Origin: Rothia dentocariosa ATCC 17931
Lineage (GTDB): Bacteria; Actinomycetota; Actinomycetes; Actinomycetales; Micrococcaceae
DNA: 64,000 bases
NCBI RefSeq assembly: GCF_000164695.2
Contig: NC_014643.1
Coordinates: 2,418,001-2,482,000 of the forward strand
Direction of reading: 5' to 3'
Positions 1-64,000 of this stretch are shown here, piece after piece (the stretch's first letter is position 1; each line of letters begins with the position of its first letter). The translations under genes were made by a program, and so were the position numbers. Under the pieces are notes generated by a model that was not told the DNA's origin, ran no database searches, and saw nothing but the letters and a program-made list of their open reading frames with translations.

Positions 1-206
1 TTACCGGCACCCGTAGAACCACCAACTACCACGGTAAGGGGTGCCTCCAAAGCGGTAAGCCGCGGCAGAATGTAATCGTCGTACTGTTTACTCAGAGAAC
101 GCACTTGTTCCCTCGCCCGGGTAACATCAGCGGTATCGAGGGGTAGAGTGAGCTCATCTAGAAGTTTGCGTGCAGAATATACACGCTCATCGTTTGTGTG
201 TTGCAC
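1..206 (-). CDS. P-loop GTPase (dynamin/Era-like), N-terminal fragment
   Basis: Reading the minus strand from a GTG at 206 gives an open frame that runs off the left edge. After about 55 residues of helical, charged sequence (RKLLDELTLPLDTADVTRAR) it reaches a glycine-rich loop, LTVVVGGSTGAG, which fits a Walker A/G1 motif interrupted by the window end. Actinobacterial dynamin-like GTPase-domain proteins commonly begin this way. No Shine-Dalgarno is obvious before the GTG. The downstream domains are not visible, so an ATPase of another P-loop class cannot be excluded. Confidence 0.6.
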   Translation of the reverse strand, partial: MQHTNDERVYSARKLLDELTLPLDTADVTRAREQVRSLSKQYDDYILPRLTALEAPLTVVVGGSTGAG

Positions 207-243
207 GTGCGCTATTGTTTCACACTTTATTGCATGCTTGCTG

Positions 244-264
244 AGGAAACTTAGAGTGTTTCCT
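244..264. repeat. short inverted repeat in divergent promoter region
   Basis: AGGAAAC and GTTTCCT form perfect 7-base arms around a 7-base spacer, between the divergently transcribed GTPase and lipoprotein genes. It could be an operator or a small hairpin. Nothing else identifies it. Confidence 0.3.
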
Positions 265-462
265 GTGAGTTTAAGTTGCTTACCTCACGAATTTTAGGTG
301 CCGTAAACAGAGTCGAAGCGCTGTATTTTGCGTAACTCTAGCCTAATATCACGGTTTAGGTCGCTGTACGTTTGTGCTTTCACCCACCACGCCCTAGTCT
401 GGTTTTACACACTAAACCCGGGTTTCAGATTTTCTGGAAATAACGATATTTTGGGAGTTGCT

Positions 463-1284
463 ATGCGCCCTTCACGTCGCCAGTTCTTCGTCTTTACTGG
501 CAGCACCGTTGCCGCCGCGCCATTATTAGTTTCATGTGCCTCTAGCGATTCCTCTGATTCTGCCGCTGGTTTAGCAACCGCTGAGGGAGCATCCCCCTCA
601 GAGACAGGTGCGCACTATGGAAATCTTTCGGGAGAGCTACTCTGGCAACGTTACGATTCCGCCACCCCGGTCACTGCCAGTATGAACCCCGAAACCGGGG
701 AAAAGGTCGTTCCGGTTCCCCAGGCAGACCCGGCAACTGCCGATCACAAGGCTCAGAACGTTCCCATCCCCCAAGAAGACGACCTGATGTTCAAAGAGGA
801 TTTTCAGGGGCTGCGAAACACCTTCGCCTATTATGTGGCGTGTATTAACTATGCACGCATGACTGGAGATCTCACCCCTGCTCTCAAAGTGGTACACAGC
901 GAAAACACCGTCGATCTTGAGCGGCTTAAGGCCTGGGAAACTCTGTACGCCGAACCTAATAATAGTTGGATCGTTGGAGGTACCTGGAAAATCTCCGTCT
1001 CGGAGAAACCGACAGAGCATAACGGCAAATTCTCGTGGGAATGCACCGCTACCCAGGAAAACGGAACGCTCATCAATAAAACGACAAACGTGACGAAACC
1101 GCTGTCGCATGATGAAATACGCGATTTTACGGCTCTCTACGCGCAATGGGTGAAGGACAGGTGGCTCATCATCTCCCCACAGCAGTTCGACCCAGCGGCA
1201 AAGCCCACACGAGCCTATACACCCGCTCCACAACCGACTTCTACCTACACTCCAAAGGTGAGTACTATACCCGCCGACTACTAA
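463..1284 (+). CDS. Tat-type lipoprotein, DUF6318-like (paralogue 1)
   Basis: Predicted secreted lipoprotein of 273 residues. The ATG at 463 is chosen over an upstream in-frame start because GGGAG precedes it and it puts a twin-arginine signal (SRRQFF) at the N-terminus, followed by a hydrophobic stretch and the lipobox LVSC with the lipid-bearing Cys at residue 25. The mature part holds a core block with QNVPIP, then a segment ending in YARMTGD. That core recurs in the next five genes, so this is the first and most divergent member of a tandem family. It resembles the lipoprotein family known as DUF6318 in Micrococcaceae. The C-terminal tail is rich in Pro and Thr. The function is unknown; the protein should be anchored to the outer face of the membrane. 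Confidence 0.85.
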   Translation: MRPSRRQFFVFTGSTVAAAPLLVSCASSDSSDSAAGLATAEGASPSETGAHYGNLSGELLWQRYDSATPVTASMNPETGEKVVPVPQADPATADHKAQNVPIPQEDDLMFKEDFQGLRNTFAYYVACINYARMTGDLTPALKVVHSENTVDLERLKAWETLYAEPNNSWIVGGTWKISVSEKPTEHNGKFSWECTATQENGTLINKTTNVTKPLSHDEIRDFTALYAQWVKDRWLIISPQQFDPAAKPTRAYTPAPQPTSTYTPKVSTIPADY

Positions 1285-1322
1285 ACCCCTAATCCTTTAT
1301 TTCTCAACGTGAAAGGTTCCAC

Positions 1323-2036
1323 GTGGTAACTTCATTTCCCTATTCCCGACGCCGTGTATTACGTACCGTTGGGGCAGGGTTATTCGGCACCGCCGCCTCT
1401 ACTTTGATAGCCGCATGCTCTCGACATCAGCAAACTCATGCTACAAGCGACCCTTCGGTAAGTCAGTATGTACGCAGCGATTTTAGCGGTGAGGTGGCTT
1501 TCGAGAGCTTCAACACCTCAGCAGGTACTTATGTGCCCGCAAACGCAGAGCATCCGGCGCAAAACGTTCCGGTCCCCATAAAAACAGAGAATATGGGCAA
1601 AAACTCCATTGCAGGTTTTTACGATACTATCGGTTACCTCAATGCGGCACTCAATTATCTCTTGGCTACCGGTGACACCAATCCTCTGGAAGTCATCACT
1701 ATCAACCCCGAGTTCACAAAAGCTCTCCTGCTTTTCACTGACGAGACTGGTGAGAGTCAGGCTGCCAAAAGCTGGTATGTTTCTCCTCAAGCCACGCTCT
1801 CCCTCACCTCACGCATGCCAACAGCCGTGAACGATTATCGAAAAGATTGGCGATACACCCTCGATATCAGTTTGGGAGAACAGCAGGTCGTCAACTCTCA
1901 GGCTAGTGCAATACCTGCCGAGCAGCAGAAATTCCACTATGCGGGTACTATCCAAGGCACCTTCGAGAAAGAAGCCTGGTCACTCACACTCACAGTTCGT
2001 GACCAGCAGTCCACGGCAGGCGCGAGTCCGTCCTAG
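1323..2036 (+). CDS. Tat-type lipoprotein, DUF6318-like (paralogue 2)
   Basis: A 237-residue secreted lipoprotein with a GTG start preceded by GAAAGG. The signal contains SRRRVLRT and ends in the lipobox LIAAC (Cys 32). The mature protein carries the family core: EHPAQNVPVP, then an NS-AGF-DTI-Y stretch and LLATGD. It follows paralogue 1 by 38 bases with no terminator between, so the two are probably co-transcribed. No catalytic motif is visible. The family looks like a small binding or surface-structure domain, but no function can be assigned. Confidence 0.85.
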   Translation: MVTSFPYSRRRVLRTVGAGLFGTAASTLIAACSRHQQTHATSDPSVSQYVRSDFSGEVAFESFNTSAGTYVPANAEHPAQNVPVPIKTENMGKNSIAGFYDTIGYLNAALNYLLATGDTNPLEVITINPEFTKALLLFTDETGESQAAKSWYVSPQATLSLTSRMPTAVNDYRKDWRYTLDISLGEQQVVNSQASAIPAEQQKFHYAGTIQGTFEKEAWSLTLTVRDQQSTAGASPS

Positions 2037-2157
2037 AACTAAGAAGGCTCAGCGGCACCTCCGCATGAGAATATAGAGACATAATATTTTCTTCTCCAAC
2101 CGCATCCGGGTGAAGGCGCCTATGCGCTTTAACCCTCATAATCATCGAAAGGCTTCC

Positions 2158-2967
2158 ATGTCACAGCACTTAACTCGCAGGCAAGCTGTTACAGCCGTTT
2201 TAGCAGGTGCCGGACTCACTATGCTCGCCGCTTGTTCCTCGAACAGCTCCACCAACACATCAAACGGCAATAACGCTAACGGCTCTGCACCAAGCCCAAA
2301 ATCCTCAAACCCACACGGGTATAGCGACGACGGCAATAACTATTCCGGGCGTATTACATTTGACAATTTTGAACCGGGTAGCACTTATGAACCAGGCAAC
2401 ACCGAACATCCCCCACAAAACGCACCTATGCCTAAGCTGCCGGATAACGCCAACGAAAATAGCGTGACAGGCTTCCACGCGACCGTCGCTTACTATGCTG
2501 CAGCCATGGATTACCTAGTGAAAACCGGCAGCCTTGACGCCGTAAAAAAGGTCAAACTTGCAGGTAACGATGCCCAAGAAAATGAGGCGCTTGCTAAATC
2601 CATCGCTCAAGGGATCGAGCAGAAAACCTGGTATGTAGATCCATCTGCCTGGTACGAGCTCAAGGAATCACAGCCCGCTATTATGAGCGATGGAAATCTG
2701 CTCTTCAAAAGCGTCTACACGTTCGATTACGGTGCTGAAAGCGTGGCAAACGGCGAAATAAAACCGGTTAAGGAGGAAGAGCGAGTCTCTACCCAGGACT
2801 GTGATTTCCGTGGGCGTTACAATCCCACCACGAAATCCTGGGAACTCAATCTATCCTATGGCACGAAGAGCTCGGGAAATGCGGCAGCAAGTCCTGCTGC
2901 ATCGGCAACGGGTGGAGCCTCAGATCCTGCGGCAACCGAAGAACAGGCAGCTAATCCCAAGAAATAA
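2158..2967 (+). CDS. Tat-type lipoprotein, DUF6318-like (paralogue 3)
   Basis: A 269-residue lipoprotein. The ATG at 2158 is preferred to an upstream in-frame GTG because GAAAGG lies just before it and the signal then starts with LTRRQAVTA and ends in LAAC (Cys 26). A Ser/Asn/Gly-rich linker of about 40 residues follows, as expected for a domain held away from the membrane. The core has YEPGNTEHPPQNAPMP and YLVKTGS. An Ala/Ser/Pro-rich tail of about 35 residues closes the protein. It is the last gene before a strong hairpin at 2987-3029, so paralogues 1-3 probably form one transcription unit. Confidence 0.85.
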   Translation: MSQHLTRRQAVTAVLAGAGLTMLAACSSNSSTNTSNGNNANGSAPSPKSSNPHGYSDDGNNYSGRITFDNFEPGSTYEPGNTEHPPQNAPMPKLPDNANENSVTGFHATVAYYAAAMDYLVKTGSLDAVKKVKLAGNDAQENEALAKSIAQGIEQKTWYVDPSAWYELKESQPAIMSDGNLLFKSVYTFDYGAESVANGEIKPVKEEERVSTQDCDFRGRYNPTTKSWELNLSYGTKSSGNAAASPAASATGGASDPAATEEQAANPKK

Positions 2968-3312
2968 TAGCTGTTCGTTACCCTTGCCCAGCCTTCGGGG
3001 TTCTGTTGATAAGGAACCCGGAGGCTGGGTATTTTGAATTCCTGCTCTTCACCTTGCGTTCTTCAAAGTCAAACTAAGGGTTTTATGTCTCGACATATAC
3101 CTCTAGATATGTATTTTCTCTCACATGTCGGAGAGCCCTGCATATACGGTATTATCTGCGCAGCAGTGTTACTTTCCCTGTGAACTATTGGGGTTCCTGC
3201 ACAGCAACGTATAACTATTTCGCGGGTCCCCTATATCTATCTTGCTAGGGCGTCTTCTATGTAGAGCTACACTTGAGAAGCTAGTGCTATTTCAACGTTG
3301 AAGGGGCATTTT
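2968..3312. other. intergenic region with terminator and probable promoter
   Basis: This gene-free stretch holds the hairpin at 2987-3029 and then AT-rich DNA leading to paralogue 4. A promoter must lie here because the upstream unit is terminated, but no clean -35/-10 pair can be picked with confidence. Confidence 0.4.
2987..3035 (+). terminator. Rho-independent terminator after paralogue 3
   Basis: CCCAGCCT pairs perfectly with AGGCTGGG, with further pairing of GGGTTC and GAACCC around a short loop. A T-rich TATTTTG follows. Confidence 0.75.
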
Positions 3313-3933
3313 ATGTCTTTCACTTTTTCGCGCCGAATCCTCCTGCGCACCACCGCCCTCGGTACTGTTGGACTGGGCGGAATCACCGTACTCTCTGCGT
3401 GTGGCAATACGTCGCAAAACAGCGCCGAAAGATCGAGCTATAAGGGCAAGGCTAAGCTTGATAGCTACGATACATCTGCCGGAACTTATGAATTAGCGTC
3501 ACGCGAGCATCCGGCACGGAACGTACCCAAACCTGTCAAGCCTAATAATATGAATGACAACTCAGTAGCGGGCCTTTACTCGACTATCGCGTTCTTTGCG
3601 GCTGCACTGCAATACCGGCTTATTACGGGCGATGCCCAGTACCTCAAAGAGGTCAAGCTAGAACATACTGTAGATTCCATCGAAGAGATCACCAATGGTT
3701 CTACCTGGCTCTCCAATCCCACGGTTACGATTGAGCTCACTACCGATCAACCGGAGCAAAAGGACAACGAATACTTTTGGCCTGCAAAGCTCACACTCAC
3801 CAAGGGCGACTGGGCGGTCGCTCAACACAGAGCAATCAACGTTCCAGAAAATGAGCAAAAAGTTACAAGTGAAGGAAAAATCAAGGCAAAATACACCGAT
3901 GGCGCATGGGCTATTCGGGACATTGCTGACTAG
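3313..3933 (+). CDS. Tat-type lipoprotein, DUF6318-like (paralogue 4)
   Basis: A 206-residue lipoprotein. The ATG at 3313 has AAGGGG seven bases upstream and gives a signal with FSRRILLRT and lipobox LSAC (Cys 30). The upstream TTG in frame is less likely. The mature part begins almost at once with KLDSYDTSAGTYE and then REHPARNVPKP, and it lacks the long linker seen in paralogues 3 and 5. It is closest to paralogue 6: same length class, same KLDSYD-SAG opening and a similar Trp-containing C-terminal half. The function is unknown. Confidence 0.85.
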   Translation: MSFTFSRRILLRTTALGTVGLGGITVLSACGNTSQNSAERSSYKGKAKLDSYDTSAGTYELASREHPARNVPKPVKPNNMNDNSVAGLYSTIAFFAAALQYRLITGDAQYLKEVKLEHTVDSIEEITNGSTWLSNPTVTIELTTDQPEQKDNEYFWPAKLTLTKGDWAVAQHRAINVPENEQKVTSEGKIKAKYTDGAWAIRDIAD

Positions 3934-4183
3934 TCTTCACCGGATTCCCCAGAGAAAAATACGGGACTTCTAAGTCTGCGCTGGGCATGGCAATAAGCCT
4001 TTGCCCGGGCATTTTAAGTGCGTATGAGACCCATGCCCTCTCCATGCCAGGTATTACCTTATACGGTAACGTTACTCACCTTCGGTTAGGGTTAGGTCAC
4101 ATTCCTCGGTACAATCAAGTATCTCGTTTTGTTTTACGTTTAGACTTATACGGGATTAATGCATTCACACGAAAGGTATAACG

Positions 4184-4933
4184 ATGTCTTCGGCTCTGAA
4201 TCGTCGTGCAGCATTGGGGATTCTCAGTATGGGAAGTGTCGCGTTCTTAGCGGCGTGCGGCAGCGATAAGAAAGAAGAATCTAATTCTTCAGCCTCCGCA
4301 AGCGCTTCTCAGACGAAGAGCTCCAGCGCTTCCTCTTCAGCTTCTGCTACTCCCTCAGCTTCCGAATCACCTACCCCCACCCCGACTCCTACGGAACTCG
4401 TCAACGACGGTAAAGACTACTCCGGGGTCGCTAAGCTAGAGCAGTACGAAACCCCCGGAGAGTACCAGCCCGCTACGGCAGAATCTCCCGCGCAGAACGT
4501 ACCCACCCCCGTTATTCCCGAAGCAATGCACCAAAACACAGTTGCAGGATTCGCCTCTGCGCTTGCATATTTTGGTGCTGCTGTCGATTACCTCCTGCAG
4601 ACCGGCGATATGAAGTATGTTCGGGAGGTCAGCACCGATGCTGATACCCTGAATGCACTCCAGAAATACGCCGATCGTACGATGAAGGGTATCGAAGAAA
4701 AGACATGGTACGAAAAGCCTTCGGCCACAATGGTTATTAGCAGCAAGCAGCCTACTATCGCGCAGGGTGCCTATAACTGGACCGTCGATTTCACTATTGA
4801 TTTGGGCGAAAAACTCTTCAATAAGGGTAAAGAGCAAGACACCCCTTCTGATAAACGCTACGTACGTATGCAGGGCGAGGCTGTAGGCCGCTACATCAAT
4901 AACGTGTGGGATCTACACATGGATATCGACTAA
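4184..4933 (+). CDS. Tat-type lipoprotein, DUF6318-like (paralogue 5)
   Basis: A 249-residue lipoprotein with ATG preceded by GAAAGG. The signal has LNRRAALGI and the lipobox LAAC (Cys 25). A linker of roughly 45 residues made almost only of Ser, Ala, Pro and Thr separates the lipid anchor from the core, which shows QYETPGEYQPATAESPAQNV and YLLQTGD. It stands alone between a 250-base upstream gap and a strong terminator, so it is probably a separate transcription unit. Confidence 0.85.
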   Translation: MSSALNRRAALGILSMGSVAFLAACGSDKKEESNSSASASASQTKSSSASSSASATPSASESPTPTPTPTELVNDGKDYSGVAKLEQYETPGEYQPATAESPAQNVPTPVIPEAMHQNTVAGFASALAYFGAAVDYLLQTGDMKYVREVSTDADTLNALQKYADRTMKGIEEKTWYEKPSATMVISSKQPTIAQGAYNWTVDFTIDLGEKLFNKGKEQDTPSDKRYVRMQGEAVGRYINNVWDLHMDID

Positions 4934-4954
4934 TAGGTATCGTTCCGCAGCACA

Positions 4955-4995
4955 ACACCGTATGCTCACAAACGTTGAGTATACGGTGTTTTTAT
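4955..4995 (+). terminator. Rho-independent terminator after paralogue 5
   Basis: ACACCGTATGCTCA and TGAGTATACGGTGT form a 14-base stem with one G-T pair around a 7-base loop, directly followed by a run of T. Confidence 0.9.
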
Positions 4996-5071
4996 ATCTT
5001 CTCGATTATTTTTCAAATCTCTTTTCTGTACCGCATACCAAAATACGTGCAGCAGAAAAATTCTTCATATG

Positions 5072-5081
5072 CCCCCCCCCC
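5072..5081. repeat. homopolymer of ten C
   Basis: Ten consecutive C on the plus strand, about 315 bases before paralogue 6. Tracts of this length slip easily during replication. Confidence 0.9.
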
Positions 5082-5342
5082 GCCAAAGCAGCAGTCTTCG
5101 TACCGAGAAAGACACCAATTAACAAGAGTCCAGCAGACGACACAACGCGGGTATCAGGATGTGTGCGACGACTCTCTCGACTCTTGTGCTTAGCTCTAGC
5201 TCCACGGGCAGATGCAGCCGGTCACCTGCTCGTCAAAATGCTGTCTTTTCACGCTTGTATAAATGCGACTCGAACAAAAGCGTTTAGAGTGCGTGTTAAC
5301 TTTGTGCGAAATACATTAAAAGCTTGTACCAAATAATAAAGT

Positions 5343-5361
5343 TTAGGTAAGCTAAAACCAT
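5343..5361 (+). promoter_or_regulatory. possible IdeR/DtxR half-site before paralogue 6
   Basis: TTAGGTAAGCTAAAACCAT has a left half matching the DtxR/IdeR consensus (TTAGGTWAG), but the right half is poor. It overlaps the possible -10 of the gene. It may be chance. Confidence 0.25.
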
Positions 5362-5396
5362 CACCAACCCATCCCATGAGAGAGGACTACTTCATC

Positions 5397-6008
5397 ATGC
5401 CTACTTCCGGGGTATTTTCCCGCCGTAACACGCTCAGATTTACCACTTTAGGAATACTGAGTCTCGCGGTTATTCCAATGCTCACCGCATGCGGCAAAGA
5501 TTACCAAGGCGAAGTCAAACTTGATTCCTATGACGAATCTGCAGGTTCTTATGAGCCCGCAACAAAGGAGCATCCAGCGCAGAATGTTCCAAAACCCAAG
5601 AAGCCTCAAGACATCAACGATGATTCAACCGGCGGGCTATACTCAACCCTCGCTTTTGCCGCCGCTGCCATGCAATATGCACTGCGTACTGGAGATACGA
5701 GCTATCTTCAAGAGGTCAATATTCCTGAGAGAACCAAAGTATTCTTTATGTCTAACTCCCCTTTCCTCGGGGGTACTACGTGGACCGATAACCCCGTTGT
5801 AACCATCGCCCTCAAAGCTGGTTCTCCCACCAAAGATGGTGATACATATACCTGGCCGGGTCATTTCAAAGTCGATTTTGGCGCATGGACTGTTAAAGAC
5901 GGTACGGCAACCGACACTCAAAACAACAGATTAAATCTAGATCAAGATATCGATATCAAAGCAAAGTACCAGAATAACGCTTGGACTATTCTTTCACTCG
6001 ACCATTAG
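5397..6008 (+). CDS. Tat-type lipoprotein, DUF6318-like (paralogue 6)
   Basis: A 203-residue lipoprotein. Both ATG 5376 and ATG 5397 are in frame. The second is preferred because GAGAGG lies between them and its signal matches the paralogues (FSRRNTLRF, lipobox LTAC, Cys 32). The core reads KLDSYDESAGSYE, KEHPAQNVPKP and YALRTGD, making it the nearest relative of paralogue 4. No linker is present. The function is unknown. Confidence 0.85.
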   Translation: MPTSGVFSRRNTLRFTTLGILSLAVIPMLTACGKDYQGEVKLDSYDESAGSYEPATKEHPAQNVPKPKKPQDINDDSTGGLYSTLAFAAAAMQYALRTGDTSYLQEVNIPERTKVFFMSNSPFLGGTTWTDNPVVTIALKAGSPTKDGDTYTWPGHFKVDFGAWTVKDGTATDTQNNRLNLDQDIDIKAKYQNNAWTILSLDH

Positions 6009-6036
6009 TACCGCTTAGAACCTCGAGAAGGAACGC

Positions 6037-6076
6037 CGTGCCGTATAATTTTCCAATGGGAAATATATACGGCACG
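6037..6076. repeat. long imperfect hairpin after paralogue 6
   Basis: CGTGCCGTATA and TATACGGCACG pair perfectly, and the stem continues inward through TTTTCC/GGGAAA to a tight loop of about four bases. No T-run follows on the plus strand. It may terminate or stabilise the lipoprotein transcript. Confidence 0.6.
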
Positions 6077-6269
6077 CGGACTATTAAGGGTGAAAAATTA
6101 TTGCCTGCTACACCGCCGCCAGCGTTTTTATTCCCAACTCAGTAGCATATTACGAACTGTGACGGGTAAACTTACACCGCTACCCGCAGCGTAGTAAAGT
6201 TTCTCACGTACCCAAGGTTCCCCGGAAAATCAATCGGATTTTTCACCACACACTAAAGGATTAAATACT

Positions 6270-7205
6270 GTGGCAGAGATCGTAAACAGCATTGTTGATG
6301 CTATTGGTCAGACTCCCCTTGTTCGACTCAACCGCCTCGATGCTGGTTTGCCCGGCAACGTAGCCGTCAAGCTCGAATTCTACAACCCCGCAGGCTCTGT
6401 GAAAGACCGCATCGGCCGCGCCATCATTGATGCCGCTGAAGAAGCCGGAGCTCTCAAGCCCGGCGGTACCATTGTCGAAGGGACTTCTGGAAACACCGGT
6501 ATTGCCCTTGCAATGGTTGGTGCAGCACGTGGATACAACGTTATTTTGACAATGCCCGAGACCATGTCGGCTGAACGTCGAGTACTGCTTCGCGCTTACG
6601 GTGCGAAAATTGTTCTCACTCCCGGCACCGACGGCATGCGCGGCGCTGTTGAGAAGGCACAGGAAATCGTTGCCACCACGGACAACGCAATTCTCGCATC
6701 GCAGTTCTCCAATGAGGCAAACCCTGCTATTCACTACAAGACCACCGGCCCTGAAATTTGGGATGCGACTGACGGCAAGATTGATATTTTCGTATCGGGT
6801 ATCGGTACCGGGGGTACTATCTCTGGTGCAGGCAAGTACCTGAAGGAGAAGAACCCTAACCTGCAGATTGTTGCCGTTGAACCTCAGGATTCACCGCTCC
6901 TGTCTGAAGGACGCGTTGGTCCGCATAAGATTCAAGGCTTGGGCGCTAACTTCGTGCCGGATACTCTCGACCGCGAAATCTACGATTCGGTCATCGCAGT
7001 ATCTGGTGAGGAAGCAATCCGCACTTCCCGCGCATTAGCAACCCAGGAGGGTATCCTGGGTGGTATTTCTTCCGGCGCAGCCGTCTATGCAGCATTGGAA
7101 GAAGCTAAGAAGTCCGAAAATAAGGATAAGCTGATCGTTGCAGTTGTTCCCGACTTCGGTGAACGCTATATCTCTACGGTACTCTACGAAGATATCCGTG
7201 GCTAA
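6270..7205 (+). CDS. cysK: cysteine synthase A (O-acetylserine sulfhydrylase)
   Basis: A PLP enzyme of 311 residues joining O-acetylserine and sulfide to give cysteine, in the cytoplasm. The GTG start has AAAGGA about ten bases before it. The sequence is full length for the family and shows the PLP-lysine segment SVKDR, the substrate loop GTSGNTG, the phosphate-binding [10 protein letters not shown] and the C-terminal GGISSGAA. CysE, which makes its substrate and normally binds CysK, lies 216 bases downstream. A strong terminator sits between the two, so they are probably transcribed separately. Confidence 0.97.
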
Positions 7206-7220
7206 CCTTCCTCAAGAAAC

Positions 7221-7263
7221 AAACGCCCCACGCTTCCGTTCGTTACGGTGCTGTGGGGCGTTT
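7221..7263 (+). terminator. Rho-independent terminator after cysK
   Basis: AAACGCCCCAC and GTGGGGCGTTT form a perfect 11-base stem. The loop contains a smaller CCGT/ACGG pairing, and the stem ends in T. Confidence 0.85.
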
Positions 7264-7421
7264 CCTCTGCTCAGAGAAGAATAGGGAATTTCAGCATTCT
7301 TTTCTAGTTGTACGCAATAGAGGGTCAACATCAATATTGTGCGGCGCAGGCGCGCCTAATATGAAAACTGGCTTCGATGTTGGTACCTTGGGGAAGTATT
7401 TACGGTAACAGAAAGAAGATT

Positions 7422-8006
7422 ATGGGATTTTTTGCCCGTCTGCGCGAAGACATTGAAAATGTTCGAGAGCATGATCCAGCGGCGCGTGGGGCTGGCGAAA
7501 TCATGCTTAACTATTCGGGCATGCATGCGATATGGGCTCACCGGCTTACACACAAACTTTGGCAAAAGGACGGCACGAAATCTCTAGCTCGTACCCTCTC
7601 GCAGCTCACCCGTTTTTTGACCGGTGTCGAGATCCATCCGGGGGCCGTCATTGGGCGGCGTTTTTTTATCGATCATGGCATGGGTATCGTTATTGGTGAG
7701 ACCACCGAAATAGGTGATGATGTGATGCTCTATCATGGCGTTACTCTCGGCGGTCGCTCGCTTGAAAAGATTAAGCGCCACCCCACAATCGAAGACAGAG
7801 TAACAATCGGTGCTGGTGCTAAGGTGCTGGGTCCAGTAGTCATTGGGGCAGATAGCGCTATCGGAGCAAATGCCGTGGTGGTGAACGATCATCCGCGCGA
7901 TTCCATAATTACGGGTATCCCTGCGAAACATCGTCTGCGTACACCCGAGAAGAAGAAGCCTCTGGTCGATGCTGTGGAATATATCGACCCGGCAATGTGG
8001 ATCTAA
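7422..8006 (+). CDS. cysE: serine O-acetyltransferase
   Basis: Transfers acetyl from acetyl-CoA to serine, the first step of cysteine synthesis. The ATG at 7422 (AGAAAGAAG just upstream) gives 194 residues, the usual short actinobacterial form starting [11 protein letters not shown]; an earlier ATG at 7377 would add 15 residues with no support. The C-terminal two thirds is a left-handed beta-helix of hexapeptide repeats ([35 protein letters not shown]). The catalytic His lies in DHG and the second conserved His in YHG. A TAATAT at 7357 may be its -10. Confidence 0.95.
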
Positions 8007-8025
8007 TCTTGAGTGGTGCTCTCTA

Positions 8026-8076
8026 TGAGGTTTGTGGTGTTGTTTTATCTATAACGGCATCTCGCCGCAAACCTCA
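8026..8076 (+). terminator. inverted repeat after cysE
   Basis: TGAGGTTTG and CAAACCTCA are perfect 9-base arms separated by 33 bases, 20 bases past the cysE stop. There is no T-run, so it is a possible but not typical terminator. Confidence 0.4.
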
Positions 8077-8276
8077 ATAGTGCAACTACTACGATATAAG
8101 GTTTCTGTACCCTGAATAAGGTCTTAAATCCATCTTTTAGGGAAGACAATCCAGCGTCACCTTCCATGTGTTGCTTTAAATTTTCTTAGACAGACGGAGG
8201 AGCATCGCTGATTGCCAACATGTTTGTGAGGCTATCACTCTGACCAGTCGCTGAACCACCTGCATTGATAAAAAAC

Positions 8277-8325
8277 AAAAAAGGGGTGTGGCTGCTTTCT
8301 CACGAAGCGACCACACCCCTTTTAT
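8277..8325 (-). terminator. Rho-independent terminator of gnd
   Basis: AAAAGGGGTGTGG and CCACACCCCTTTT form a perfect 13-base stem. On the minus strand it is followed by TTTTTTG, and T also follows on the plus strand, so it may act both ways. Confidence 0.9.
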
Positions 8326-8350
8326 TGACGCTGTTCTTAAGATCCAGGTT

Positions 8351-9823
8351 CTAGTGAACGTGAATATCTGCAGCGTTTACTTCTGAACGGTCACCGCTCC
8401 ACATAGTGTGAAATGCGCCTTCTGCGTCCACACGTCCATAGGTGTGCGCTCCAAAGAAGTCACGCTGTCCCTGAATAAGGGCTGCGGGCAGACGGTCGCG
8501 GCGCAGTCCGTCATAGTAAGAGAGCGCCGAGGAGAAGACCGGAACCGGCACACCCAACGCGGTAGCCTTTGCAACCACACGGCGCCAAGAAGGAACAAGC
8601 TCTTCCATCAGATTCTTGAAGGCGGGTGCGAGAAGCATATTGGCCGGTACCTCGCCCGCATAAGCCGCCATAATATCGCCCAGAAGCTCCGCGCGAATAA
8701 TGCATCCGGCACGCCAAAGCGATGCGATAGTGTCAAGGTGCAGTTCCCAGCCGTATTCCTGCCCGGCACGAGCGATCATATCCATACCCTGTGCATACGC
8801 CACCAGTTTGGAGGCAAAGAGCGCACGGCGCACGTCTTCGACAAATTCGGGATCGCCTGCACCGACTCCGGTGGTCGCAATGAGACCAGCAGGAAGTTCC
8901 TGCTGAGCCTGTGCACGCGCCTTAACATCTGAAGAAGACAGGGCACGAGCGAAGACAGATTCAGCGATAGCGGATACTGGAGCTCCCAAGTCAAGAGCGG
9001 CCTGAACGGTCCAACGACCGGTACCCTTCTGACCGGCCTGGTCAAGAATAACGTCTACCAACGGTTTACCGGTTTTCGCATCAACCTGTGCCAAGACTTC
9101 CGAGGTAATCTCAATCAGATACGAGTTAAGGTCAGTCTCGTTCCATTTCTTGAAGATTTCAGCCTGTTCGGCGGGTTCAATGCCTGCAACAGAACGCAGA
9201 ATGTCGTAGGCTTCACCGATAACCTGCATATCGGCGTATTCAATTCCGTTATGCACCATTTTGACGAAATGACCGGAACCATCGGTAGAGATCCAGGCGC
9301 AGCACGGAGAACCATCTTGCGGCGCTTTTGCGGAGATTTTCTCTAACATAGGACCTACATGTTTGTAGGATTCAGCCGAGCCTCCCGGCATAATCGAAGG
9401 TCCCCAGAGTGCACCTTCTTCACCGCCAGAAACGCCGACACCAACAAAGTGCAGACCTTTTTCTGCAAGAGCTCGTTCACGGCGGATAGTATCGGGGAAA
9501 TGAGAGTTACCACCGTCAATAATAATGTCCCCTTCGTCAAGAAGAGGAGTTAACTGCTCAATAACAGCGTCTACGGGAGCACCCGCCTTCACCATAATCA
9601 GGATACGGCGGGGAGATTCGAGCGAGTCCACCAAGTCTTGGAGCGACTCGGTGCGGATGAAGTCACCGTCTGCGCCGTGCTCAGAGAGCAAGGCATCGGT
9701 CTTCTCAACAGAACGGTTATGCAGTGCTACGGTGTACCCGTTACGTGCCAGGTTGCGTGCTAGGTTAGCGCCCATGACGGCAAGCCCGGTAACACCAATC
9801 TGTGCCTTTTTGTTTTCAGTCAT
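8351..9823 (-). CDS. gnd: 6-phosphogluconate dehydrogenase, decarboxylating
   Basis: Oxidises and decarboxylates 6-phosphogluconate to ribulose 5-phosphate in the oxidative pentose phosphate pathway, making NADPH. The 490 residues match the long form. The N-terminal Rossmann motif GLAVMGANLARN is followed by an HNRS segment typical of NADP binding. The substrate region shows GVSGGEEGALWGPSIMPGG and KMVHNGIEYADMQ, and the C-terminal tail has FFGAHTYGR. Rpe, which uses the product, is encoded at 33009-33728. There is no clear Shine-Dalgarno before the ATG; TATTCT lies seven bases upstream, so the mRNA could be leaderless. Confidence 0.97.
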   Translation of the reverse strand: MTENKKAQIGVTGLAVMGANLARNLARNGYTVALHNRSVEKTDALLSEHGADGDFIRTESLQDLVDSLESPRRILIMVKAGAPVDAVIEQLTPLLDEGDIIIDGGNSHFPDTIRRERALAEKGLHFVGVGVSGGEEGALWGPSIMPGGSAESYKHVGPMLEKISAKAPQDGSPCCAWISTDGSGHFVKMVHNGIEYADMQVIGEAYDILRSVAGIEPAEQAEIFKKWNETDLNSYLIEITSEVLAQVDAKTGKPLVDVILDQAGQKGTGRWTVQAALDLGAPVSAIAESVFARALSSSDVKARAQAQQELPAGLIATTGVGAGDPEFVEDVRRALFASKLVAYAQGMDMIARAGQEYGWELHLDTIASLWRAGCIIRAELLGDIMAAYAGEVPANMLLAPAFKNLMEELVPSWRRVVAKATALGVPVPVFSSALSYYDGLRRDRLPAALIQGQRDFFGAHTYGRVDAEGAFHTMWSGDRSEVNAADIHVH

Positions 9824-9977
9824 GTATACAAGAATACGCTGTTTTACGTTTTATCCGCGTGTATCCAAGGAATTAAGCGTTTGGATTAGATAGGAATAAC
9901 ATTCGGCAGTCTTTGAATGATTATTGTGAGCATTCCACGATATACCCATAATGCGCGGAAAGAGTGGATATAAAGGA

Positions 9978-10010
9978 AAATCCCGTACCGCCTGTTACGG
10001 TACGGGATTT
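9978..10010 (-). terminator. terminator of tRNA-Val(UAC)
   Basis: AAATCCCGTACCG and CGGTACGGGATTT form a perfect 13-base stem with a 7-base loop just past the 3' end of the tRNA. Confidence 0.85.
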
Positions 10011-10015
10011 ATGTG

Positions 10016-10088
10016 TGGGTCCTACCGGGATCGAACCGATGACATCCACGGTGTAAACGTGGCGCTCTACCAGCTGAGCTAAAGACCC
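10016..10088 (-). tRNA. tRNA-Val (anticodon UAC)
   Basis: The minus strand folds as a 73-base tRNA. The acceptor arm pairs GGGTCTT with AGGACCC, the D-arm has AGCTCAGCTGGTAGAGC, the anticodon arm CCACG/CGTGG closes a loop with TAC, and the T-arm contains GGTTCGATCCC. CCA is not encoded. Confidence 0.95.
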
Positions 10089-10565
10089 AATTTTCGCTGT
10101 AAAAACCTTTGTTTTCCTGCGAACAAGGTAATACTATACGGGGTTTCTCATGTACTCGCAACTGAGATGTGCATGTTATATGTCACATCAGAATTAGATA
10201 GTGGTTACTACGCCCTCAAAGTCTTCACCCCATGACTATACCCCTCATAAAACCACATAAACACAAATAACAACATGCCTCAAGGTGTCAAATTTTAAGG
10301 GGGAAAGCCCCTATATCGGGAAATTTGCACATTTTAGGCAAAAATTCTTACCGCGGAATATCGCACCAACCTGCCCACTTTCATTCATAACCCAAAGCCT
10401 CCAACGAAAAAACCTCAAAAACAGTCATCGGAGATCAAAATAAGGTCTAAGATAGTAGAGAAAGAAGTATGCTCCTAGAACACTGTGCGCATGCTTACCG
10501 AAGGGTGCCTCGCACCAGCGCCACAAGCGCCTTCACAATTGGATAAGAAGAGAGGTTGGATTAGT
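10089..10565. other. intergenic region upstream of aceE
   Basis: It holds the tRNA promoter and then AT-rich DNA. A small GGGG/CCCC hairpin lies near 10300-10313. No gene or clear operator could be supported. The length suggests a regulated aceE promoter. Confidence 0.4.
10133..10161 (-). promoter_or_regulatory. promoter of tRNA-Val(UAC)
   Basis: On the minus strand TTGCGA, a 17-base spacer and TATAGT form a good sigma-70-type promoter about 45 bases before the tRNA. Confidence 0.65.
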
Positions 10566-13301
10566 TTGGCTAACGTACCGAACGAACACTCCCTGAGTAC
10601 TCTACTTGACGGCCTCAAGGACGTCGACGTTGAGGAGACCCAGGAGTGGACCGAGTCCCTTGAGGACCTCATCAAAACTCACGGCACCGAACGTGCCGAG
10701 TACATCCTGCGATCCCTAATTCAGGAAGCAGGCAAGAAAGGCGTTGAGGTACCGGTTCTAACCAAGACCGACTACATTAACACCATTGCAGTCGACCAGC
10801 AGCCTGAATACCCCGGCGATGCTGATCTTGAAGAACAATACCGTAACTGGATTCGCTGGAACGCTGCCATTATGGTGCAGCGCGCACAGAAACAGGGCAT
10901 CGGTGTTGGTGGACACATCTCCACCTATGCAGGTATCGCTGATCTTTATGAAGTTGGGTTCAACAACTTCTTCCGCGGGCGCAATCACCCCGGCGGCGGT
11001 GACCAGGTATTCTTCCAGGGCCACGCCTCTCCCGGTAACTATGCGCGTGCTTTCGTTGAGGGCCGCCTCAATGAAGAAGATATGGATGGCTTCCGTCAGG
11101 AGAAGACCAAGGGCGAGCACGGCATTCCCTCTTACCCGCACCCCCGGTGCATGCCTGAGTTCTGGCAGTTCCCCACAGTATCGATGGGTCTAGGTCCCCT
11201 CAATGCTATTCACCAGGCTTCCTTTAACCGCTACTTGCAGAACCGCGGTATCAAGGACACCTCACAGCAACACGTCTGGGCATTCCTCGGCGATGGCGAG
11301 ATGGATGAGCCCGAGTCACGCGGTGCACTGCAGCTCGCGGCTAACGAAAAACTCGACAACCTGACCTTTGTAGTGAACTGCAACCTGCAGCGTCTCGACG
11401 GTCCCGTGCGTGGTAATGGCAAGATCATCCAGGAGCTCGAAGGATTCTTCCGCGGCGCTGGTTGGCATGTCATCAAGGTTGTCTGGGGCTCCGAGATGGA
11501 CGAGCTTCTCGCTAAGGACAAGAGCGGTAAGCTCATCCAACTGCTGAACGAAACCTTGGACGGCGACTACCAGAACTTCCGCGGTGAAGACGGCGGTTAC
11601 ATCCGTGAGCACTTCTACGGCAAGTACCCCGAGACCAAGGAACTTGTTGCAGACCTGACCGATGACGAAATCTGGGCTATTCGCCGCGGCGGTCACGACT
11701 ACAAGAAGATCTACGCTGCATACAAAGAAGCGCTGGAGACTAAGGGGCGTCCGACCGTTATTCTGGCACAGTCCATTAAGGGTTACGCTCTTGGCCCCTA
11801 CTTCGAGTCCCGTAACTCGACCCACCAGATCAAGAAGTTCACCATGGAAGCGCTCAAGGGCTTCCGTGACCATCTGAACATCCCGATCTCTGATGAAGAG
11901 CTGGAGAAGGATCTCTACAATCCACCGTACTACCGTCCCGGTCAGGACAACCCGGCAATTCAGTACATGCTCAAGCGTCGCGAAGAGCTCGGTGGTTTCC
12001 TCCCCGGTCGCCCCAATACTCAGCCTGAGATTCAGCTGCCGGACGACAAAGTCTACGCGGGTACCAAGAAGGGTTCAGGCAAGCAGCTTGCCGCATCCAC
12101 GATGGCATTCGTGCGCCTTATGAAAGACCTGATGCGTGTCAAGGGCTTTGGCCACCGTATTGTGCCTATTACTCCCGATGAGGCACGTACCTTCGGTATG
12201 GACGCATTCTTCCCCTCAGCTAAGCTGTACAACCCGAACGGACAGAACTACGTTCCTGTTGACCACGAGCTTATGCTCTCCTACACGGAGTCGCCGCTGG
12301 GTCAGATTCTGCATGTAGGTATTAACGAGGCTGGTGCAACCGCTGCATTTATTGCGACCGGTACCTCCTTCGATACACACGGTGAGCCGATGATCCCGAT
12401 TTACATCTTCTACTCGATGTTCGGCTTCCAGCGCACCGGCGACGCTTTCTGGGCTGCTGCCGATCAGTTGGCACGAGGCTTTATTATCGGCGCTACTGCG
12501 GGTCGTACCACGCTTTCCGGCGAGGGTCTGCAGCATATGGATGGTCACTCCCCCATCCTGGCAAGCACCAACCCTGCAGTGAAGCACTACGACCCTGCAT
12601 ACGGCTACGAGATCGGGCACATCGTCAAGCGTGGTCTTGAGCAGATGTACGGCAATCTCGATGAAGATCACGATGTCATGTACTACCTGACCGTGTACAA
12701 CGAGCCGATCCACCAGCCTGCAGAACCCGAGAACCTGGATGTTGATGGTCTACTCAAGGGTATCTACAAGCTCAAGGATTCTGAGCTTACCTCCGGACCC
12801 AAGACTCAGCTGCTCGCCTCCGGTGTTGCTGTACCGTGGGCTTTGGAAGCTCAGAAGCTCTTGGCTGAGGACTGGGGCGTTTCGGCTGATGTATGGTCGG
12901 TAACCTCGTGGAACGAGCTGCGCCGCGAAGGTCTTGCTGCTGAGGAAGAAACCTTGCTCAACCCCGATAAGCCTGCACGTGTACCCTACGTGACTCAGAA
13001 GCTTGCCGGTGCTGAAGGTCCTATTGTGGCGACCTCCGATTACACATCGGATATGCCTGACCAGATTCGCCAGTTCCTCCCGAACGATTTTGCAACTTTG
13101 GGTGCCGATGGCTTCGGTTTCGCGGATACCCGCCCCGGTGCACGTCGCTTTTTCCACATTGATGCTCAGTCAATGGTAGTTCGTGCCCTGCAGCTGTTGG
13201 CAAAGGACGGTAAGGTGCCCGCCGATGCGGCTGCCAAGGCGTTTGCCAAGTACGATCTGAATAACGTTAACGCAATTCAGGCAACACATATCGATGACTA
13301 G
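10566..13301 (+). CDS. aceE: pyruvate dehydrogenase E1 component, homodimeric
   Basis: Thiamine-diphosphate enzyme that decarboxylates pyruvate and acetylates the E2 lipoyl group. The frame is open from 10485, but the TTG at 10566 is preferred: AGAGAGG lies ten bases upstream and the product then starts [10 protein letters not shown] close to the family start (911 residues). Motifs include [11 protein letters not shown], the ThDP signature [14 protein letters not shown] to [11 protein letters not shown], and the C-terminal DGFGFADTR. This is the single-chain E1 used by Actinobacteria and gamma-proteobacteria, not the alpha/beta type. It is monocistronic, with its own terminator; E2 and E3 are not in the window. 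Start certainty is moderate, function is high. Confidence 0.96.
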
Positions 13302-13348
13302 TTCCATTGTGTTCTAGCCAGGCTTTCAGCGGAAAGCCAAATTAACTG

Positions 13349-13390
13349 GTTCCCTCGCTCTTGTACGGTGCAAGAGCGAGGGAACTTTTT
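13349..13390 (+). terminator. Rho-independent terminator of aceE
   Basis: GTTCCCTCGCTCTTG and CAAGAGCGAGGGAAC form a perfect 15-base stem with a 7-base loop, followed by TTTTT. Confidence 0.95.
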
Positions 13391-13538
13391 ACCCTTGAAA
13401 ACCGTCCAGTACAACTTCCGAGGGGCTTCTATCACAGGTGGAGCTTTATCAAATAAATATGTTTTGATGATATTTTTTACTCCATGTCTCGGTATATAAT
13501 TGGAAGGTCAGAATCACCACAATCACCAAGGGACTTCA

Positions 13539-15242
13539 GTGTCTAACAACCTCCAGGCAAACTTTAAAAGTATAGACGCGGAGATTACATCGTCGTGGGC
13601 TTTTGGAGAAAGTATCCACGATTCCGAATTTGTATCTTTTTATACTTTTGTCGAGAAAATTAAATCCGCACAACAAAAGAATACTCAAATACTACCGAGT
13701 AAATCTTTTAATGGTAGCGTGCAGGTATATTATTCCTTTAAATACAACGACACTATCGTTCAAACAGAACATGCTTTCTACGAGAATATTTGGCAAGGTT
13801 TTCGGGAAACTCTGCGTATGATCCTTGACGGCCATGACAACCTGCTTCCGGGTGGCATGAACCGTATTATCGATCGTCAAATTAAAGCTGCTGAGAATCA
13901 AAATCCTAATATTTCTGCACTCCAGCTTGTGGAGTGCATTCCTCTTTTTAATACCGCAGTACAGGAAGCCCATAAACGTTCACAAGATACCGTAAAAAAG
14001 TTTTCCATATACCGCGATATTCGTATTTGCATCTATTTTGGAAATTCTGCCGGAATGCCATATTCCCGAGTTCCTGTACAACTTCAGGATCTCATTTCGC
14101 AGCATATTAAACCTTTAATCGAAAAACCGCCTACTCAACGGAAAAAACCCACGCCTAAAGATTTTGAGAATACCCTCAATGCTGTTGAAGAAGAAAGCAG
14201 CAGGTTTTATCCCACCGGGCCTGTTGCAAAATCTCTTTTTAAAAATAAATGTGTTGTTCTTGAGGGGGTCGCGGGCTGTGGAAAGTCTTACCAGATCAAT
14301 ACTCTCTCACGTGAGGATACTGGGTACGGCAAGGCCAACATTACAACGGTAGTCTTCCACCCGTCCACGAGTTACGAAGAGTTCGTGAGCGGTCTGCGTC
14401 CAAACTTTTCACGCCAAGAAGATGAGCCTGAATTTGTGTCTCACGAAGGTGTATTTCTTCAAGCCTGCCGAAAAGCTGTTGAGAACTCCACGACACCACA
14501 TCTGCTTTTCATTGACGAGATTAACCGTGCCAATACCTCTCGTGTTTTCGGCGACCTTATGCTCGTTCTTGAAACGTCAAAGCGTGTTTCCGTAAAAAAA
14601 CTTCAGGATCATCGTGAAAAACTTTACGGTTCAGTATTTGCGGCTGATGCGGATATTCCCCAGGGTTTCACCTATGCGACTTTGCAAACTCCGCTTTATT
14701 ATCAGGGTAAAATATATAACCGTTTAGTAGTTCCAGATAACCTGCATATTCTGGGAACTATGAATTCTACCGACCGCTCTGTGGGTACCATTGATTTGGC
14801 TTTGCGCCGTCGCTTTATCTGGATGGAAATGAATCCTCACAATGAAACAGATTTGCGTACAGAGCTTGAAGCTGAACGAGGTGCTATTTCTGAAGAATTA
14901 GACATCGTTATAGAACGGTATGCGGATATTAACGCCATTCTTGAATCCGAGGTTGGCCCGGATGCACGTCTAGGACATTCCTATTTCTTCTCTCGAAATT
15001 CCACCCCCGAAGACATTGCACGGGCTTTGTTAACCCAGCTTGCGGAAATTGCAGCGACTTTCAATATCAGTTCCGGCATTCTCGAAAAGATCGGTTCTAT
15101 CAATGGGCTATCCGTCAAGATGGTGGGCCAGCGACTCGGCAGCCGCCCACGCGTGGTTGGTTCATGGAGCGGTCCCGGTCTGCCTTCTGCTCCTAAGCCC
15201 GCAGGTCAAATTCCCTGGTTGGAAGTAACGGGTGGTGAGTGA
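13539..15242 (+). CDS. McrB-like AAA+ ATPase, type IV restriction-like
   Basis: A 567-residue protein. The GTG at 13539 is chosen for the AAGGGA just before it; an in-frame TTG at 13500 would add 13 residues. Residues from about 240 form a McrB-family AAA+ domain: Walker A GVAGCGKSYQ near 243, Walker B FIDEINRANTSRVFGD near 322, and GTMNSTDRSVGTIDLALRRR near 405 with the sensor Asn and arginine finger. In McrBC systems this motor translocates DNA for the McrC nuclease. The first 230 residues should be the target-recognition part but show no domain I recognise. The gene is clearly richer in A and T than its neighbours, suggesting transfer. It overlaps the next gene, forming a pair. Confidence 0.85.
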   Translation: MSNNLQANFKSIDAEITSSWAFGESIHDSEFVSFYTFVEKIKSAQQKNTQILPSKSFNGSVQVYYSFKYNDTIVQTEHAFYENIWQGFRETLRMILDGHDNLLPGGMNRIIDRQIKAAENQNPNISALQLVECIPLFNTAVQEAHKRSQDTVKKFSIYRDIRICIYFGNSAGMPYSRVPVQLQDLISQHIKPLIEKPPTQRKKPTPKDFENTLNAVEEESSRFYPTGPVAKSLFKNKCVVLEGVAGCGKSYQINTLSREDTGYGKANITTVVFHPSTSYEEFVSGLRPNFSRQEDEPEFVSHEGVFLQACRKAVENSTTPHLLFIDEINRANTSRVFGDLMLVLETSKRVSVKKLQDHREKLYGSVFAADADIPQGFTYATLQTPLYYQGKIYNRLVVPDNLHILGTMNSTDRSVGTIDLALRRRFIWMEMNPHNETDLRTELEAERGAISEELDIVIERYADINAILESEVGPDARLGHSYFFSRNSTPEDIARALLTQLAEIAATFNISSGILEKIGSINGLSVKMVGQRLGSRPRVVGSWSGPGLPSAPKPAGQIPWLEVTGGE

Positions 15243-16851
15243 AGTTCGCTACTTTCAAGCGAGCGCGCGCGGTAACGGTGTCGGCGTTACGATCCTAAAA
15301 CACACGCATCCTCAGCCGGGTGCCGTGCATACTCTGGTTATCCATGTGTTGCCCAAGCTCTGGTGCAAACAATGGGTATCGGCTGAGCAGCCGGAAGTTA
15401 TTGCGCCTTTTAATGTGAAAATCGCCCCTGAGGCAGGCGGACAGTTCTCCTCTGTGCAGGATCCTGAGTCTTCGCTTTACGAGCATAGCGATGACGGTAC
15501 GTTATCTCTCTATGTCTATGAGACTGAGATTCTGGTGCTTCCGAAGCCTTGGGCTGGGTATTTAGAGACGGTTTCGGGCTCTGCCCTGCCGCCGCATGAT
15601 GATGATAATGAGGGCGGTGCCTCAGATCCACTGTGGACAGCGCTGGAGTACCCTGAAAAGCCTGTCTATGCAGTGGCTGCTACGGTTTGTGGACGGGTTT
15701 TAGGACCGGCTACGGCCCGTGAGAATATGGACTTTTCGGCAGGTGGTCAAGGTACTGGCTGGCAGAAGGTTTCTTTGTTATGGCGTATGCTGGCAGAGCA
15801 TCATGAGGAACAGGCAATTATTCAGGGACATCGTGACATTACCCCGCAGGGTTCCGAACTTTTTCCGCATATTCCTTCGCTCAAAGAGGCTATGTACCGC
15901 GTTTTTGTTGATTCAAGCGGGCAGGCTTTGGCGCATCGTCGTCCGGTTTTTGAGCCTGAGGTGGATGAATTACTTTTTGTGCGTGGTCGTATGCTTCCAC
16001 GCGAGCTTGTAAACCGGCGGATTAACCGACGTATTGGGGTTGTTTGCGAGTTCGATTCTCTGACGACGGATACGCATTTATGGCAAATGATCCGCGCCGG
16101 ATTACAGCAGGTGGCAACTCATGCCGCCGATAATGAGGTCGTCGACGATGCTTTAGGGTACGAGTCTGTGTTGCGTGATGTGAGCACGCAGAATATTCGT
16201 AGTCTGCTGACCGAAACGCTCTCCCCTGCTTTTGCTATGCGATTGTCGGCACAAACTTTGCGCGCTTACCACTATGCGCAATCTATTTTGTCGCAACAAT
16301 ATGGCTTTGGTTTAAGCGATAGTCCGTATGAAGCGGGTGTGCTGGCAAATATTAAATTTGATACTTCGTCATTATGGCGAAAAATGTTGGTGCGGGCCCT
16401 CACGGATACCGGTTTAGAAGTGCGTGTGGAAAGCCCCGTTGGTATGCTTTATCACCGCAATGCTGAGGGTCGCCAGCAGGGTGTGGCCTTTGCGAAACCA
16501 GATATGATGCTGTATTCCCGAGGCATTCTGGTCGCAACCCTTGATGGCAGGTACACCACGTATTGTGAAGATTTAATGCAGCGATCCGAGCATGAACGGT
16601 ACCGAATGCTGGCGGTCGCGTACCGCACGGGTGCGGACGGTTATACAGCATATCCGGTAGCCGGTAACGGAACTCTAGGCAGGATCCTGACGGTAGGCGA
16701 ACCCGGGACGTATCCTCAGGCACCTATGTCTGCGGAACATCATGTGACGACCTGCGGGGTGCGTTTCCCTCAACCCGAGGATGGACGCACTACCGCTGAT
16801 GCCTCGCATTTGGCGAAGGTGCTTAGGAAGGTTCCTGCTGAGCCTTCATAG
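15232..16851 (+). CDS. McrC-like nuclease subunit with altered PD-(D/E)XK motif
   Basis: A 539-residue protein starting at GTG 15232 (or GTG 15235), overlapping the end of the McrB-like gene, so the two are translationally coupled. A C-terminal segment near residues 420-460 has the order of a McrC-type PD-(D/E)XK nuclease: KPDMMLY, then ILVATLDGRY, then ERYRMLAVAYRTG. In McrC relatives the second block normally reads D-x-K-Y, but here Arg replaces the catalytic Lys. The protein may be a weak or dead nuclease, or the Lys may be supplied elsewhere. The N-terminal half resembles the DUF2357/McrC-associated region only loosely. No methylase or specificity gene is adjacent. Confidence 0.65.
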   Translation: MVSEVRYFQASARGNGVGVTILKHTHPQPGAVHTLVIHVLPKLWCKQWVSAEQPEVIAPFNVKIAPEAGGQFSSVQDPESSLYEHSDDGTLSLYVYETEILVLPKPWAGYLETVSGSALPPHDDDNEGGASDPLWTALEYPEKPVYAVAATVCGRVLGPATARENMDFSAGGQGTGWQKVSLLWRMLAEHHEEQAIIQGHRDITPQGSELFPHIPSLKEAMYRVFVDSSGQALAHRRPVFEPEVDELLFVRGRMLPRELVNRRINRRIGVVCEFDSLTTDTHLWQMIRAGLQQVATHAADNEVVDDALGYESVLRDVSTQNIRSLLTETLSPAFAMRLSAQTLRAYHYAQSILSQQYGFGLSDSPYEAGVLANIKFDTSSLWRKMLVRALTDTGLEVRVESPVGMLYHRNAEGRQQGVAFAKPDMMLYSRGILVATLDGRYTTYCEDLMQRSEHERYRMLAVAYRTGADGYTAYPVAGNGTLGRILTVGEPGTYPQAPMSAEHHVTTCGVRFPQPEDGRTTADASHLAKVLRKVPAEPS

Positions 16852-16943
16852 AGTGCAAAAGGCCCGCAGGCGTGACCTATGCCGAACTCCTAGCGTGGTG
16901 CTGTTGATGTCTCTGTTCTTCCCCCAATACCCATAGGGCGCTT

Positions 16944-19900
16944 TTAGAAGGCTTCTGCAATAATTTCAGGAATGCGCTCCGGGTTCACCAGATCGGGATG
17001 GGTACCGTTCTTCAACGTGACGGTACGGAACGAGCCCACATGAAGCTCCCAGCCGTGCGCATCCAGATAGGGTTGATCGTCATGGCTCACTCCAATCAAT
17101 ACGACTTTTCCGCCAAAGTTAAGGTGGTTCGAGCCGCGCATAAGGGCGGCAGAGGCACGCATAGATTCCAAACATACTTCTAGCTTGTCTTCGGGTAGAT
17201 ATCCCATAGCCGACCCGGCATCTCGCAGTCGTTCGAGCGTCTGTGGCAAGTCAAGAACGGTCTGCGCCGATACTTCGGGAAGACCGCCCATACGTAAGAG
17301 GGCACGAAAGCTCTCTTGCTCGTCCGGTTCAGGAATCCCCTGCCACTGTTCGACGGGGTATGCATCCAGAAGCGTAACCTGTTGTACATCGTAACCGGCA
17401 GTCTCGGCAAGCGCGGCTACCTCGACGGCGGCAGTACCGCCAACGGACCAGCCCATCAGGGAAAATTGTGATGGAAGCTGACGTTCCTCAAGGGTCTCAC
17501 GAATACGCGCAAGATACCCCTCGGCGAGTTCACGAAGGCTCTGGGCGTAGCCAGCATTTGGGTTCGTGAATGCCTCATGTTGCAGTGCGTAAACCGACGG
17601 ATGCCCGGGTATGTGGGGCAGGTAGGCGGCATAGCACCATCCCAGACCGCCGGCGGGCGGCAGGATAAAGAGCGGTACGGTATTTTTCGATGTTGCGGAG
17701 TCCGTCGAGTCCGCCTCACGCAGAGGCAGAACCGGGGCGAACTCGATATCAGGAGAATCCTCGTTCAAGGCCGCAGCGATCCCCTTGACCGTGGGATTAG
17801 CGAAGAGGGCACCAATACTGAGCATCTTTCCAAGGTTTTCTTCAATCTTGGCAATGACGGAAAGTGCCGCGAGGGAGTTACCACCTGCTGCTAAGAAGTC
17901 TTCGGTTACGCCGAATTGTGAGCGTCCCAGCACACCCGCGATAATCTCGCTAATTTGCTGTTCTAAAAGTCCATGGGGGCCGTCTGCGGTGTTGGTATCA
18001 AAGGTAAACTCGATCTGTGCCAGGTTTTTGCGATCTGTCTTGCCTGAGGGGCTAACCGGGAACTGAGCCGTGGTGTGCCATAGGCGCGGTACCATATAGT
18101 CCGGCAAGGTGTTCTCACAATGTTGGCGAGCCTGAGCAACGATACGGTTGCGTTCTGTTTCAGAAACGTCACCTATCTCTAGGAACGCCGTGAGAGCAGG
18201 TTCGGGCGTCTTCGTGTAGAGCAAAACGACGGCGCTATGGACTCCCTCAACGTGGGAGAGCGTAGTTTCGATATCGCCAAGCTCTAGACGTTGCCCATGT
18301 AATTTTACTTGGTGATCGGTACGACCACGGTAGAGGATGACTCCGCGAGGGTTTTTGGCCAAGGTGCCGGGTTCCTGGTTTGTGGCGGTGAGGTTCCACT
18401 CGGCAAGATCGCCAGTGCGGTAAAGTCGCTCCCCTGTGGCGTTGTCCAGGATAAAGGCTTGTGCAGTTGCCTCGGGATTGTTCTGATACCCCGCAGCAAG
18501 CTGTGCACCCGAAAGGTAGAGTTCCCCTACGAATCCGGGCGGTATCGGCTGTAAAGCCTGGTCGAGAATACGGGTTTGGGTGTTCCAAACGGGCTGCCCG
18601 ATAGGAACAGTACTGCACTCTGGGTTTTGGGAGCTATCCCAGAAGGTAACATCGACGGCGGCTTCCGTAGGCCCATAAAGATTTAAAGGGTAAACACCCA
18701 TAATATTATGCGCGCTGAGAATCTGATCCTTCTGAAGTGCCTCGCCCGAGCAGATAAGATAGCGCACATGGCGTTGCTGCTCCCCCGATCCAAAACCTGC
18801 TTCGGCTAAGGTACGTTTTGCGGAAGGGGCCTCCAAGAAGGCGGTAAGCATCGTGGGTACGAAATGCAGACAGGTAACGTTCTGTTCGGCGATAACACGC
18901 GCCAGGTAGGCCGGATCCCGGTGCCCATCAGGAGCGGCAATAACGACGGCTGCCCCTTCCTGAAGCGGCCAATAAAGCTCCCACACATGAACATCAAACG
19001 AGATAGGTGTTTTATGTAAGATGCGGTCCCCCGCGCGGTCTTGTGTGGATGCGCCGACCGGAATCTGTGACTGCTGCCAACGTAACCGGTTATCAATGGA
19101 ACGATGACTAATCGCAACACCTTTGGGTCGCCCTGTCGAACCCGAGGTAAACAAGATATACGCGGTATCATCCAGTGCTGTGCCGATACCCGGGAATGTT
19201 TTTGCCTCGGGAACATCTACAAGGTTTAGAGGTTCTCCGACAGGATCAGTCAAGGAAGTAAATTCAAGTTGCTGCAGCCCGCACAAACTCTGCGTATTCG
19301 CCGGTTTTAACTCGGCCTCTGCAATAGGACTCAGCCCGGAACCATACACAAGCGCCGAACACTGCGCATCTTCCATCATGGAGCTCACACGTTCGGCCGG
19401 CAGATCCGGCAAAATCGGCACATAGACAAACCCTGCATAGAGCGCCGCATATAAGGCGATATATTGTTCAAGTCCTCGATGAAAACGTAGGCCTACAGCA
19501 GTTCCAGGGCACACGCCAGCTTCCAGCATCGCCTTTGCTAGGGCGCGGGCTCGCGCATCCAGCTCGTGATACGTGAGTACCTGCGAAAACTCATAGGCCT
19601 GCGGAGATTGCGGGGACAACGTACCGTCCTCGTCCGGCGCGCAGGCGTAGAGTGCGGGTTCGTTCGGGTAGCGTGTGAGCGCATCCTGAAAACGCTGAAG
19701 CAAAGTTTTATACTCTATCGGATGTGCGGTAGCGTTAAACGATTCCAGCAGCTCTACTTCATGCGGTAACGCAGTCGTCAGGGTATCCATCGACCGCTCC
19801 TCAAGGGCAGCCTGAGCCCAAGATTCCAACCAATTTTGCAGGTGCCGGGCGTGAAATTCTACGTGTTCGCGGGTATACAGGTTCGGGTTGGCATCAAGCT

Positions 19901-21176
19901 CCACAGAAATTGTGTGACCGCGCCCGGGTATGCCTCGCAGGGTAATGGTCATATCCGCAACTGGCCCCGCAGATATGTTATGAATATATCCCACAGAAGC
20001 AGGCGCGTTTTCGGTAGGTGCGCCTAGCGGTAAAGCGGCATCAAACGGTATAACATTGATCTGGGCGCCAAAGAGGCGGCTGTCATTGGACTGCGCTAAA
20101 CGTTCTAGGTCTTCTTGTCGAGCAAGCGGATGTGAGGCGTTTCGTGCATACTGGTTCTTTACGCTATCGAGTGCCTGTGCAATACTTCCCATACCTGAAA
20201 CCTGTACAGGAAGCACGTTCACGGCGGTGGTTCCAGTCTGAGCGCTGGTCTTGCCGAGAGCACGGGTTTCTGCGGGAACCTGAGCCCCAAATATACGGTT
20301 CATCTGGGGTACACCAAAAGCAGCGCTTCTATGCACACCAATACGGGCCAGATAAGACCCTACGGCACCGGTTACAGTAACGGGCCAGGAGGTTCCGTAC
20401 ATTTTGCCAATTTCCAGCATATCTCGCTGTAATTTATCAGGCAGGGTCAGTACCTCACGCAAGGCCTGTGGTGCCGGTGATGCACTTCGTGCTGCCAGCG
20501 ATGTATCGGGTTGGCTAAGTACTTCCACTTGCTCAGAAGTCCACAAGGCCAGGTCCTCTTCTCGGGCATGTTCGGCAGCGTGATCAGCCCGAAGAAGCTC
20601 CATTAGAGAGGCGCGTTTAACAGTAGGCAGAGGTTTTCCAGCGCTCAATGCACGATAGATAGCTGCTACGCGAGATAGACCGTTAAACGCCGCAAAACCG
20701 TCTGCCACCACATGGCTAAAGCTGTGGTAAACCCAGAGTTTACCCCCGTAGTATGTGACAGCGGAGCGTACCGTAACACCCGCATCGGTCCTCAATGGTT
20801 CGCTGATCAGCTCGGATGCCCAGCCACGCACCGCTGCCGGAACAGGATTCTGTTCTTCCGTTTCTTCCTGAATCTGGAGGGAAATTACCGGAAGTACCTC
20901 AAGATTAGTCAAAAACTCATCAAGTGGTATGACTCGTTGCTCAGGGCGTCCAGTCTGCACGCGCGTCTGCACCCGGAAACCTTCATTTTCACGATAGAGC
21001 TGAATAAATGCCTCACGCAGGTAATCAAGATTCGTCTCGGGCGGGCACTCCATGATCTCTGCCGTGTTATAGCAGGGATTTTTGGGATCGATAATAGCGG
21101 CAAGATAAATACCTTGAGCGCTTTTGGTCAGGGGAATCCAGTCATGTTTGGACCCACTATGCTCGGTGATGCTCAT
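16944..21176 (-). CDS. entF: EntF-like nonribosomal peptide synthetase (C-A-PCP-TE)
   Basis: A 1410-residue synthetase expected to join dihydroxybenzoyl groups to serine and release a cyclic tri-ester of the enterobactin type. Domains in order: condensation (SHVVADG near residue 155, with the catalytic second His kept and the first His replaced by Ser), adenylation (LFTSGSTGRPKGV near 675; FDVHVWELYWPLQEGA; LYGPTEAAVDVTFWD), peptidyl carrier (AAGGNSLAALSVI near 1098) and thioesterase (GWSVGG near 1242). Visible specificity positions DV-W, H and VD agree with the serine code of EntF. It follows the aryl carrier gene by about 80 bases. No MbtH gene is nearby. Serine specificity is inferred. Confidence 0.9.
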   Translation of the reverse strand: MSITEHSGSKHDWIPLTKSAQGIYLAAIIDPKNPCYNTAEIMECPPETNLDYLREAFIQLYRENEGFRVQTRVQTGRPEQRVIPLDEFLTNLEVLPVISLQIQEETEEQNPVPAAVRGWASELISEPLRTDAGVTVRSAVTYYGGKLWVYHSFSHVVADGFAAFNGLSRVAAIYRALSAGKPLPTVKRASLMELLRADHAAEHAREEDLALWTSEQVEVLSQPDTSLAARSASPAPQALREVLTLPDKLQRDMLEIGKMYGTSWPVTVTGAVGSYLARIGVHRSAAFGVPQMNRIFGAQVPAETRALGKTSAQTGTTAVNVLPVQVSGMGSIAQALDSVKNQYARNASHPLARQEDLERLAQSNDSRLFGAQINVIPFDAALPLGAPTENAPASVGYIHNISAGPVADMTITLRGIPGRGHTISVELDANPNLYTREHVEFHARHLQNWLESWAQAALEERSMDTLTTALPHEVELLESFNATAHPIEYKTLLQRFQDALTRYPNEPALYACAPDEDGTLSPQSPQAYEFSQVLTYHELDARARALAKAMLEAGVCPGTAVGLRFHRGLEQYIALYAALYAGFVYVPILPDLPAERVSSMMEDAQCSALVYGSGLSPIAEAELKPANTQSLCGLQQLEFTSLTDPVGEPLNLVDVPEAKTFPGIGTALDDTAYILFTSGSTGRPKGVAISHRSIDNRLRWQQSQIPVGASTQDRAGDRILHKTPISFDVHVWELYWPLQEGAAVVIAAPDGHRDPAYLARVIAEQNVTCLHFVPTMLTAFLEAPSAKRTLAEAGFGSGEQQRHVRYLICSGEALQKDQILSAHNIMGVYPLNLYGPTEAAVDVTFWDSSQNPECSTVPIGQPVWNTQTRILDQALQPIPPGFVGELYLSGAQLAAGYQNNPEATAQAFILDNATGERLYRTGDLAEWNLTATNQEPGTLAKNPRGVILYRGRTDHQVKLHGQRLELGDIETTLSHVEGVHSAVVLLYTKTPEPALTAFLEIGDVSETERNRIVAQARQHCENTLPDYMVPRLWHTTAQFPVSPSGKTDRKNLAQIEFTFDTNTADGPHGLLEQQISEIIAGVLGRSQFGVTEDFLAAGGNSLAALSVIAKIEENLGKMLSIGALFANPTVKGIAAALNEDSPDIEFAPVLPLREADSTDSATSKNTVPLFILPPAGGLGWCYAAYLPHIPGHPSVYALQHEAFTNPNAGYAQSLRELAEGYLARIRETLEERQLPSQFSLMGWSVGGTAAVEVAALAETAGYDVQQVTLLDAYPVEQWQGIPEPDEQESFRALLRMGGLPEVSAQTVLDLPQTLERLRDAGSAMGYLPEDKLEVCLESMRASAALMRGSNHLNFGGKVVLIGVSHDDQPYLDAHGWELHVGSFRTVTLKNGTHPDLVNPERIPEIIAEAF

Positions 21177-21256
21177 AGTCCGGTCTATTCTTTCAGGCGG
21201 TGTCGTGTGTTGGTTGGGTGAGTATCGGCCTTATACAGGTACCGATTTCGTCAAAG

Positions 21257-21484
21257 TTAGCTGATGCGAGTGAGCAAAAATTCGACGGTCGGGTTTTCTA
21301 CCAGTTCAGTGAATTCGATAGTAATCCCCTTGCCCGCGAGGTCATCGAGCAGGGCAAAAGCGCCCATTGAGTCCATCCCCAGAGAAAAAAGGTCGGTCGT
21401 AGACTCGGAAAATGCGGTATCCAGCGAATCTGCCTCGTGGATGTACTGAGCAAGCAGGGGGCGAAGAGTAGTCTCTGCGGACAT
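21257..21484 (-). CDS. freestanding aryl carrier protein
   Basis: A 75-residue carrier protein. The ATG at 21484 has AGAGAGGAA before it; two earlier ATG codons in frame (21505, 21502) lie upstream of that site. The sequence contains the phosphopantetheine site LGMDSMG followed by helix II and a FTELVENPTVEFLL tail, the pattern of the C-terminal ArCP domain of EntB. In E. coli that domain is fused to isochorismatase; here it stands alone. It should hold dihydroxybenzoate loaded by the DHB-AMP ligase (21761-23476) and present it to the NRPS downstream. Confidence 0.88.
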   Translation of the reverse strand: MSAETTLRPLLAQYIHEADSLDTAFSESTTDLFSLGMDSMGAFALLDDLAGKGITIEFTELVENPTVEFLLTRIS

Positions 21485-21540
21485 TATGTTCCTCTCTGGC
21501 ATCATGTCTTATGTATGCCAAAATTTATATACACATAAAT

Positions 21541-21561
21541 TGTAGATGAGGTTCCCCTACA
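21541..21561. promoter_or_regulatory. possible operator, TGTAG-N11-CTACA
   Basis: TGTAG and CTACA form a dyad spanning 21 bases about 57 bases upstream of the aryl carrier start. It lies close to a second dyad, consistent with a regulated promoter. The binding protein is unknown. Confidence 0.3.
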
Positions 21562-21569
21562 TGAAAACT

Positions 21570-21585
21570 ATGTAAACCTTTACAT
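21570..21585. promoter_or_regulatory. perfect palindrome ATGTAAA-CC-TTTACAT
   Basis: Perfect 7-base arms with a 2-base centre, about 85 bases upstream of the aryl carrier gene and within the only promoter region for the carrier and NRPS genes. It does not match the IdeR/DtxR consensus and may bind another regulator. Confidence 0.45.
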
Positions 21586-21673
21586 CACCGTCATATAGCG
21601 GGTGTTGACCACCTATACGTGACTATTATTCTCTGCGCATGCCTCACAGAGCACCTGCTTTTGAGTTAAACTT

Positions 21674-21705
21674 CCGGGGTAAGAACCTCAAGATTCTTAC
21701 CCCGG
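21674..21705 (-). terminator. hairpin after the DHB-AMP ligase
   Basis: CCGGGGTAAGAA and TTCTTACCCCGG form a perfect 12-base stem around 8 bases, 56 bases beyond the ligase stop. It separates the importer-ligase unit from the carrier-NRPS unit. Confidence 0.75.
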
Positions 21706-21760
21706 TATTATGGTATCCGCACGCTTATTTAGCCCGCGCTAATGCTTAGCTTAGTTGCTC

Positions 21761-23476
21761 TTACTCCTGAGCCAGCATCTCAACTAGTTTAATGCGAAGT
21801 TCACGGCGTGAGATCTTACCCACGTTTGTGGTTGGCAGAGAGCTCAATACCTGTACACGTTCGGGGATCTTAAAATCAGCCAGCTTCTTTTCAGTGAAAT
21901 ACTCGTACATGGTACGGCGCGGATTCTCACCGAGCGATTTCCCAGCCTGAAGTACGACTATCAAGCAGACGCGCTCACCCACAGTTTCATCGGGCAGACC
22001 AAGGGCTACTGCATCCAAAATATCCGGATGCTCTAACGCCAACTCCTCAATTTCATCCACCGAGATCTTCTCACCGTTACGGTTAATCTGATCTTTAGCG
22101 CGTCCAGTAACTTCAAGATACTTTCCCGCGACTATACGCACGATATCGCCCGTGCGGTAGAAACCGTCTTCAGTAAAGCTGAGCTGATTAGCGTTTTCTT
22201 CGCGATAATACCCGCGAATCGTGTAGGGTCCGCGCGTGAGGAGGTGACCGCTCTGCCCTGGCTCGACCGGGTTATCCTGTTCATCCACCACGCGGATTTC
22301 ATCAGCCGAGCTGATAGGGTATCCCTGAGTATTCATGCGTATATAGGGTTCATCACGCAGACGAGTGTAATTCACCAACCCTTCCGCCATACCGAAGACC
22401 TGTTGTATGCTCACACCCAGGGTTGTTTCGAGCTCCCCCGCCACCGTCGGAGCAAGTTTCGATCCGCCCACCTGAAGCACGCGGAGCGAAGGCAGCTGCA
22501 CGTCACGTTTCTTTACAGACGCCAGCCAGGCCTGCGCCAAGGGCGGTACGAGTGAGGTGAAGGTAACGCCTTCCATCTGAATCAGGTTAAGCGCCGTCTG
22601 AGGGCTAGGATCAGCAGCAAATACGAGCTTACCTTGCACACACATTACGCCCAGGATTCCGGGCGAACTCATCGTGAAATTATGTGCCGCAGGAAGCACC
22701 ACCAACATGGTTGTGTTGTTATTCAGGTTGCAGATATCGGCGGAACCACGCACCGAGTACAAGTAGGCTGCGTGGGTGCGCGGAATTAGCTTTGACATAC
22801 CGGTTGTACCGCCGGAAAGCTGCAAAAATGCGATCTGCTCGCTTGCCAGAGTATTTTGGGTATTCTGCACAACACCGGGATGGAACGGTTCAGCCAGCTC
22901 AGCCTCGCTCAACGGGGTTACCGGGAGCGCAGCATCAAGGGCAATAGGCGGTTCTAGACCATCAGCACGCATCGTCTGTGCCACATCGTCGGCGAGCGCT
23001 GCAAAATCTGCCCCCGGAGTTTTCGAGGAAAATATATGCGCAGCGGCATCAGTGCGGGTTGCAAAATGGACAAGCTCACTCGTGCGGTGCTGTGGCAGAC
23101 AAAAGACCGGTAAGGCTCCTGCCCAAAAAATACCCATAAGATATATCAGGTATTCGGCGATATTTCCTAACTGTAAAAGCACACGATCGCCGGGTTGCAC
23201 CCCGGCATTCTCTAGGCGACGTGCTGCGGCACGAGCAGCCGCCTCCAGCTCTCCATAGCTCAGTCGAATCTGCTGCGGTTTGCCCTCTGCGTCGCTCTGT
23301 GCATGCGAAAATGCCACTAACGCCGGAAAATGTGGTTTAGCACGGCAGGCATCAAGCAGAAACTCGGGTATGGTCTGATCGATCCAGTACCCTTCTTCAC
23401 GGTAACGCCGTGCGAAATCCTCAGGAATCAGTGGGGTTTCGAGCAGTTCGGAGCGTTCCACAATCTGTTCGGTCAT
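21761..23476 (-). CDS. entE: 2,3-dihydroxybenzoate-AMP ligase (EntE/DhbE-like)
   Basis: A 571-residue standalone adenylation enzyme that activates 2,3-dihydroxybenzoate with ATP and loads it onto the aryl carrier protein. The opening RYREEGYWIDQTIPEF is typical of EntE/DhbE. Core motifs are LSGGTTGMSKLIPRTH, the aryl-acid pocket PAAHNFTMSSPG with the Asn that contacts DHB hydroxyls in this family, GMAEGLVNYTR, YRTGDIVR and the catalytic Lys region near TTNVGKISRREL. It starts 27 bases after the esterase gene and is the last gene of the fecC-fecD-fecE-fes-entE unit. The related salicylate ligases are the main alternative. Confidence 0.93.
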   Translation of the reverse strand: MTEQIVERSELLETPLIPEDFARRYREEGYWIDQTIPEFLLDACRAKPHFPALVAFSHAQSDAEGKPQQIRLSYGELEAAARAAARRLENAGVQPGDRVLLQLGNIAEYLIYLMGIFWAGALPVFCLPQHRTSELVHFATRTDAAAHIFSSKTPGADFAALADDVAQTMRADGLEPPIALDAALPVTPLSEAELAEPFHPGVVQNTQNTLASEQIAFLQLSGGTTGMSKLIPRTHAAYLYSVRGSADICNLNNNTTMLVVLPAAHNFTMSSPGILGVMCVQGKLVFAADPSPQTALNLIQMEGVTFTSLVPPLAQAWLASVKKRDVQLPSLRVLQVGGSKLAPTVAGELETTLGVSIQQVFGMAEGLVNYTRLRDEPYIRMNTQGYPISSADEIRVVDEQDNPVEPGQSGHLLTRGPYTIRGYYREENANQLSFTEDGFYRTGDIVRIVAGKYLEVTGRAKDQINRNGEKISVDEIEELALEHPDILDAVALGLPDETVGERVCLIVVLQAGKSLGENPRRTMYEYFTEKKLADFKIPERVQVLSSLPTTNVGKISRRELRIKLVEMLAQE

Positions 23477-23503
23477 ATTTATGTCTTTCTCGGCTATAAG
23501 ATT

Positions 23504-24808
23504 TTAGGGGTTGGGCATAAGAATGCGATTCAGCGCGGGTATGATAGCTCCACGCCAGCAGGCGTAGTCGTGGCCGCCGTTGAATACAGTGTAGTTCAGG
23601 TGTGTGTCCACGGATTCGAGTTCCTGAATAAAACGCTGATGTGGCGGCAGCAGAATCCATTCCTGCTCACCTACCTCGATCTCAAGGTGAAGGTGGGACA
23701 GACGGTGCAGTTCATTGGCTTTACGCAGCTGTGAGAGTTTATCGAAAACCTGAGGCTGCCACAGCGAAGACGATTGAGCGATTGCCGCTCCGAAAGACTC
23801 TGGGCGCGAGAAAACCGCCAGCAGAGAAGACAGCCCGCCTAAGGATTGTCCGTTGATGATGATATCCTGTGGCTCTGGCCGCAGCCCGTGATGACGCTTC
23901 AAATGAGGGAGCGCTTCTTCCACAATATAGTCGGCTATAGGGCTGTCTCCGTTAAGCTCTTGCCAGCGGCGTTCTCGGCCGCCCGAGTGCAGAAAGAAGA
24001 CATTCATATCTGGAATACGCCCGGCGGCACAGGCTCGGTTGAGCATATGCTCCATACCGTGCCCGTACCAGACTTCACCGTCGAAGAGGATAAAGAGCGG
24101 AGAATCAGGATGTGGGTTTCCTACTCGTCCCAACAAATATTCATGCCCGTCCGCAGTAGTCATCCAGTGCGGTTCAGGAAGGCTGTCGAGTTCCTGCTGG
24201 GTGAGCAGAAACTCATGAACCGGCGCATCGGCAAGCTCAACCACGCCCATACAACGGCCAATACGGTTGCAGACGGTCTTCGGGTTAAGCGGGTCGCCTT
24301 CACCAGAATCGAGAGCGGTGCGCAGTGTCACCTGATCGTCCTCCCCCAGCCAGATCGGGCGTTCCCCTGGCGGTGTGGGAATAAAGTTATAGGAAGCCCG
24401 CCAGTCGGTGCGCATCTGGAAGCTCAGCTCCCACCAATCGGTGCCTGGAATACGTTCCATCAGAGACAACGGCAGGTTTTTCTCATCTGTCAGTCTATTG
24501 ACAAAAATGAGAACCTGCTCTGCCGTGGCATGCCGATACAGGAATGTGACAATGCGTTCGTTCTCATTCGCTGTTCCGTCGTCATAGTAAGCCTGCTCTA
24601 TAAGTGGAGTCCCATCCGCTACGATCTCTGTGATGCGGGCGTTAAGTTCTTGCGCGTCCACGGCTTCGTTTACTATGCGCGTCATCAGCGGGCTGGGTAC
24701 GCGCGGGGCAGGTGTTGGGCGCGGGGTTTTAGGCGGCATAGGACGCGCCATGATCTTTGACTTGAGATTCTGTGTGGTTTTATGTGGAAGGGTCTCAAAA
24801 TCACCCAT
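23504..24808 (-). CDS. fes: enterochelin esterase-like protein (Fes)
   Basis: A serine hydrolase of 434 residues expected to cut ferric enterobactin inside the cell so iron can be released. The ATG at 24808 is chosen because AAGGAG lies six bases upstream; the open frame begins at 24844 inside the preceding gene. An N-terminal Pro-rich stretch is followed by the Fes N-terminal domain (DWWELSFQM, WLGEDDQ) and the esterase domain with the nucleophile in NGQSLGGLSSL and a terminal GGHDYACWR carrying the catalytic His. No signal peptide is present, in line with cytoplasmic action. It lies between the importer ATPase and the DHB ligase. Confidence 0.92.
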   Translation of the reverse strand: MGDFETLPHKTTQNLKSKIMARPMPPKTPRPTPAPRVPSPLMTRIVNEAVDAQELNARITEIVADGTPLIEQAYYDDGTANENERIVTFLYRHATAEQVLIFVNRLTDEKNLPLSLMERIPGTDWWELSFQMRTDWRASYNFIPTPPGERPIWLGEDDQVTLRTALDSGEGDPLNPKTVCNRIGRCMGVVELADAPVHEFLLTQQELDSLPEPHWMTTADGHEYLLGRVGNPHPDSPLFILFDGEVWYGHGMEHMLNRACAAGRIPDMNVFFLHSGGRERRWQELNGDSPIADYIVEEALPHLKRHHGLRPEPQDIIINGQSLGGLSSLLAVFSRPESFGAAIAQSSSLWQPQVFDKLSQLRKANELHRLSHLHLEIEVGEQEWILLPPHQRFIQELESVDTHLNYTVFNGGHDYACWRGAIIPALNRILMPNP

Positions 24809-24818
24809 AAAAGGCTCC

Positions 24819-25670
24819 TTAGTGACCTTCGCGGGCGGCGGCAATTGCGTCCGCGGCAGTAGTAATCTCTTGGTGAGCTGCCGGAACTACCAGTGGTGTT
24901 CCGGTACAGGGGTCATCGCATATAACAGATTCTAGGTCGAAAACTTCCTGAATTAGCTCGGCAGTGACAATTTCCTGAGGATCACCCTGAGCGATAATCC
25001 TACCTTCCTTCATGAGCACCGCATGAGTGGCGTATCGGAAAGCTAGGTTCAGATCGTGTAGCACAACCGCAACGGTATGCCCCTCAGAGTGGAGCTTCTT
25101 GGTAAGGTTTAGCACCTCAATCTGGTGGGTAATATCCAGGTAGGTGGTTGGCTCGTCCAACAGAATCAAAGGCGTCTGCTGGGCAAGGGTCATGGCAATC
25201 CACACGCGCTGACGCTGACCGCCGGAAAGCGCCTCAATAGGACGTTCGGCCAGTTCCAACACGTTCGCGGCTTCCATAGCCTCAACGCAGGCCGCCTCAT
25301 CTTTCTCAGACCAGGAACGCAGAAGGGATTGATGCGGGTACCGGCCGCGTGCCACAACATCCGCCACGGTCAACCCGGTGGGTGCCTCCGGCGTTTGAGG
25401 AAGCATGGCGAGAATCTGCGCGATGGAGCGGGATTTCATCTTTGAAAGCGGCAGACCATCAAGAAAGACCTTTCCGCCTTTGAGAGGATTCACACGCGCC
25501 AGAGCTTTGAGTAAGGTAGATTTACCGCAGGCGTTAGGACCCAAAATAACGGTAAGCTCACCCTCAAGCACCTTGAAGTCTATACCGCTGAGCACTGTGT
25601 GGTCGCCATAGGCTACGACCATGTCTTCGCCTGCGAGTCGGCTTTCGCTAATCTCTGCACAAGCCTTCAC
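24819..25670 (-). CDS. iron-siderophore ABC transporter ATPase (FecE/FepC family)
   Basis: ATPase of 283 residues that powers import of the ferric siderophore. It has Walker A LGPNACGKSTLL, the Q-loop LPQTPEAP, the signature LSGGQRQRVWIA, Walker B LILLDEPTTYLD and the switch His in VVLHDLNLAFRYA. The GTG start overlaps the stop of the permease gene by one base (TAGTG), indicating translational coupling. The C-terminal part is about 20 residues longer than usual and Ala-rich. The substrate is inferred from the siderophore genes around it. Confidence 0.95.
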   Translation of the reverse strand: MKACAEISESRLAGEDMVVAYGDHTVLSGIDFKVLEGELTVILGPNACGKSTLLKALARVNPLKGGKVFLDGLPLSKMKSRSIAQILAMLPQTPEAPTGLTVADVVARGRYPHQSLLRSWSEKDEAACVEAMEAANVLELAERPIEALSGGQRQRVWIAMTLAQQTPLILLDEPTTYLDITHQIEVLNLTKKLHSEGHTVAVVLHDLNLAFRYATHAVLMKEGRIIAQGDPQEIVTAELIQEVFDLESVICDDPCTGTPLVVPAAHQEITTAADAIAAAREGH

Positions 25671-26785
25671 TAGCTCTTCTTCCTTTCAAGGTAAATCAGG
25701 TAAATCAGATATAAACCGCCCAGGGCGCCGGTAACCACACCGACCTGTAGGGTACGGCCGGGAATTGCAAACCTTCCAATAAGGTCTGAAGCCAGCACCA
25801 TCAACGCACCCATGAGGGCAGATCCGAAAAGGGTAACGCCGCCGCTTCGCCCCAGAGTTTTCACGATATGCGGGGCAGCAAGTGCCACGAATGCTATGGG
25901 ACCGGTAGTCGCGGTGGCTAGGGATACGAGAAGCACGCCGAGGAAGAGCGCACACACCCGATAAGCGTTGACATTCACGCCTAGTCCTGACGCCACGCTA
26001 TCGCCAAACCGAATGGCCCCGAGAGGGCGTACCAGGGCGAGAAGCGCGGGAACTGTGACGATCAGAAAAATCATCAGTGTAATCGTACGCGGCCACGACA
26101 TATCATCGAGAGAACCAGCGAGCCAGGATGCCGCCGTCTGCGCCTGAGTCAGTGATGCCCGAACTACTAACAGTGAGTTGAACGCCGCAAGAGTCGATCC
26201 TACACCAATACCCACAAGCACTAGGCGGAATCCGCGTAAACCTGTATGTCGAGTCAGTAACCACACCGTAATGGATGTTGCGATACCGCCAATGAGGGCA
26301 CCGATAGCAACTTCTACTGGACCAGAGTCGAAGACGATAATCTGCAGGAGTGCACCAGTTGCAGCACCGTGTGTAAAGCCGATAATATCCGGTGAGCCCA
26401 GCGGGTTACCCGAGATTACCTGGAACAGCGCCCCTGAAAGCCCTAAAGCTGCGCCCACAAGCAGAGCTGCCACGATGCGCGCTTCACGCTTCTGTACTAA
26501 GACCACTGTGATGCGTTTACCCCGCCCAACGAGGGCATTAATGACGTCCATCGTCGTCACTTTGTATTCGCCCTGTTGCAGCCCCCACAGGCTAAGTGCC
26601 ACGATGAGAGCGATCAGCACAATGTACAGCGTCAAAACCCGCCAGGGAACCTGCGCCTGAATGAGTCCGCGTGAGTTAAGAACAAGCCTGCCAGCCAAGT
26701 CGTGACCGCGCCGTGCACCTCGAGGGCGCGAAGATTCCTGTTTCTGAGTCTTGAGGTTCGTCGCCTTAGTCTGTGTATCTGTCAT
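25670..26785 (-). CDS. iron-siderophore ABC transporter permease (FecD/FepG family)
   Basis: A 371-residue FecCD-family permease with about nine to ten membrane segments after a charged N-terminal tail of roughly 45 residues (many Lys, Arg and Gln). Typical family blocks are LGLSGALFQVISGNPLGSPD, GFTHGAA and the coupling region TGPIAFVALAAPHIVK. Start and stop codons overlap the neighbouring genes by single bases on both sides, so it is translated as part of one unit with the FecC-like and FecE-like partners. Confidence 0.95.
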   Translation of the reverse strand: MTDTQTKATNLKTQKQESSRPRGARRGHDLAGRLVLNSRGLIQAQVPWRVLTLYIVLIALIVALSLWGLQQGEYKVTTMDVINALVGRGKRITVVLVQKREARIVAALLVGAALGLSGALFQVISGNPLGSPDIIGFTHGAATGALLQIIVFDSGPVEVAIGALIGGIATSITVWLLTRHTGLRGFRLVLVGIGVGSTLAAFNSLLVVRASLTQAQTAASWLAGSLDDMSWPRTITLMIFLIVTVPALLALVRPLGAIRFGDSVASGLGVNVNAYRVCALFLGVLLVSLATATTGPIAFVALAAPHIVKTLGRSGGVTLFGSALMGALMVLASDLIGRFAIPGRTLQVGVVTGALGGLYLIYLIYLERKKS

Positions 26786-27846
26786 CAGAGAGCCTCCACC
26801 TTACGACGAGTCATCAGGAATAGGAAGAGGGGTGCCCCTGCAAGGGTAGCGATAATTCCTACCTGAGTTTCCTGCGGGTGCTCCGGGGTCGCCATAATAA
26901 CACGGGCTAAGACATCGGACATGAGCAGCCAGACAGGACCTAGAAGCGCAGAGCCGTAGTTAACCCAGCGTACGTCATTACCCATAATGGCACGCACGAC
27001 GAAGGGAACCGCTAAACCGACAAATGAGATCGGCCCGATAGCAGCGGTTGCCGCACCTGCAAGAAGCGTTACGGCAAGAAGTGTGAGGTTTTGGGTCCGA
27101 TATACCCGTACGCCTAGGGATATAGCGGCTTCTTCACCCATACTTAGCGCGTTGATCGAGGGTGCTACAAAAAACGCTAAAAGGAGACCCACGAAGATCA
27201 CGGGGGCAATAGCCTGTGCGACTGATATATCACGCCCTTCTAAAGACCCGGTAACCCACACACGAAATTCGTCAAAAGCATCTTGGTTCGAGAGCATAAG
27301 TCCCTGTGCTACAGCAGCAAGGGCGGCAGAGATAGCCACACCGGCGAGAGCTAATTTAACAATTGAGCCGTCTCGACCACGCCCGAGGGTATAGACGACA
27401 GTAGCGGCTATAGCGCCCCCAACAGCAGCGGCAATCATATACTGCCAGATGCCGAGAACACCAAAAAGTACAACAGTGAGGATGACTGCAACGGCGGCAC
27501 CGGCGTTGACACCCATCAGACCAGGTTCGGCGAGTGGGTTACGGGTGAGTGACTGCATGAGTGATCCGGCAACTGCGAGGGCCGCCCCGCAGGCTATCCC
27601 GATGAGTGTCCGCGGAATGCGCTGCTCAAAGATAATGGCATGACTTTCGGGGGTTGATTGCCCCGCTAAGGTTTCTACGATGCTGTCGGGGGAGAGTGAT
27701 TTTAGCCCAATAGTTAGCGAGGCAAGAATACTCACGCCGAGCAGAACCGCGAAAATAATAAGCCAGGTTATTCGTCGGCCGTTTTTTTCGTTGCGCCCAC
27801 TTTTCATGGTTCGTGAGGCTCCTGTGCGTTCCAAGGTTACGCTCAA
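26785..27846 (-). CDS. iron-siderophore ABC transporter permease (FecC/FepD family)
   Basis: A 353-residue permease partner of the FecD-like protein. The TTG start has a perfect AAAGGAG five bases upstream, which supports it over later codons. Family blocks include AVAGSLMQSLTRNPLAEPGL, GVNAGAA and TAAIGPISFVGLAVPF. It is the first gene of the importer-esterase-ligase unit, and a gap of 203 bases separates it from the surface-protein gene upstream. With the lipoprotein at 31694-32767 these genes make a complete importer. Confidence 0.95.
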   Translation of the reverse strand: MSVTLERTGASRTMKSGRNEKNGRRITWLIIFAVLLGVSILASLTIGLKSLSPDSIVETLAGQSTPESHAIIFEQRIPRTLIGIACGAALAVAGSLMQSLTRNPLAEPGLMGVNAGAAVAVILTVVLFGVLGIWQYMIAAAVGGAIAATVVYTLGRGRDGSIVKLALAGVAISAALAAVAQGLMLSNQDAFDEFRVWVTGSLEGRDISVAQAIAPVIFVGLLLAFFVAPSINALSMGEEAAISLGVRVYRTQNLTLLAVTLLAGAATAAIGPISFVGLAVPFVVRAIMGNDVRWVNYGSALLGPVWLLMSDVLARVIMATPEHPQETQVGIIATLAGAPLFLFLMTRRKVEAL

Positions 27847-28049
27847 CGAGACTCCTTTATTATGTGTGGTCTAAGATACAGTGCTATCAACAACGCTACC
27901 GTAAAGGTAGCTAAGACCGCCTTATCTCGATACCGTGTCTTGATCCCTATGGCGTTAGGGTACCTTTGGTTCTTCTCCTGAGCAAGAGTGCCAAACGCGC
28001 GTCGCAAAGGAGCGTTATCTCCCCTGCGGCGCGCGCTTATCACCATTGT

Positions 28050-28985
28050 CTATGGACGCTTCCGAATAATCAGTACAGCAATAGCACCGATAATAGCAAC
28101 GCCAAGCACAGATACGCCCAACCATGGGAATTCCTGCCCGTACGTTACCGTTGTGTTGCTGGTTTTATGGCTATCTGCCTGTGTCTTTGCGGAGCTAGAG
28201 GCCGACGCGCTGCTCTTCGCACTGCTGGATGCAGAGGGGCTGGCGGTCTTCTTCTGTTCGCCCTTGTTAGTGTTCTGGTCGTTTTTCTGATCGGAGGAAT
28301 CTTTATTCCCGCCCTCGTCAGCCTCAGCGTTCAAACGATCATACTCTTCTTTAGAGATAGGGTTGCCATCAGCATCAAGATAGACGGTCTCTTGCTCAGA
28401 TGAACTACCGTCCTGTGCCGAGTTACCGCCGTTATCTTCGGAACCATTATTACCCGAACCTTCAGATCCGGCGTTATTGTTGGACGAAGAATCGGAGCCG
28501 CCCTTAGAGGACCCTCCGTTATTTGACGAGCCGCCATTATTGCCGCCCCCGTTATCGGATTCTCCAACGGTAAATACAGGGCTCTTATTGGTGGTACCTG
28601 GTTCCTGTCCCATCTTTTTTCCGTTGGCATCGTATTTAGCTGCACCGGGCGCCAAAAAACGCAAAGTATGTTCTCCAGAGCCAACGGATTCTGGTAAAAC
28701 AAAGGATCCGTTCAGATTACCCTTGCTATCAGCCTGTTGCTGATGTACACGACCTTCATCGTCGATCTTGACCGTCACGGTAGAGTTGGGTGGAAAACCG
28801 GATAGCGTAAAGTTCACTACTCCGCCGGGAGTCACATGAGGACTTACAGTTGAGCTAGTTCCTGGAGAGTTGTTAGATGCACCTCCGGGTGGGATCGCAT
28901 TCGCAGCTCCCATCCCCAGGCCAAGACTAAGGGATATTGCCGCGCAGGCAGTGAGCGCCTTTGATACTGTCTTTGTGGTTCGCAT
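28050..28985 (-). CDS. secreted surface protein with C-terminal membrane anchor, unknown family
   Basis: A 311-residue protein with a Sec signal (ending near AANA), a domain of about 100 residues with beta-sandwich character (PGGVVNFTLSGFPPNSTVTV, then SGEHTLRFLAPG), a Ser/Gly/Asn-rich linker of about 100 residues, an Ala/Ser-rich stretch and a terminal membrane helix followed by RKRP. No LPXTG motif is present, so it is membrane- rather than sortase-anchored. It lies between the importer permeases and the larger surface protein, on the same strand, which suggests a role in siderophore or iron capture at the envelope. I do not recognise the domain. Confidence 0.8.
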   Translation of the reverse strand: MRTTKTVSKALTACAAISLSLGLGMGAANAIPPGGASNNSPGTSSTVSPHVTPGGVVNFTLSGFPPNSTVTVKIDDEGRVHQQQADSKGNLNGSFVLPESVGSGEHTLRFLAPGAAKYDANGKKMGQEPGTTNKSPVFTVGESDNGGGNNGGSSNNGGSSKGGSDSSSNNNAGSEGSGNNGSEDNGGNSAQDGSSSEQETVYLDADGNPISKEEYDRLNAEADEGGNKDSSDQKNDQNTNKGEQKKTASPSASSSAKSSASASSSAKTQADSHKTSNTTVTYGQEFPWLGVSVLGVAIIGAIAVLIIRKRP

Positions 28986-29023
28986 GAGTTTCCTCTTCTG
29001 TGCGACTAGTGGTAATTTATACC

Positions 29024-29058
29024 GGTTCCCTCCCCCACCGACGGTGTGGGAGGGAACC
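29024..29058 (-). terminator. strong hairpin between the two surface-protein genes
   Basis: GGTTCCCTCCC and GGGAGGGAACC form an 11-base stem with an inner CACCG/CGGTG pairing. No T-run follows on the minus strand, so it may be an attenuator or an mRNA-stabilising hairpin rather than a full stop. Confidence 0.6.
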
Positions 29059-29104
29059 CTGATGTTTGAGATATTGTGTATATTTCCTCAGGTGTGAGAG
29101 GTGA

Positions 29105-31522
29105 TTACGCCCTCTTGCGGAAGGTTAGTGCAAGCACCAAGATAATCAGACCCGCTATAGAGAGCAACACGTTATTTGCATTGTTCGCGAACCAGCGCGA
29201 GAAGCCGCTAAGCTCAGCGCCAATGATATTGGGGGCGCTATTGCTGTCGGACTGTGTTGCCGCGGTAGTTGCATTGCCTTGGGTACCGTTTTTACCGGGC
29301 GCGGCCTTGGCCGTGTGAGTTTTCTTGGGTGCGCTCTTGGCGTGGGCACCGCTGTTACTACCGTTCTTTGCGGCAGCTTTAGCGCGTGCCTGCACACGGT
29401 TGATGAGCGTATCGTTTTCCAGTTCAGCAGCAGCCCCAAGAGAAGCCTGCTTCGTAATGGTGCCTTGACGGGCTGTAAAGTTGATTCCGGAGCTCTGGGT
29501 GGGAATAGGTGCCACAGAGCCATATCCTGATCCGTTGTTACCCGACCCGGCATCATAGCCGCCTGCGATTGAACCATTGTTAGAGGCGTGATTACTACTT
29601 ACAGGGGCTAACGTGGAGCCGTCAGCGCCAGCAATCGTAACGGACAACGTCACCGAATGCTGCTCGTCGCCCTTCTGTAAACTACCGGTCAGGAACGTGA
29701 TATCGTGAACGGTGCCCACGCCCCATTTATCGCTATTTGGGAACGGCAAAGTATAGGTAAAATTGCCATCAGCATCAGCCTGAATAATGGCCACAACACC
29801 ACGAGACGCATAGTCTTTACCGTTATAAACCACGGCACGGTCAAGTTTGATGTCACCGCTATCGTATTTAACGGCGATAACGCTATAGGGGCTCCATCCA
29901 GAACCGTTAACGACGATTCCCTGACCGTGGGTCACAGTCTTAGGACCGGTTACGGTAGCATTACCGTCGGACGCCGTCTGAGTCTCAACGACAGGGGCGG
30001 GATTAGGTGCAGGTGCGTTATTTTGTACACCCTGGTTCGCAGCCCCACCCTGATTATCTGCTGGGCTAGGCTGAGCGCCGGCGTTACCGTCTTTCTGATG
30101 ATCCTGTGCAGAAGGTTCAGTAGGTTGAGGCTCTAGTTTCTTGGTGTCATTAGCTGAAGGGTTACCTGGCTGCTGACCATTATCCTTTGGATCCTCGGCA
30201 GTGGCAGGAGCATCACCTATGGTCACCTTGAGAGTTGCCGAATGCTTCGCAGCGTTGCCCTTTTGCAAACTGCCACTCAGGAAATTAATCTCGTGCTGTG
30301 AACCATCCGTCCACTTCTCAAACCCGGTTGAATTCTCAGCGTTCGGGAACGGCAGCTTTGCGGTGAATGTACCATCAGGATTAGCCGTAACGACGGCTAC
30401 AACACCGCGTCCAGCCCAATCATTACCGTCATATGTTACGGGATTCGTAGACTTGACTTCACCGCCGTCGTACTTCACGGCGATCACAGAACCGGTACCG
30501 TCGGCATTCTTCCAGCCGGTACCGCTAACCTCGATTTCCTGACCATTTTTCGCGTATTTCACACCGGTCACGGTAACGCCGTCGGACTCAACAGTCTGCG
30601 AGTTCTCAGAAGCGGCAGGAGCAGGATTATTTTCTGCCGGTTGAGGAGCTGGTTTCTCATCTGCTTTAGGCTGCTTCTCTGCTTCGTTCTTAGCAGCGTC
30701 GTTAGCCTTGGGCTGTACCGGAGTTTCCTCAGCTTTAGGAGTTTCTTCTGCCTTCGGAGTATCAGCAGGAGTCTCATCCTTAGCTACCTCATCAGTCTGA
30801 GGCTGCTGTGCAGGCGTTTCTTCAGCCTTTGGAGCTTCTGCAGGGGCCTCATTCTTGGGGGTTTCTTTCACCTGAGGCTGTTCAGGAGTCTCCTCCTTTG
30901 GAGTTTCTTCTACCTTCGGAGTTTCGGCTGCCGGAGCTTCCTCGCTCACGGTCACCTTGTGAGTTGCTGAGTGCTGCTCATCCCCTTTCTGCAGACTGCC
31001 GCTCAGGAAATTAATCTCGTGTTCTGAGCCGACGGCCCAGTTAGCATTGGTGGGGAAAGGGATGGTTGTGGTGAAGTTACCGTTCGCGTCTGCCTTAATA
31101 ACCGCTATAACACCGCGTGCTGACAGATCCTTACCGTCGTGCGTCACCGGTTCTGTGGGTTTAACATTACCGCCATCATATTTCACAGCGATAAAGGTAT
31201 TAGCTCCCCACCCCGAGCCACTAATCTCAAGACCCTGACCGTTCTTAATAATCGCGGATCCGGTAACAGTAGCAGTATCGTTTGCTTTCGCGGCGGGTTG
31301 TTCTACCTTACCTTGAGGCATTCTCTCGTTGCCTTCACCCGGAACCTTCACAGCAGGATCCTGTGCCTGCACATTATTACCGGCTTGGGCGGGGGTAGCA
31401 TCCGGAGTTTGGCCCGGATCCTCAAGAGCGGTTGCGGGAGTTGTTACGCCGGGTGCAAGCAAAGCACCCGCAAGCGCTACCACGGCACTGTAGCGGGCGG
31501 CATGATGTGCGTGCTGTGTCAT
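29105..31522 (-). CDS. large surface protein with three repeats of an unknown domain
   Basis: An 805-residue protein. The ATG at 31522 gives a normal Sec signal (to about TPATA); an in-frame TTG at 31555 would add 11 residues. Three copies of a domain of about 110 residues lie near 84-190, 310-437 and 520-634. Each has NGQ-x-x-x-SGSGW, IAVKYDGG, a SRGVVAVI-like block, an LPFPN block and a final FLSGSLQKG. A Glu/Pro/Lys-rich linker with repeated EETPK-like units separates copies 1 and 2, and a Gln/Asn/Pro-rich one separates copies 2 and 3. A membrane helix and RKRA end the chain; no LPXTG is seen. It is not a recognisable HtaA or NEAT domain. Position within the siderophore locus suggests an envelope iron-capture role, which is inference. 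Confidence 0.85.
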   Translation of the reverse strand: MTQHAHHAARYSAVVALAGALLAPGVTTPATALEDPGQTPDATPAQAGNNVQAQDPAVKVPGEGNERMPQGKVEQPAAKANDTATVTGSAIIKNGQGLEISGSGWGANTFIAVKYDGGNVKPTEPVTHDGKDLSARGVIAVIKADANGNFTTTIPFPTNANWAVGSEHEINFLSGSLQKGDEQHSATHKVTVSEEAPAAETPKVEETPKEETPEQPQVKETPKNEAPAEAPKAEETPAQQPQTDEVAKDETPADTPKAEETPKAEETPVQPKANDAAKNEAEKQPKADEKPAPQPAENNPAPAASENSQTVESDGVTVTGVKYAKNGQEIEVSGTGWKNADGTGSVIAVKYDGGEVKSTNPVTYDGNDWAGRGVVAVVTANPDGTFTAKLPFPNAENSTGFEKWTDGSQHEINFLSGSLQKGNAAKHSATLKVTIGDAPATAEDPKDNGQQPGNPSANDTKKLEPQPTEPSAQDHQKDGNAGAQPSPADNQGGAANQGVQNNAPAPNPAPVVETQTASDGNATVTGPKTVTHGQGIVVNGSGWSPYSVIAVKYDSGDIKLDRAVVYNGKDYASRGVVAIIQADADGNFTYTLPFPNSDKWGVGTVHDITFLTGSLQKGDEQHSVTLSVTIAGADGSTLAPVSSNHASNNGSIAGGYDAGSGNNGSGYGSVAPIPTQSSGINFTARQGTITKQASLGAAAELENDTLINRVQARAKAAAKNGSNSGAHAKSAPKKTHTAKAAPGKNGTQGNATTAATQSDSNSAPNIIGAELSGFSRWFANNANNVLLSIAGLIILVLALTFRKRA

Positions 31523-31563
31523 CGTTATGTTCCGTTTCGTGTATAAGGTTTTCAAGCTCTTTC

Positions 31564-31593
31564 AAGACAGCCCCAGGGGCATGTTGCTGTCTT
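31564..31593 (-). promoter_or_regulatory. inverted repeat before the large surface-protein gene
   Basis: AAGACAGC and GCTGTCTT are 8-base arms about 40 bases upstream of the start codon. It may be a leader hairpin or an operator. Confidence 0.35.
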
Positions 31594-31651
31594 TCAAAAG
31601 CATTTTGTGTATCTTCAGCGTATTCGTCGTTGAGTATTCAAGAGCCTAGAT

Positions 31652-31678
31652 GCGGCACCTCCTCAAGCGAGGTGCCGC
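31652..31678 (-). terminator. hairpin after the siderophore-binding lipoprotein gene
   Basis: GCGGCACCTC and GAGGTGCCGC form a perfect 10-base stem with a 7-base loop, 15 bases past the lipoprotein stop. No T-run follows, so read-through into the surface-protein gene is possible. Confidence 0.6.
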
Positions 31679-31693
31679 GTCTAAAATCTAATC

Positions 31694-32767
31694 CTACTGT
31701 CCCTGATTATTGTTTTGATTTTCGAGTAGTTTGCTGCGAACATCCGCAACAATACCGTTCATCAACAGGGGACCACCGGTTGAGGTCCATTTAGAACCCT
31801 CAACCGTAATAATATGTTCGTTCTGGTAGGCTTTCAAATTCGTGAAGCCAGATGTGGCCTCTGCCTTCTTCAAAACTTCTGATGCACCATTGGCGCTAGC
31901 ATCACCTTGAACATTCGGGTTCTTCTGGCTTGCGCCACCCAAAGTACCGATAAACATGTAGTCTGCGTCAATATCCGAGAGGTTCTCCAAAGAGACCGGC
32001 TCTGAGTGACCCTGCCCTTCACGATCCTGTGCCGGGGGACGCTGCAGCCCCAAATCTGAAAGCACCTGACCGGCAGGGAGTTCCTTCAAGATCAGTGCGG
32101 GGCCGTTACCTGCCCAACGCACGATCGAGAAGGTCTTATCACCGTACAGAGGTTCTAGCTCCTTCTTGAGCTGCTCAGTAAGTTTTTCGTAGTCTTCCTC
32201 AACCTTCTTACCCTGGTCTACCAGGTTAAGAGCATCCGCTACCCTCTCAAAGTTGATGGTCCAATCACCGCCAGCGTATCCGGTATACACCACGGGAGCA
32301 ATATCCTGCAGAGTCTTGTATGCCTCTGAACGTTTATCCACGCCTGTGGAATCAGCCAGAATAAGGTCGGGCGTGAGGGAGGCAACCTTATCGTAGTTAA
32401 CCTCAGACACAGAACCGACAAGTGTAACGTCGTCTCCTACCTTATCTTTGAGGTAGTTAGGCACAGTCTGCTGACCGCGACCAGAAATAGCGCCTACAGG
32501 CTTAACACCAAGTGCGAGTACCGCGTCCAAAGTAGGTTCTGAGAGAACTACAACGCGCTGCGGTTTAGTAGGTACCGTAATTTCTTCCTCATCTACATTC
32601 TTAACGACGCGAGTCTCACTTTCGGGAGATTCCGAAGAGTCAGAAGTCGTAGATTCCTGGCTGCATGCTGCAAGTGTAAATGCAGTGCCCGAGGCAAGCG
32701 CCATACCTAGAAAGTTACGGCGATTTACCATGAATTGAGCTAGTGACGCTGGGTGTTCAAAAGACAT
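31694..32767 (-). CDS. ferric siderophore-binding lipoprotein (FecB/FepB family)
   Basis: A 357-residue substrate-binding protein that captures the ferric siderophore outside the membrane and delivers it to the FecCD-type permeases. The ATG has TTAGGAG six bases upstream. The signal contains a twin-arginine-like NRRNFLG and a lipobox LAAC (Cys 35). The mature protein has the class III binding-protein layout: PQRVVVLSEPTLDAVLALG, then DKVASLTPDLILAD, and a C-terminal lobe with SDIDADYMFIG. It is the first gene of the island in the direction of transcription and has an IdeR-like half-box at its promoter. Confidence 0.94.
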   Translation of the reverse strand: MSFEHPASLAQFMVNRRNFLGMALASGTAFTLAACSQESTTSDSSESPESETRVVKNVDEEEITVPTKPQRVVVLSEPTLDAVLALGVKPVGAISGRGQQTVPNYLKDKVGDDVTLVGSVSEVNYDKVASLTPDLILADSTGVDKRSEAYKTLQDIAPVVYTGYAGGDWTINFERVADALNLVDQGKKVEEDYEKLTEQLKKELEPLYGDKTFSIVRWAGNGPALILKELPAGQVLSDLGLQRPPAQDREGQGHSEPVSLENLSDIDADYMFIGTLGGASQKNPNVQGDASANGASEVLKKAEATSGFTNLKAYQNEHIITVEGSKWTSTGGPLLMNGIVADVRSKLLENQNNNQGQ

Positions 32768-32784
32768 ATTTCTCCTAAGACAAA

Positions 32785-32803
32785 TAAACTCTACCTAACC
32801 TTA
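32785..32803 (-). promoter_or_regulatory. IdeR/DtxR-type iron box (one good half) before the binding lipoprotein
   Basis: On the minus strand TAAGGTTAGGTAGAGTTTA matches the DtxR/IdeR consensus TTAGGTTAGSCTAACCTAA in its left half and centre but poorly in the right half. It ends 18 bases before the start codon, where a repressor would block initiation. Confidence 0.5.
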
Positions 32804-33008
32804 CCGTCATATATGCCCTACTTCAAGGAAAAACTCTCATGGTTAACGTTAAGAATCGTCAATCTTTTTACCGATATGTGGTTTTTTCATTGGAAATACA
32901 GGTTTTTTATAGTCATTGCATAAAGCTATAAAGACATTATGTCATCAAAAATATTTCACGCTTTAACCGTTTACAGCGTCACAATACGCGCACAATGCAC
33001 TCAAATTT

Positions 33009-33728
33009 TTAAGAACAACTGCATCCATCAGAGAGATTTATCCCGGTGTGAGGATGTGACCTCCACTTCTTTCGTACACTCTCTCCTAGAGAACGCAAAG
33101 CAGCAATCGCGGTCTGCGGATCTTCTGCCCCATACACCGAGCTGCCTGCAACGAAACAGTCCGCTCCGGCTTCCGCAGCTCGCACAATCGTTTCCTCCGT
33201 AATCCCGCCATCAACCTGAAGTCGCACCGGGATACCGGACCCTTCAAGCGCTGATGCGGCGCGACGGATTTTAGGCAAAGTGACATCAAGAAATTTCTGC
33301 CCGCCGAAGCCTGGTTCCACTGTCATAATCAGGAGCATATCTATTTCTGTAAGCAGATCGAGATATGGTTCTACGGCAGTTGCCGGGCGTAATGCCAACC
33401 CAGCTTTTGCCCCGGATTCTCGCAGAGTACGTGCCAGTTTAATAGGTGCGGTAGCCGCCTCCGCGTGGAAGGTTACCGATTCGCTGCCTACGTCGGCATA
33501 CTGGGGAGCCCAACGATCAGGATCATCAATCATCAAGTGCACGTCAAAAGGCACGGGCGAAACTTCGCGCAGACGCTTAACAACCGGAGGCCCCCACGTC
33601 AGATTTGGTACAAAGTGGTTATCCATCACGTCAATATGTGCCGCATCCGCAGTCGAAATGCGTTCTAACTCGTGCTGTAAATTTGCAAAGTCGGCAGAGA
33701 GTATAGACGGATTAATAGCAACAGACAT
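33009..33728 (-). CDS. rpe: ribulose-phosphate 3-epimerase
   Basis: Interconverts ribulose 5-phosphate and xylulose 5-phosphate in the pentose phosphate pathway. The 239-residue TIM barrel starts with [13 protein letters not shown] and shows [17 protein letters not shown] with metal and acid residues, [18 protein letters not shown] and the phosphate loop VDGGI. GAGGAGG lies just before the ATG. The last 20 residues are a non-conserved tail. It is the downstream gene of a run with rsmB, fmt and def. Confidence 0.96.
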
Positions 33729-33809
33729 GAGAAAACCTCCTCAACATGACATACGGATATTCGGATAACAATAATCGCCGCACTAAAAATACGGTTGCAT
33801 TGCGCGATT

Positions 33810-35552
33810 CTAATTCTTACGGAAAAGTGCGAGGAACATAGCATCAGTACCATGAATATGCGGCCACAGCTGTGCAGTCGTTGATGCTTCATCAAGAATA
33901 TCTTCCTGACGAACCGAGGAGGATTTTTTAAGGCGCACCTGTGGACGATACCCGGGAGCCTTATCGCCCGCAAGAGCGCTTCGTCCTTCATCGCTCGGCA
34001 AGGCAACGCGTTGAAGTATCGACTGTGTATCCAGCAGACGCACTTTTCCAGTCTCCAGTATCTCCGCAACAATATTTTGAGTCTCAGCAGCATGCGGTGA
34101 GCAGGTTACATAAGCGATCACACCGCCAGGTCGCGTAACTTCACACGCAGCTTCCAGAAGCTGACGCTGCAGAGGCAGCAAATCGGCAATATCACGCGGG
34201 GATTTACGCCAGCGTGCCTCCGGACGCCTGCGAAGGGCGCCTAGCCCCGAGCAGGGAACATCAACCAGAACACGGTCAAATTTCTGTTCCGGCTCGATGC
34301 CCGCGGGTAACCGCTCAGCATTTTGTGCAAGCGTTTGGGATATCTCACGCCCGTCCCCGGTAAGAACAACGTACTCGTCGGGAGAAAGCGGACGTAAAGA
34401 TTGTGAAACCAGTTTTGCACGATGCGCTGCCGACTCATTCGCCACCACCCGAGCACCACGCTGCGCGCCCAAAGCCGCCAACAGTGCAGCCTTACCGCCC
34501 GGACCGGCACACAAATCAAGCCACGCAGAGTCTTGCCCTTCAAGAGGAGCTGCAGCAAGCGCGCGAGTAACCAGCTGCGAACCTACATCCTGTGCGCGCA
34601 CAGTACCCTCACGAACACTTTTCAACCTGCCTAAATCGCCAGCAGAATATAAAGCGGAGTCCTCCACCAGTTCGCCCTCTACCGCGCCTTTCTCGAAGGC
34701 TTCCTGCAGGTCGCCTATTCCGGGAAGTGCTATAAGGTTTACCACAGGTGCCTGGTTATCGGCCTCAAGAAGCTCCTGGATTTCGGCCGGAGACCTGCCA
34801 TGAGCCGCAAGCGCTTGGCGCATGGAACGCACAATCCAGGTTGGATGCGATTTTGCGAGCGCAAATTTTTCGGTGTCGTCCTTGGCATCAGCTTCCAGAC
34901 GGGCGTACCACTCCTCACGGCTACGCTCACTGACGCGTCGCAGCACCGCATTCACAAAGTTCGCGGGACCACCGCCGATCTGAGCACGGGCTAATGCGAC
35001 GCTTTGGTTAAGGGCTGCATGGGCAGGCACGCGCATACTCAAGAGCTGGTGAACGCCCATACGCAGTACAATCAACGTGGTTGTACCGATTTTCTCTAAC
35101 GGACGATCCGCACAATGCGCTAAAATGGCGTCGTAGGTGCCTTGGCTACGCAGGGTTCCGTAGGTGAGTTCGGTGGCAAAGCCCGCATCCCGATGGTCAA
35201 GATGATGGGCACGAATCGTGCCGGGCAACACGAGATTTGCGTAGGAGTCGTTTTGCGCTACCGCGTTGAGAACCTCAAATGCGACGAGGCGCGCGGGGTC
35301 TGCAGAGCGTGAGCGCTGTGAGGGCGCAGTCGCAGAGAACTCACGGGACGAAAGCTGCTTACGGTTGCGCTCATGCCCACTCTTATTGCGTTTGGAAGCA
35401 CCACCTCCGCCGCGTTTCATGCCATCGTGGGAGCGCTGGGCACGTTCGTTTCGGCGTTGTTCACTAGTCTTACCGTCAAATCGTTTCGATGATGTACCGC
35501 GATTTCGCGGATTCCGTGAGCCATTCTTATCGTTATAACGTCGCTCCGTCAT
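33810..35552 (-). CDS. rsmB: 16S rRNA m5C967 methyltransferase (RsmB/Fmu family)
   Basis: A 580-residue enzyme methylating a cytosine of 16S rRNA with SAM. The first 80 residues are basic and low in complexity. Then come a NusB-like RNA-binding domain (near AFEVLNAVAQNDSYANLVLP) and a Rossmann methyltransferase with the SAM loop DLCAGPGGKAALLAALG, the catalytic pair DVPCSGLGALRRRPEARW and YVTCSPH, both bearing the conserved Cys. The ATG overlaps the fmt stop by four bases, so translation is coupled. Confidence 0.93.
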   Translation of the reverse strand: MTERRYNDKNGSRNPRNRGTSSKRFDGKTSEQRRNERAQRSHDGMKRGGGGASKRNKSGHERNRKQLSSREFSATAPSQRSRSADPARLVAFEVLNAVAQNDSYANLVLPGTIRAHHLDHRDAGFATELTYGTLRSQGTYDAILAHCADRPLEKIGTTTLIVLRMGVHQLLSMRVPAHAALNQSVALARAQIGGGPANFVNAVLRRVSERSREEWYARLEADAKDDTEKFALAKSHPTWIVRSMRQALAAHGRSPAEIQELLEADNQAPVVNLIALPGIGDLQEAFEKGAVEGELVEDSALYSAGDLGRLKSVREGTVRAQDVGSQLVTRALAAAPLEGQDSAWLDLCAGPGGKAALLAALGAQRGARVVANESAAHRAKLVSQSLRPLSPDEYVVLTGDGREISQTLAQNAERLPAGIEPEQKFDRVLVDVPCSGLGALRRRPEARWRKSPRDIADLLPLQRQLLEAACEVTRPGGVIAYVTCSPHAAETQNIVAEILETGKVRLLDTQSILQRVALPSDEGRSALAGDKAPGYRPQVRLKKSSSVRQEDILDEASTTAQLWPHIHGTDAMFLALFRKN

Positions 35553-36490
35553 GAGAGCATTACCTTTCCTTCGGCGAGGTTGCTACCGAGACCGCGTGCC
35601 CAGGCGAGCGCGTCCATCATTTTTTTACCAGCAGGTTGTACACGTACCAGTTCTAAAGCGCCGTCCGCCGTACCCACATAGAGTTTTTTACCACGAAGTT
35701 CAAGCTGTCCAGGAGCCAAGGTACCGGCCTGATCGCTCAGACGCACACCGCCGATCTTAAGTCGGTTCCCCGAAAATTCACACCAGGCGCCAGGTTCCGG
35801 GGTTACTGCGCGAACTTGAGCAAGAATTTTGTGGGCGCTTTGGGTGAAATCTATGCGCGCATCGGCGTTGGTCACCTTTGCCGCGTAACTGACGGATTTG
35901 TCCTCGCGCTGCGCGGTTCCGGGCTCACCTGCCTCAAGCCGTACAAAGGTATTCGCCAACAGCTCTCCCCCGCTTTGCGCTAGACGTGTGAGAATGCTCC
36001 CGGCAGTATCGTCTTCCGTCACCAGCGTGGATTCTTCTTCGAAGACCGCGCCAGTATCCAACCCGGCTTCTAGAAGGAAGGTATTCGAGAAAATCTCGTT
36101 TTCTCCCGCCATGAGAGCACGCTGTACGGGTGCGGCCCCTCGCCACGCGGGCAGCTTCGAAAAGTGCAGATTAACCCAGCCGTAAGGAAGCATATCGAGC
36201 GCATGTTGCGGCAGAATTGTGCCATATGCGACCACGGCAGCAGCTTCGGCTCCCAGAGGGGCTATCTGCTGTTGGGTCTCCGGCAACCACCGGTTCGCTT
36301 TAACGATAGGCAGCCCGAGCTCTTCAGCGCGTTGTGCTACGGGCGAGGGGGTCAGGATGCGTTTTCGACCTACCGGCGCGTCCTCACGCGTGAGCACTCC
36401 AACCACCTGAACCCGCGGGGACTGGACAAGCGCATCGAGAGGGTGCACAGCGATCTCGGGGGTTCCCGCGTAGAGAATTTTGAGGGTCAT
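35549..36490 (-). CDS. fmt: methionyl-tRNA formyltransferase
   Basis: Formylates initiator Met-tRNA using 10-formyl-tetrahydrofolate. The 313 residues cover the N-terminal catalytic domain (LYAGTPEIAVHPLDAL; the active-site segment VNLHFSKLPAWRGAAPVQRAL, where most homologues have S-LLP-WRGA) and the C-terminal OB-like domain. AAGGAGG lies before the ATG. It sits between def and rsmB, the usual bacterial order, and acts with def, which later removes the formyl group. Confidence 0.97.
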   Translation of the reverse strand: MTLKILYAGTPEIAVHPLDALVQSPRVQVVGVLTREDAPVGRKRILTPSPVAQRAEELGLPIVKANRWLPETQQQIAPLGAEAAAVVAYGTILPQHALDMLPYGWVNLHFSKLPAWRGAAPVQRALMAGENEIFSNTFLLEAGLDTGAVFEEESTLVTEDDTAGSILTRLAQSGGELLANTFVRLEAGEPGTAQREDKSVSYAAKVTNADARIDFTQSAHKILAQVRAVTPEPGAWCEFSGNRLKIGGVRLSDQAGTLAPGQLELRGKKLYVGTADGALELVRVQPAGKKMMDALAWARGLGSNLAEGKVMLS

Positions 36491-36529
36491 GGGTGCCTCC
36501 TTAAACCTGGTGGAATACGGTAGGTATGT

Positions 36530-37102
36530 CTATGCTCTGAAGCTGCCTAGGGAGGCGCCGAAGCTTCCTCCAACCCGCATTGCTCGTTCGGCAGAGGTCT
36601 GCGCTGCCACCTTGTTGTAGTCTGCAGCTCGGATGGTGCGCATAACCCGTTTACGATCTTCGCCGACAAGGCGATCGATAAAGAGTTTGCCGTGAAGATG
36701 GTCGGTTTCGTGTTGGAGCATACGCGCAAATAGTCCTTCCCCTTCAAGCACTAGGGGCTTTCCCGTCTTGTCTACGCCTCTCACCCGTGCCCAGTTCATG
36801 CGCGGAGTATCTGATTTTATACCGGGTACCGACAGGCATCCTTCCCCTCCCTCTTGAGGCTCCGTTCCGGTCTCAAGTACGGGATTGATAATATATCCTT
36901 CGCGGCCGTCAATGCCGCCAAAGGTAAAAATTTGTTTGGAGATACCAATCTGAGGCCCAGCCAGCCCGACTCCCTCAACGTCGTACATGGTGTCAAGCAT
37001 ATCGTCGATCAGTTTGGCAAGCTCCCGATCAAAAACGGTGATAGGCTCACATTCGCTGCGAAGAACGGGGTCGCCTACGGTACGGATACTCAGAATTGTC
37101 AT
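36530..37102 (-). CDS. def: peptide deformylase
   Basis: A metalloenzyme of 190 residues removing the formyl group from nascent proteins. The three family motifs are all present: GLAGPQIG, EGCLSVPG with the metal-binding Cys, and QHETDHLHG with the two metal-binding His and the catalytic Glu. GGGAG precedes the ATG. It is 39 bases upstream of fmt in the same direction. Confidence 0.97.
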   Translation of the reverse strand: MTILSIRTVGDPVLRSECEPITVFDRELAKLIDDMLDTMYDVEGVGLAGPQIGISKQIFTFGGIDGREGYIINPVLETGTEPQEGGEGCLSVPGIKSDTPRMNWARVRGVDKTGKPLVLEGEGLFARMLQHETDHLHGKLFIDRLVGEDRKRVMRTIRAADYNKVAAQTSAERAMRVGGSFGASLGSFRA

Positions 37103-37249
37103 ATGTCTCCCTGATGCGCTTGTTATGGTACGCAGATATGCTCCAAATAGGGTGAAGGGCTGTCAAATACCAGCATTCTATTGTACCGGCTGAGGTATTC
37201 GTCCAAATAGAACACTCGTGATTATTTTGTTGTTCTTCTACCGGGTTTA

Positions 37250-38134
37250 CTAGGCTACCTGTGTGTGATCTCCCGAAGACGGTTGACCTGCCACAGGAGG
37301 CGGAACTACCGGCATGAGCGCGTCGTCCGGGAATTCGTGAACTGTACGGTTATACTCCCAGACCCTCCGCAATGCACAGAATTTATACCAGTTCTGTTCA
37401 AGAATCTTTGGATTTGCCTGATGCGGCACCACCTGTGTTTCGCCCAGCGCCACACCCATCAGGATGGGGGCATCACCGTATTTCCAGGGTTCCCAGGTTC
37501 CCGCGACGGGATCTACCAGCGATTCTTCGGCTTTGAGCCCGGCAACCAGTTGCATAACCACCTTGTCGTCAAGGGGTTTAACACGCCCTCGCCGGTCGGT
37601 GCCTTTAGTTTTATAGTCAATAATGCAGATTCGTCCGGCGATCTGGGCGACAAGGTCCAGCGTTCCGGCGTAACCTACGGACTTATTCCAGATAGTAATT
37701 TCTGCGGCGAGTGGTTGAGGGCGAAAAGCGTCCCACCATTCATCGAACCTATCCGCATAGGCTTGTTCGCCGTTGCGGATAAGCTGTTCTCGACATCCTT
37801 CGACGTTGTGTTCCGCTCCCATGGCGCGTAACGCAATATTCTCGGCGTAATTATGTACCCTGTCACCACGCTCAGCCGCAGCATCTCGGTACCGTTCGGA
37901 TGCGGCCGCCGCGTCACGAATAATAGCGTACTTGAGCCCCGAGGATCCGGCAGCACGATAAGCTCTCTGGTCTTCGAGAGCAGCTTTTGCAGCCATATAG
38001 CCGTGCCACCCGCTCATATCGGTAGCGTGCTGACCGATAACGGTTGTGATGGAAGGAACTAGCAGCTCTCCGCCGCGTTTACGGGAGTACATGCGGCCGT
38101 AATCGGTTGGATTTGCTAGTTCTGGTGCTGTCAC
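37250..38134 (-). CDS. RecB-like PD-(D/E)XK nuclease-family protein
   Basis: A 294-residue protein. The open frame runs back through the neighbouring tRNA to 38284, but the GTG at 38134 has AGAAGG six bases upstream and is the believable start. The middle shows a PD-(D/E)XK nuclease core: an early AAEITIW with Glu, GYAGTLDLVAQIAG with Asp, and ICIIDYKTKG with the Asp-x-Lys pair; the following VVMQLVAGL carries the conserved Gln seen in RecB/Cas4 relatives. There is no helicase or Fe-S cysteine cluster, so it is a single-domain nuclease of unknown role, possibly in repair or phage-derived. It lies directly downstream of tRNA-Val(CAC). Confidence 0.75.
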   Translation of the reverse strand: MTAPELANPTDYGRMYSRKRGGELLVPSITTVIGQHATDMSGWHGYMAAKAALEDQRAYRAAGSSGLKYAIIRDAAAASERYRDAAAERGDRVHNYAENIALRAMGAEHNVEGCREQLIRNGEQAYADRFDEWWDAFRPQPLAAEITIWNKSVGYAGTLDLVAQIAGRICIIDYKTKGTDRRGRVKPLDDKVVMQLVAGLKAEESLVDPVAGTWEPWKYGDAPILMGVALGETQVVPHQANPKILEQNWYKFCALRRVWEYNRTVHEFPDDALMPVVPPPVAGQPSSGDHTQVA

Positions 38135-38175
38135 CGAGTACCTTCTTGATCTGCGGATAGTGATTGGGGCTGTAT

Positions 38176-38210
38176 ACAAAAACCCCCGTTGCGGATGTAC
38201 AAACGGGGGA
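38176..38210 (-). terminator. terminator of the Gln-Glu-Val tRNA run
   Basis: On the minus strand CCCCCGTT and AACGGGGG form an 8-base stem followed by TTTTTG, immediately after tRNA-Val(CAC). Confidence 0.85.
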
Positions 38211-38214
38211 CTCG

Positions 38215-38286
38215 TGCGTGATACTGGGTTCGAACCAGTGACCTCTTCGGTGTGAACGAAGCGCGCTACCACTGCGCCAATCACGC
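38215..38286 (-). tRNA. tRNA-Val (anticodon CAC)
   Basis: The acceptor arm pairs GCGTGAT with ATCACGC, the anticodon arm CTTCG/CGAAG closes TTCACAC, giving anticodon CAC, and the T-arm has GGTTCGAACCC. It is 72 bases long with no encoded CCA. Confidence 0.95.
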
Positions 38287-38394
38287 CTACAGATAAACAC
38301 TATACCGAGTGGGGAGATAGCGCGTCAAATATGGGTTGTTGCCCTTGTTTGAGGCGTCAGAAGGGCATTTGGCGTCCCGTTAAAAGGCAACAAA

Positions 38395-38423
38395 AATCCC
38401 CAGATCTCCGTGATCTGAGGATT
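38395..38423 (-). terminator. hairpin between tRNA-Glu and tRNA-Val
   Basis: AATCCCCAGATC and GATCTGAGGATT form a 12-base stem with one mismatch, followed by TTTTTG on the minus strand just past tRNA-Glu. Confidence 0.75.
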
Positions 38424-38433
38424 ATTCCTAGTG

Positions 38434-38506
38434 TGACCCCAACCGGATTTGAACCGGTGTTGCCGCCGTGAGAGGGCGGAGTACTAGGCCGCTATACGAT
38501 GGGGCC
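38434..38506 (-). tRNA. tRNA-Glu (anticodon CTC)
   Basis: The acceptor arm pairs GGCCCCA with TGGGGTC (one G-T pair), the anticodon loop is CTCTCAC within a CCGCC/GGCGG stem, and the T-arm carries GGTTCAAATCC. It is 73 bases with no encoded CCA. Confidence 0.95.
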
Positions 38507-38526
38507 ATAGCATCGAGTGATGCTCG

Positions 38527-38598
38527 CTGGGGTACCAGGACTCGAACCTAGAATGACGGTACCAGAAACCGTTGTGTTGCCAATTACACCATACCCCA
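38527..38598 (-). tRNA. tRNA-Gln (anticodon CTG)
   Basis: The acceptor arm pairs TGGGGTA with TACCCCA, the anticodon loop TTCTGGT sits in ACGGT/ACCGT, and the T-arm has GGTTCGAGTCC. The unusual U1-A72 pair is typical of tRNA-Gln. It is 72 bases with no encoded CCA. Confidence 0.95.
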
Positions 38599-38766
38599 CT
38601 ATTTCATTATGTTGTTCCGGTAAAACCTCAACGATTTTCGCCGCAACGAGTAATAACTATACCGGTGCTTTGTTGCATCATGCAACTTCGTACCTTGAGA
38701 TGGTCGTCACAAAAGTCTGCCCAAAATTTATACCCAGCCTCTAGAACCTCCGAATGCACGCCATTC

Positions 38767-38795
38767 GGTGAAGGCATCCAAGAGATGCCTTCACC
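38767..38795 (-). terminator. hairpin after the YncE-SLH gene
   Basis: GGTGAAGGCATC and GATGCCTTCACC form a perfect 12-base stem with a 5-base loop, 75 bases past the stop codon. No T-run follows. Confidence 0.6.
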
Positions 38796-38870
38796 CGACG
38801 CATACATGTTATTCAAGCGGCAATATAAACTTACCGGCTAAGCAACGATAGTCATCTCACCTGCTATGCG

Positions 38871-40784
38871 CTATTTTGCGGGTTCGGGCGCTGAAACCTT
38901 CACGGAATCAAAATTACCCATGTAACGCATCATATAGGCTGCCATAGCATCGCGCTTGACCGAGTCATGCGGACGGAACGTACTGTCAGGCCAACCGGTG
39001 GAGAGCTTCGAGAACTGGAACCACGAAATTTCCTTGACAAAGGGGCTTCCCGAAACATCCGTAAAGGTTGCTTTCTGCTGAACTTCCGGGGATCCTGCGG
39101 CACGATAGAAGAAGGCCGCCATAGCCTCGCGGTTTATTGAGTCTTCAGGACGGAAGGTACCGTCTTCCCAACCTGTCGTAATACCGGTTGCCTTCAGCCA
39201 CGCAATTTCCTTATAGAAGGGGTGGGTTGTAGGAACATCACTGAAAGGAGATTCCGCGGGTGCCTCAAATTCAGGAGAACCCGCCAGGCGATATAGGTAC
39301 GCTGCCATTGCTCCACGTTCGATGCTCTCCAAGGGATGGAATCCGCCATCGGGGTAACCGGTTGTGATGCTCTTCTCCCCCAGCTTGATGATGTCGTTCT
39401 CAAAGAGGTTGCCAGCAATATCGTTATACGACACGTTGGTCAGGGTCCTGTTATCGCCGCCCGTCAGAGGGGCAGGGTAACCCGCAAAGGTTTCCTGCTG
39501 CGGGGTGATCTGCTTGACCTCTACCTCTGGATTTTCCACTGTCATATTCTCCGGGGTAACCTTCACCTTGGTAATAGAATCAGCAGTTTCTTCTTTGGAA
39601 GTTAGCGTTCCCTGGGCGTAATCCATACCGAAGGGAATGGTCGTATCGGGGGCAAAACCATCCTTATTAGCGATATAAACCTCACCATCAGCACCCAAGG
39701 TAATATCGTTGGCACCCTTAGATGCTGACTGCACTTCTCCAATAAGACGATCAGCGCGACCATCAATCACGCCAACCTTACCGGTAGCAAAATCCGTAAC
39801 GTATACGAGGTCACGATCTTCATCATTGACAAGCGAAAGTGCCTGCTTACCGAAAGGAATAGACTTCTTATATTCTCCAGTCTTGAGGTCATACACAGTC
39901 ACCCCGGAATTACCCTTAGACTCGCCGCTCTGACGGTCATAACTGCCTTGTGCAGAGACGTAGATCTCCTGTTCAGAAATATCAATGGCAATATCGGAAG
40001 GAAGAACATCAACGCCTTCGACATCGGCGTGGGTCTGAATTTCCTGCAAAACCTTAAAAGTGCTCGTGTCAATCACATAGATTTTGCCGGTGGTGCGCTC
40101 GGGAACGTAAAGTTTACCATCATGAATAGTGGTATTCATACTGATATAGCGCTTACCTTCTTCGTCTCCACCCACTTTGATCTTCTCGACCTTATGGGTC
40201 TTCAGATCAATGGCAGATACGAAGTAACGACCCGTCACAAATGCTTTGCCGGAGGCAGCATCCACCTTTACCTCGCGCGGATGCTCGATCCAACTTTCAT
40301 CTCCCTCTTGAGCTCCGTAGTTGGTCCACAAGAGATTGAGATTATTCTGATCGTACACAGACACAGCGTTATCACGAGTATTCGTAACCCAAATGGTGCC
40401 ATTCTCATCGTCAACATCAATACCAAAGGCACCCAAATTCTTATACCCAGCGTTGTATCCGGTACCGGCTCGGGTGATAGGTAAGGTGGCTATTGCTTCT
40501 ATCTGGAGAGTCTTCTCATCCAGACGCGCAATAGTCGATACGGACATATCGCGGTTAGAGCCAGCAATGAAGATTTTGCCGTTCTTTGAATGGCGAATCT
40601 GATACTGCCCTGGAATCCCCTGCACCTGTTGAGCCTGAGCAGCAGTAATCTGCTGCGGGGCAGGAGACTCTACCGCAAAGGACGCGGGCACTGCAAAAGG
40701 TGCCCCCATGAGCGACATCGAAAGTGCCCCAACGGTAGCTGCTTTGAAAGGCTTACGCTGAGCTTTAGTGAGCAAAAGAACCAT
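38871..40784 (-). CDS. secreted YncE-like beta-propeller with C-terminal SLH repeats
   Basis: A 637-residue exported protein. The ATG has GGGAG seven bases upstream. A Sec signal (about 38 residues) is followed by about 330 residues of propeller blades of the YVTN/YncE type (IFIAGSNRDMSVSTIARLDE, GTIWVTNTRDNAVSVYDQ, VYVTDFATGKVGVIDG). The last 190 residues hold three S-layer-homology units with the recurring pattern TGYPDGGFHP, TGWEDGTFRP, TGWPDSTFRP and AMAAYLYR-type helices, which bind cell-wall polymers. E. coli YncE is Fur-repressed, and this gene has an IdeR-type box 57 bases upstream of its start, so iron-dependent expression is likely. The ligand is unknown. Confidence 0.9.
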   Translation of the reverse strand: MVLLLTKAQRKPFKAATVGALSMSLMGAPFAVPASFAVESPAPQQITAAQAQQVQGIPGQYQIRHSKNGKIFIAGSNRDMSVSTIARLDEKTLQIEAIATLPITRAGTGYNAGYKNLGAFGIDVDDENGTIWVTNTRDNAVSVYDQNNLNLLWTNYGAQEGDESWIEHPREVKVDAASGKAFVTGRYFVSAIDLKTHKVEKIKVGGDEEGKRYISMNTTIHDGKLYVPERTTGKIYVIDTSTFKVLQEIQTHADVEGVDVLPSDIAIDISEQEIYVSAQGSYDRQSGESKGNSGVTVYDLKTGEYKKSIPFGKQALSLVNDEDRDLVYVTDFATGKVGVIDGRADRLIGEVQSASKGANDITLGADGEVYIANKDGFAPDTTIPFGMDYAQGTLTSKEETADSITKVKVTPENMTVENPEVEVKQITPQQETFAGYPAPLTGGDNRTLTNVSYNDIAGNLFENDIIKLGEKSITTGYPDGGFHPLESIERGAMAAYLYRLAGSPEFEAPAESPFSDVPTTHPFYKEIAWLKATGITTGWEDGTFRPEDSINREAMAAFFYRAAGSPEVQQKATFTDVSGSPFVKEISWFQFSKLSTGWPDSTFRPHDSVKRDAMAAYMMRYMGNFDSVKVSAPEPAK

Positions 40785-40840
40785 ATAAACTCCCTAAGAG
40801 AATGACGGACACTAAAAATTAGTTACCCTATAGTTAAAAC

Positions 40841-40859
40841 TTAGGGTAGGAGTACCTAA
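40841..40859 (-). promoter_or_regulatory. IdeR/DtxR-type iron box
   Basis: The plus strand reads TTAGGGTAGGAGTACCTAA; on the minus strand TTAGGTACTCCTACCCTAA. It agrees with the palindromic DtxR/IdeR consensus TTAGGTTAGSCTAACCTAA at about 16 of 19 positions (allowing A or T at position 7), with both half-sites good. It lies 57-75 bases before the YncE-SLH start, next to AT-rich promoter-like DNA. Confidence 0.7.
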
Positions 40860-41028
40860 GAAGGTGTACCCCCTATATTCACGTCTTTCCTCCCAAAAAG
40901 CAATAGAAATATCATCTATGACGTTTATTTTCTTAGAGACTTATCGTCATCAAAATCTTGGAGCACGGCAGAATCTCCGAATTTTCACGGAAGATAAACC
41001 AACATTTACGATTCCTTACGACATACAC

Positions 41029-41058
41029 AAAAAGCCCTGAAGATTACTTCAGGGCTTT
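41029..41058 (-). terminator. terminator of tRNA-Gly
   Basis: AAAGCCCTGAAG and CTTCAGGGCTTT form a perfect 12-base stem with a 4-base loop, followed by T on the minus strand. Confidence 0.9.
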
Positions 41059-41063
41059 CGCAG

Positions 41064-41136
<73 letters not shown>

Positions 41137-41389
41137 AATATTCTGTTTTCACAAAATAACGAGCCGGAATCTTTCATTCCGACGCGCTCACAAGTAAATA
41201 CTATACTGTACCGTTTGATGGCCCGCAACTCTTACACGCATAAATCTTTTCTTGACATTCTCCAGCTCACTATTTTCCCCATGTCTACAGCACGCTGACT
41301 AGGGCTTATAGGCATGATAGCAAGCACGTATATTTTCTACATGATGCCCTTTACAGAAGCTTAGAGCACGCCAATACGCTACAGGATGT

Positions 41390-41755
41390 TCACGAGTTTG
41401 AGGATTCCTGCCGACGATGATGCTGATGTCCCAGGTGATGCGCGTGCTCAGCAGAAGACTCAACGGCTGCATCCGCGATGGATTCCGCATGCGAATTACG
41501 TTCGGATCCCGTACCAATCCCAGTGCGGCGTTCCCCTTCGCTGGGCGTTACGCCATCCTCAGTCATCTCATCTACCATGCGGATCAAGAACGACTTCGCA
41601 TAAATAATGCCAAACCCAAAGAGAAGCGCGGCCAGAACCCAAATGACGAAGGTTACCCAGTCCCAGTGACCGCCCAACCAAACCTTTACGCCCATGTAAA
41701 CTGCCAATGCTACGGCAGACATGATGGCGGCGAATGTTACATCGCGTCGAGTCAT
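41390..41755 (-). CDS. small membrane protein with His-rich tail, unknown
   Basis: A 121-residue protein with two membrane helices (IMSAVALAVYMGVKVWL and FVIWVLAALLFGFGIIYA) and a charged cytoplasmic tail ending in a cluster of His (HAHHLGHQHHRR). Its ATG overlaps the stop of the preceding gene by four bases, so the two are co-translated. I do not recognise the family. The His cluster could bind metal but may only be low-complexity sequence. Confidence 0.75.
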   Translation of the reverse strand: MTRRDVTFAAIMSAVALAVYMGVKVWLGGHWDWVTFVIWVLAALLFGFGIIYAKSFLIRMVDEMTEDGVTPSEGERRTGIGTGSERNSHAESIADAAVESSAEHAHHLGHQHHRRQESSNS

Positions 41756-42063
41756 GCTTTATCCTCCTCACCAATTTCCAGCCGCTCTTGGGCGTTTTCT
41801 ATGGGTTTGTCCCCCACCAGGGCTTCGCCTCCCGGCTGGTGGCCGCCTACTTCGCGTTCACGTGCAATCTGTTCATCATCAAACTTAGCTTCATGATACG
41901 CCGCGAAATACGCTAAGGCGCTGGCTAACACAATTATCACAATGGTCCAGATAGATCTCACTGCATCCGCAATAGTGGCAATAAGCAATACAATTGATGC
42001 ATTCGCAAATGCCATCACGGTTCCTTTGCGCAAAGCACGCACGATGTATTTGTTATGGTTCAC
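41752..42063 (-). CDS. small membrane protein, unknown
   Basis: A 103-residue protein with two adjacent membrane helices (ASIVLLIATIADAVRSI and TIVIIVLASALAYFAAY) and an acidic C-terminal tail. The frame is open to 42207, but the GTG at 42063 has GGGAGG five bases before it and the upstream 48 residues look non-coding. It overlaps the next small membrane gene. It may be a partner subunit of that protein; the function is unknown. Confidence 0.7.
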   Translation of the reverse strand: MNHNKYIVRALRKGTVMAFANASIVLLIATIADAVRSIWTIVIIVLASALAYFAAYHEAKFDDEQIAREREVGGHQPGGEALVGDKPIENAQERLEIGEEDKA

Positions 42064-42173
42064 CTTCACCTCCCACGATGCACAACCATATAACCAGCAT
42101 AAGCCGAGAGCCATACATTCCTCTAGCGCACAATGTGTAAGGCTTATATCTGCATCCGACTCTTGCGCGCAGA

Positions 42174-42213
42174 AAAACCCGGTGGCTCGCGCAAACTCGT
42201 GAACCACCGGGTT
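42174..42213 (-). terminator. Rho-independent terminator of gltX
   Basis: AACCCGGTGG and CCACCGGGTT form a perfect 10-base stem followed by TTTTTC on the minus strand, 33 bases past the gltX stop. Confidence 0.88.
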
Positions 42214-42245
42214 ACCCTCAGAAAAGATGCAGCTATGCGTTCGGG

Positions 42246-43760
42246 CTACCCCCCGAGCTCAGCAGCCAAAGCCCGCACACGGTTGAGAGAAGATTCCTTC
42301 CCCAGAATCTCCATGGATTCAAAGAGCGGGGGCGAAATACGCTCACCTGAAACGGCGATACGTACCGGTCCGAATGCCAAACGCGGTTTGATCTCAAGCC
42401 CCTCCACGATAGCGGAGCGCAGGGCAGATTCGATACTTGCCGCATCCCAGACTTCGAGGGCTTCAAGTGCCTCTAAAGCGGCAGCAAGAACCTGAGGTGC
42501 AGATTCTTTAAGCTGTTTACGGGCGTCATCGGCAATCGTGATCTCTTCATCAGCTTTGAAGAGGAATGCAAGAAGCTTCGGGGCTTCACCCAAGAGCTGC
42601 ATACGTTCCTGCACCAAGGGAGCAGCCTCTGTCAGAATCTGCTCTTCATGTGCTGAAAGTTCCTCACCAACAACGCCAGCGGCCTGCAGATAGGGCACCA
42701 GGCGGTTTCGGAAATCGTCCGCCTCCAAACGACGAATATGATCGCCGTTAATAGCCTCTGCCTTCTTGACGTCAAAACGTGCCGGATTGCCTACCACATC
42801 GTGAATGTCGAAGTGCGCCACTAGGTCATCGACTGAGAAAACGTCCTGATCTGCGGATAGTGACCAGCCTAGCAGAGACAGGTAATTCAGCAGACCTTCT
42901 TTAATAAATCCGGCATCGCGCAGCAGGAAGAGATTCGATTCGGGATCGCGCTTCGACAGTTTCTTATTACCCTGCCCCATCACATAGGGAAGATGCCCAA
43001 ACTCGGGGATAAATGTGGTAACGCCCGTATCAATCAGTGCCCGGTACAGTGCAATTTGGCGCGGAGTTGAAGACAATAGATCTTCGCCGCGAAGCACGTG
43101 GGTTACGCCCATCAAAGCATCGTCCACAGGGTTCACGAAAGTATACAGGGGGTCACCGCTAGAACGCACCACAACGTAGTCCGGGACAGACCCGGCTTTG
43201 AAGGTAATCTCACCACGTACAAGGTCGTTGAACGTAATATCCTCATCGGGCATACGCAAACGCCATACGGGTTTACGGCCTTCGGCGCGGAAAGCCTCTT
43301 TCTGCTCGTCACTCAGGTGACGATCATAGTTATCGTAGCCGAGCTGAGGATCCTGCCCCGCTGCTTTACGGCGTTCCCGCACCTCATCGGGGGTCGAGAA
43401 ATCCTCATAGACATACCCGCCCTCAATGAGCTTCTCGAAAACCTTCTGGTAAATGTCCTCACGTTTGCGTTCAGACTGACGATACGGTTCATGGGGGCCG
43501 CCTACGCCCACACCTTCGTCCCAGTTAATGCCCAGCCAGTGCAGACTGTCGAGCACTTGGTTGAACGATTCTTCCGAATCGCGTGCCGCATCGGTATCCT
43601 CAATACGGAAAATGAGCTTACCGCCGGTATGGCGCGCATAAGCCCAGTTAAACAGGGCTGTACGTACCATGCCCACATGCGGAGTTCCGGTCGGTGAAGG
43701 GCAAAAACGTACGCGAGTTTCGCGTGAATCGTGCAGATCGGGACCGGGATATTCGGTCAT
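42246..43760 (-). CDS. gltX: glutamyl-tRNA synthetase
   Basis: Charges tRNA-Glu (and often tRNA-Gln in organisms with the amidotransferase route) with glutamate. The 504-residue class I enzyme has the HIGH-type motif [10 protein letters not shown], the family segment [12 protein letters not shown] and the KMSKS-type loop KLSKRDP. AGGAG lies 11 bases before the ATG. The C-terminal anticodon-binding domain is complete. Confidence 0.97.
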
Positions 43761-43860
43761 AGTAGGTTTTCTCCTGAACTTATGTATCTCAAAATCATGC
43801 TGCTGTGCGGCCTATAGCGCTGAGGAATCTATGTTTAGCACTCTCAGCCTAAACTAGGCT

Positions 43861-44637
43861 CTAACTGCGGATGCGGGTTACCAGGGCCCCAATGCCTTCG
43901 ACCTCAACCTCGACCTCATGACCATCACGAAGGACGCTGATACCCGCCGGGGTTCCGGTCAAGATAATATCTCCGGGAAGAAGGGTAAAGATCTCGGATG
44001 CTGCGGACACGAGCTCCGCCACCGAGTAGTGCATATCAGAGGTGTTGCCTTCCTGCACCACGTCACCATCAACCCAGCTCGTGATATTCAGCGAGTCGGT
44101 ATCAAGCTCCGTTTCGATCCAGGGCCCCAGTGGGGTTGAGCCGTCAAAGCTTTTCGCACGAGTCCACTGTGTGTCCGTCTCCATCACGTCACGTGCCGTC
44201 AGATCGTTGGCTACAGTGTATCCAAAAACAACCTCATGCACACGTTCCAGCGGAACCGACTTTGCAATACGACCGATGATAACCGCCAGTTCGCCTTCAA
44301 CGCTGACCGCTTCGGAATACTCGGGGAGAGTCACTGGATCACCAGGGCCGACCACCGTCGTATTTGGCTTGATGAAGAACTGCGGGGCGGCAGGAGCCGG
44401 AGTACCCGCCCAATTAGCAAGAGCACCAATCACCTTGGAGCGTGGAATGATGGGGGCAAGCAAGCGAACATCCTCAAGCTGATAAGTCTTCGAGGTGGTT
44501 TCAACACCGGAGTAAAACGGATCGCCCGCGAGAACATGCAAAACTTCGCTGCCGTCCCCTCCTTCAACCACACCATAATGAAGATCGTTATCTACGGTAA
44601 ATCGTGCAATACGCATACCTTCTAGAGTACCAGTCAT
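43861..44637 (-). CDS. fumarylacetoacetate hydrolase-family protein
   Basis: A 258-residue FAH-fold enzyme. The ATG at 44637 has GAGAGGGG five bases upstream; a second ATG at 44616 has poor spacing. Motifs are SVEGELAVIIGRIA with metal-binding Glu residues, GYTVANDLTARDVM, the KSFDGSTPLGPWI loop and GDIILTGTPAGI. Members act as acylpyruvase, 2-hydroxyhepta-2,4-diene-1,7-dioate isomerase or oxaloacetate decarboxylase; the sequence alone does not choose between them. It lies between gltX and ilvE without catabolic neighbours, which favours a housekeeping acylpyruvase or oxaloacetate role. Confidence 0.9.
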   Translation of the reverse strand: MTGTLEGMRIARFTVDNDLHYGVVEGGDGSEVLHVLAGDPFYSGVETTSKTYQLEDVRLLAPIIPRSKVIGALANWAGTPAPAAPQFFIKPNTTVVGPGDPVTLPEYSEAVSVEGELAVIIGRIAKSVPLERVHEVVFGYTVANDLTARDVMETDTQWTRAKSFDGSTPLGPWIETELDTDSLNITSWVDGDVVQEGNTSDMHYSVAELVSAASEIFTLLPGDIILTGTPAGISVLRDGHEVEVEVEGIGALVTRIRS

Positions 44638-44662
44638 TCACACCCCTCTCGATACGCAAAAA

Positions 44663-44706
44663 GTGACTTTCCGATTGAAAAGTAGAGCTTATCGTCGGAA
44701 AGTCAC
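44663..44706 (-). terminator. Rho-independent terminator of ilvE
   Basis: GTGACTTTCCGA and TCGGAAAGTCAC form a perfect 12-base stem with a 20-base loop, followed by TTTTTG on the minus strand. Confidence 0.85.
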
Positions 44707-44752
44707 TCTCTGCACGTTTCACGGATGCGCCCGGCGCAGTAACCGGGGGTTA

Positions 44753-45850
44753 TTAGACGAGGCGGGTCATCCAGCCATGACGGTCCTCTACTGTACCGGT
44801 CTGAATACCCACGAGCTCTTCACGCAGGCTCTTGGAAATCTCGCCAAATCCTTCGGAAGCCGCAGGAATCTCAAAATCAGTAGCCTTGAGCTTTCCAATA
44901 GGGGCAATAACCGCTGCGGTACCGCAGGCACACACCTCTGTAATATCGCCAGAAGCCACACCGTCACGCCACTCGCTGAGGGTGATGGGGCGTTCCTCAA
45001 CGGTCATTCCGCGATCCTTCGCCAGCTGCAAAATCGAGGAACGGGTAACGCCCTCTAGAATAGTTCCGGTAAGTTCGGGGGTTACCAACTTATTCTCTTT
45101 ACCGTAGATGAAGAATACGTTCATGCCGCCCAGCTCTTCAAGAGCATCGTTACGGTGCGGGTCTTTGAAGATCACCTGTTTACAGCCGTTTTCTTCACCT
45201 TCAAGTTGGGCGATCATGGCGGCAGCATAGTTACCGCCGCATTTTGCGGTGCCAGTACCGCCTTCACCAGCGCGAGCATACTTCGTGGACAGCCAGATGT
45301 CCACCGGCTCGGGGGTACCGAAGTAGTTGCCAGCAGGCGACCCAATCACGTGATACTCCACGTGACGAGCAGGGCGAACCCCCAGATATGCCTCGGTCGC
45401 AATCATAAACGGACGGAAGTAAAACGCCTCTCCCTCACCGCTGGGAACCCATTTTTCGTCTGCCTGTACCAGCTGCTTCAGGGACTCGATAAAGGTCTCT
45501 TCGGGCAGCTGAGGCAGTGCCATACGATGCGCCGAGCGGTTCAGGCGCGCCGCGTTCTTCTCAGGTCGGAATGTCCACACTGACCCATCCGAATGACGGT
45601 AGCCTTTAATACCCTCGAAGATTTCCTGGCCATAGTGAAAAACCGCAGCGGCGGGATCTAAACTGAGCGGACCGTAGGCGTGCACCCGCGCATTCGACCA
45701 TTCACCGCCGGTTTTATAATCACCGTTCCAGTCGATGCTGACCATATGATCCGTAAAATAGTCGCCAAATCCGGGGTCGGCAAGAATCTCGGCTCGGCGT
45801 TCGTCACTCGCGGGGGCGGGGTTCTTTTCACGGCTAAATTCAAGTGCCAT
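44753..45850 (-). CDS. ilvE: branched-chain amino acid aminotransferase
   Basis: PLP enzyme of 365 residues exchanging amino groups between glutamate and the keto acids of Leu, Ile and Val. It is the longer class IV form common in Actinobacteria. Visible blocks are FHYGQEIFEGIKGYRH, FYFRPFMIATEAYLGVRPA, the PLP-lysine region GTAKCGGNYAAAMIAQ, and ELGGMNVFFIYG. It follows leuB with a 249-base gap, and ilvC lies at the right edge of the window. Confidence 0.96.
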   Translation of the reverse strand: MALEFSREKNPAPASDERRAEILADPGFGDYFTDHMVSIDWNGDYKTGGEWSNARVHAYGPLSLDPAAAVFHYGQEIFEGIKGYRHSDGSVWTFRPEKNAARLNRSAHRMALPQLPEETFIESLKQLVQADEKWVPSGEGEAFYFRPFMIATEAYLGVRPARHVEYHVIGSPAGNYFGTPEPVDIWLSTKYARAGEGGTGTAKCGGNYAAAMIAQLEGEENGCKQVIFKDPHRNDALEELGGMNVFFIYGKENKLVTPELTGTILEGVTRSSILQLAKDRGMTVEERPITLSEWRDGVASGDITEVCACGTAAVIAPIGKLKATDFEIPAASEGFGEISKSLREELVGIQTGTVEDRHGWMTRLV

Positions 45851-46099
45851 GGTGTAATCCTATTCTGTCAATTCTCTCTGCCAATAGCATCGGCGGCGCG
45901 AACCTCAAGGTGGGAGGCAGAAGCGGCATCGCTTACGAAGCTCATCAGTGCGGCTTGTGACCACGCCAGCGGACGACGGGGCGGATGTGCCCGTTGCACA
46001 TGTTTTAGAGTACCTGATGAATAGGCACAACGCACACGCAACCCACCGCCGCCCATATCGTGAAAATCGAAGGCGGGGCGTAAGCTGCCTCAGCCTTAA

Positions 46100-47155
46100 C
46101 TAGCTTAGGAACCCTAAGACATCGTTACCAACTTCGTCGGTGCCTCGGGTGCGGGCGCCGTTGGCACGCATATCAGCCTCGACCGCATCCTCAATACGGA
46201 CCGCCGTCAACTCATAGCCTAGGTGCCGCAGAAGCATTGCTCCCGCGAGGATTGCGGCGGTCGGGTTTGCTTTGTTCTGCCCCGCGATGTCGGGGGCTGA
46301 ACCATGCACGGGCTCAAACATTGAGGGGAACTCCCCTACCGCGTTAATATTGCCTGAGGCTGCGTAGCCAATACCTCCGGTCACTGCACCCGCCTGATCG
46401 GTCAGGATGTCGCCAAACAGGTTATCGGTTACGATCACGTCGAAACGCGAGGGATCGGTGGTCATGAAAATTGTTGCCGCATCAACATGCAGGTAATCGG
46501 TTTGCACTTCGGGGAATTCGCGCCCGATCTCTTCAAAAAGACGGGTGTACAAACGACCAGCGTGTACGAGTACATTTGTTTTGTGGATGAGGGTCAGCTT
46601 CTTACGGCGGGACTGTGCCAGTTCGAAGGCGTACCGGATCAGCCGACGAACACCGTGGGCTGTATTGATGGATACTTCGGTTGCGATTTCGGCATCGGTA
46701 CCGCCGCGAATAGTTCCTCCATTACCCACGTAGGGCCCTTCGGTACCTTCGCGCACCACCACGAAGTCGATCTCTCCAGGGTTGCTCAGCGGCGACACTG
46801 CCCCCGGGTACAGCCGTGCGGGACGCAGGTTAATGTAATGGTCGAAAGAGAAGCGCAGCTTCAAAAGCATTTCACGTTCGATCAGCCCTGAGGGAATCTT
46901 ACCGCTGCGCGGATCGGCGCCAATAGCGCCGAAAAGAATCGCATCGTGCTGTTTGAGAGACTCCATCGTACTCTCGGGCAGGGTTTCGCCGGTTTTAAGC
47001 CAGTGCTCGGCGCCAAGTTTATAGTCGGTGGAATCTACGCGAATAGAATCAAGCTCGCAGGCGCGTTGAAGCACACGCTGCGCCTCGGTAATAATTTCAG
47101 GTCCGATGCCGTCGCCAGCGATCACGGCAAGGTTGATGGAACGTTCAGTAGTCAT
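46100..47155 (-). CDS. leuB: 3-isopropylmalate dehydrogenase
   Basis: Oxidises and decarboxylates 3-isopropylmalate in leucine synthesis. The 351 residues carry the family blocks [52 protein letters not shown] and the NAD-binding [19 protein letters not shown]. The ATG has only a weak GAGG close by. It reads in the same direction as ilvE and divergently from the histidine kinase gene. Confidence 0.97.
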
Positions 47156-47358
47156 ACCTCTACCCTACTGCTGGCACGAACAATTGCGCAGATTTTAGGC
47201 CATGATTCTCAGAGTATGGGCATATATATTCCCGCATAATCTCGCAGTTTTGAGAGGTCTTATTCCAGATTTTGCAGCCTCATGACCTACACGAGTACAT
47301 ACAAAATTCATCCTTCCGAGTGATTACCTGTTTTGAGGGCGAACGTTACACTTAACCC

Positions 47359-48630
47359 ATGGATCTAACGAGCCGAATTAACAACTACATAGATAGGAAC
47401 TACCGCTGGTTTAATATCACGGTAGTTGCTTTCATGCAGATGTTTGTTCTGCTCATAGCTCTTGCAATGTCCTATAGGGATAGCGGCATTACTTTTTTCA
47501 TTGCATGCATCAATACGACCGCCCTTTATTTTCGGTACCGGCATCCTTATGGGTCAATCTGGTTTGTTCTCGTCTCCACCGCTCTCACTCTATTTATTCC
47601 GGATGTTTTGCCCGTTCATCTGTATTTTCCGGTAGGCGTAGCGGCTTATCATATCGGCAGGCACTGGAAGAAGAAGCTGCGGGTTCGCATGTTTATTGCG
47701 GGCTGGGTTGGTGCCTTTGCGGTAGGGGCTCAGCTTTTTATCATGCTGCTTCCGCGGGGCGAACAATTTGCCGCTGTTATAAGCTCGATTATCATTACAA
47801 CCTTATGCGGTGCGATTTATTCCGTGCTCTGGTTTATCGGTGATTCAAGGCGTACTCGCATTATTCGCCAGGATGAGCTTCGAGAGCGAGCGATGCGCCT
47901 CGAATTTGAGCAGGAACAGGAACGGCGTCTTGCGGCGCAGGACGAGCGCACCCGCATCGCCCGCGAAATGCACGATATTGTGGCGCATTCACTTTCCAGC
48001 ATCATTACGCAGGCTGACGGCGCCAGGTATGCCGCAGCCGCGATACGGACCACGACGACTCAGCCCGCCGAAACGACTAACCTTCAAGAGCATGACGCCT
48101 CTATCGCGGAACAGACGCTTGAAACTATTGCAGTCACCGCACGCGATTCTCTCACGCAGATGCGTTCCCTTCTGGGGGTTCTTCGTACCGGTGAAGACAC
48201 CATGTACGCTCCAGCGCCTACAATTCACGAAATTCCCGCTCTGGTTGCGCAGGCTCGCAGGTCAGGAGTTAATATCGACTTCGCTGGTATTACCGGTACC
48301 ATAAGTGGCGCCCTCCCTCAGGGAGCTGATCTAGCGGCATATCGTGTAATCCAGGAAGCGCTCACCAATATCGTTAAACACGCCCGCGATGCTGAGATCG
48401 TTACCCTCTCGGCTGTGTGGAAACGAGATGGCCTGTATTTGGACGTGTACAACAGCGCTCCAGCGCATCACAATAGCTCGGATGCTCCATATTCCTTCGT
48501 GCCGGGCAGCGGTAACGGTCTCTTGGGTATGCGCGAGCGCATCACAATGTATGACGGAACCCTGCATTACGGCCCGGATCTGCAGGGTGGTTTTAGCGTG
48601 AAGGCCTGGCTGCCGTACCGCGAAACGTAA
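47359..48630 (+). CDS. sensor histidine kinase (DesK/NarL-partner, HisKA_3 type)
   Basis: A 423-residue membrane kinase. About five membrane helices fill residues 20-150 with very short loops, so there is no external sensor domain. A coiled segment (LEFEQEQERRLAAQDER) leads to the phospho-acceptor box REMHDIVAHSLSSII with its His. The ATPase part has the N-box YRVIQEALTNIVKHA and a G-box GNGLLGMRERI. No Shine-Dalgarno is visible before the ATG; TACACT lies six bases upstream. Its regulator follows, then a set of export-type permeases, the usual arrangement for envelope-stress or peptide-resistance systems. Confidence 0.93.
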   Translation: MDLTSRINNYIDRNYRWFNITVVAFMQMFVLLIALAMSYRDSGITFFIACINTTALYFRYRHPYGSIWFVLVSTALTLFIPDVLPVHLYFPVGVAAYHIGRHWKKKLRVRMFIAGWVGAFAVGAQLFIMLLPRGEQFAAVISSIIITTLCGAIYSVLWFIGDSRRTRIIRQDELRERAMRLEFEQEQERRLAAQDERTRIAREMHDIVAHSLSSIITQADGARYAAAAIRTTTTQPAETTNLQEHDASIAEQTLETIAVTARDSLTQMRSLLGVLRTGEDTMYAPAPTIHEIPALVAQARRSGVNIDFAGITGTISGALPQGADLAAYRVIQEALTNIVKHARDAEIVTLSAVWKRDGLYLDVYNSAPAHHNSSDAPYSFVPGSGNGLLGMRERITMYDGTLHYGPDLQGGFSVKAWLPYRET

Positions 48631-48678
48631 TGGGAACCCAGTATTGTAAAAGTGACAGAACATATTAAAGGAAATCCT

Positions 48679-49404
48679 ATGAACGAACAGATTACCGTGA
48701 TGCTGGTTGATGACCAGCAGCTTGTACGCGGCGGTTTGAAGATGCTTATCAATTCGCAACCTGATCTGCAGGTTGTTCTCGAAGCTGATGACGGCGCAGC
48801 GGCGGTTGATAGCTATGCCCGTATGGCTGAAGAAGGTACCGCCCCTCAGGTGGTTCTTATGGATGTTCGTATGCCTATTATGGATGGGCTGGAGGCTGCA
48901 AAAAGTATTCTAGAGCTCAACGTTCCTGATTCCAGGGTTATTATGCTGACTACCTTCGACGTCGACGAATATGTCTATGCGGCGGTACGTGCCGGGGCAA
49001 GCGGTTTTTTGCTGAAAGATGCGCCTCCCGAAGAACTTCTGGGGGCGATTCGGACAATACACCGCGGTGATGCGGTGATCGCCCCTTCCGCTACACGCCG
49101 CCTGCTGGAACATATGATTCCGGTGTTGGAGGTTCATTCGGAACAGGATTCTGCCAGTGTTGCCCCCACTCCTCAGGAGGAGCCGCAGCTTCTGCATCAG
49201 GAACTCATGCAGACTCTTTCGCCGCGTGAGCATGAGGTACTTCGTCTGATTGCGCAGGGTCTTTCCAATGTGGAGATCAGCCGCGCGCTCGTGCTGTCAG
49301 AGGCCACGATTAAGACCCACGTCTCGCATGTTCTGTCAAAACTTGATGCCCGCGATAGGGTTCAGGCCGTGATTATGGCCTATGAGGCTGGGATCGTTTC
49401 GTAG
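48679..49404 (+). CDS. LuxR/NarL-family response regulator
   Basis: A 241-residue two-domain regulator. The ATG at 48679 with AAAGGA nearby is preferred over an in-frame GTG/ATG at 48652. The receiver domain has the acidic pair VDDQQ, the phospho-acceptor VVLMDVRMP and the conserved Lys in FLLKDAPPEELL. The C-terminal helix-turn-helix reads LSPREHEVLRLIAQGLSN and SEATIKTHVSHVLSKL. It lies 48 bases after the kinase gene. The likely targets are the transporter genes downstream, which is inference from position. Confidence 0.94.
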   Translation: MNEQITVMLVDDQQLVRGGLKMLINSQPDLQVVLEADDGAAAVDSYARMAEEGTAPQVVLMDVRMPIMDGLEAAKSILELNVPDSRVIMLTTFDVDEYVYAAVRAGASGFLLKDAPPEELLGAIRTIHRGDAVIAPSATRRLLEHMIPVLEVHSEQDSASVAPTPQEEPQLLHQELMQTLSPREHEVLRLIAQGLSNVEISRALVLSEATIKTHVSHVLSKLDARDRVQAVIMAYEAGIVS

Positions 49405-49553
49405 GCTCCTTGTGTCTACATCTACCGTTGAAGACAGAACCTGTGAAAAGGCTGAAAAATCATTCTTGGGAATGATGAATATCCGTCGAGCCAACATTTA
49501 CGGTTATATAGTAGACCGATATTTATGATGTAATACGCCACAGGATTTTTTAC

Positions 49554-52370
49554 ATGATCTCCTCTCTGCTCTCGCTGATATATGCAAATCTGCGCGCATC
49601 TTGGCGTAAATATATTTTGACGGGACTGGGCATTGCGGTTGCAGCTTTTTTCCTGAGTGCCGTGCTTCTTCTCAATACAATCATTTCCGCCACATATGTG
49701 GCGCACTACGGCAATCAGGTACGTAACAGCGATGCGGTTGTTGCTACCAACATCTCGGGGCAAGCCAAGGAGAACTCGTCAGGCGCTCTTTCGGTTGAGG
49801 AAGTTGAAGATATCCGTAATAGCCCCCAGGTGGCTGGTATCCGGGAAGACTCGGTAGTTTCAGCCATGTATCATGACGCGCCGGGCGACCCTGTGCCCTA
49901 TGCGATTTCTCAAGCTCCCACTGACCCGGATTTGTTTCCTTATCAGATACAGGGGCGAATGCCACAGAATGATCATGAAATTCTGCTCCCAGAGTCGCTT
50001 CGTGAGTCTTTGCATCTCAACATAGGCGATAAATTTCACGGCATTGACCCGGTCGCAACAATAAAGCTGCCCACTCCCACGTCCATTACAAATTTTGAGG
50101 GCGGCACACTATCTTTAGAAGATTCTTTGCCCACCAAGGAATATACGATCACTGGTACTTTCCGCTCTCCGGACCTGGGGTCTGAAGATTCAATAACAAT
50201 TTTTGCCGGTGGCACTATGCTGACAACGGTATCGAAAATTGCTCATCGCGAGCATAAAACAAATATTGTTCATGATGCGCATATAGTTGCGGTCAAGCTC
50301 CGTGAGGGTGTTTCGGTTGAAGATTTTAAGCGGGAATTTACCGCGCACCACGACGATCATGGGTATGTAGTGCCAGCGCATGAATATGCCCACAAATTAG
50401 AACCGGACATAGGTTTTGCCAATGATCTGCTCACCGCAGCCCTTTTAGGTCTGGCAGCATTAGCCCTCATGGTCTCTGCTTTTGTTATCACCAATACATT
50501 TAGCGTGTTGCTTTCTCAGCGCACCCGCGAGCTCGCTCTGCTGCGTACTTTAGGAGCCAGCCGCCCCAATCTTCTCACTATAGTGCTGGCAGAATCTACG
50601 GTTTTGGGAGTTCTCGCAGCTTCTTTAGGTATTACACTTGCCTACGCTCTTTGGGCGGTTATCACGTCGTGGGCCGCTCATACATTGGTTTTCACTTTTT
50701 CCCTGGTCCCTTTGGGAGTTACTCTGCCAGTGTGTGTTGCCGTCACCTGGATCGCCGCTCTTAAACCCGCCTATGCAGCATCAAAAGTATCGCCTGTGCA
50801 AGGGCTTCGTGATGGCGTAGTACAGCAGGTTTCTACCTACGGTAAGCGTCAGGGGGTTATCGCTCTGTTATTGCTTGTGGCGGGTATTGTGGCGTATGCA
50901 GTCTTCATAAGTAAATCCTCTGAGCACGTGCCTGATGGCATGGAGGGCACCCATAGCGTTCAAGTGCTTATTGTGGGTATTATTGCTGATGCTCTCTTAT
51001 GCTTTGCTATTTTGACGGCAGCCCATAAAATACTTTCACCGCTCGTGAAGTTCTGGTCCTCTCTGATAGCGCGTACCCTAACGGGGTCTATCGCGTGTAA
51101 AAATGCGCTGCGTTCTCCGGCACGTATGGTGTCGACCGGGCGAGCCCTCCTCGTAGGAATGATGCTTATAGCTATGGTGCTTACAGGTTATGTGACCCTT
51201 AAGGCATCTGTCACAAGCTTTATACAGCAGACAGACCATCCGGCAGCGGTTCTAACGTTTAATGGCTCCAAGGATACGGAGGGTAACTCCTCTACTGCAC
51301 GCAATTCTCAGAATTCTGAATCCACTGCAGAACGGTATATGCACCAGGCACAGGATGCGCAGCGCAGGGTCCAAGAACTGCCGTCCGTACAGTCTGAAGC
51401 GTTTGTACAATATGCGGGAAACCTCACCTGCGATGATGATTCTCATACTCTCACAACTTCAGATGGGCCGGTGAATGAAGCAGGCAGTAATCCCAGCGCT
51501 GCAGCTGGCACTCCTGACCATACTGATCTTCCCGCTGCCTATGCGGTTTCACCCCAGGATATTGACATAGTATTGCCTGGTACCTCCGAAACGATATTGC
51601 AGGGTGATGTGGTGGTTCTGCCTCGCTCAGAACAACATGCCTTGCAAGGGCATAAGCCACCTAGTTTTACACTTCATGGACCGCGTGGAGACCTACGACT
51701 TACTGCGGTGTACTCACAAACTGATGACCATACCCCCTATATCTCACGTGAGACCGCCGCCAATGTACAGGATCTTGATCATCCCCAGCTTCTTGAAGGT
51801 TCTTCTTCCACTGGAGAGTCCTATGTGGTAGTGCGCGCCAAACAGGGATTGAGTTCTGATGAAAGTACAGAATTACGGAATGATCTAACGGATATTTCCC
51901 GTACAACACACGGGTTATATCTCGCGGGCATTCTAGAGATGCGCGCTGCTGTCGAAATTTCCCTTATCGTTATCATGTATACCATTCTGGCTATTATCGC
52001 TCTTATGGTACTGATTTCGGTGTTAGGGGTAAGTAATACTTTGGTGCTCTCAGCCCATGAACGAAGCCGCGAAAACGCACTCCTCCGCACTCTGGGGCTT
52101 TCGCGTCAGCAGTTACGTTCAGTCATTATGATTGAAGCTATTCTTATCACGCTCTCAGCGCTGCTGGTTGCTCTCATCGGCGGCACGCTTGCCGGGTTTA
52201 TCCTGACACGCGCTATCACGCCACATAGCATTGAGATCATCTACCGAATTCCCCTGACGGAATACTGTATAGCCTTCTTCGGCGCTTTAGGGATTGCTGT
52301 CTTAGCTTCGTGGGTTCCCTCCGTACGCGCTTCAAAAATCTCACCGGTTCAGGCGCTTCGAGACGATTAA
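49554..52370 (+). CDS. FtsX/MacB-type ABC permease, without adjacent ATPase (permease 1)
   Basis: A 938-residue permease with the duplicated plan of large MacB/LolE-like proteins. An N-terminal helix is followed by an external domain of about 240 residues, an FtsX domain (VISAFVITNTFSVLLSQRTR, ELALLRTLGASR), one or two further helices, a second external domain and a second FtsX domain ending WVPSVRASKISPVQALRDD. It is the most divergent of three paralogues here and has no ATPase directly upstream, so it may borrow the ATPase at 52622 or act alone as a sensor. It follows the response regulator by 149 bases. Confidence 0.9.
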   Translation: MISSLLSLIYANLRASWRKYILTGLGIAVAAFFLSAVLLLNTIISATYVAHYGNQVRNSDAVVATNISGQAKENSSGALSVEEVEDIRNSPQVAGIREDSVVSAMYHDAPGDPVPYAISQAPTDPDLFPYQIQGRMPQNDHEILLPESLRESLHLNIGDKFHGIDPVATIKLPTPTSITNFEGGTLSLEDSLPTKEYTITGTFRSPDLGSEDSITIFAGGTMLTTVSKIAHREHKTNIVHDAHIVAVKLREGVSVEDFKREFTAHHDDHGYVVPAHEYAHKLEPDIGFANDLLTAALLGLAALALMVSAFVITNTFSVLLSQRTRELALLRTLGASRPNLLTIVLAESTVLGVLAASLGITLAYALWAVITSWAAHTLVFTFSLVPLGVTLPVCVAVTWIAALKPAYAASKVSPVQGLRDGVVQQVSTYGKRQGVIALLLLVAGIVAYAVFISKSSEHVPDGMEGTHSVQVLIVGIIADALLCFAILTAAHKILSPLVKFWSSLIARTLTGSIACKNALRSPARMVSTGRALLVGMMLIAMVLTGYVTLKASVTSFIQQTDHPAAVLTFNGSKDTEGNSSTARNSQNSESTAERYMHQAQDAQRRVQELPSVQSEAFVQYAGNLTCDDDSHTLTTSDGPVNEAGSNPSAAAGTPDHTDLPAAYAVSPQDIDIVLPGTSETILQGDVVVLPRSEQHALQGHKPPSFTLHGPRGDLRLTAVYSQTDDHTPYISRETAANVQDLDHPQLLEGSSSTGESYVVVRAKQGLSSDESTELRNDLTDISRTTHGLYLAGILEMRAAVEISLIVIMYTILAIIALMVLISVLGVSNTLVLSAHERSRENALLRTLGLSRQQLRSVIMIEAILITLSALLVALIGGTLAGFILTRAITPHSIEIIYRIPLTEYCIAFFGALGIAVLASWVPSVRASKISPVQALRDD

Positions 52371-52608
52371 GTCTGTGCAGATGCTATGCAGCATATAAAA
52401 ATTACTACCTGTACCAAGTATTTAATAGAACACATTCCTACTTATATATTATTCTCGCATACATTCCTGAGAAAGTACTCTACTTATAATATTGCCTGTA
52501 TTTTCACTAACTTTACCTTGAAAATAGTTACGGTTATTTTAGAGACAGAACTCCAGAAATCACCCAAAAGTATGATAAAACCTCCCACAGGTTTTCATTC
52601 TAGTTTGG

Positions 52609-52622
52609 GATAATTGGTGTTA
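52609..52622 (+). promoter_or_regulatory. -10 element for a probably leaderless ATPase mRNA
   Basis: GATAAT ends seven bases before the ATG at 52622, placing the transcription start at or beside the start codon. No Shine-Dalgarno is present, consistent with leaderless translation common in Actinobacteria. The -35 region is weak. Confidence 0.5.
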
Positions 52623-53383
52623 TGACTACTACATTAGATACTTCTGTTAAACCAGCTGTTACCGCCCAAAACCTGAGCAAGACTTACGGCACAGGTGAGG
52701 CGACGGTACATGCCCTCAATAACGTAACAGTTTCTTTCGAACAGGGTAAATTTACCGCTATTATGGGGCCTTCCGGCTCCGGTAAATCTACCCTTATGCA
52801 GACTTTGGCAACCCTAGATACTCCGGATGTTAACCCCAAAACCAGCATCAAAATTGCCGATACCGAGCTATACGGTCGGCGGGATAAAGAGTTAACCGAG
52901 TTTCGTCGCGAACATATCGGCTTTATTTTCCAGGCCTTCAACCTGGTACCCACCCTCACCGCCGGGCAGAATATCGACTTACCGCTTGGCCTGGCAGGCA
53001 AAAAGCCTGATCCTATTTGGCGCGATTATCTTGTGGAGACTTTGGGTCTAACAAAACGGCTCAGCCACCGTCCCGAACAGCTCTCCGGTGGTCAGCAACA
53101 ACGCGTCGCCATCGTACGCGCACTACTCTCCCGCCCGGACGTCGTCTTCGCCGACGAGCCCACCGGTAACCTCGATTCAAACTCTGGTACCGAAGTACTC
53201 AAGCTCCTGCGAACCGCGGCAAACGAACATCAGCAAACCATCCTCATGGTGACCCACGATGCACACGCAGCATCCTACGCAGACCGCGTGGTCTTCCTCA
53301 AAGACGGTGCCATAGCTGGCGAAATGCTCAAACCCACCCACGATGCTGTTCTAAACGCCATGGGACAGTTGGAAGGTGAATAA
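52622..53383 (+). CDS. ABC transporter ATPase, MacB/LolD-type (pair 1)
   Basis: A 253-residue ATPase that should drive the following FtsX-type permease. It shows Walker A MGPSGSGKSTLM, the Q-loop IFQAFNLVPTLTAGQN, the signature LSGGQQQRVAIVRAL, Walker B VVFADEPTGNLDS and the switch His in VTHDAHAAS. The permease begins two bases after the stop. The gene is a close duplicate of the ATPase at 56539-57300, with a block of 53 identical bases (53255-53307) and another of 41 (53126-53166). Confidence 0.96.
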   Translation: MTTTLDTSVKPAVTAQNLSKTYGTGEATVHALNNVTVSFEQGKFTAIMGPSGSGKSTLMQTLATLDTPDVNPKTSIKIADTELYGRRDKELTEFRREHIGFIFQAFNLVPTLTAGQNIDLPLGLAGKKPDPIWRDYLVETLGLTKRLSHRPEQLSGGQQQRVAIVRALLSRPDVVFADEPTGNLDSNSGTEVLKLLRTAANEHQQTILMVTHDAHAASYADRVVFLKDGAIAGEMLKPTHDAVLNAMGQLEGE

Positions 53384-53385
53384 CA

Positions 53386-56142
53386 TTGGCTACAACGCTT
53401 AATACGGTGGGGCGCGCTAATTTACGCGCGTCTAAAGGAAAATATATTCTTACTGGAATCGGTATCGCAATTTCTTCATTTTTTATTGCTGCCGTTATTG
53501 TATTAGTCAGCTCTTTGCAGGGAACTCTAAATGCATCGGTAAATGGCATTCTTTCCAAAGCAGATAACGTTGTTGTCTCTTCCTATGCGCGCGATAACTC
53601 TAACACTGAAGCAAATATCTATCTGGATGAAGAGAGCATCAAAAATATTCAGAATGATGATTCAGTCGATCAGTCGTGGATTGTCTACCAGGGCCGGGGT
53701 AAGTTTGGTCCCGATAAAACTCAAGTTTCTTATACCCAAGCGCCTAACAGTGCAGATCTTTTTCCCTTCGACTTTGAAGGTAAATTGCCGACCTCAGACA
53801 CCGAGCTGATGATCTCGAAAGATTTTGCACAAAAGCATAATCTTCAACTTAATTCTAAGGTCAGTTCCCCCGATATAGTCGCGTCGATCTCTGACCCAAA
53901 TACAGGAACTACGCGCGAGTACACCATCACCGGTATTTTTGATGTCGGATTCTCAGGCTCCGATACGAATAACGCTATGTTTATTGGCGGAACTTCCTAT
54001 GGGGAGGCAGCTAACAAGGTACTCAAAAATGCTGGGGGTGCTTCTTCTGCAAACTACGCCGTTCCCGGTGCCAGCATGGCATACGTCAAGTTCAAAGGAA
54101 CGGACGACGCTGCTGCTCGCGCAGAGCTGCAGAAGAAACTCAACACGGGTGACAAAAAAACTGAGCCTTCTGTTATGTCCGGTCCTGAGTACATGGAGGT
54201 TGTGAAGAAACAGCTCTCCACGATGTTCACATTCCTCGGTGTCATCTTAGGCGCCTTTGCCGCACTAGCGCTGCTGGTTTCTTCGTTCGTCATTTCGAAC
54301 ACCTTCGCGGTGCTGGTGGGACAGCGCATCCGCGAGCTGGCGTTGTTACGTACTCTAGGGGCACAGGGCTCGTCCTTGGTACGTATGCTTGTGGTTGAAT
54401 CGCTTGTTGTGGGCGTCATCTTCTCCACTATCGGCGCGGTTCTCGTGTATCCGATCGCGGCATTGCTGAGTGCGCTATCCAATAATAGTTTCATGGTTTC
54501 TTACGATCCGATGGCTTTTGTTGTCGGTGTTGTACTGTGCACCTTGGTCACGGTTATTGCCTCGCTCGCTCCAGCACGTACCGCTTTGAAGATTTCTCCC
54601 ATCAGCGCGATGGGCGAAACTACGGCTCAGGCGGTCAAGAAGCCGAACATCGCAGGCCTTATTGCGGGTCTTATTATCGGTGCTGGCGGCGGTGCACTCA
54701 TGATCCTTGCGTTCAATACCATCACGCAGAATAACGATAGCTCAAATGCAGGGACCTCTGTTCTTCTCGTTATGATTGCCGCGCTTCTGCTGGGCATTGC
54801 GGTCTTTATGCTGACCCCGTGGCTTCTTCTGCCCCTTGTCCGTGTCCTGGGCTCAGTCTTCCGCAACCAGACCGGAAAATTGGCGGTAGCAAATGCATTG
54901 CGTTCCCCGAAACGTACCGTTTCGACCGGGCGCGCGGTCTTGGTAGGCGCGCTTGTCGTCACCGCAGTACTGACCGGATATTCCATCATGACGTCCACCG
55001 TGGCGAACGCGATGGATAAGCTATACCCGATCTCTGCGGCAGCCACCTACGGTACCGGACCTACAGCAGGATCTGAGAGCGTCAATAAGGCGCGCTCTGT
55101 CGCTGATAAAGTTCGCGGTTTGGAAAACGTCGATAGTGTTGCTGTGGCTTCTGCAGCGGGTACCGTTGATTTCACGGTCCCTCCGAAAGACGGTGGTGAA
55201 GCACAGAATCGCACCGAGAATCTGGTAGCACTCAGCCACGACGATCTCACAAAGGTCATTCCGACTGAAGGGTCACATCAGCTTGAAGATGATACCGTGC
55301 TTGTCTCGGCTGCCCTTTATGATAATGCCCACTTCAATGACTCCACTCGCCTTAAAGCACGTGGTCCCTTGGGGACGGTAGAGTTAAAACCTATCAAGTC
55401 CACCAGCAGCAATATGTCGCTATATATTGTGAATCCCACGACCGGTACCAAGCTGCAGAACGCCTCAGATCCAACGCCTCTGCTAGATTCATCACAGGCT
55501 CCTGAAAACGCTCAGGTTCCTGCAGAAGCTACCCCAGATGCTGGGGAGCAGAGCTCTGCTGCATCATCGACAAGTGGTGCTACCGGTGCCCAGACTATGG
55601 TGCTCGTTCACGCCAAGTCACCGCTTTCCTCAAGTGCAAACTCGACTCTTCAGGAACAGCTCACCAAGGCTAATGACGGTAACGAATTCACCGGTGGTTT
55701 GCAGGGACGCCAGCAATTTGATCAGATTATGATGATCATGCTGATCTTCACCTTAGTTCTTCTTGCCCTGGCCGTAGTCATCTCGATTATCGGTGTAGCC
55801 AATACGATGACTTTGTCGGTGAACGAGCGTCGCCGCGAGAATGCGATGCTTCGCTCACTGGGTCTCTCCCGCAAACAGCTGCGTCGCATGATTTCAGCCG
55901 AGGCAATTCTGATTACCTTAGGAGCCGTGATCCTAGGCATCCTCGCGGGTGTTGGAATTGGTATTGCCGCCGCTAAAGTTGTGATTGCAGGTACCAGTTC
56001 TTCTACTGAAGTCGTCATTGATCTTCCTTACCTTGGATTGTTCTTTGTTCTGCTGGTAGGTCTGGTATCGGCGTTCGTTGCCTCGATATTACCAGCGGCC
56101 CGATCGGCCCGTCTCTCCCCTGTGGAGGGCATGCGAGGCTAG
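53386..56142 (+). CDS. FtsX/MacB-type ABC permease (permease 2)
   Basis: A 918-residue permease with two external domains and two FtsX domains. The TTG start has GGAAGG eight bases before it, inside the end of the ATPase gene, so translation is coupled. The first FtsX domain contains SSFVISNTFAVLVGQRIREL and LALLRTLGAQ; the second shows IGVANTMTLSVNERRRENAM and ends SARLSPVEGMRG. A Ser/Ala/Pro-rich linker interrupts the second external domain. It is closely related to permease 3. Likely roles are export or shedding of peptides or lipids, or resistance; the substrate is unknown. Confidence 0.94.
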   Translation: MATTLNTVGRANLRASKGKYILTGIGIAISSFFIAAVIVLVSSLQGTLNASVNGILSKADNVVVSSYARDNSNTEANIYLDEESIKNIQNDDSVDQSWIVYQGRGKFGPDKTQVSYTQAPNSADLFPFDFEGKLPTSDTELMISKDFAQKHNLQLNSKVSSPDIVASISDPNTGTTREYTITGIFDVGFSGSDTNNAMFIGGTSYGEAANKVLKNAGGASSANYAVPGASMAYVKFKGTDDAAARAELQKKLNTGDKKTEPSVMSGPEYMEVVKKQLSTMFTFLGVILGAFAALALLVSSFVISNTFAVLVGQRIRELALLRTLGAQGSSLVRMLVVESLVVGVIFSTIGAVLVYPIAALLSALSNNSFMVSYDPMAFVVGVVLCTLVTVIASLAPARTALKISPISAMGETTAQAVKKPNIAGLIAGLIIGAGGGALMILAFNTITQNNDSSNAGTSVLLVMIAALLLGIAVFMLTPWLLLPLVRVLGSVFRNQTGKLAVANALRSPKRTVSTGRAVLVGALVVTAVLTGYSIMTSTVANAMDKLYPISAAATYGTGPTAGSESVNKARSVADKVRGLENVDSVAVASAAGTVDFTVPPKDGGEAQNRTENLVALSHDDLTKVIPTEGSHQLEDDTVLVSAALYDNAHFNDSTRLKARGPLGTVELKPIKSTSSNMSLYIVNPTTGTKLQNASDPTPLLDSSQAPENAQVPAEATPDAGEQSSAASSTSGATGAQTMVLVHAKSPLSSSANSTLQEQLTKANDGNEFTGGLQGRQQFDQIMMIMLIFTLVLLALAVVISIIGVANTMTLSVNERRRENAMLRSLGLSRKQLRRMISAEAILITLGAVILGILAGVGIGIAAAKVVIAGTSSSTEVVIDLPYLGLFFVLLVGLVSAFVASILPAARSARLSPVEGMRG

Positions 56143-56167
56143 TCGATTGGCAAAATGACCTGCATCG

Positions 56168-56207
56168 AAAAGGGCGAACTCCCCACATTAGGGAGTTTGC
56201 CCTTTTT
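56168..56207 (+). terminator. Rho-independent terminator of pair 1
   Basis: AAAAGGGCGAACTCCC and GGGAGTTTGCCCTTTT form a 16-base stem with one mismatch, a 7-base loop and a T-run. Confidence 0.92.
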
Positions 56208-56490
56208 ATGTGGTTCGTGCTCCCGAATTATTTTTACGTGTAGAAGTCCCAGATATAAAACTTAGAAAACCCACTTTTATAGATCTAAATAGTCTATATA
56301 TTCTTACTTTCTAGGGATCAAAATACCGTCCATAATTATTGCATAGACTCTAAATTTTTTATTTTAATTATTTTTCTTCTTCGTGGGTATTTTCATCCTT
56401 ACGGAGGCTTGCTTTTTTCGATCCCTAGTATTTCTCATCCAAAAGTATGAGTGCCATTTATTTTGCCTTCAAGAATTTCAGCTCAAAGGA

Positions 56491-56502
56491 TGACAAATGT
56501 CA
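56491..56502. promoter_or_regulatory. dyad TGACA-AA-TGTCA upstream of pair 2
   Basis: Perfect 5-base arms, 37 bases before the ATPase start. It could be a binding site for the nearby response regulator, but no matching copy was found before pair 1. Confidence 0.3.
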
Positions 56503-56538
56503 GGGGATATATTTTTGCAATCTTGAAACAATTAACTC

Positions 56539-57300
56539 ATGAGCACATCAACAATTCCCGCATACGAACCTGCGGTAGCAACACGTAATCTGTCCAAGAC
56601 CTACGGCACGGGCGAAGCCATCGTTCATGCCCTTAACAATGTGAACATCGACTTCGAGTACGGCAAGTTCACCGCCATCATGGGGCCTTCCGGCTCTGGT
56701 AAATCAACCCTGATGCAAACTCTCGCCACGCTCGATACTCCTGATCGTAATCCAGAGACGATTATTCGCATCGGCGATACCGACCTCTACGGCCAAAAAG
56801 ATAATCAGCTTACCGAATTCCGCCGTGAGCATGTCGGGTTCATTTTCCAGGCCTTCAACCTAGTTCCAACCCTTACCGCCGGGCAGAATATCGATTTGCC
56901 GCTCGGCTTGGCCGGTAAAAAGCCCGATTCGGTGTGGCGCGACTACCTTGTTCAAACCCTAGGGCTGCAAAAACGTCTGGATCACCGTCCCGAACAGCTC
57001 TCCGGTGGTCAACAGCAACGCGTCGCTATTGTGCGTGCGTTGCTCTCCCGCCCGGACGTCGTCTTCGCCGACGAGCCCACCGGCAACCTCGATTCAAACT
57101 CCGGAGCTGAGGTTCTACGGCTTCTCCGGGATGCAGCAACCGAGCACCAGCAGACCATCCTCATGGTAACGCACGATGCACACGCAGCATCCTACGCAGA
57201 CCGCGTGGTCTTCCTCAAAGACGGCATGATTGCTGGCGAAATGCTTAATCCCACCCACGACGCGGTGCTTCAGGCTATGGGCCAGTTGGAAGGTGAATAA
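56539..57300 (+). CDS. ABC transporter ATPase, MacB/LolD-type (pair 2)
   Basis: A 253-residue ATPase, the same length as its duplicate at 52622-53383 and with the same Walker A, signature and Walker B sequences. Differences concentrate in the N-terminal 20 residues and scattered positions. No Shine-Dalgarno precedes the ATG. The downstream TTG of permease 3 lies two bases past the stop, the same junction as in pair 1. Confidence 0.96.
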   Translation: MSTSTIPAYEPAVATRNLSKTYGTGEAIVHALNNVNIDFEYGKFTAIMGPSGSGKSTLMQTLATLDTPDRNPETIIRIGDTDLYGQKDNQLTEFRREHVGFIFQAFNLVPTLTAGQNIDLPLGLAGKKPDSVWRDYLVQTLGLQKRLDHRPEQLSGGQQQRVAIVRALLSRPDVVFADEPTGNLDSNSGAEVLRLLRDAATEHQQTILMVTHDAHAASYADRVVFLKDGMIAGEMLNPTHDAVLQAMGQLEGE

Positions 57301-57302
57301 CA

Positions 57303-60029
57303 TTGGCTGCAACGCTTAATACGGTGGCGCGGGCAAATATCCGCTCCTCCAAGAAGAAATACATTCTCACGGGTATTGGTATCGCCATTTCATCGTTCTT
57401 CATCTCGGCGGTGCTGATGCTTACCGCATCGCTTCAGGCCACGATGGATGCGACTATCGGTGATGTCTACGCTAACTCCGAGAACATGGTGGTCTCTGCG
57501 GGTGTCATGGACCAGGATAATCAGAACTCAACCGCTAAGTTCCCGATGTCCAATGACACGGTTAAGAAGATTCAGGAATCTCCTGAGGTTAGCTCATCCT
57601 GGATTCTATACACTTTTTCCGGCACCTACGGAGCCGATAAGGAGAAGGTAGCATACGGTTCTGCGCCACCGTCAAAGGACCTTTCACCCTTTGATATTGA
57701 GGGGAATCTCCCGTCCACAGACACCGAACTCCTGGTCGCTAAGAGTTTCGCCGAGAAACACAACCTGAAAATTGGCGATAAGGTAACCATGCCCAATATC
57801 GTCACCTCAGCCACCGATAAGGATAGCGCGAAAGACACCGAGTACACCCTCACAGCTACCTTTAACACCGGTATCTCAGATTCACAGATGAGCGACAACG
57901 TTTTTATTGGTGGCACCGGTCTTGCGGATACCGCGCGTCAGCTTGCAGAGGAAGAGGGCGGGATCGTCTCAGACCCCGCTAAACCCATGGCGCCTCAGGC
58001 GTTCATTAAGCTCAAGAACAATACTCAGGACTCGCGTGACGCGCTGCAGAAAGAACTGAACACCGGTGATAAAAACACCACCCCCAAGGTGCTCTCTAAC
58101 ACGCAGATGATAGATCACCTTAAGAAACAGTTCTCAACGCTCTTCAACTCGCTGAATACCATTCTTATCGCCTTCGCAATTCTGGCTCTGTTGGTTTCTT
58201 CGTTCGTCATTTCGAACACCTTCGCGGTGCTGGTGGGGCAGCGTGTACGCGAACTCGCCCTGCTGCGTACTCTCGGTGCCCGCGGTGGTTCGCTGGTGCG
58301 GATGCTCCTCATAGAATCACTAATAATTGGGGTCTTCTTCTCAGTCATCGGTTCAGGACTGGTATACGCGGTCGGTGGCATTCTAAACGCGATGTTCAGC
58401 TCGTTCATCGTCAATTTCTCCCCCACGGCGTTTATTGCAGGCGTACTCATGTGCACCGCTGTGACCGTACTCGCTTCACTTATACCGGCGCGCACCGCAC
58501 TGAGTATTTCCCCTATTAGTGCCATGAGCGCAAGCACAAGCCAGGCGGTCAAGAAACCTAGCGTTTTAGGAGGAATCTTCGGTGTTCTCTCCGCTCTTGC
58601 AGGCGTTATTATCGCTATCGCGGCTATAGGGAATAAAGACGGCGGATCCGCTATCTCTTCCGTACTGCTGGCATGCCTCTTCCTCGGCATAGCAGTCTTT
58701 CTTCTCACCCCGTGGGTTCTCATCCCTCTGGTTCGTTTTTTCGGCGTAGCTCTGCGCGGGCAAACGGGTAAACTGGCGTTAGCAAATTCCTTGCGCTCAC
58801 CCAAACGCACGGTTTCCACTGGGCGAGCCGTGCTGGTAGGAACCTTGGTTATTTCCGCTGTTCTCACCAGCCACTCAGTGATGAGCGCCTCCATTGCCCA
58901 AGAGATTGATAGGATATCGCCGATTTCGGCATACGCTCCTTTCGGTGAATCTACCACAACTAACGGCAGCGCAAGCGTGACAAAGGCTCACGAAGTTGCT
59001 GATAAGATCAGGGGCACGAAGAATGTTGAGGCTGTCAGCGTCGGTTCGGCTGCGGGCGTTATCGAATACACAGCAAAACCCGATAACGCAGACTCCGCCA
59101 ATCTCAAAGACAATGTAATCGCGCTTAGCAACGATGATCTGCACAAGGTAGCAACCGGAGAATCAGGTACCAATTTAAAGAATGATGAGGTACTCGTCCC
59201 CCAGGATATTTGGGATCTGGGTAAGTTCGATAACAACACTCGTCTTAAGGTCAGCGGCCCTCTTGGCGAGATTGAGCTCAAACCCGTCAAGGCAAACACT
59301 AAGGAACCATTCTTCGTGGTATCACCGGAAACCGGTGCCCAGGTACAGAATGCATCTGATCCGCAGGCCGCTAGTAATCAGGCATTGCCAGACGATCCCG
59401 CCGCCCAAGAAGCGCTCATGAAAGCGGCTCAGGAAAACCCCGCCTTGGCGCGTAGTTTCGCAGCACGCGGTACAGCAACCATGGTTCTGGTGCGGGCAAG
59501 CACTCCACTGTCATCAAGCGATAATACCGAGCTTCAAGGGGAGCTTGCCAAGGCAAACAACGGAACCGATTTTCAAGGTGGTCTTCAGATTCGCAAGAAT
59601 AATGACCAAATGCTGACTATTATGCTCAGTGGTGCCTTGATCCTGCTGGCACTGGCTATTGTGATCGCCATTATCGGTGTGGCGAATACTATGACCCTAT
59701 CGGTGAACGAACGTCGCAGGGAGAATGCGATGCTCCGCTCGCTGGGCCTGTCCCGCAAGCAGCTGCGGCGTATGGTTTCGACCGAGGCTGTCATGATTAC
59801 TCTCGGCGCGTTGGCGATGGGTATCGTTTCGGGTGTGGGTATAGGCCTTGTACTTTCTCAAGTACTGGTACACGCTACTCGCGAGTCCATGGCGATGGCA
59901 GTAGTTCTACCTGTCAGCGGTCTGGTTCTCGTGCTCATCGTGGGTATCATCGCTGCGTTCGCGGCATCAGCTATCCCAGCCTTCCGGTCGGCGCGACAAT
60001 CCCCGGTAGAGGGGCTGAGTTCCCACTAA
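57303..60029 (+). CDS. FtsX/MacB-type ABC permease (permease 3)
   Basis: A 908-residue permease with the same plan as permease 2: N-terminal helix (YILTGIGIAISSFFISAVLM), first external domain, FtsX core with SSFVISNTFAVLVGQRVREL, second external domain and FtsX core with GVANTMTLSVNERRRENAM. The membrane parts are nearly the same as in permease 2 while the external domains differ markedly, which suggests different ligands or partners for the two copies. The TTG start is coupled to the ATPase gene. Confidence 0.94.
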   Translation: MAATLNTVARANIRSSKKKYILTGIGIAISSFFISAVLMLTASLQATMDATIGDVYANSENMVVSAGVMDQDNQNSTAKFPMSNDTVKKIQESPEVSSSWILYTFSGTYGADKEKVAYGSAPPSKDLSPFDIEGNLPSTDTELLVAKSFAEKHNLKIGDKVTMPNIVTSATDKDSAKDTEYTLTATFNTGISDSQMSDNVFIGGTGLADTARQLAEEEGGIVSDPAKPMAPQAFIKLKNNTQDSRDALQKELNTGDKNTTPKVLSNTQMIDHLKKQFSTLFNSLNTILIAFAILALLVSSFVISNTFAVLVGQRVRELALLRTLGARGGSLVRMLLIESLIIGVFFSVIGSGLVYAVGGILNAMFSSFIVNFSPTAFIAGVLMCTAVTVLASLIPARTALSISPISAMSASTSQAVKKPSVLGGIFGVLSALAGVIIAIAAIGNKDGGSAISSVLLACLFLGIAVFLLTPWVLIPLVRFFGVALRGQTGKLALANSLRSPKRTVSTGRAVLVGTLVISAVLTSHSVMSASIAQEIDRISPISAYAPFGESTTTNGSASVTKAHEVADKIRGTKNVEAVSVGSAAGVIEYTAKPDNADSANLKDNVIALSNDDLHKVATGESGTNLKNDEVLVPQDIWDLGKFDNNTRLKVSGPLGEIELKPVKANTKEPFFVVSPETGAQVQNASDPQAASNQALPDDPAAQEALMKAAQENPALARSFAARGTATMVLVRASTPLSSSDNTELQGELAKANNGTDFQGGLQIRKNNDQMLTIMLSGALILLALAIVIAIIGVANTMTLSVNERRRENAMLRSLGLSRKQLRRMVSTEAVMITLGALAMGIVSGVGIGLVLSQVLVHATRESMAMAVVLPVSGLVLVLIVGIIAAFAASAIPAFRSARQSPVEGLSSH

Positions 60030-60054
60030 TCAGGTAGGCTAGATCCTGCAACGG

Positions 60055-60096
60055 GTGAGGGCTCCCGGTGTTTTAGACAATACCGGGAGCCCTCAC
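60055..60096 (+). terminator. terminator of pair 2
   Basis: GTGAGGGCTCCCGGT and ACCGGGAGCCCTCAC form a perfect 15-base stem with a 12-base loop, 25 bases past the permease stop. Confidence 0.85.
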
Positions 60097-60103
60097 TATC
60101 AAA

Positions 60104-60139
60104 AATATCCCGGAACCTCTTTGGAGGTTCCGGGATATT
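60104..60139 (-). terminator. Rho-independent terminator of metG
   Basis: AATATCCCGGAACCTC and GAGGTTCCGGGATATT form a perfect 16-base stem with a 4-base loop. The minus strand continues with TTTTTG. Confidence 0.93.
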
Positions 60140-60159
60140 CTGTACTTTATAGTGTGATT

Positions 60160-61707
60160 CTATGCCTCTTTTGGCGCTTCGTATCGCGGGAAAACCGGTG
60201 TCGGTGCAGGAAGCTCCTTCCCAGCTGTCAGGTTCTTAGGGAGCGCAGCGAAAAGGCGTTCCTCCCCTTCTGCTACCCCCAGCAAGTCAAGAAGTTTCTC
60301 CATCGAACCGGGCATCACCGGCTGCATCAGAATGGCAACCTGACGGACCACCTCAAGAGTCACATAGAGTACGGTATTCATGCGCTCAAACTCGCCGTTT
60401 TTGCGCAGAGTCCACGGTTCCTGTTCCGCAAAGTAAGCATTCGTATCGGCAAGCACAGTCCAGATGCGCTCTAGGGCACGGTGGAACGCCTGCTCATCAT
60501 AGTCTGCCCGCACCGGTTCATAAAGTGCGGAAGCACCGGCCAGAATCTTGCGGTCAGCCTCAGTAAATTCTCCAGGGGTCGGTACCCTACCGTCGCAGTT
60601 CTTGGCAACCATTGAGAGCGAACGCTGCGCCAGATTACCCAGGTTATTCGCAAGATCAGAATTGATGCGGTTGATAATGGATTCTTCGGAATACGAGCCG
60701 TCTTGTCCGAAAGAGACCTCGCGCATCAGGAAGAATCGGACCTGATCCAGCCCGAACGCTGCCACAAGATCCGCGGGATCCACCACGTTACCCACCGACT
60801 TCGACATTTTCTCGCCATTGACCAGAAGGAACCCATGCCCAAAAACACGTTTGGGCAGCTCAAGACCGGCAGACCAGAGGAAGGCAGGCCAATAGATAGA
60901 GTGGAATCGAGTAATATCCTTACCGATCAGGTGCAGATCAGCGGGCCAATATTTCGTGAACAGTTCCCCGTCCGTATTGGGGTAGCCAAGCCCGGTTAGG
61001 TAGTTAGTCAGCGCATCCACCCACACGTACATGACATGTTTATCGTTGCCGGGCACGGGGACACCCCAGTCGAAGGTGGTGCGTGAAATCGAAAGGTCAT
61101 TCAAACCGCCCTTGACGAATGAGATCAGCTCATTGCGACGCGATTCAGGGAAAACATACCCTTCATTTTTATAGAGTTCTAGAAGTTTATCGGCGTACTT
61201 TGAGAGGCGGAAGAAATAAGATTCTTCCTCAGTCCATTCGACTTCCGTTCCGGTAGAAATGGCGTAGCGCTGCCCGTCGCGTTCTTCGGTCTCGTCCTCG
61301 GCGTAATAGGCTTCATCCCGCACAGAGTACCATCCGGCATATTTATCGAGGTAGATATCCCCGTTCTCTTCCATACGCTTCCAGATTGCTTGGGATGCCT
61401 CATAATGGTCCGGATCCGTAGTGCGAATAAAGCGATCGTAGCTAATACCGAGAGCATCGTTCATAGCTTTAAAACGGGCGGAGTTCTCATCGGCGAGTTC
61501 TTTGGCGGTTTTCCCCTGTTTCTCAGCGGTGGTCTGCATCTTCTGCCCGTGTTCGTCGGTGCCCGTCATAAAGCGCACGTCAAAACCGTCGAGTCGCTTG
61601 AAACGTGCCAGCACATCGGCGGCAATGGTCTCATAGGCATGACCGATGTGGGGGTTTCCGTTGGGGTAAGAAATCGCAGTCGTGATGTAGAAGGGGGTAA
61701 CACTCAT
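60160..61707 (-). CDS. metG: methionyl-tRNA synthetase
   Basis: Charges tRNA-Met. The 515-residue class I enzyme has the HIGH-type motif [13 protein letters not shown], the [10 protein letters not shown] segment and the KMSKS loop [11 protein letters not shown]. It lacks the four-Cys zinc knuckle and the C-terminal dimerisation domain, as in the short actinobacterial form. No Shine-Dalgarno is present; TAAGAT lies eight bases before the ATG, so the mRNA may be leaderless. Confidence 0.97.
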
Positions 61708-61878
61708 AATTATTAATCTTACCGCAGTTTTTCAGCATAGATGCGGCGAAACAGTAATGCGACAAGCCGCCGTCATGTACCCACACACAACCACAGCTGC
61801 AGTAGCAGGCCCCCTCCGCAGGCAGAATGTGCGAAGGGGCTGCCTGCGTTTACAACAGTACGCTGTACGCCGGGCCCG

Positions 61879-62682
61879 CTAGCTGCATGACCACTCATAG
61901 AAGACCTGTGAGAAGTCACGTGCTGCCAACCGGTCCGGGGCGATCACCCAGTTCGCTGTACCACAATCACCCCAGAGCACGCCTATGTTCGAGTTTATCG
62001 TTAACAGGTTCACGGTACGCCTGCGGATATCAGAGTTTTCAGGCTCTTCTCGGCGTGGATCACCCTGTATAAAGTCCGGTAACCCACCAAGCCTTGAGTA
62101 GTTCCCTGAACCAGTAAAATCCTCAATTTCTTCCACATATACATCAAAGTCATCAAGACTCGTAATAGCCTGTTCCGGGTATGCCTGGTTCCACTTCTCA
62201 AGCAGCGGGTGATTTATCGAATCGTTCGGGGCAAATATTTCCCGCCCAGGCGTCGTAAATTCGAGTGCACACTCACTTTTGATAGGCCACCAGAAGTCTC
62301 GCTCATGATCCTCCCAAGTCGCTACCGCATCCGGATTCGCTTCACCCAGCTGAGGATAGTAGATCACACGGTGATTCTCTTCCTTATCTATCCCCCAACA
62401 TACGTTTGTGCTCACCCAGAACTGCACCATGCCGGTAGGCGGATAAATGGGATTCTCAGGTAGTTCAGTACAGTTGATTTGCGCAACCATGCCCATCGGC
62501 ACCCCGTCCGAGTCGGTGGGCGCCTCCACCCCAGCGGGCAGATACGGCACTCCCCCGAACTTCGAGACGGTCACCGGCAGCGGCTCAGCAGCCTCAGAGG
62601 GCTTAATCCTAATAGTGGGTAATGGGTTTTCAGCATAGAGCTCTTCAACAAGGGCAGTAGCTTTCTCAACAATATCGCTCAC
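61879..62682 (-). CDS. DUF1963/YwqG-like protein
   Basis: A 267-residue cytoplasmic protein. The frame is open to 62934, but the GTG at 62682 has AAGGAG eight bases upstream and gives a typical YwqG-family length. Recognisable parts are SKFGGVPYLPAG near the start, MVAQINCTELP, MVQFWVS, and a C-terminal LGGLPDFIQGDPR segment that normally carries the conserved GG-PxxxQ pattern. The family is widespread and uncharacterised. Confidence 0.85.
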   Translation of the reverse strand: MSDIVEKATALVEELYAENPLPTIRIKPSEAAEPLPVTVSKFGGVPYLPAGVEAPTDSDGVPMGMVAQINCTELPENPIYPPTGMVQFWVSTNVCWGIDKEENHRVIYYPQLGEANPDAVATWEDHERDFWWPIKSECALEFTTPGREIFAPNDSINHPLLEKWNQAYPEQAITSLDDFDVYVEEIEDFTGSGNYSRLGGLPDFIQGDPRREEPENSDIRRRTVNLLTINSNIGVLWGDCGTANWVIAPDRLAARDFSQVFYEWSCS

Positions 62683-62937
62683 AGGAAGCTCTCCTTCAAC
62701 GTTTCTATCTATGGTCATTGCTGGGTTGTGCAGGTGTTTCCACCTGCGCCCTGGTTTAATGAGAGCACCTTCCCGAGCCAGCACACAACCGATTTCGTCA
62801 TTACCTGTTTTGTCCAGTAACAGGAACAGCACCATATAGCTCCAGCCGCTCAGGTAGGTGGTATATACGATAGGAAAGAAATTCCAGAGCATTGCTATTA
62901 GTAGCCGTAAATATCTCAAAGGCCAAGCACACACGAA

Positions 62938-62966
62938 GGGGTGCCTACCATCATGATAGACACCCC
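62938..62966 (-). terminator. hairpin after ilvC
   Basis: GGGGTGCCTA and TAGACACCCC pair over 10 bases with one wobble, 24 bases past the ilvC stop. The T-run is weak. Confidence 0.65.
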
Positions 62967-62989
62967 CAGAAACGCTAGTAGCTTAGTGC

Positions 62990-64000
<1,011 letters not shown>

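Follow-up and report, generated by a model that had tools for sequence, protein, structure and literature searches.

A three-repeat surface protein with a predicted neocarzinostatin-like fold in a siderophore-uptake operon of Rothia dentocariosa

The window analyzed here, a 64,000-nucleotide stretch of the Rothia dentocariosa ATCC 17931 genome, contains a gene for a surface protein with three repeated domains amid genes for iron uptake. The locus raises the question of what such a protein does beside an importer; a first-pass annotation had suggested capture or relay of a siderophore or haem.

The three-repeat protein and its operon

On the minus strand, a run of genes spanning 32767 to 16944 encodes, in order, a lipoprotein, the three-repeat protein, a second surface protein, two FecCD permeases, an ATPase, and esterase-like, EntE-like, and EntF-like proteins. 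The first gene of the run (31694..32767) encodes a siderophore-binding lipoprotein, which Pfam assigns to Peripla_BP_2 and which has a twin-arginine-like start and, as read by eye, a lipobox. The gene for the three-repeat protein (29105..31522) had been placed between this lipoprotein and the importer; it does lie directly behind the lipoprotein gene, but the gene for the second surface protein (IPPGGA..PGTSS; 28050..28985) intervenes before the first permease. The best NCBIfam matches of the two FecCD-type permeases (26785..27846 and 25670..26785) are an Fe(3+)-siderophore permease and an iron-enterobactin permease, respectively, both below the cut-off, and the importer ATPase (24819..25670) is of the FecE/FepC type, likewise below NCBIfam cut-offs. 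The enterochelin esterase-like protein (23504..24751) matches Enterochelin_N above the Pfam cut-off and reaches 180.6 of 222 bits in NCBIfam; the 2,3-dihydroxybenzoate-AMP ligase-like (EntE-like) protein (21761..23476) and the EntF-like peptide synthetase (16944..21176) score below their NCBIfam cut-offs (570 bits against 724, and 448 bits against 2400). Gram-positive siderophore importers of the FeuABC/YfiYZ type consist of a lipoprotein, two FecCD permeases, and an ATPase; the R. dentocariosa operon has these components too, but adds two surface proteins and an esterase.

The gaps between the first four genes are about 170, 120, and 200 bases long. Strong stem-loops lacking a T run lie between the lipoprotein and repeat-protein genes (31647..31683; 15-nt arms) and between the two surface-protein genes (29024..29058; 17-nt arms); they could stabilize or partly stop the transcript and, flanking the repeat gene as they do, possibly set unequal expression of the surface parts. 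Promoter and terminator scans gave results at about chance level. Elsewhere in the window, six tandem, related, small lipoprotein-like genes share an EHPAQNVP-type motif (328-6008), and two adjacent genes (13500-16851) encode what we take, by eye, to be McrB- and McrC-type restriction proteins.

From its ATG, the three-repeat protein is 805 amino acids long. A TTG start at 31555 is possible; the ATG is favored because it begins three of the four displayed homologues, the remaining homologue being a fragment. Reading the sequence by eye rather than with a predictor, we identified a probable signal peptide at residues 1-32 (31427..31522). Alignment places repeat 1 at about residues 83-195 (30938..31276), repeat 2 at residues 312-437 (30212..30589), and repeat 3 at residues 519-633 (29624..29968), with lengths of 112, 126, and 115 residues. 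Repeats 2 and 3 share 60% and 54% identity with repeat 1, and 48 columns are invariant across the three, a likeness far above chance. This alignment bears out the first-pass description of three repeats of about 110 residues with conserved blocks, the wording of which varies slightly (SGSGW, SGTGW, or NGSGW; IAVKYDGG twice and IAVKYDSG once; FLSGSLQKG twice and FLTGSLQKG once). The linkers had been described as Glu/Pro/Lys-rich, which holds for the linker between repeats 1 and 2, whereas the linker between repeats 2 and 3 is rich in Ala, Pro, Asn, and Gln.

A Ser/Ala/Lys-rich stalk separates the last of the three beta domains from a C-terminal hydrophobic membrane helix (29120..29170) followed by RKRA, in agreement with the anchor claimed earlier. 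Unlike sortase-anchored wall proteins, the protein has no LPxTG-type signal; LPxTG is likewise absent from the 89 homologues scanned. The sequence of the three-repeat protein is that expected of a protein secreted and anchored in the membrane. Among 77 homologues, some of them from metagenome assemblies and the named ones from R. dentocariosa and Rothia sp., 68 have three repeats, eight have two (one of these, P0077, is a fragment), and one has four.

The predicted fold of the repeat

Although the fold had been called unknown, structure prediction of one repeat and a fold search place it close to a known family. The model of repeat 1 has a pLDDT of 95.7, and the neocarzinostatin family was the best match in a structure comparison with a second aligner; the prediction, made with high confidence, is of an immunoglobulin-like beta sandwich closest to this family. 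A Foldseek search with the same model returned a mixed list (antibodies, SoxYZ, and ester-bond adhesin domains), with no match at E ≤ 0.001. The second surface protein contains a relative of the repeat domain, the model of which shows a similar fold; for that model, the unrelated structure 6xi3 (8.8) came within 1 of most neocarzinostatin matches. This protein also weakly matches the PGS-family Ig-like domain (NF058592; 19.7 bits, cut-off 45), which the three-repeat protein does not match, and in R. dentocariosa it lacks a cysteine pair kept in most other second surface proteins.

Searches of Pfam, NCBIfam, PHROGs, and PDB sequences with the three-repeat protein found nothing above the cut-offs. 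The neocarzinostatin family profile (PF00960) scored 12.6 bits against repeat 1 (Pfam cut-off 25) and did not match the whole protein; a precomputed PF00960 label is attached to 4 of the 77 homologues. Our structure alignment took 81 of 153 listed repeats plus the three of the window (84 in total). When each of the 84 repeats was scanned against Pfam at E ≤ 1, matches were found to AglB_L1 (nine repeats), CFSR (eight), TIG (seven; best E, 0.011), and PF00960 (six; best E, 0.0019); because unrelated beta families come up at a rate similar to that of PF00960, the repeat cannot be assigned to a family from its sequence alone. When PDB entries were searched by profile, the three R. dentocariosa repeats reached 2mcm at E = 0.63, and the 84 repeats reached fucosidase pieces (E = 0.051) and weaker others, 2mcm not among them. 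TIG/IPT immunoglobulin-like domains aligned to the repeat profile with an hhalign probability of 7.3%; of the loci fetched for the comparison alignments, 18 of 30 for PF00960 and 12 of 20 for TIG were used.

Members of the neocarzinostatin family, such as macromomycin and neocarzinostatin, are free carriers of an enediyne and have two conserved disulfides. The repeats resemble them in predicted fold and in length (113 versus 112-113 residues), and the family is their best structural and profile match. The R. dentocariosa repeats differ in falling below the Pfam cut-off, in occurring in tandem, in being tethered to the membrane beside siderophore genes, and in lacking both disulfides, none of the three containing a cysteine; the last repeats of most relatives (L086-L130) keep a single cysteine (GWCN) that R. 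dentocariosa lacks. Around other PF00960 members, the 30 loci viewed to about 1.5 kb on either side held one lipoprotein-like and two ATPase-like matches, a scan that speaks neither for nor against iron links of that family.

Linkage to iron uptake in other genomes

We used a profile of repeats from operon genes to find 45 named loci, in which linkage is therefore enriched by choice. These loci lie in records of Rothia, Kocuria, Curtobacterium, Nesterenkonia, Leucobacter, Gulosibacter, Microbacterium, Cellulomonas, Nocardioides, Micropruina, Propionicicella, Corynebacterium, Buchananella, Peptidiphaga, Tessaracoccus, Pseudonocardia, and others, including one Coriobacteriales bin; several are cut by contig ends. 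The lipoprotein is present at 35 of the 45 loci, the second surface protein at 37, a FecCD permease at 34, the ATPase at 34, an enterochelin-type esterase at 22, an EntE- or EntF-like gene at 13, and a beta-propeller gene at 19. The lipoprotein, repeat protein, and second surface protein are encoded consecutively on the same strand in 25 of the 45, and four loci (L122, L124, L126, and L129) have none of the lipoprotein, second surface protein, permease, and ATPase. Linked lipoprotein, FecCD permeases, ATPase, and esterase, all features of a catecholate-siderophore uptake operon and all found in R. dentocariosa, thus recur together in relatives.

Surveys of family, class, and genus genomes were less selected than the 45 loci. 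Among 295 genomes of the family, 14 matched at E ≤ 0.01; a linked copy is present in 13 (R. dentocariosa included), and the fourteenth was a weak match that did not stand. Among 394 genomes of the class, eight matched at E ≤ 0.001, four of them weakly (E of 3e-5 to 5e-4); the neighbor check covered the four strong ones, all of which carry a linked copy. The genomes of these two surveys overlap in part with those of the named loci and so are not independent of them. The 35 genomes of the genus divide into 18 with both a strong lipoprotein match (E ≤ 1e-100) and the repeat (E ≤ 0.001) and 17 with neither, in raw counts that are uncorrected for relatedness. Weaker lipoprotein-family matches (1e-20 to 1e-31), which we took as paralogues, occur in genomes of both groups. 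The lipoprotein and repeat genes adjoin in 16 of the 18; in G081 they are on different contigs, and in G692 the repeats that were found lie elsewhere. The esterase tracks less well: it is found (E ≤ 1e-80) in 14 of the 35 genomes, is absent from five of the 18, and occurs in G147 without lipoprotein or repeat.

The beta-propeller gene of the window (38871..40784, minus strand) encodes a protein with three S-layer-homology stretches, and in relatives, several of the corresponding proteins encoded next to the operon include the repeat domain; the counterpart in L087, the sole one scanned, has a sortase-type end. The beta-propeller protein appears to be a third surface component of this system. 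The only convincing DtxR/IdeR-like iron box in the window, TTAGGTACTCCTACCCTAA (40841..40859, minus strand), lies 56 bases before this gene and not before the repeat gene, and the best site before the lipoprotein gene matches at 12 of 19 positions. Across the 45 loci (753,629 bases), 47 sites have at least 14 of 19 matches to the DtxR consensus, versus 3.9 expected from shuffled bases, and 33 of the 47 fall within the 6.0% of bases assigned to zones upstream of lipoprotein, propeller, or repeat genes; the loci include close relatives (several are R. nasimurium), and some sites are therefore not independent of one another. Such sites make iron control probable in these relatives and support it only indirectly for the R. 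dentocariosa repeat gene.

This position-based count replaced a count per gene start (sites with at least 14 matches before 8 of 29 genes for the lipoprotein, 12 of 47 for the repeat, 7 of 18 for the propeller, 3 of 140 for further parts of the system, and 19 of 306 others), which is noisy because starts were guessed and divergent genes share upstream regions. A genome-wide count of the box pattern was not significant alone (two places, with the reversed control also matching). A near-perfect DtxR-like box at G000 C1:2073281-2073299 (L156) lies between genes that, by eye, we take to encode a quinol nitric oxide reductase and an acyltransferase-like protein.

Single repeat-type domains also occur away from iron genes, both in the R. 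dentocariosa genome (G000 C1:261339-261650 and 579407-579694; L084 and L155) and at L082 and L083; in three genomes (L082, L083, and L155), they lie beside what appear, by eye, to be VTC-domain or DUF4956 genes. The first-pass annotation had weighed, against an iron-related role, an immunoglobulin-like domain with homologues unlinked to iron genes. The fold is indeed immunoglobulin-like, but the survey of gene neighborhoods found that most loci examined carry iron-uptake genes, though some paralogues, two of them in the R. dentocariosa genome, do not. The proposed link to iron uptake is upheld by the recurring gene order in relatives, the identical presence of lipoprotein and repeat across the 35 genus genomes, and the iron-box-like sites in relatives, and the conclusion that the three-repeat protein belongs to a siderophore-uptake system is well supported.

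Proposed role and alternatives

The best solved relatives of the lipoprotein are YfiY (E = 4e-34) and YclQ (E = 4e-22), followed by HtsA, FeuA-type, and enterochelin-binding proteins; YfiY, YclQ, and FeuA have siderophore roles. If the neighboring genes are a guide, the cargo would be a catecholate siderophore rather than haem, and an enterobactin-type catecholate is suggested because esterase-, DHB-ligase-, and EntF-like genes adjoin. PMC7190385 reports similar enterobactin clusters in all R. dentocariosa genomes examined and production of catechol in culture by R. dentocariosa M567.

We put at about even (probability of roughly 0.5) the reading in which an operon for catecholate-siderophore uptake, present in part of the Actinomycetota, has the three-repeat protein as an accessory surface component tethered to the membrane, with domains that would bind or hand over ferric siderophore. 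Held out through the wall by flexible linkers, the domains would bind a ferric catecholate siderophore, or the lipoprotein carrying it; they would raise the local siderophore concentration and pass the siderophore to the lipoprotein and then to the FecCD importer, and the esterase would free the iron inside the cell. The related second surface protein may share in the same hand-over. Because tethered, carrier-like domains adjoin a siderophore lipoprotein and come and go together with it, a capture or hand-over step outside the membrane would explain them best. The strongest objections to capture are the net negative charge of the repeats, their altered make-up in R. dentocariosa, and the unlinked paralogues.

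The charge and make-up fit a different role, which we regard as rather unlikely, in which the domains bind no iron compound and instead act as a scaffold or spacer for the lipoprotein, the second surface protein, or the wall, letting the importer function efficiently. Immunoglobulin-like repeats are common spacers, the copy number varies among homologues, and the three R. dentocariosa repeats are copies of one type, whereas relatives have distinct types by position (R. aeria holds three). In a tree of 79 repeats, sampled from 19 of the 45 loci plus the window and with a warning from the tool of few columns for the number of rows, the next-to-last repeats of operon proteins from several families form one clade (100/98), and the last repeats fall in one group with five others (91/91, below the tool's mark for firm support); both groupings argue against a spacer. 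So do the many kept residues, seemingly more than a spacer needs: G20, G66, and G93 are invariant in the 84 repeats, and D34, P75, H86, S94, and D99 are kept in at least 93%. All three repeats of R. dentocariosa group in a single clade (98/92) amid the first-position and propeller-borne repeats of the genus, and the simplest reading is that this species may have lost two repeat types and multiplied the first. It also lacks both arginines found at positions 89 (68% of the 84 repeats) and 102 (80%). Given this altered make-up, R. dentocariosa is not the best species for learning the role of the system.

Isd/NEAT and HtaA proteins are surface haem proteins of Gram-positive bacteria, built of repeated domains and found next to an ABC importer that takes up an iron compound; the three-repeat protein shares this arrangement, but it lacks a sequence match and a sortase signal, and its neighbors suggest a catecholate siderophore. 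A NEAT/HtaA-like module capturing haem or another iron compound thus has the precedent of haem relays of such a shape, with repeated surface domains adjoining an iron importer, and yet is improbable: Pfam searches of the 805-aa protein found no match to NEAT or HtaA up to E = 10, the lipoprotein's closest solved relatives bind siderophores, and an enterochelin esterase-like gene adjoins. Haem, one of the two cargoes first proposed, is unsupported, and we dropped it. Equally improbable is an adhesin or a binder of a host protein (e.g., transferrin) that sits by chance in an iron island of a mouth-dwelling bacterium; the immunoglobulin-like fold, the surface position, and the adhesin domains among the mixed, weak Foldseek matches would suit it, but the same genes occur together in records of Nocardioides, Microbacterium, Nesterenkonia, Micropruina, and Cellulomonas, genera whose known habitats are mostly soil or water. 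Linkage that reflects shared descent alone, with an old neighbor gene of unrelated function, would accord with the uncorrected genus counts and the paralogues elsewhere, but is very improbable given that the gene group is kept across several families despite differing flanks (e.g., G280, G118, and G233 lie beside ribosomal-protein genes, named by eye) and is accompanied by iron-box-like sites.

Siderophore uptake in Gram-positive bacteria is usually pictured as the work of a lipoprotein and an importer. We found no description of the three-repeat protein family in the literature searched, most subscription journals lying outside that search, and a text search of PMC13293324, on siderophore-binding proteins of Gram-positive bacteria, found no mention of surface, anchored, or accessory proteins, of hypothetical proteins or proteins of unknown function, or of Rothia. 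Returning to capture and hand-over, we tentatively extend that reading to a possible wall-spanning siderophore relay of Actinomycetota, a counterpart of Isd/HtaA for haem, in which the neocarzinostatin-like fold of enediyne carriers would have been recruited, in tandem and on two tethered proteins as well as a beta-propeller, to pick up ferric catecholate siderophores outside the cell and pass them to the importer lipoprotein. The repeat defines a domain family outside the curated libraries scanned, and a recurring, iron-linked pair of surface proteins in mouth commensals and environmental actinobacteria would add an unrecognized step between the medium and the lipoprotein.
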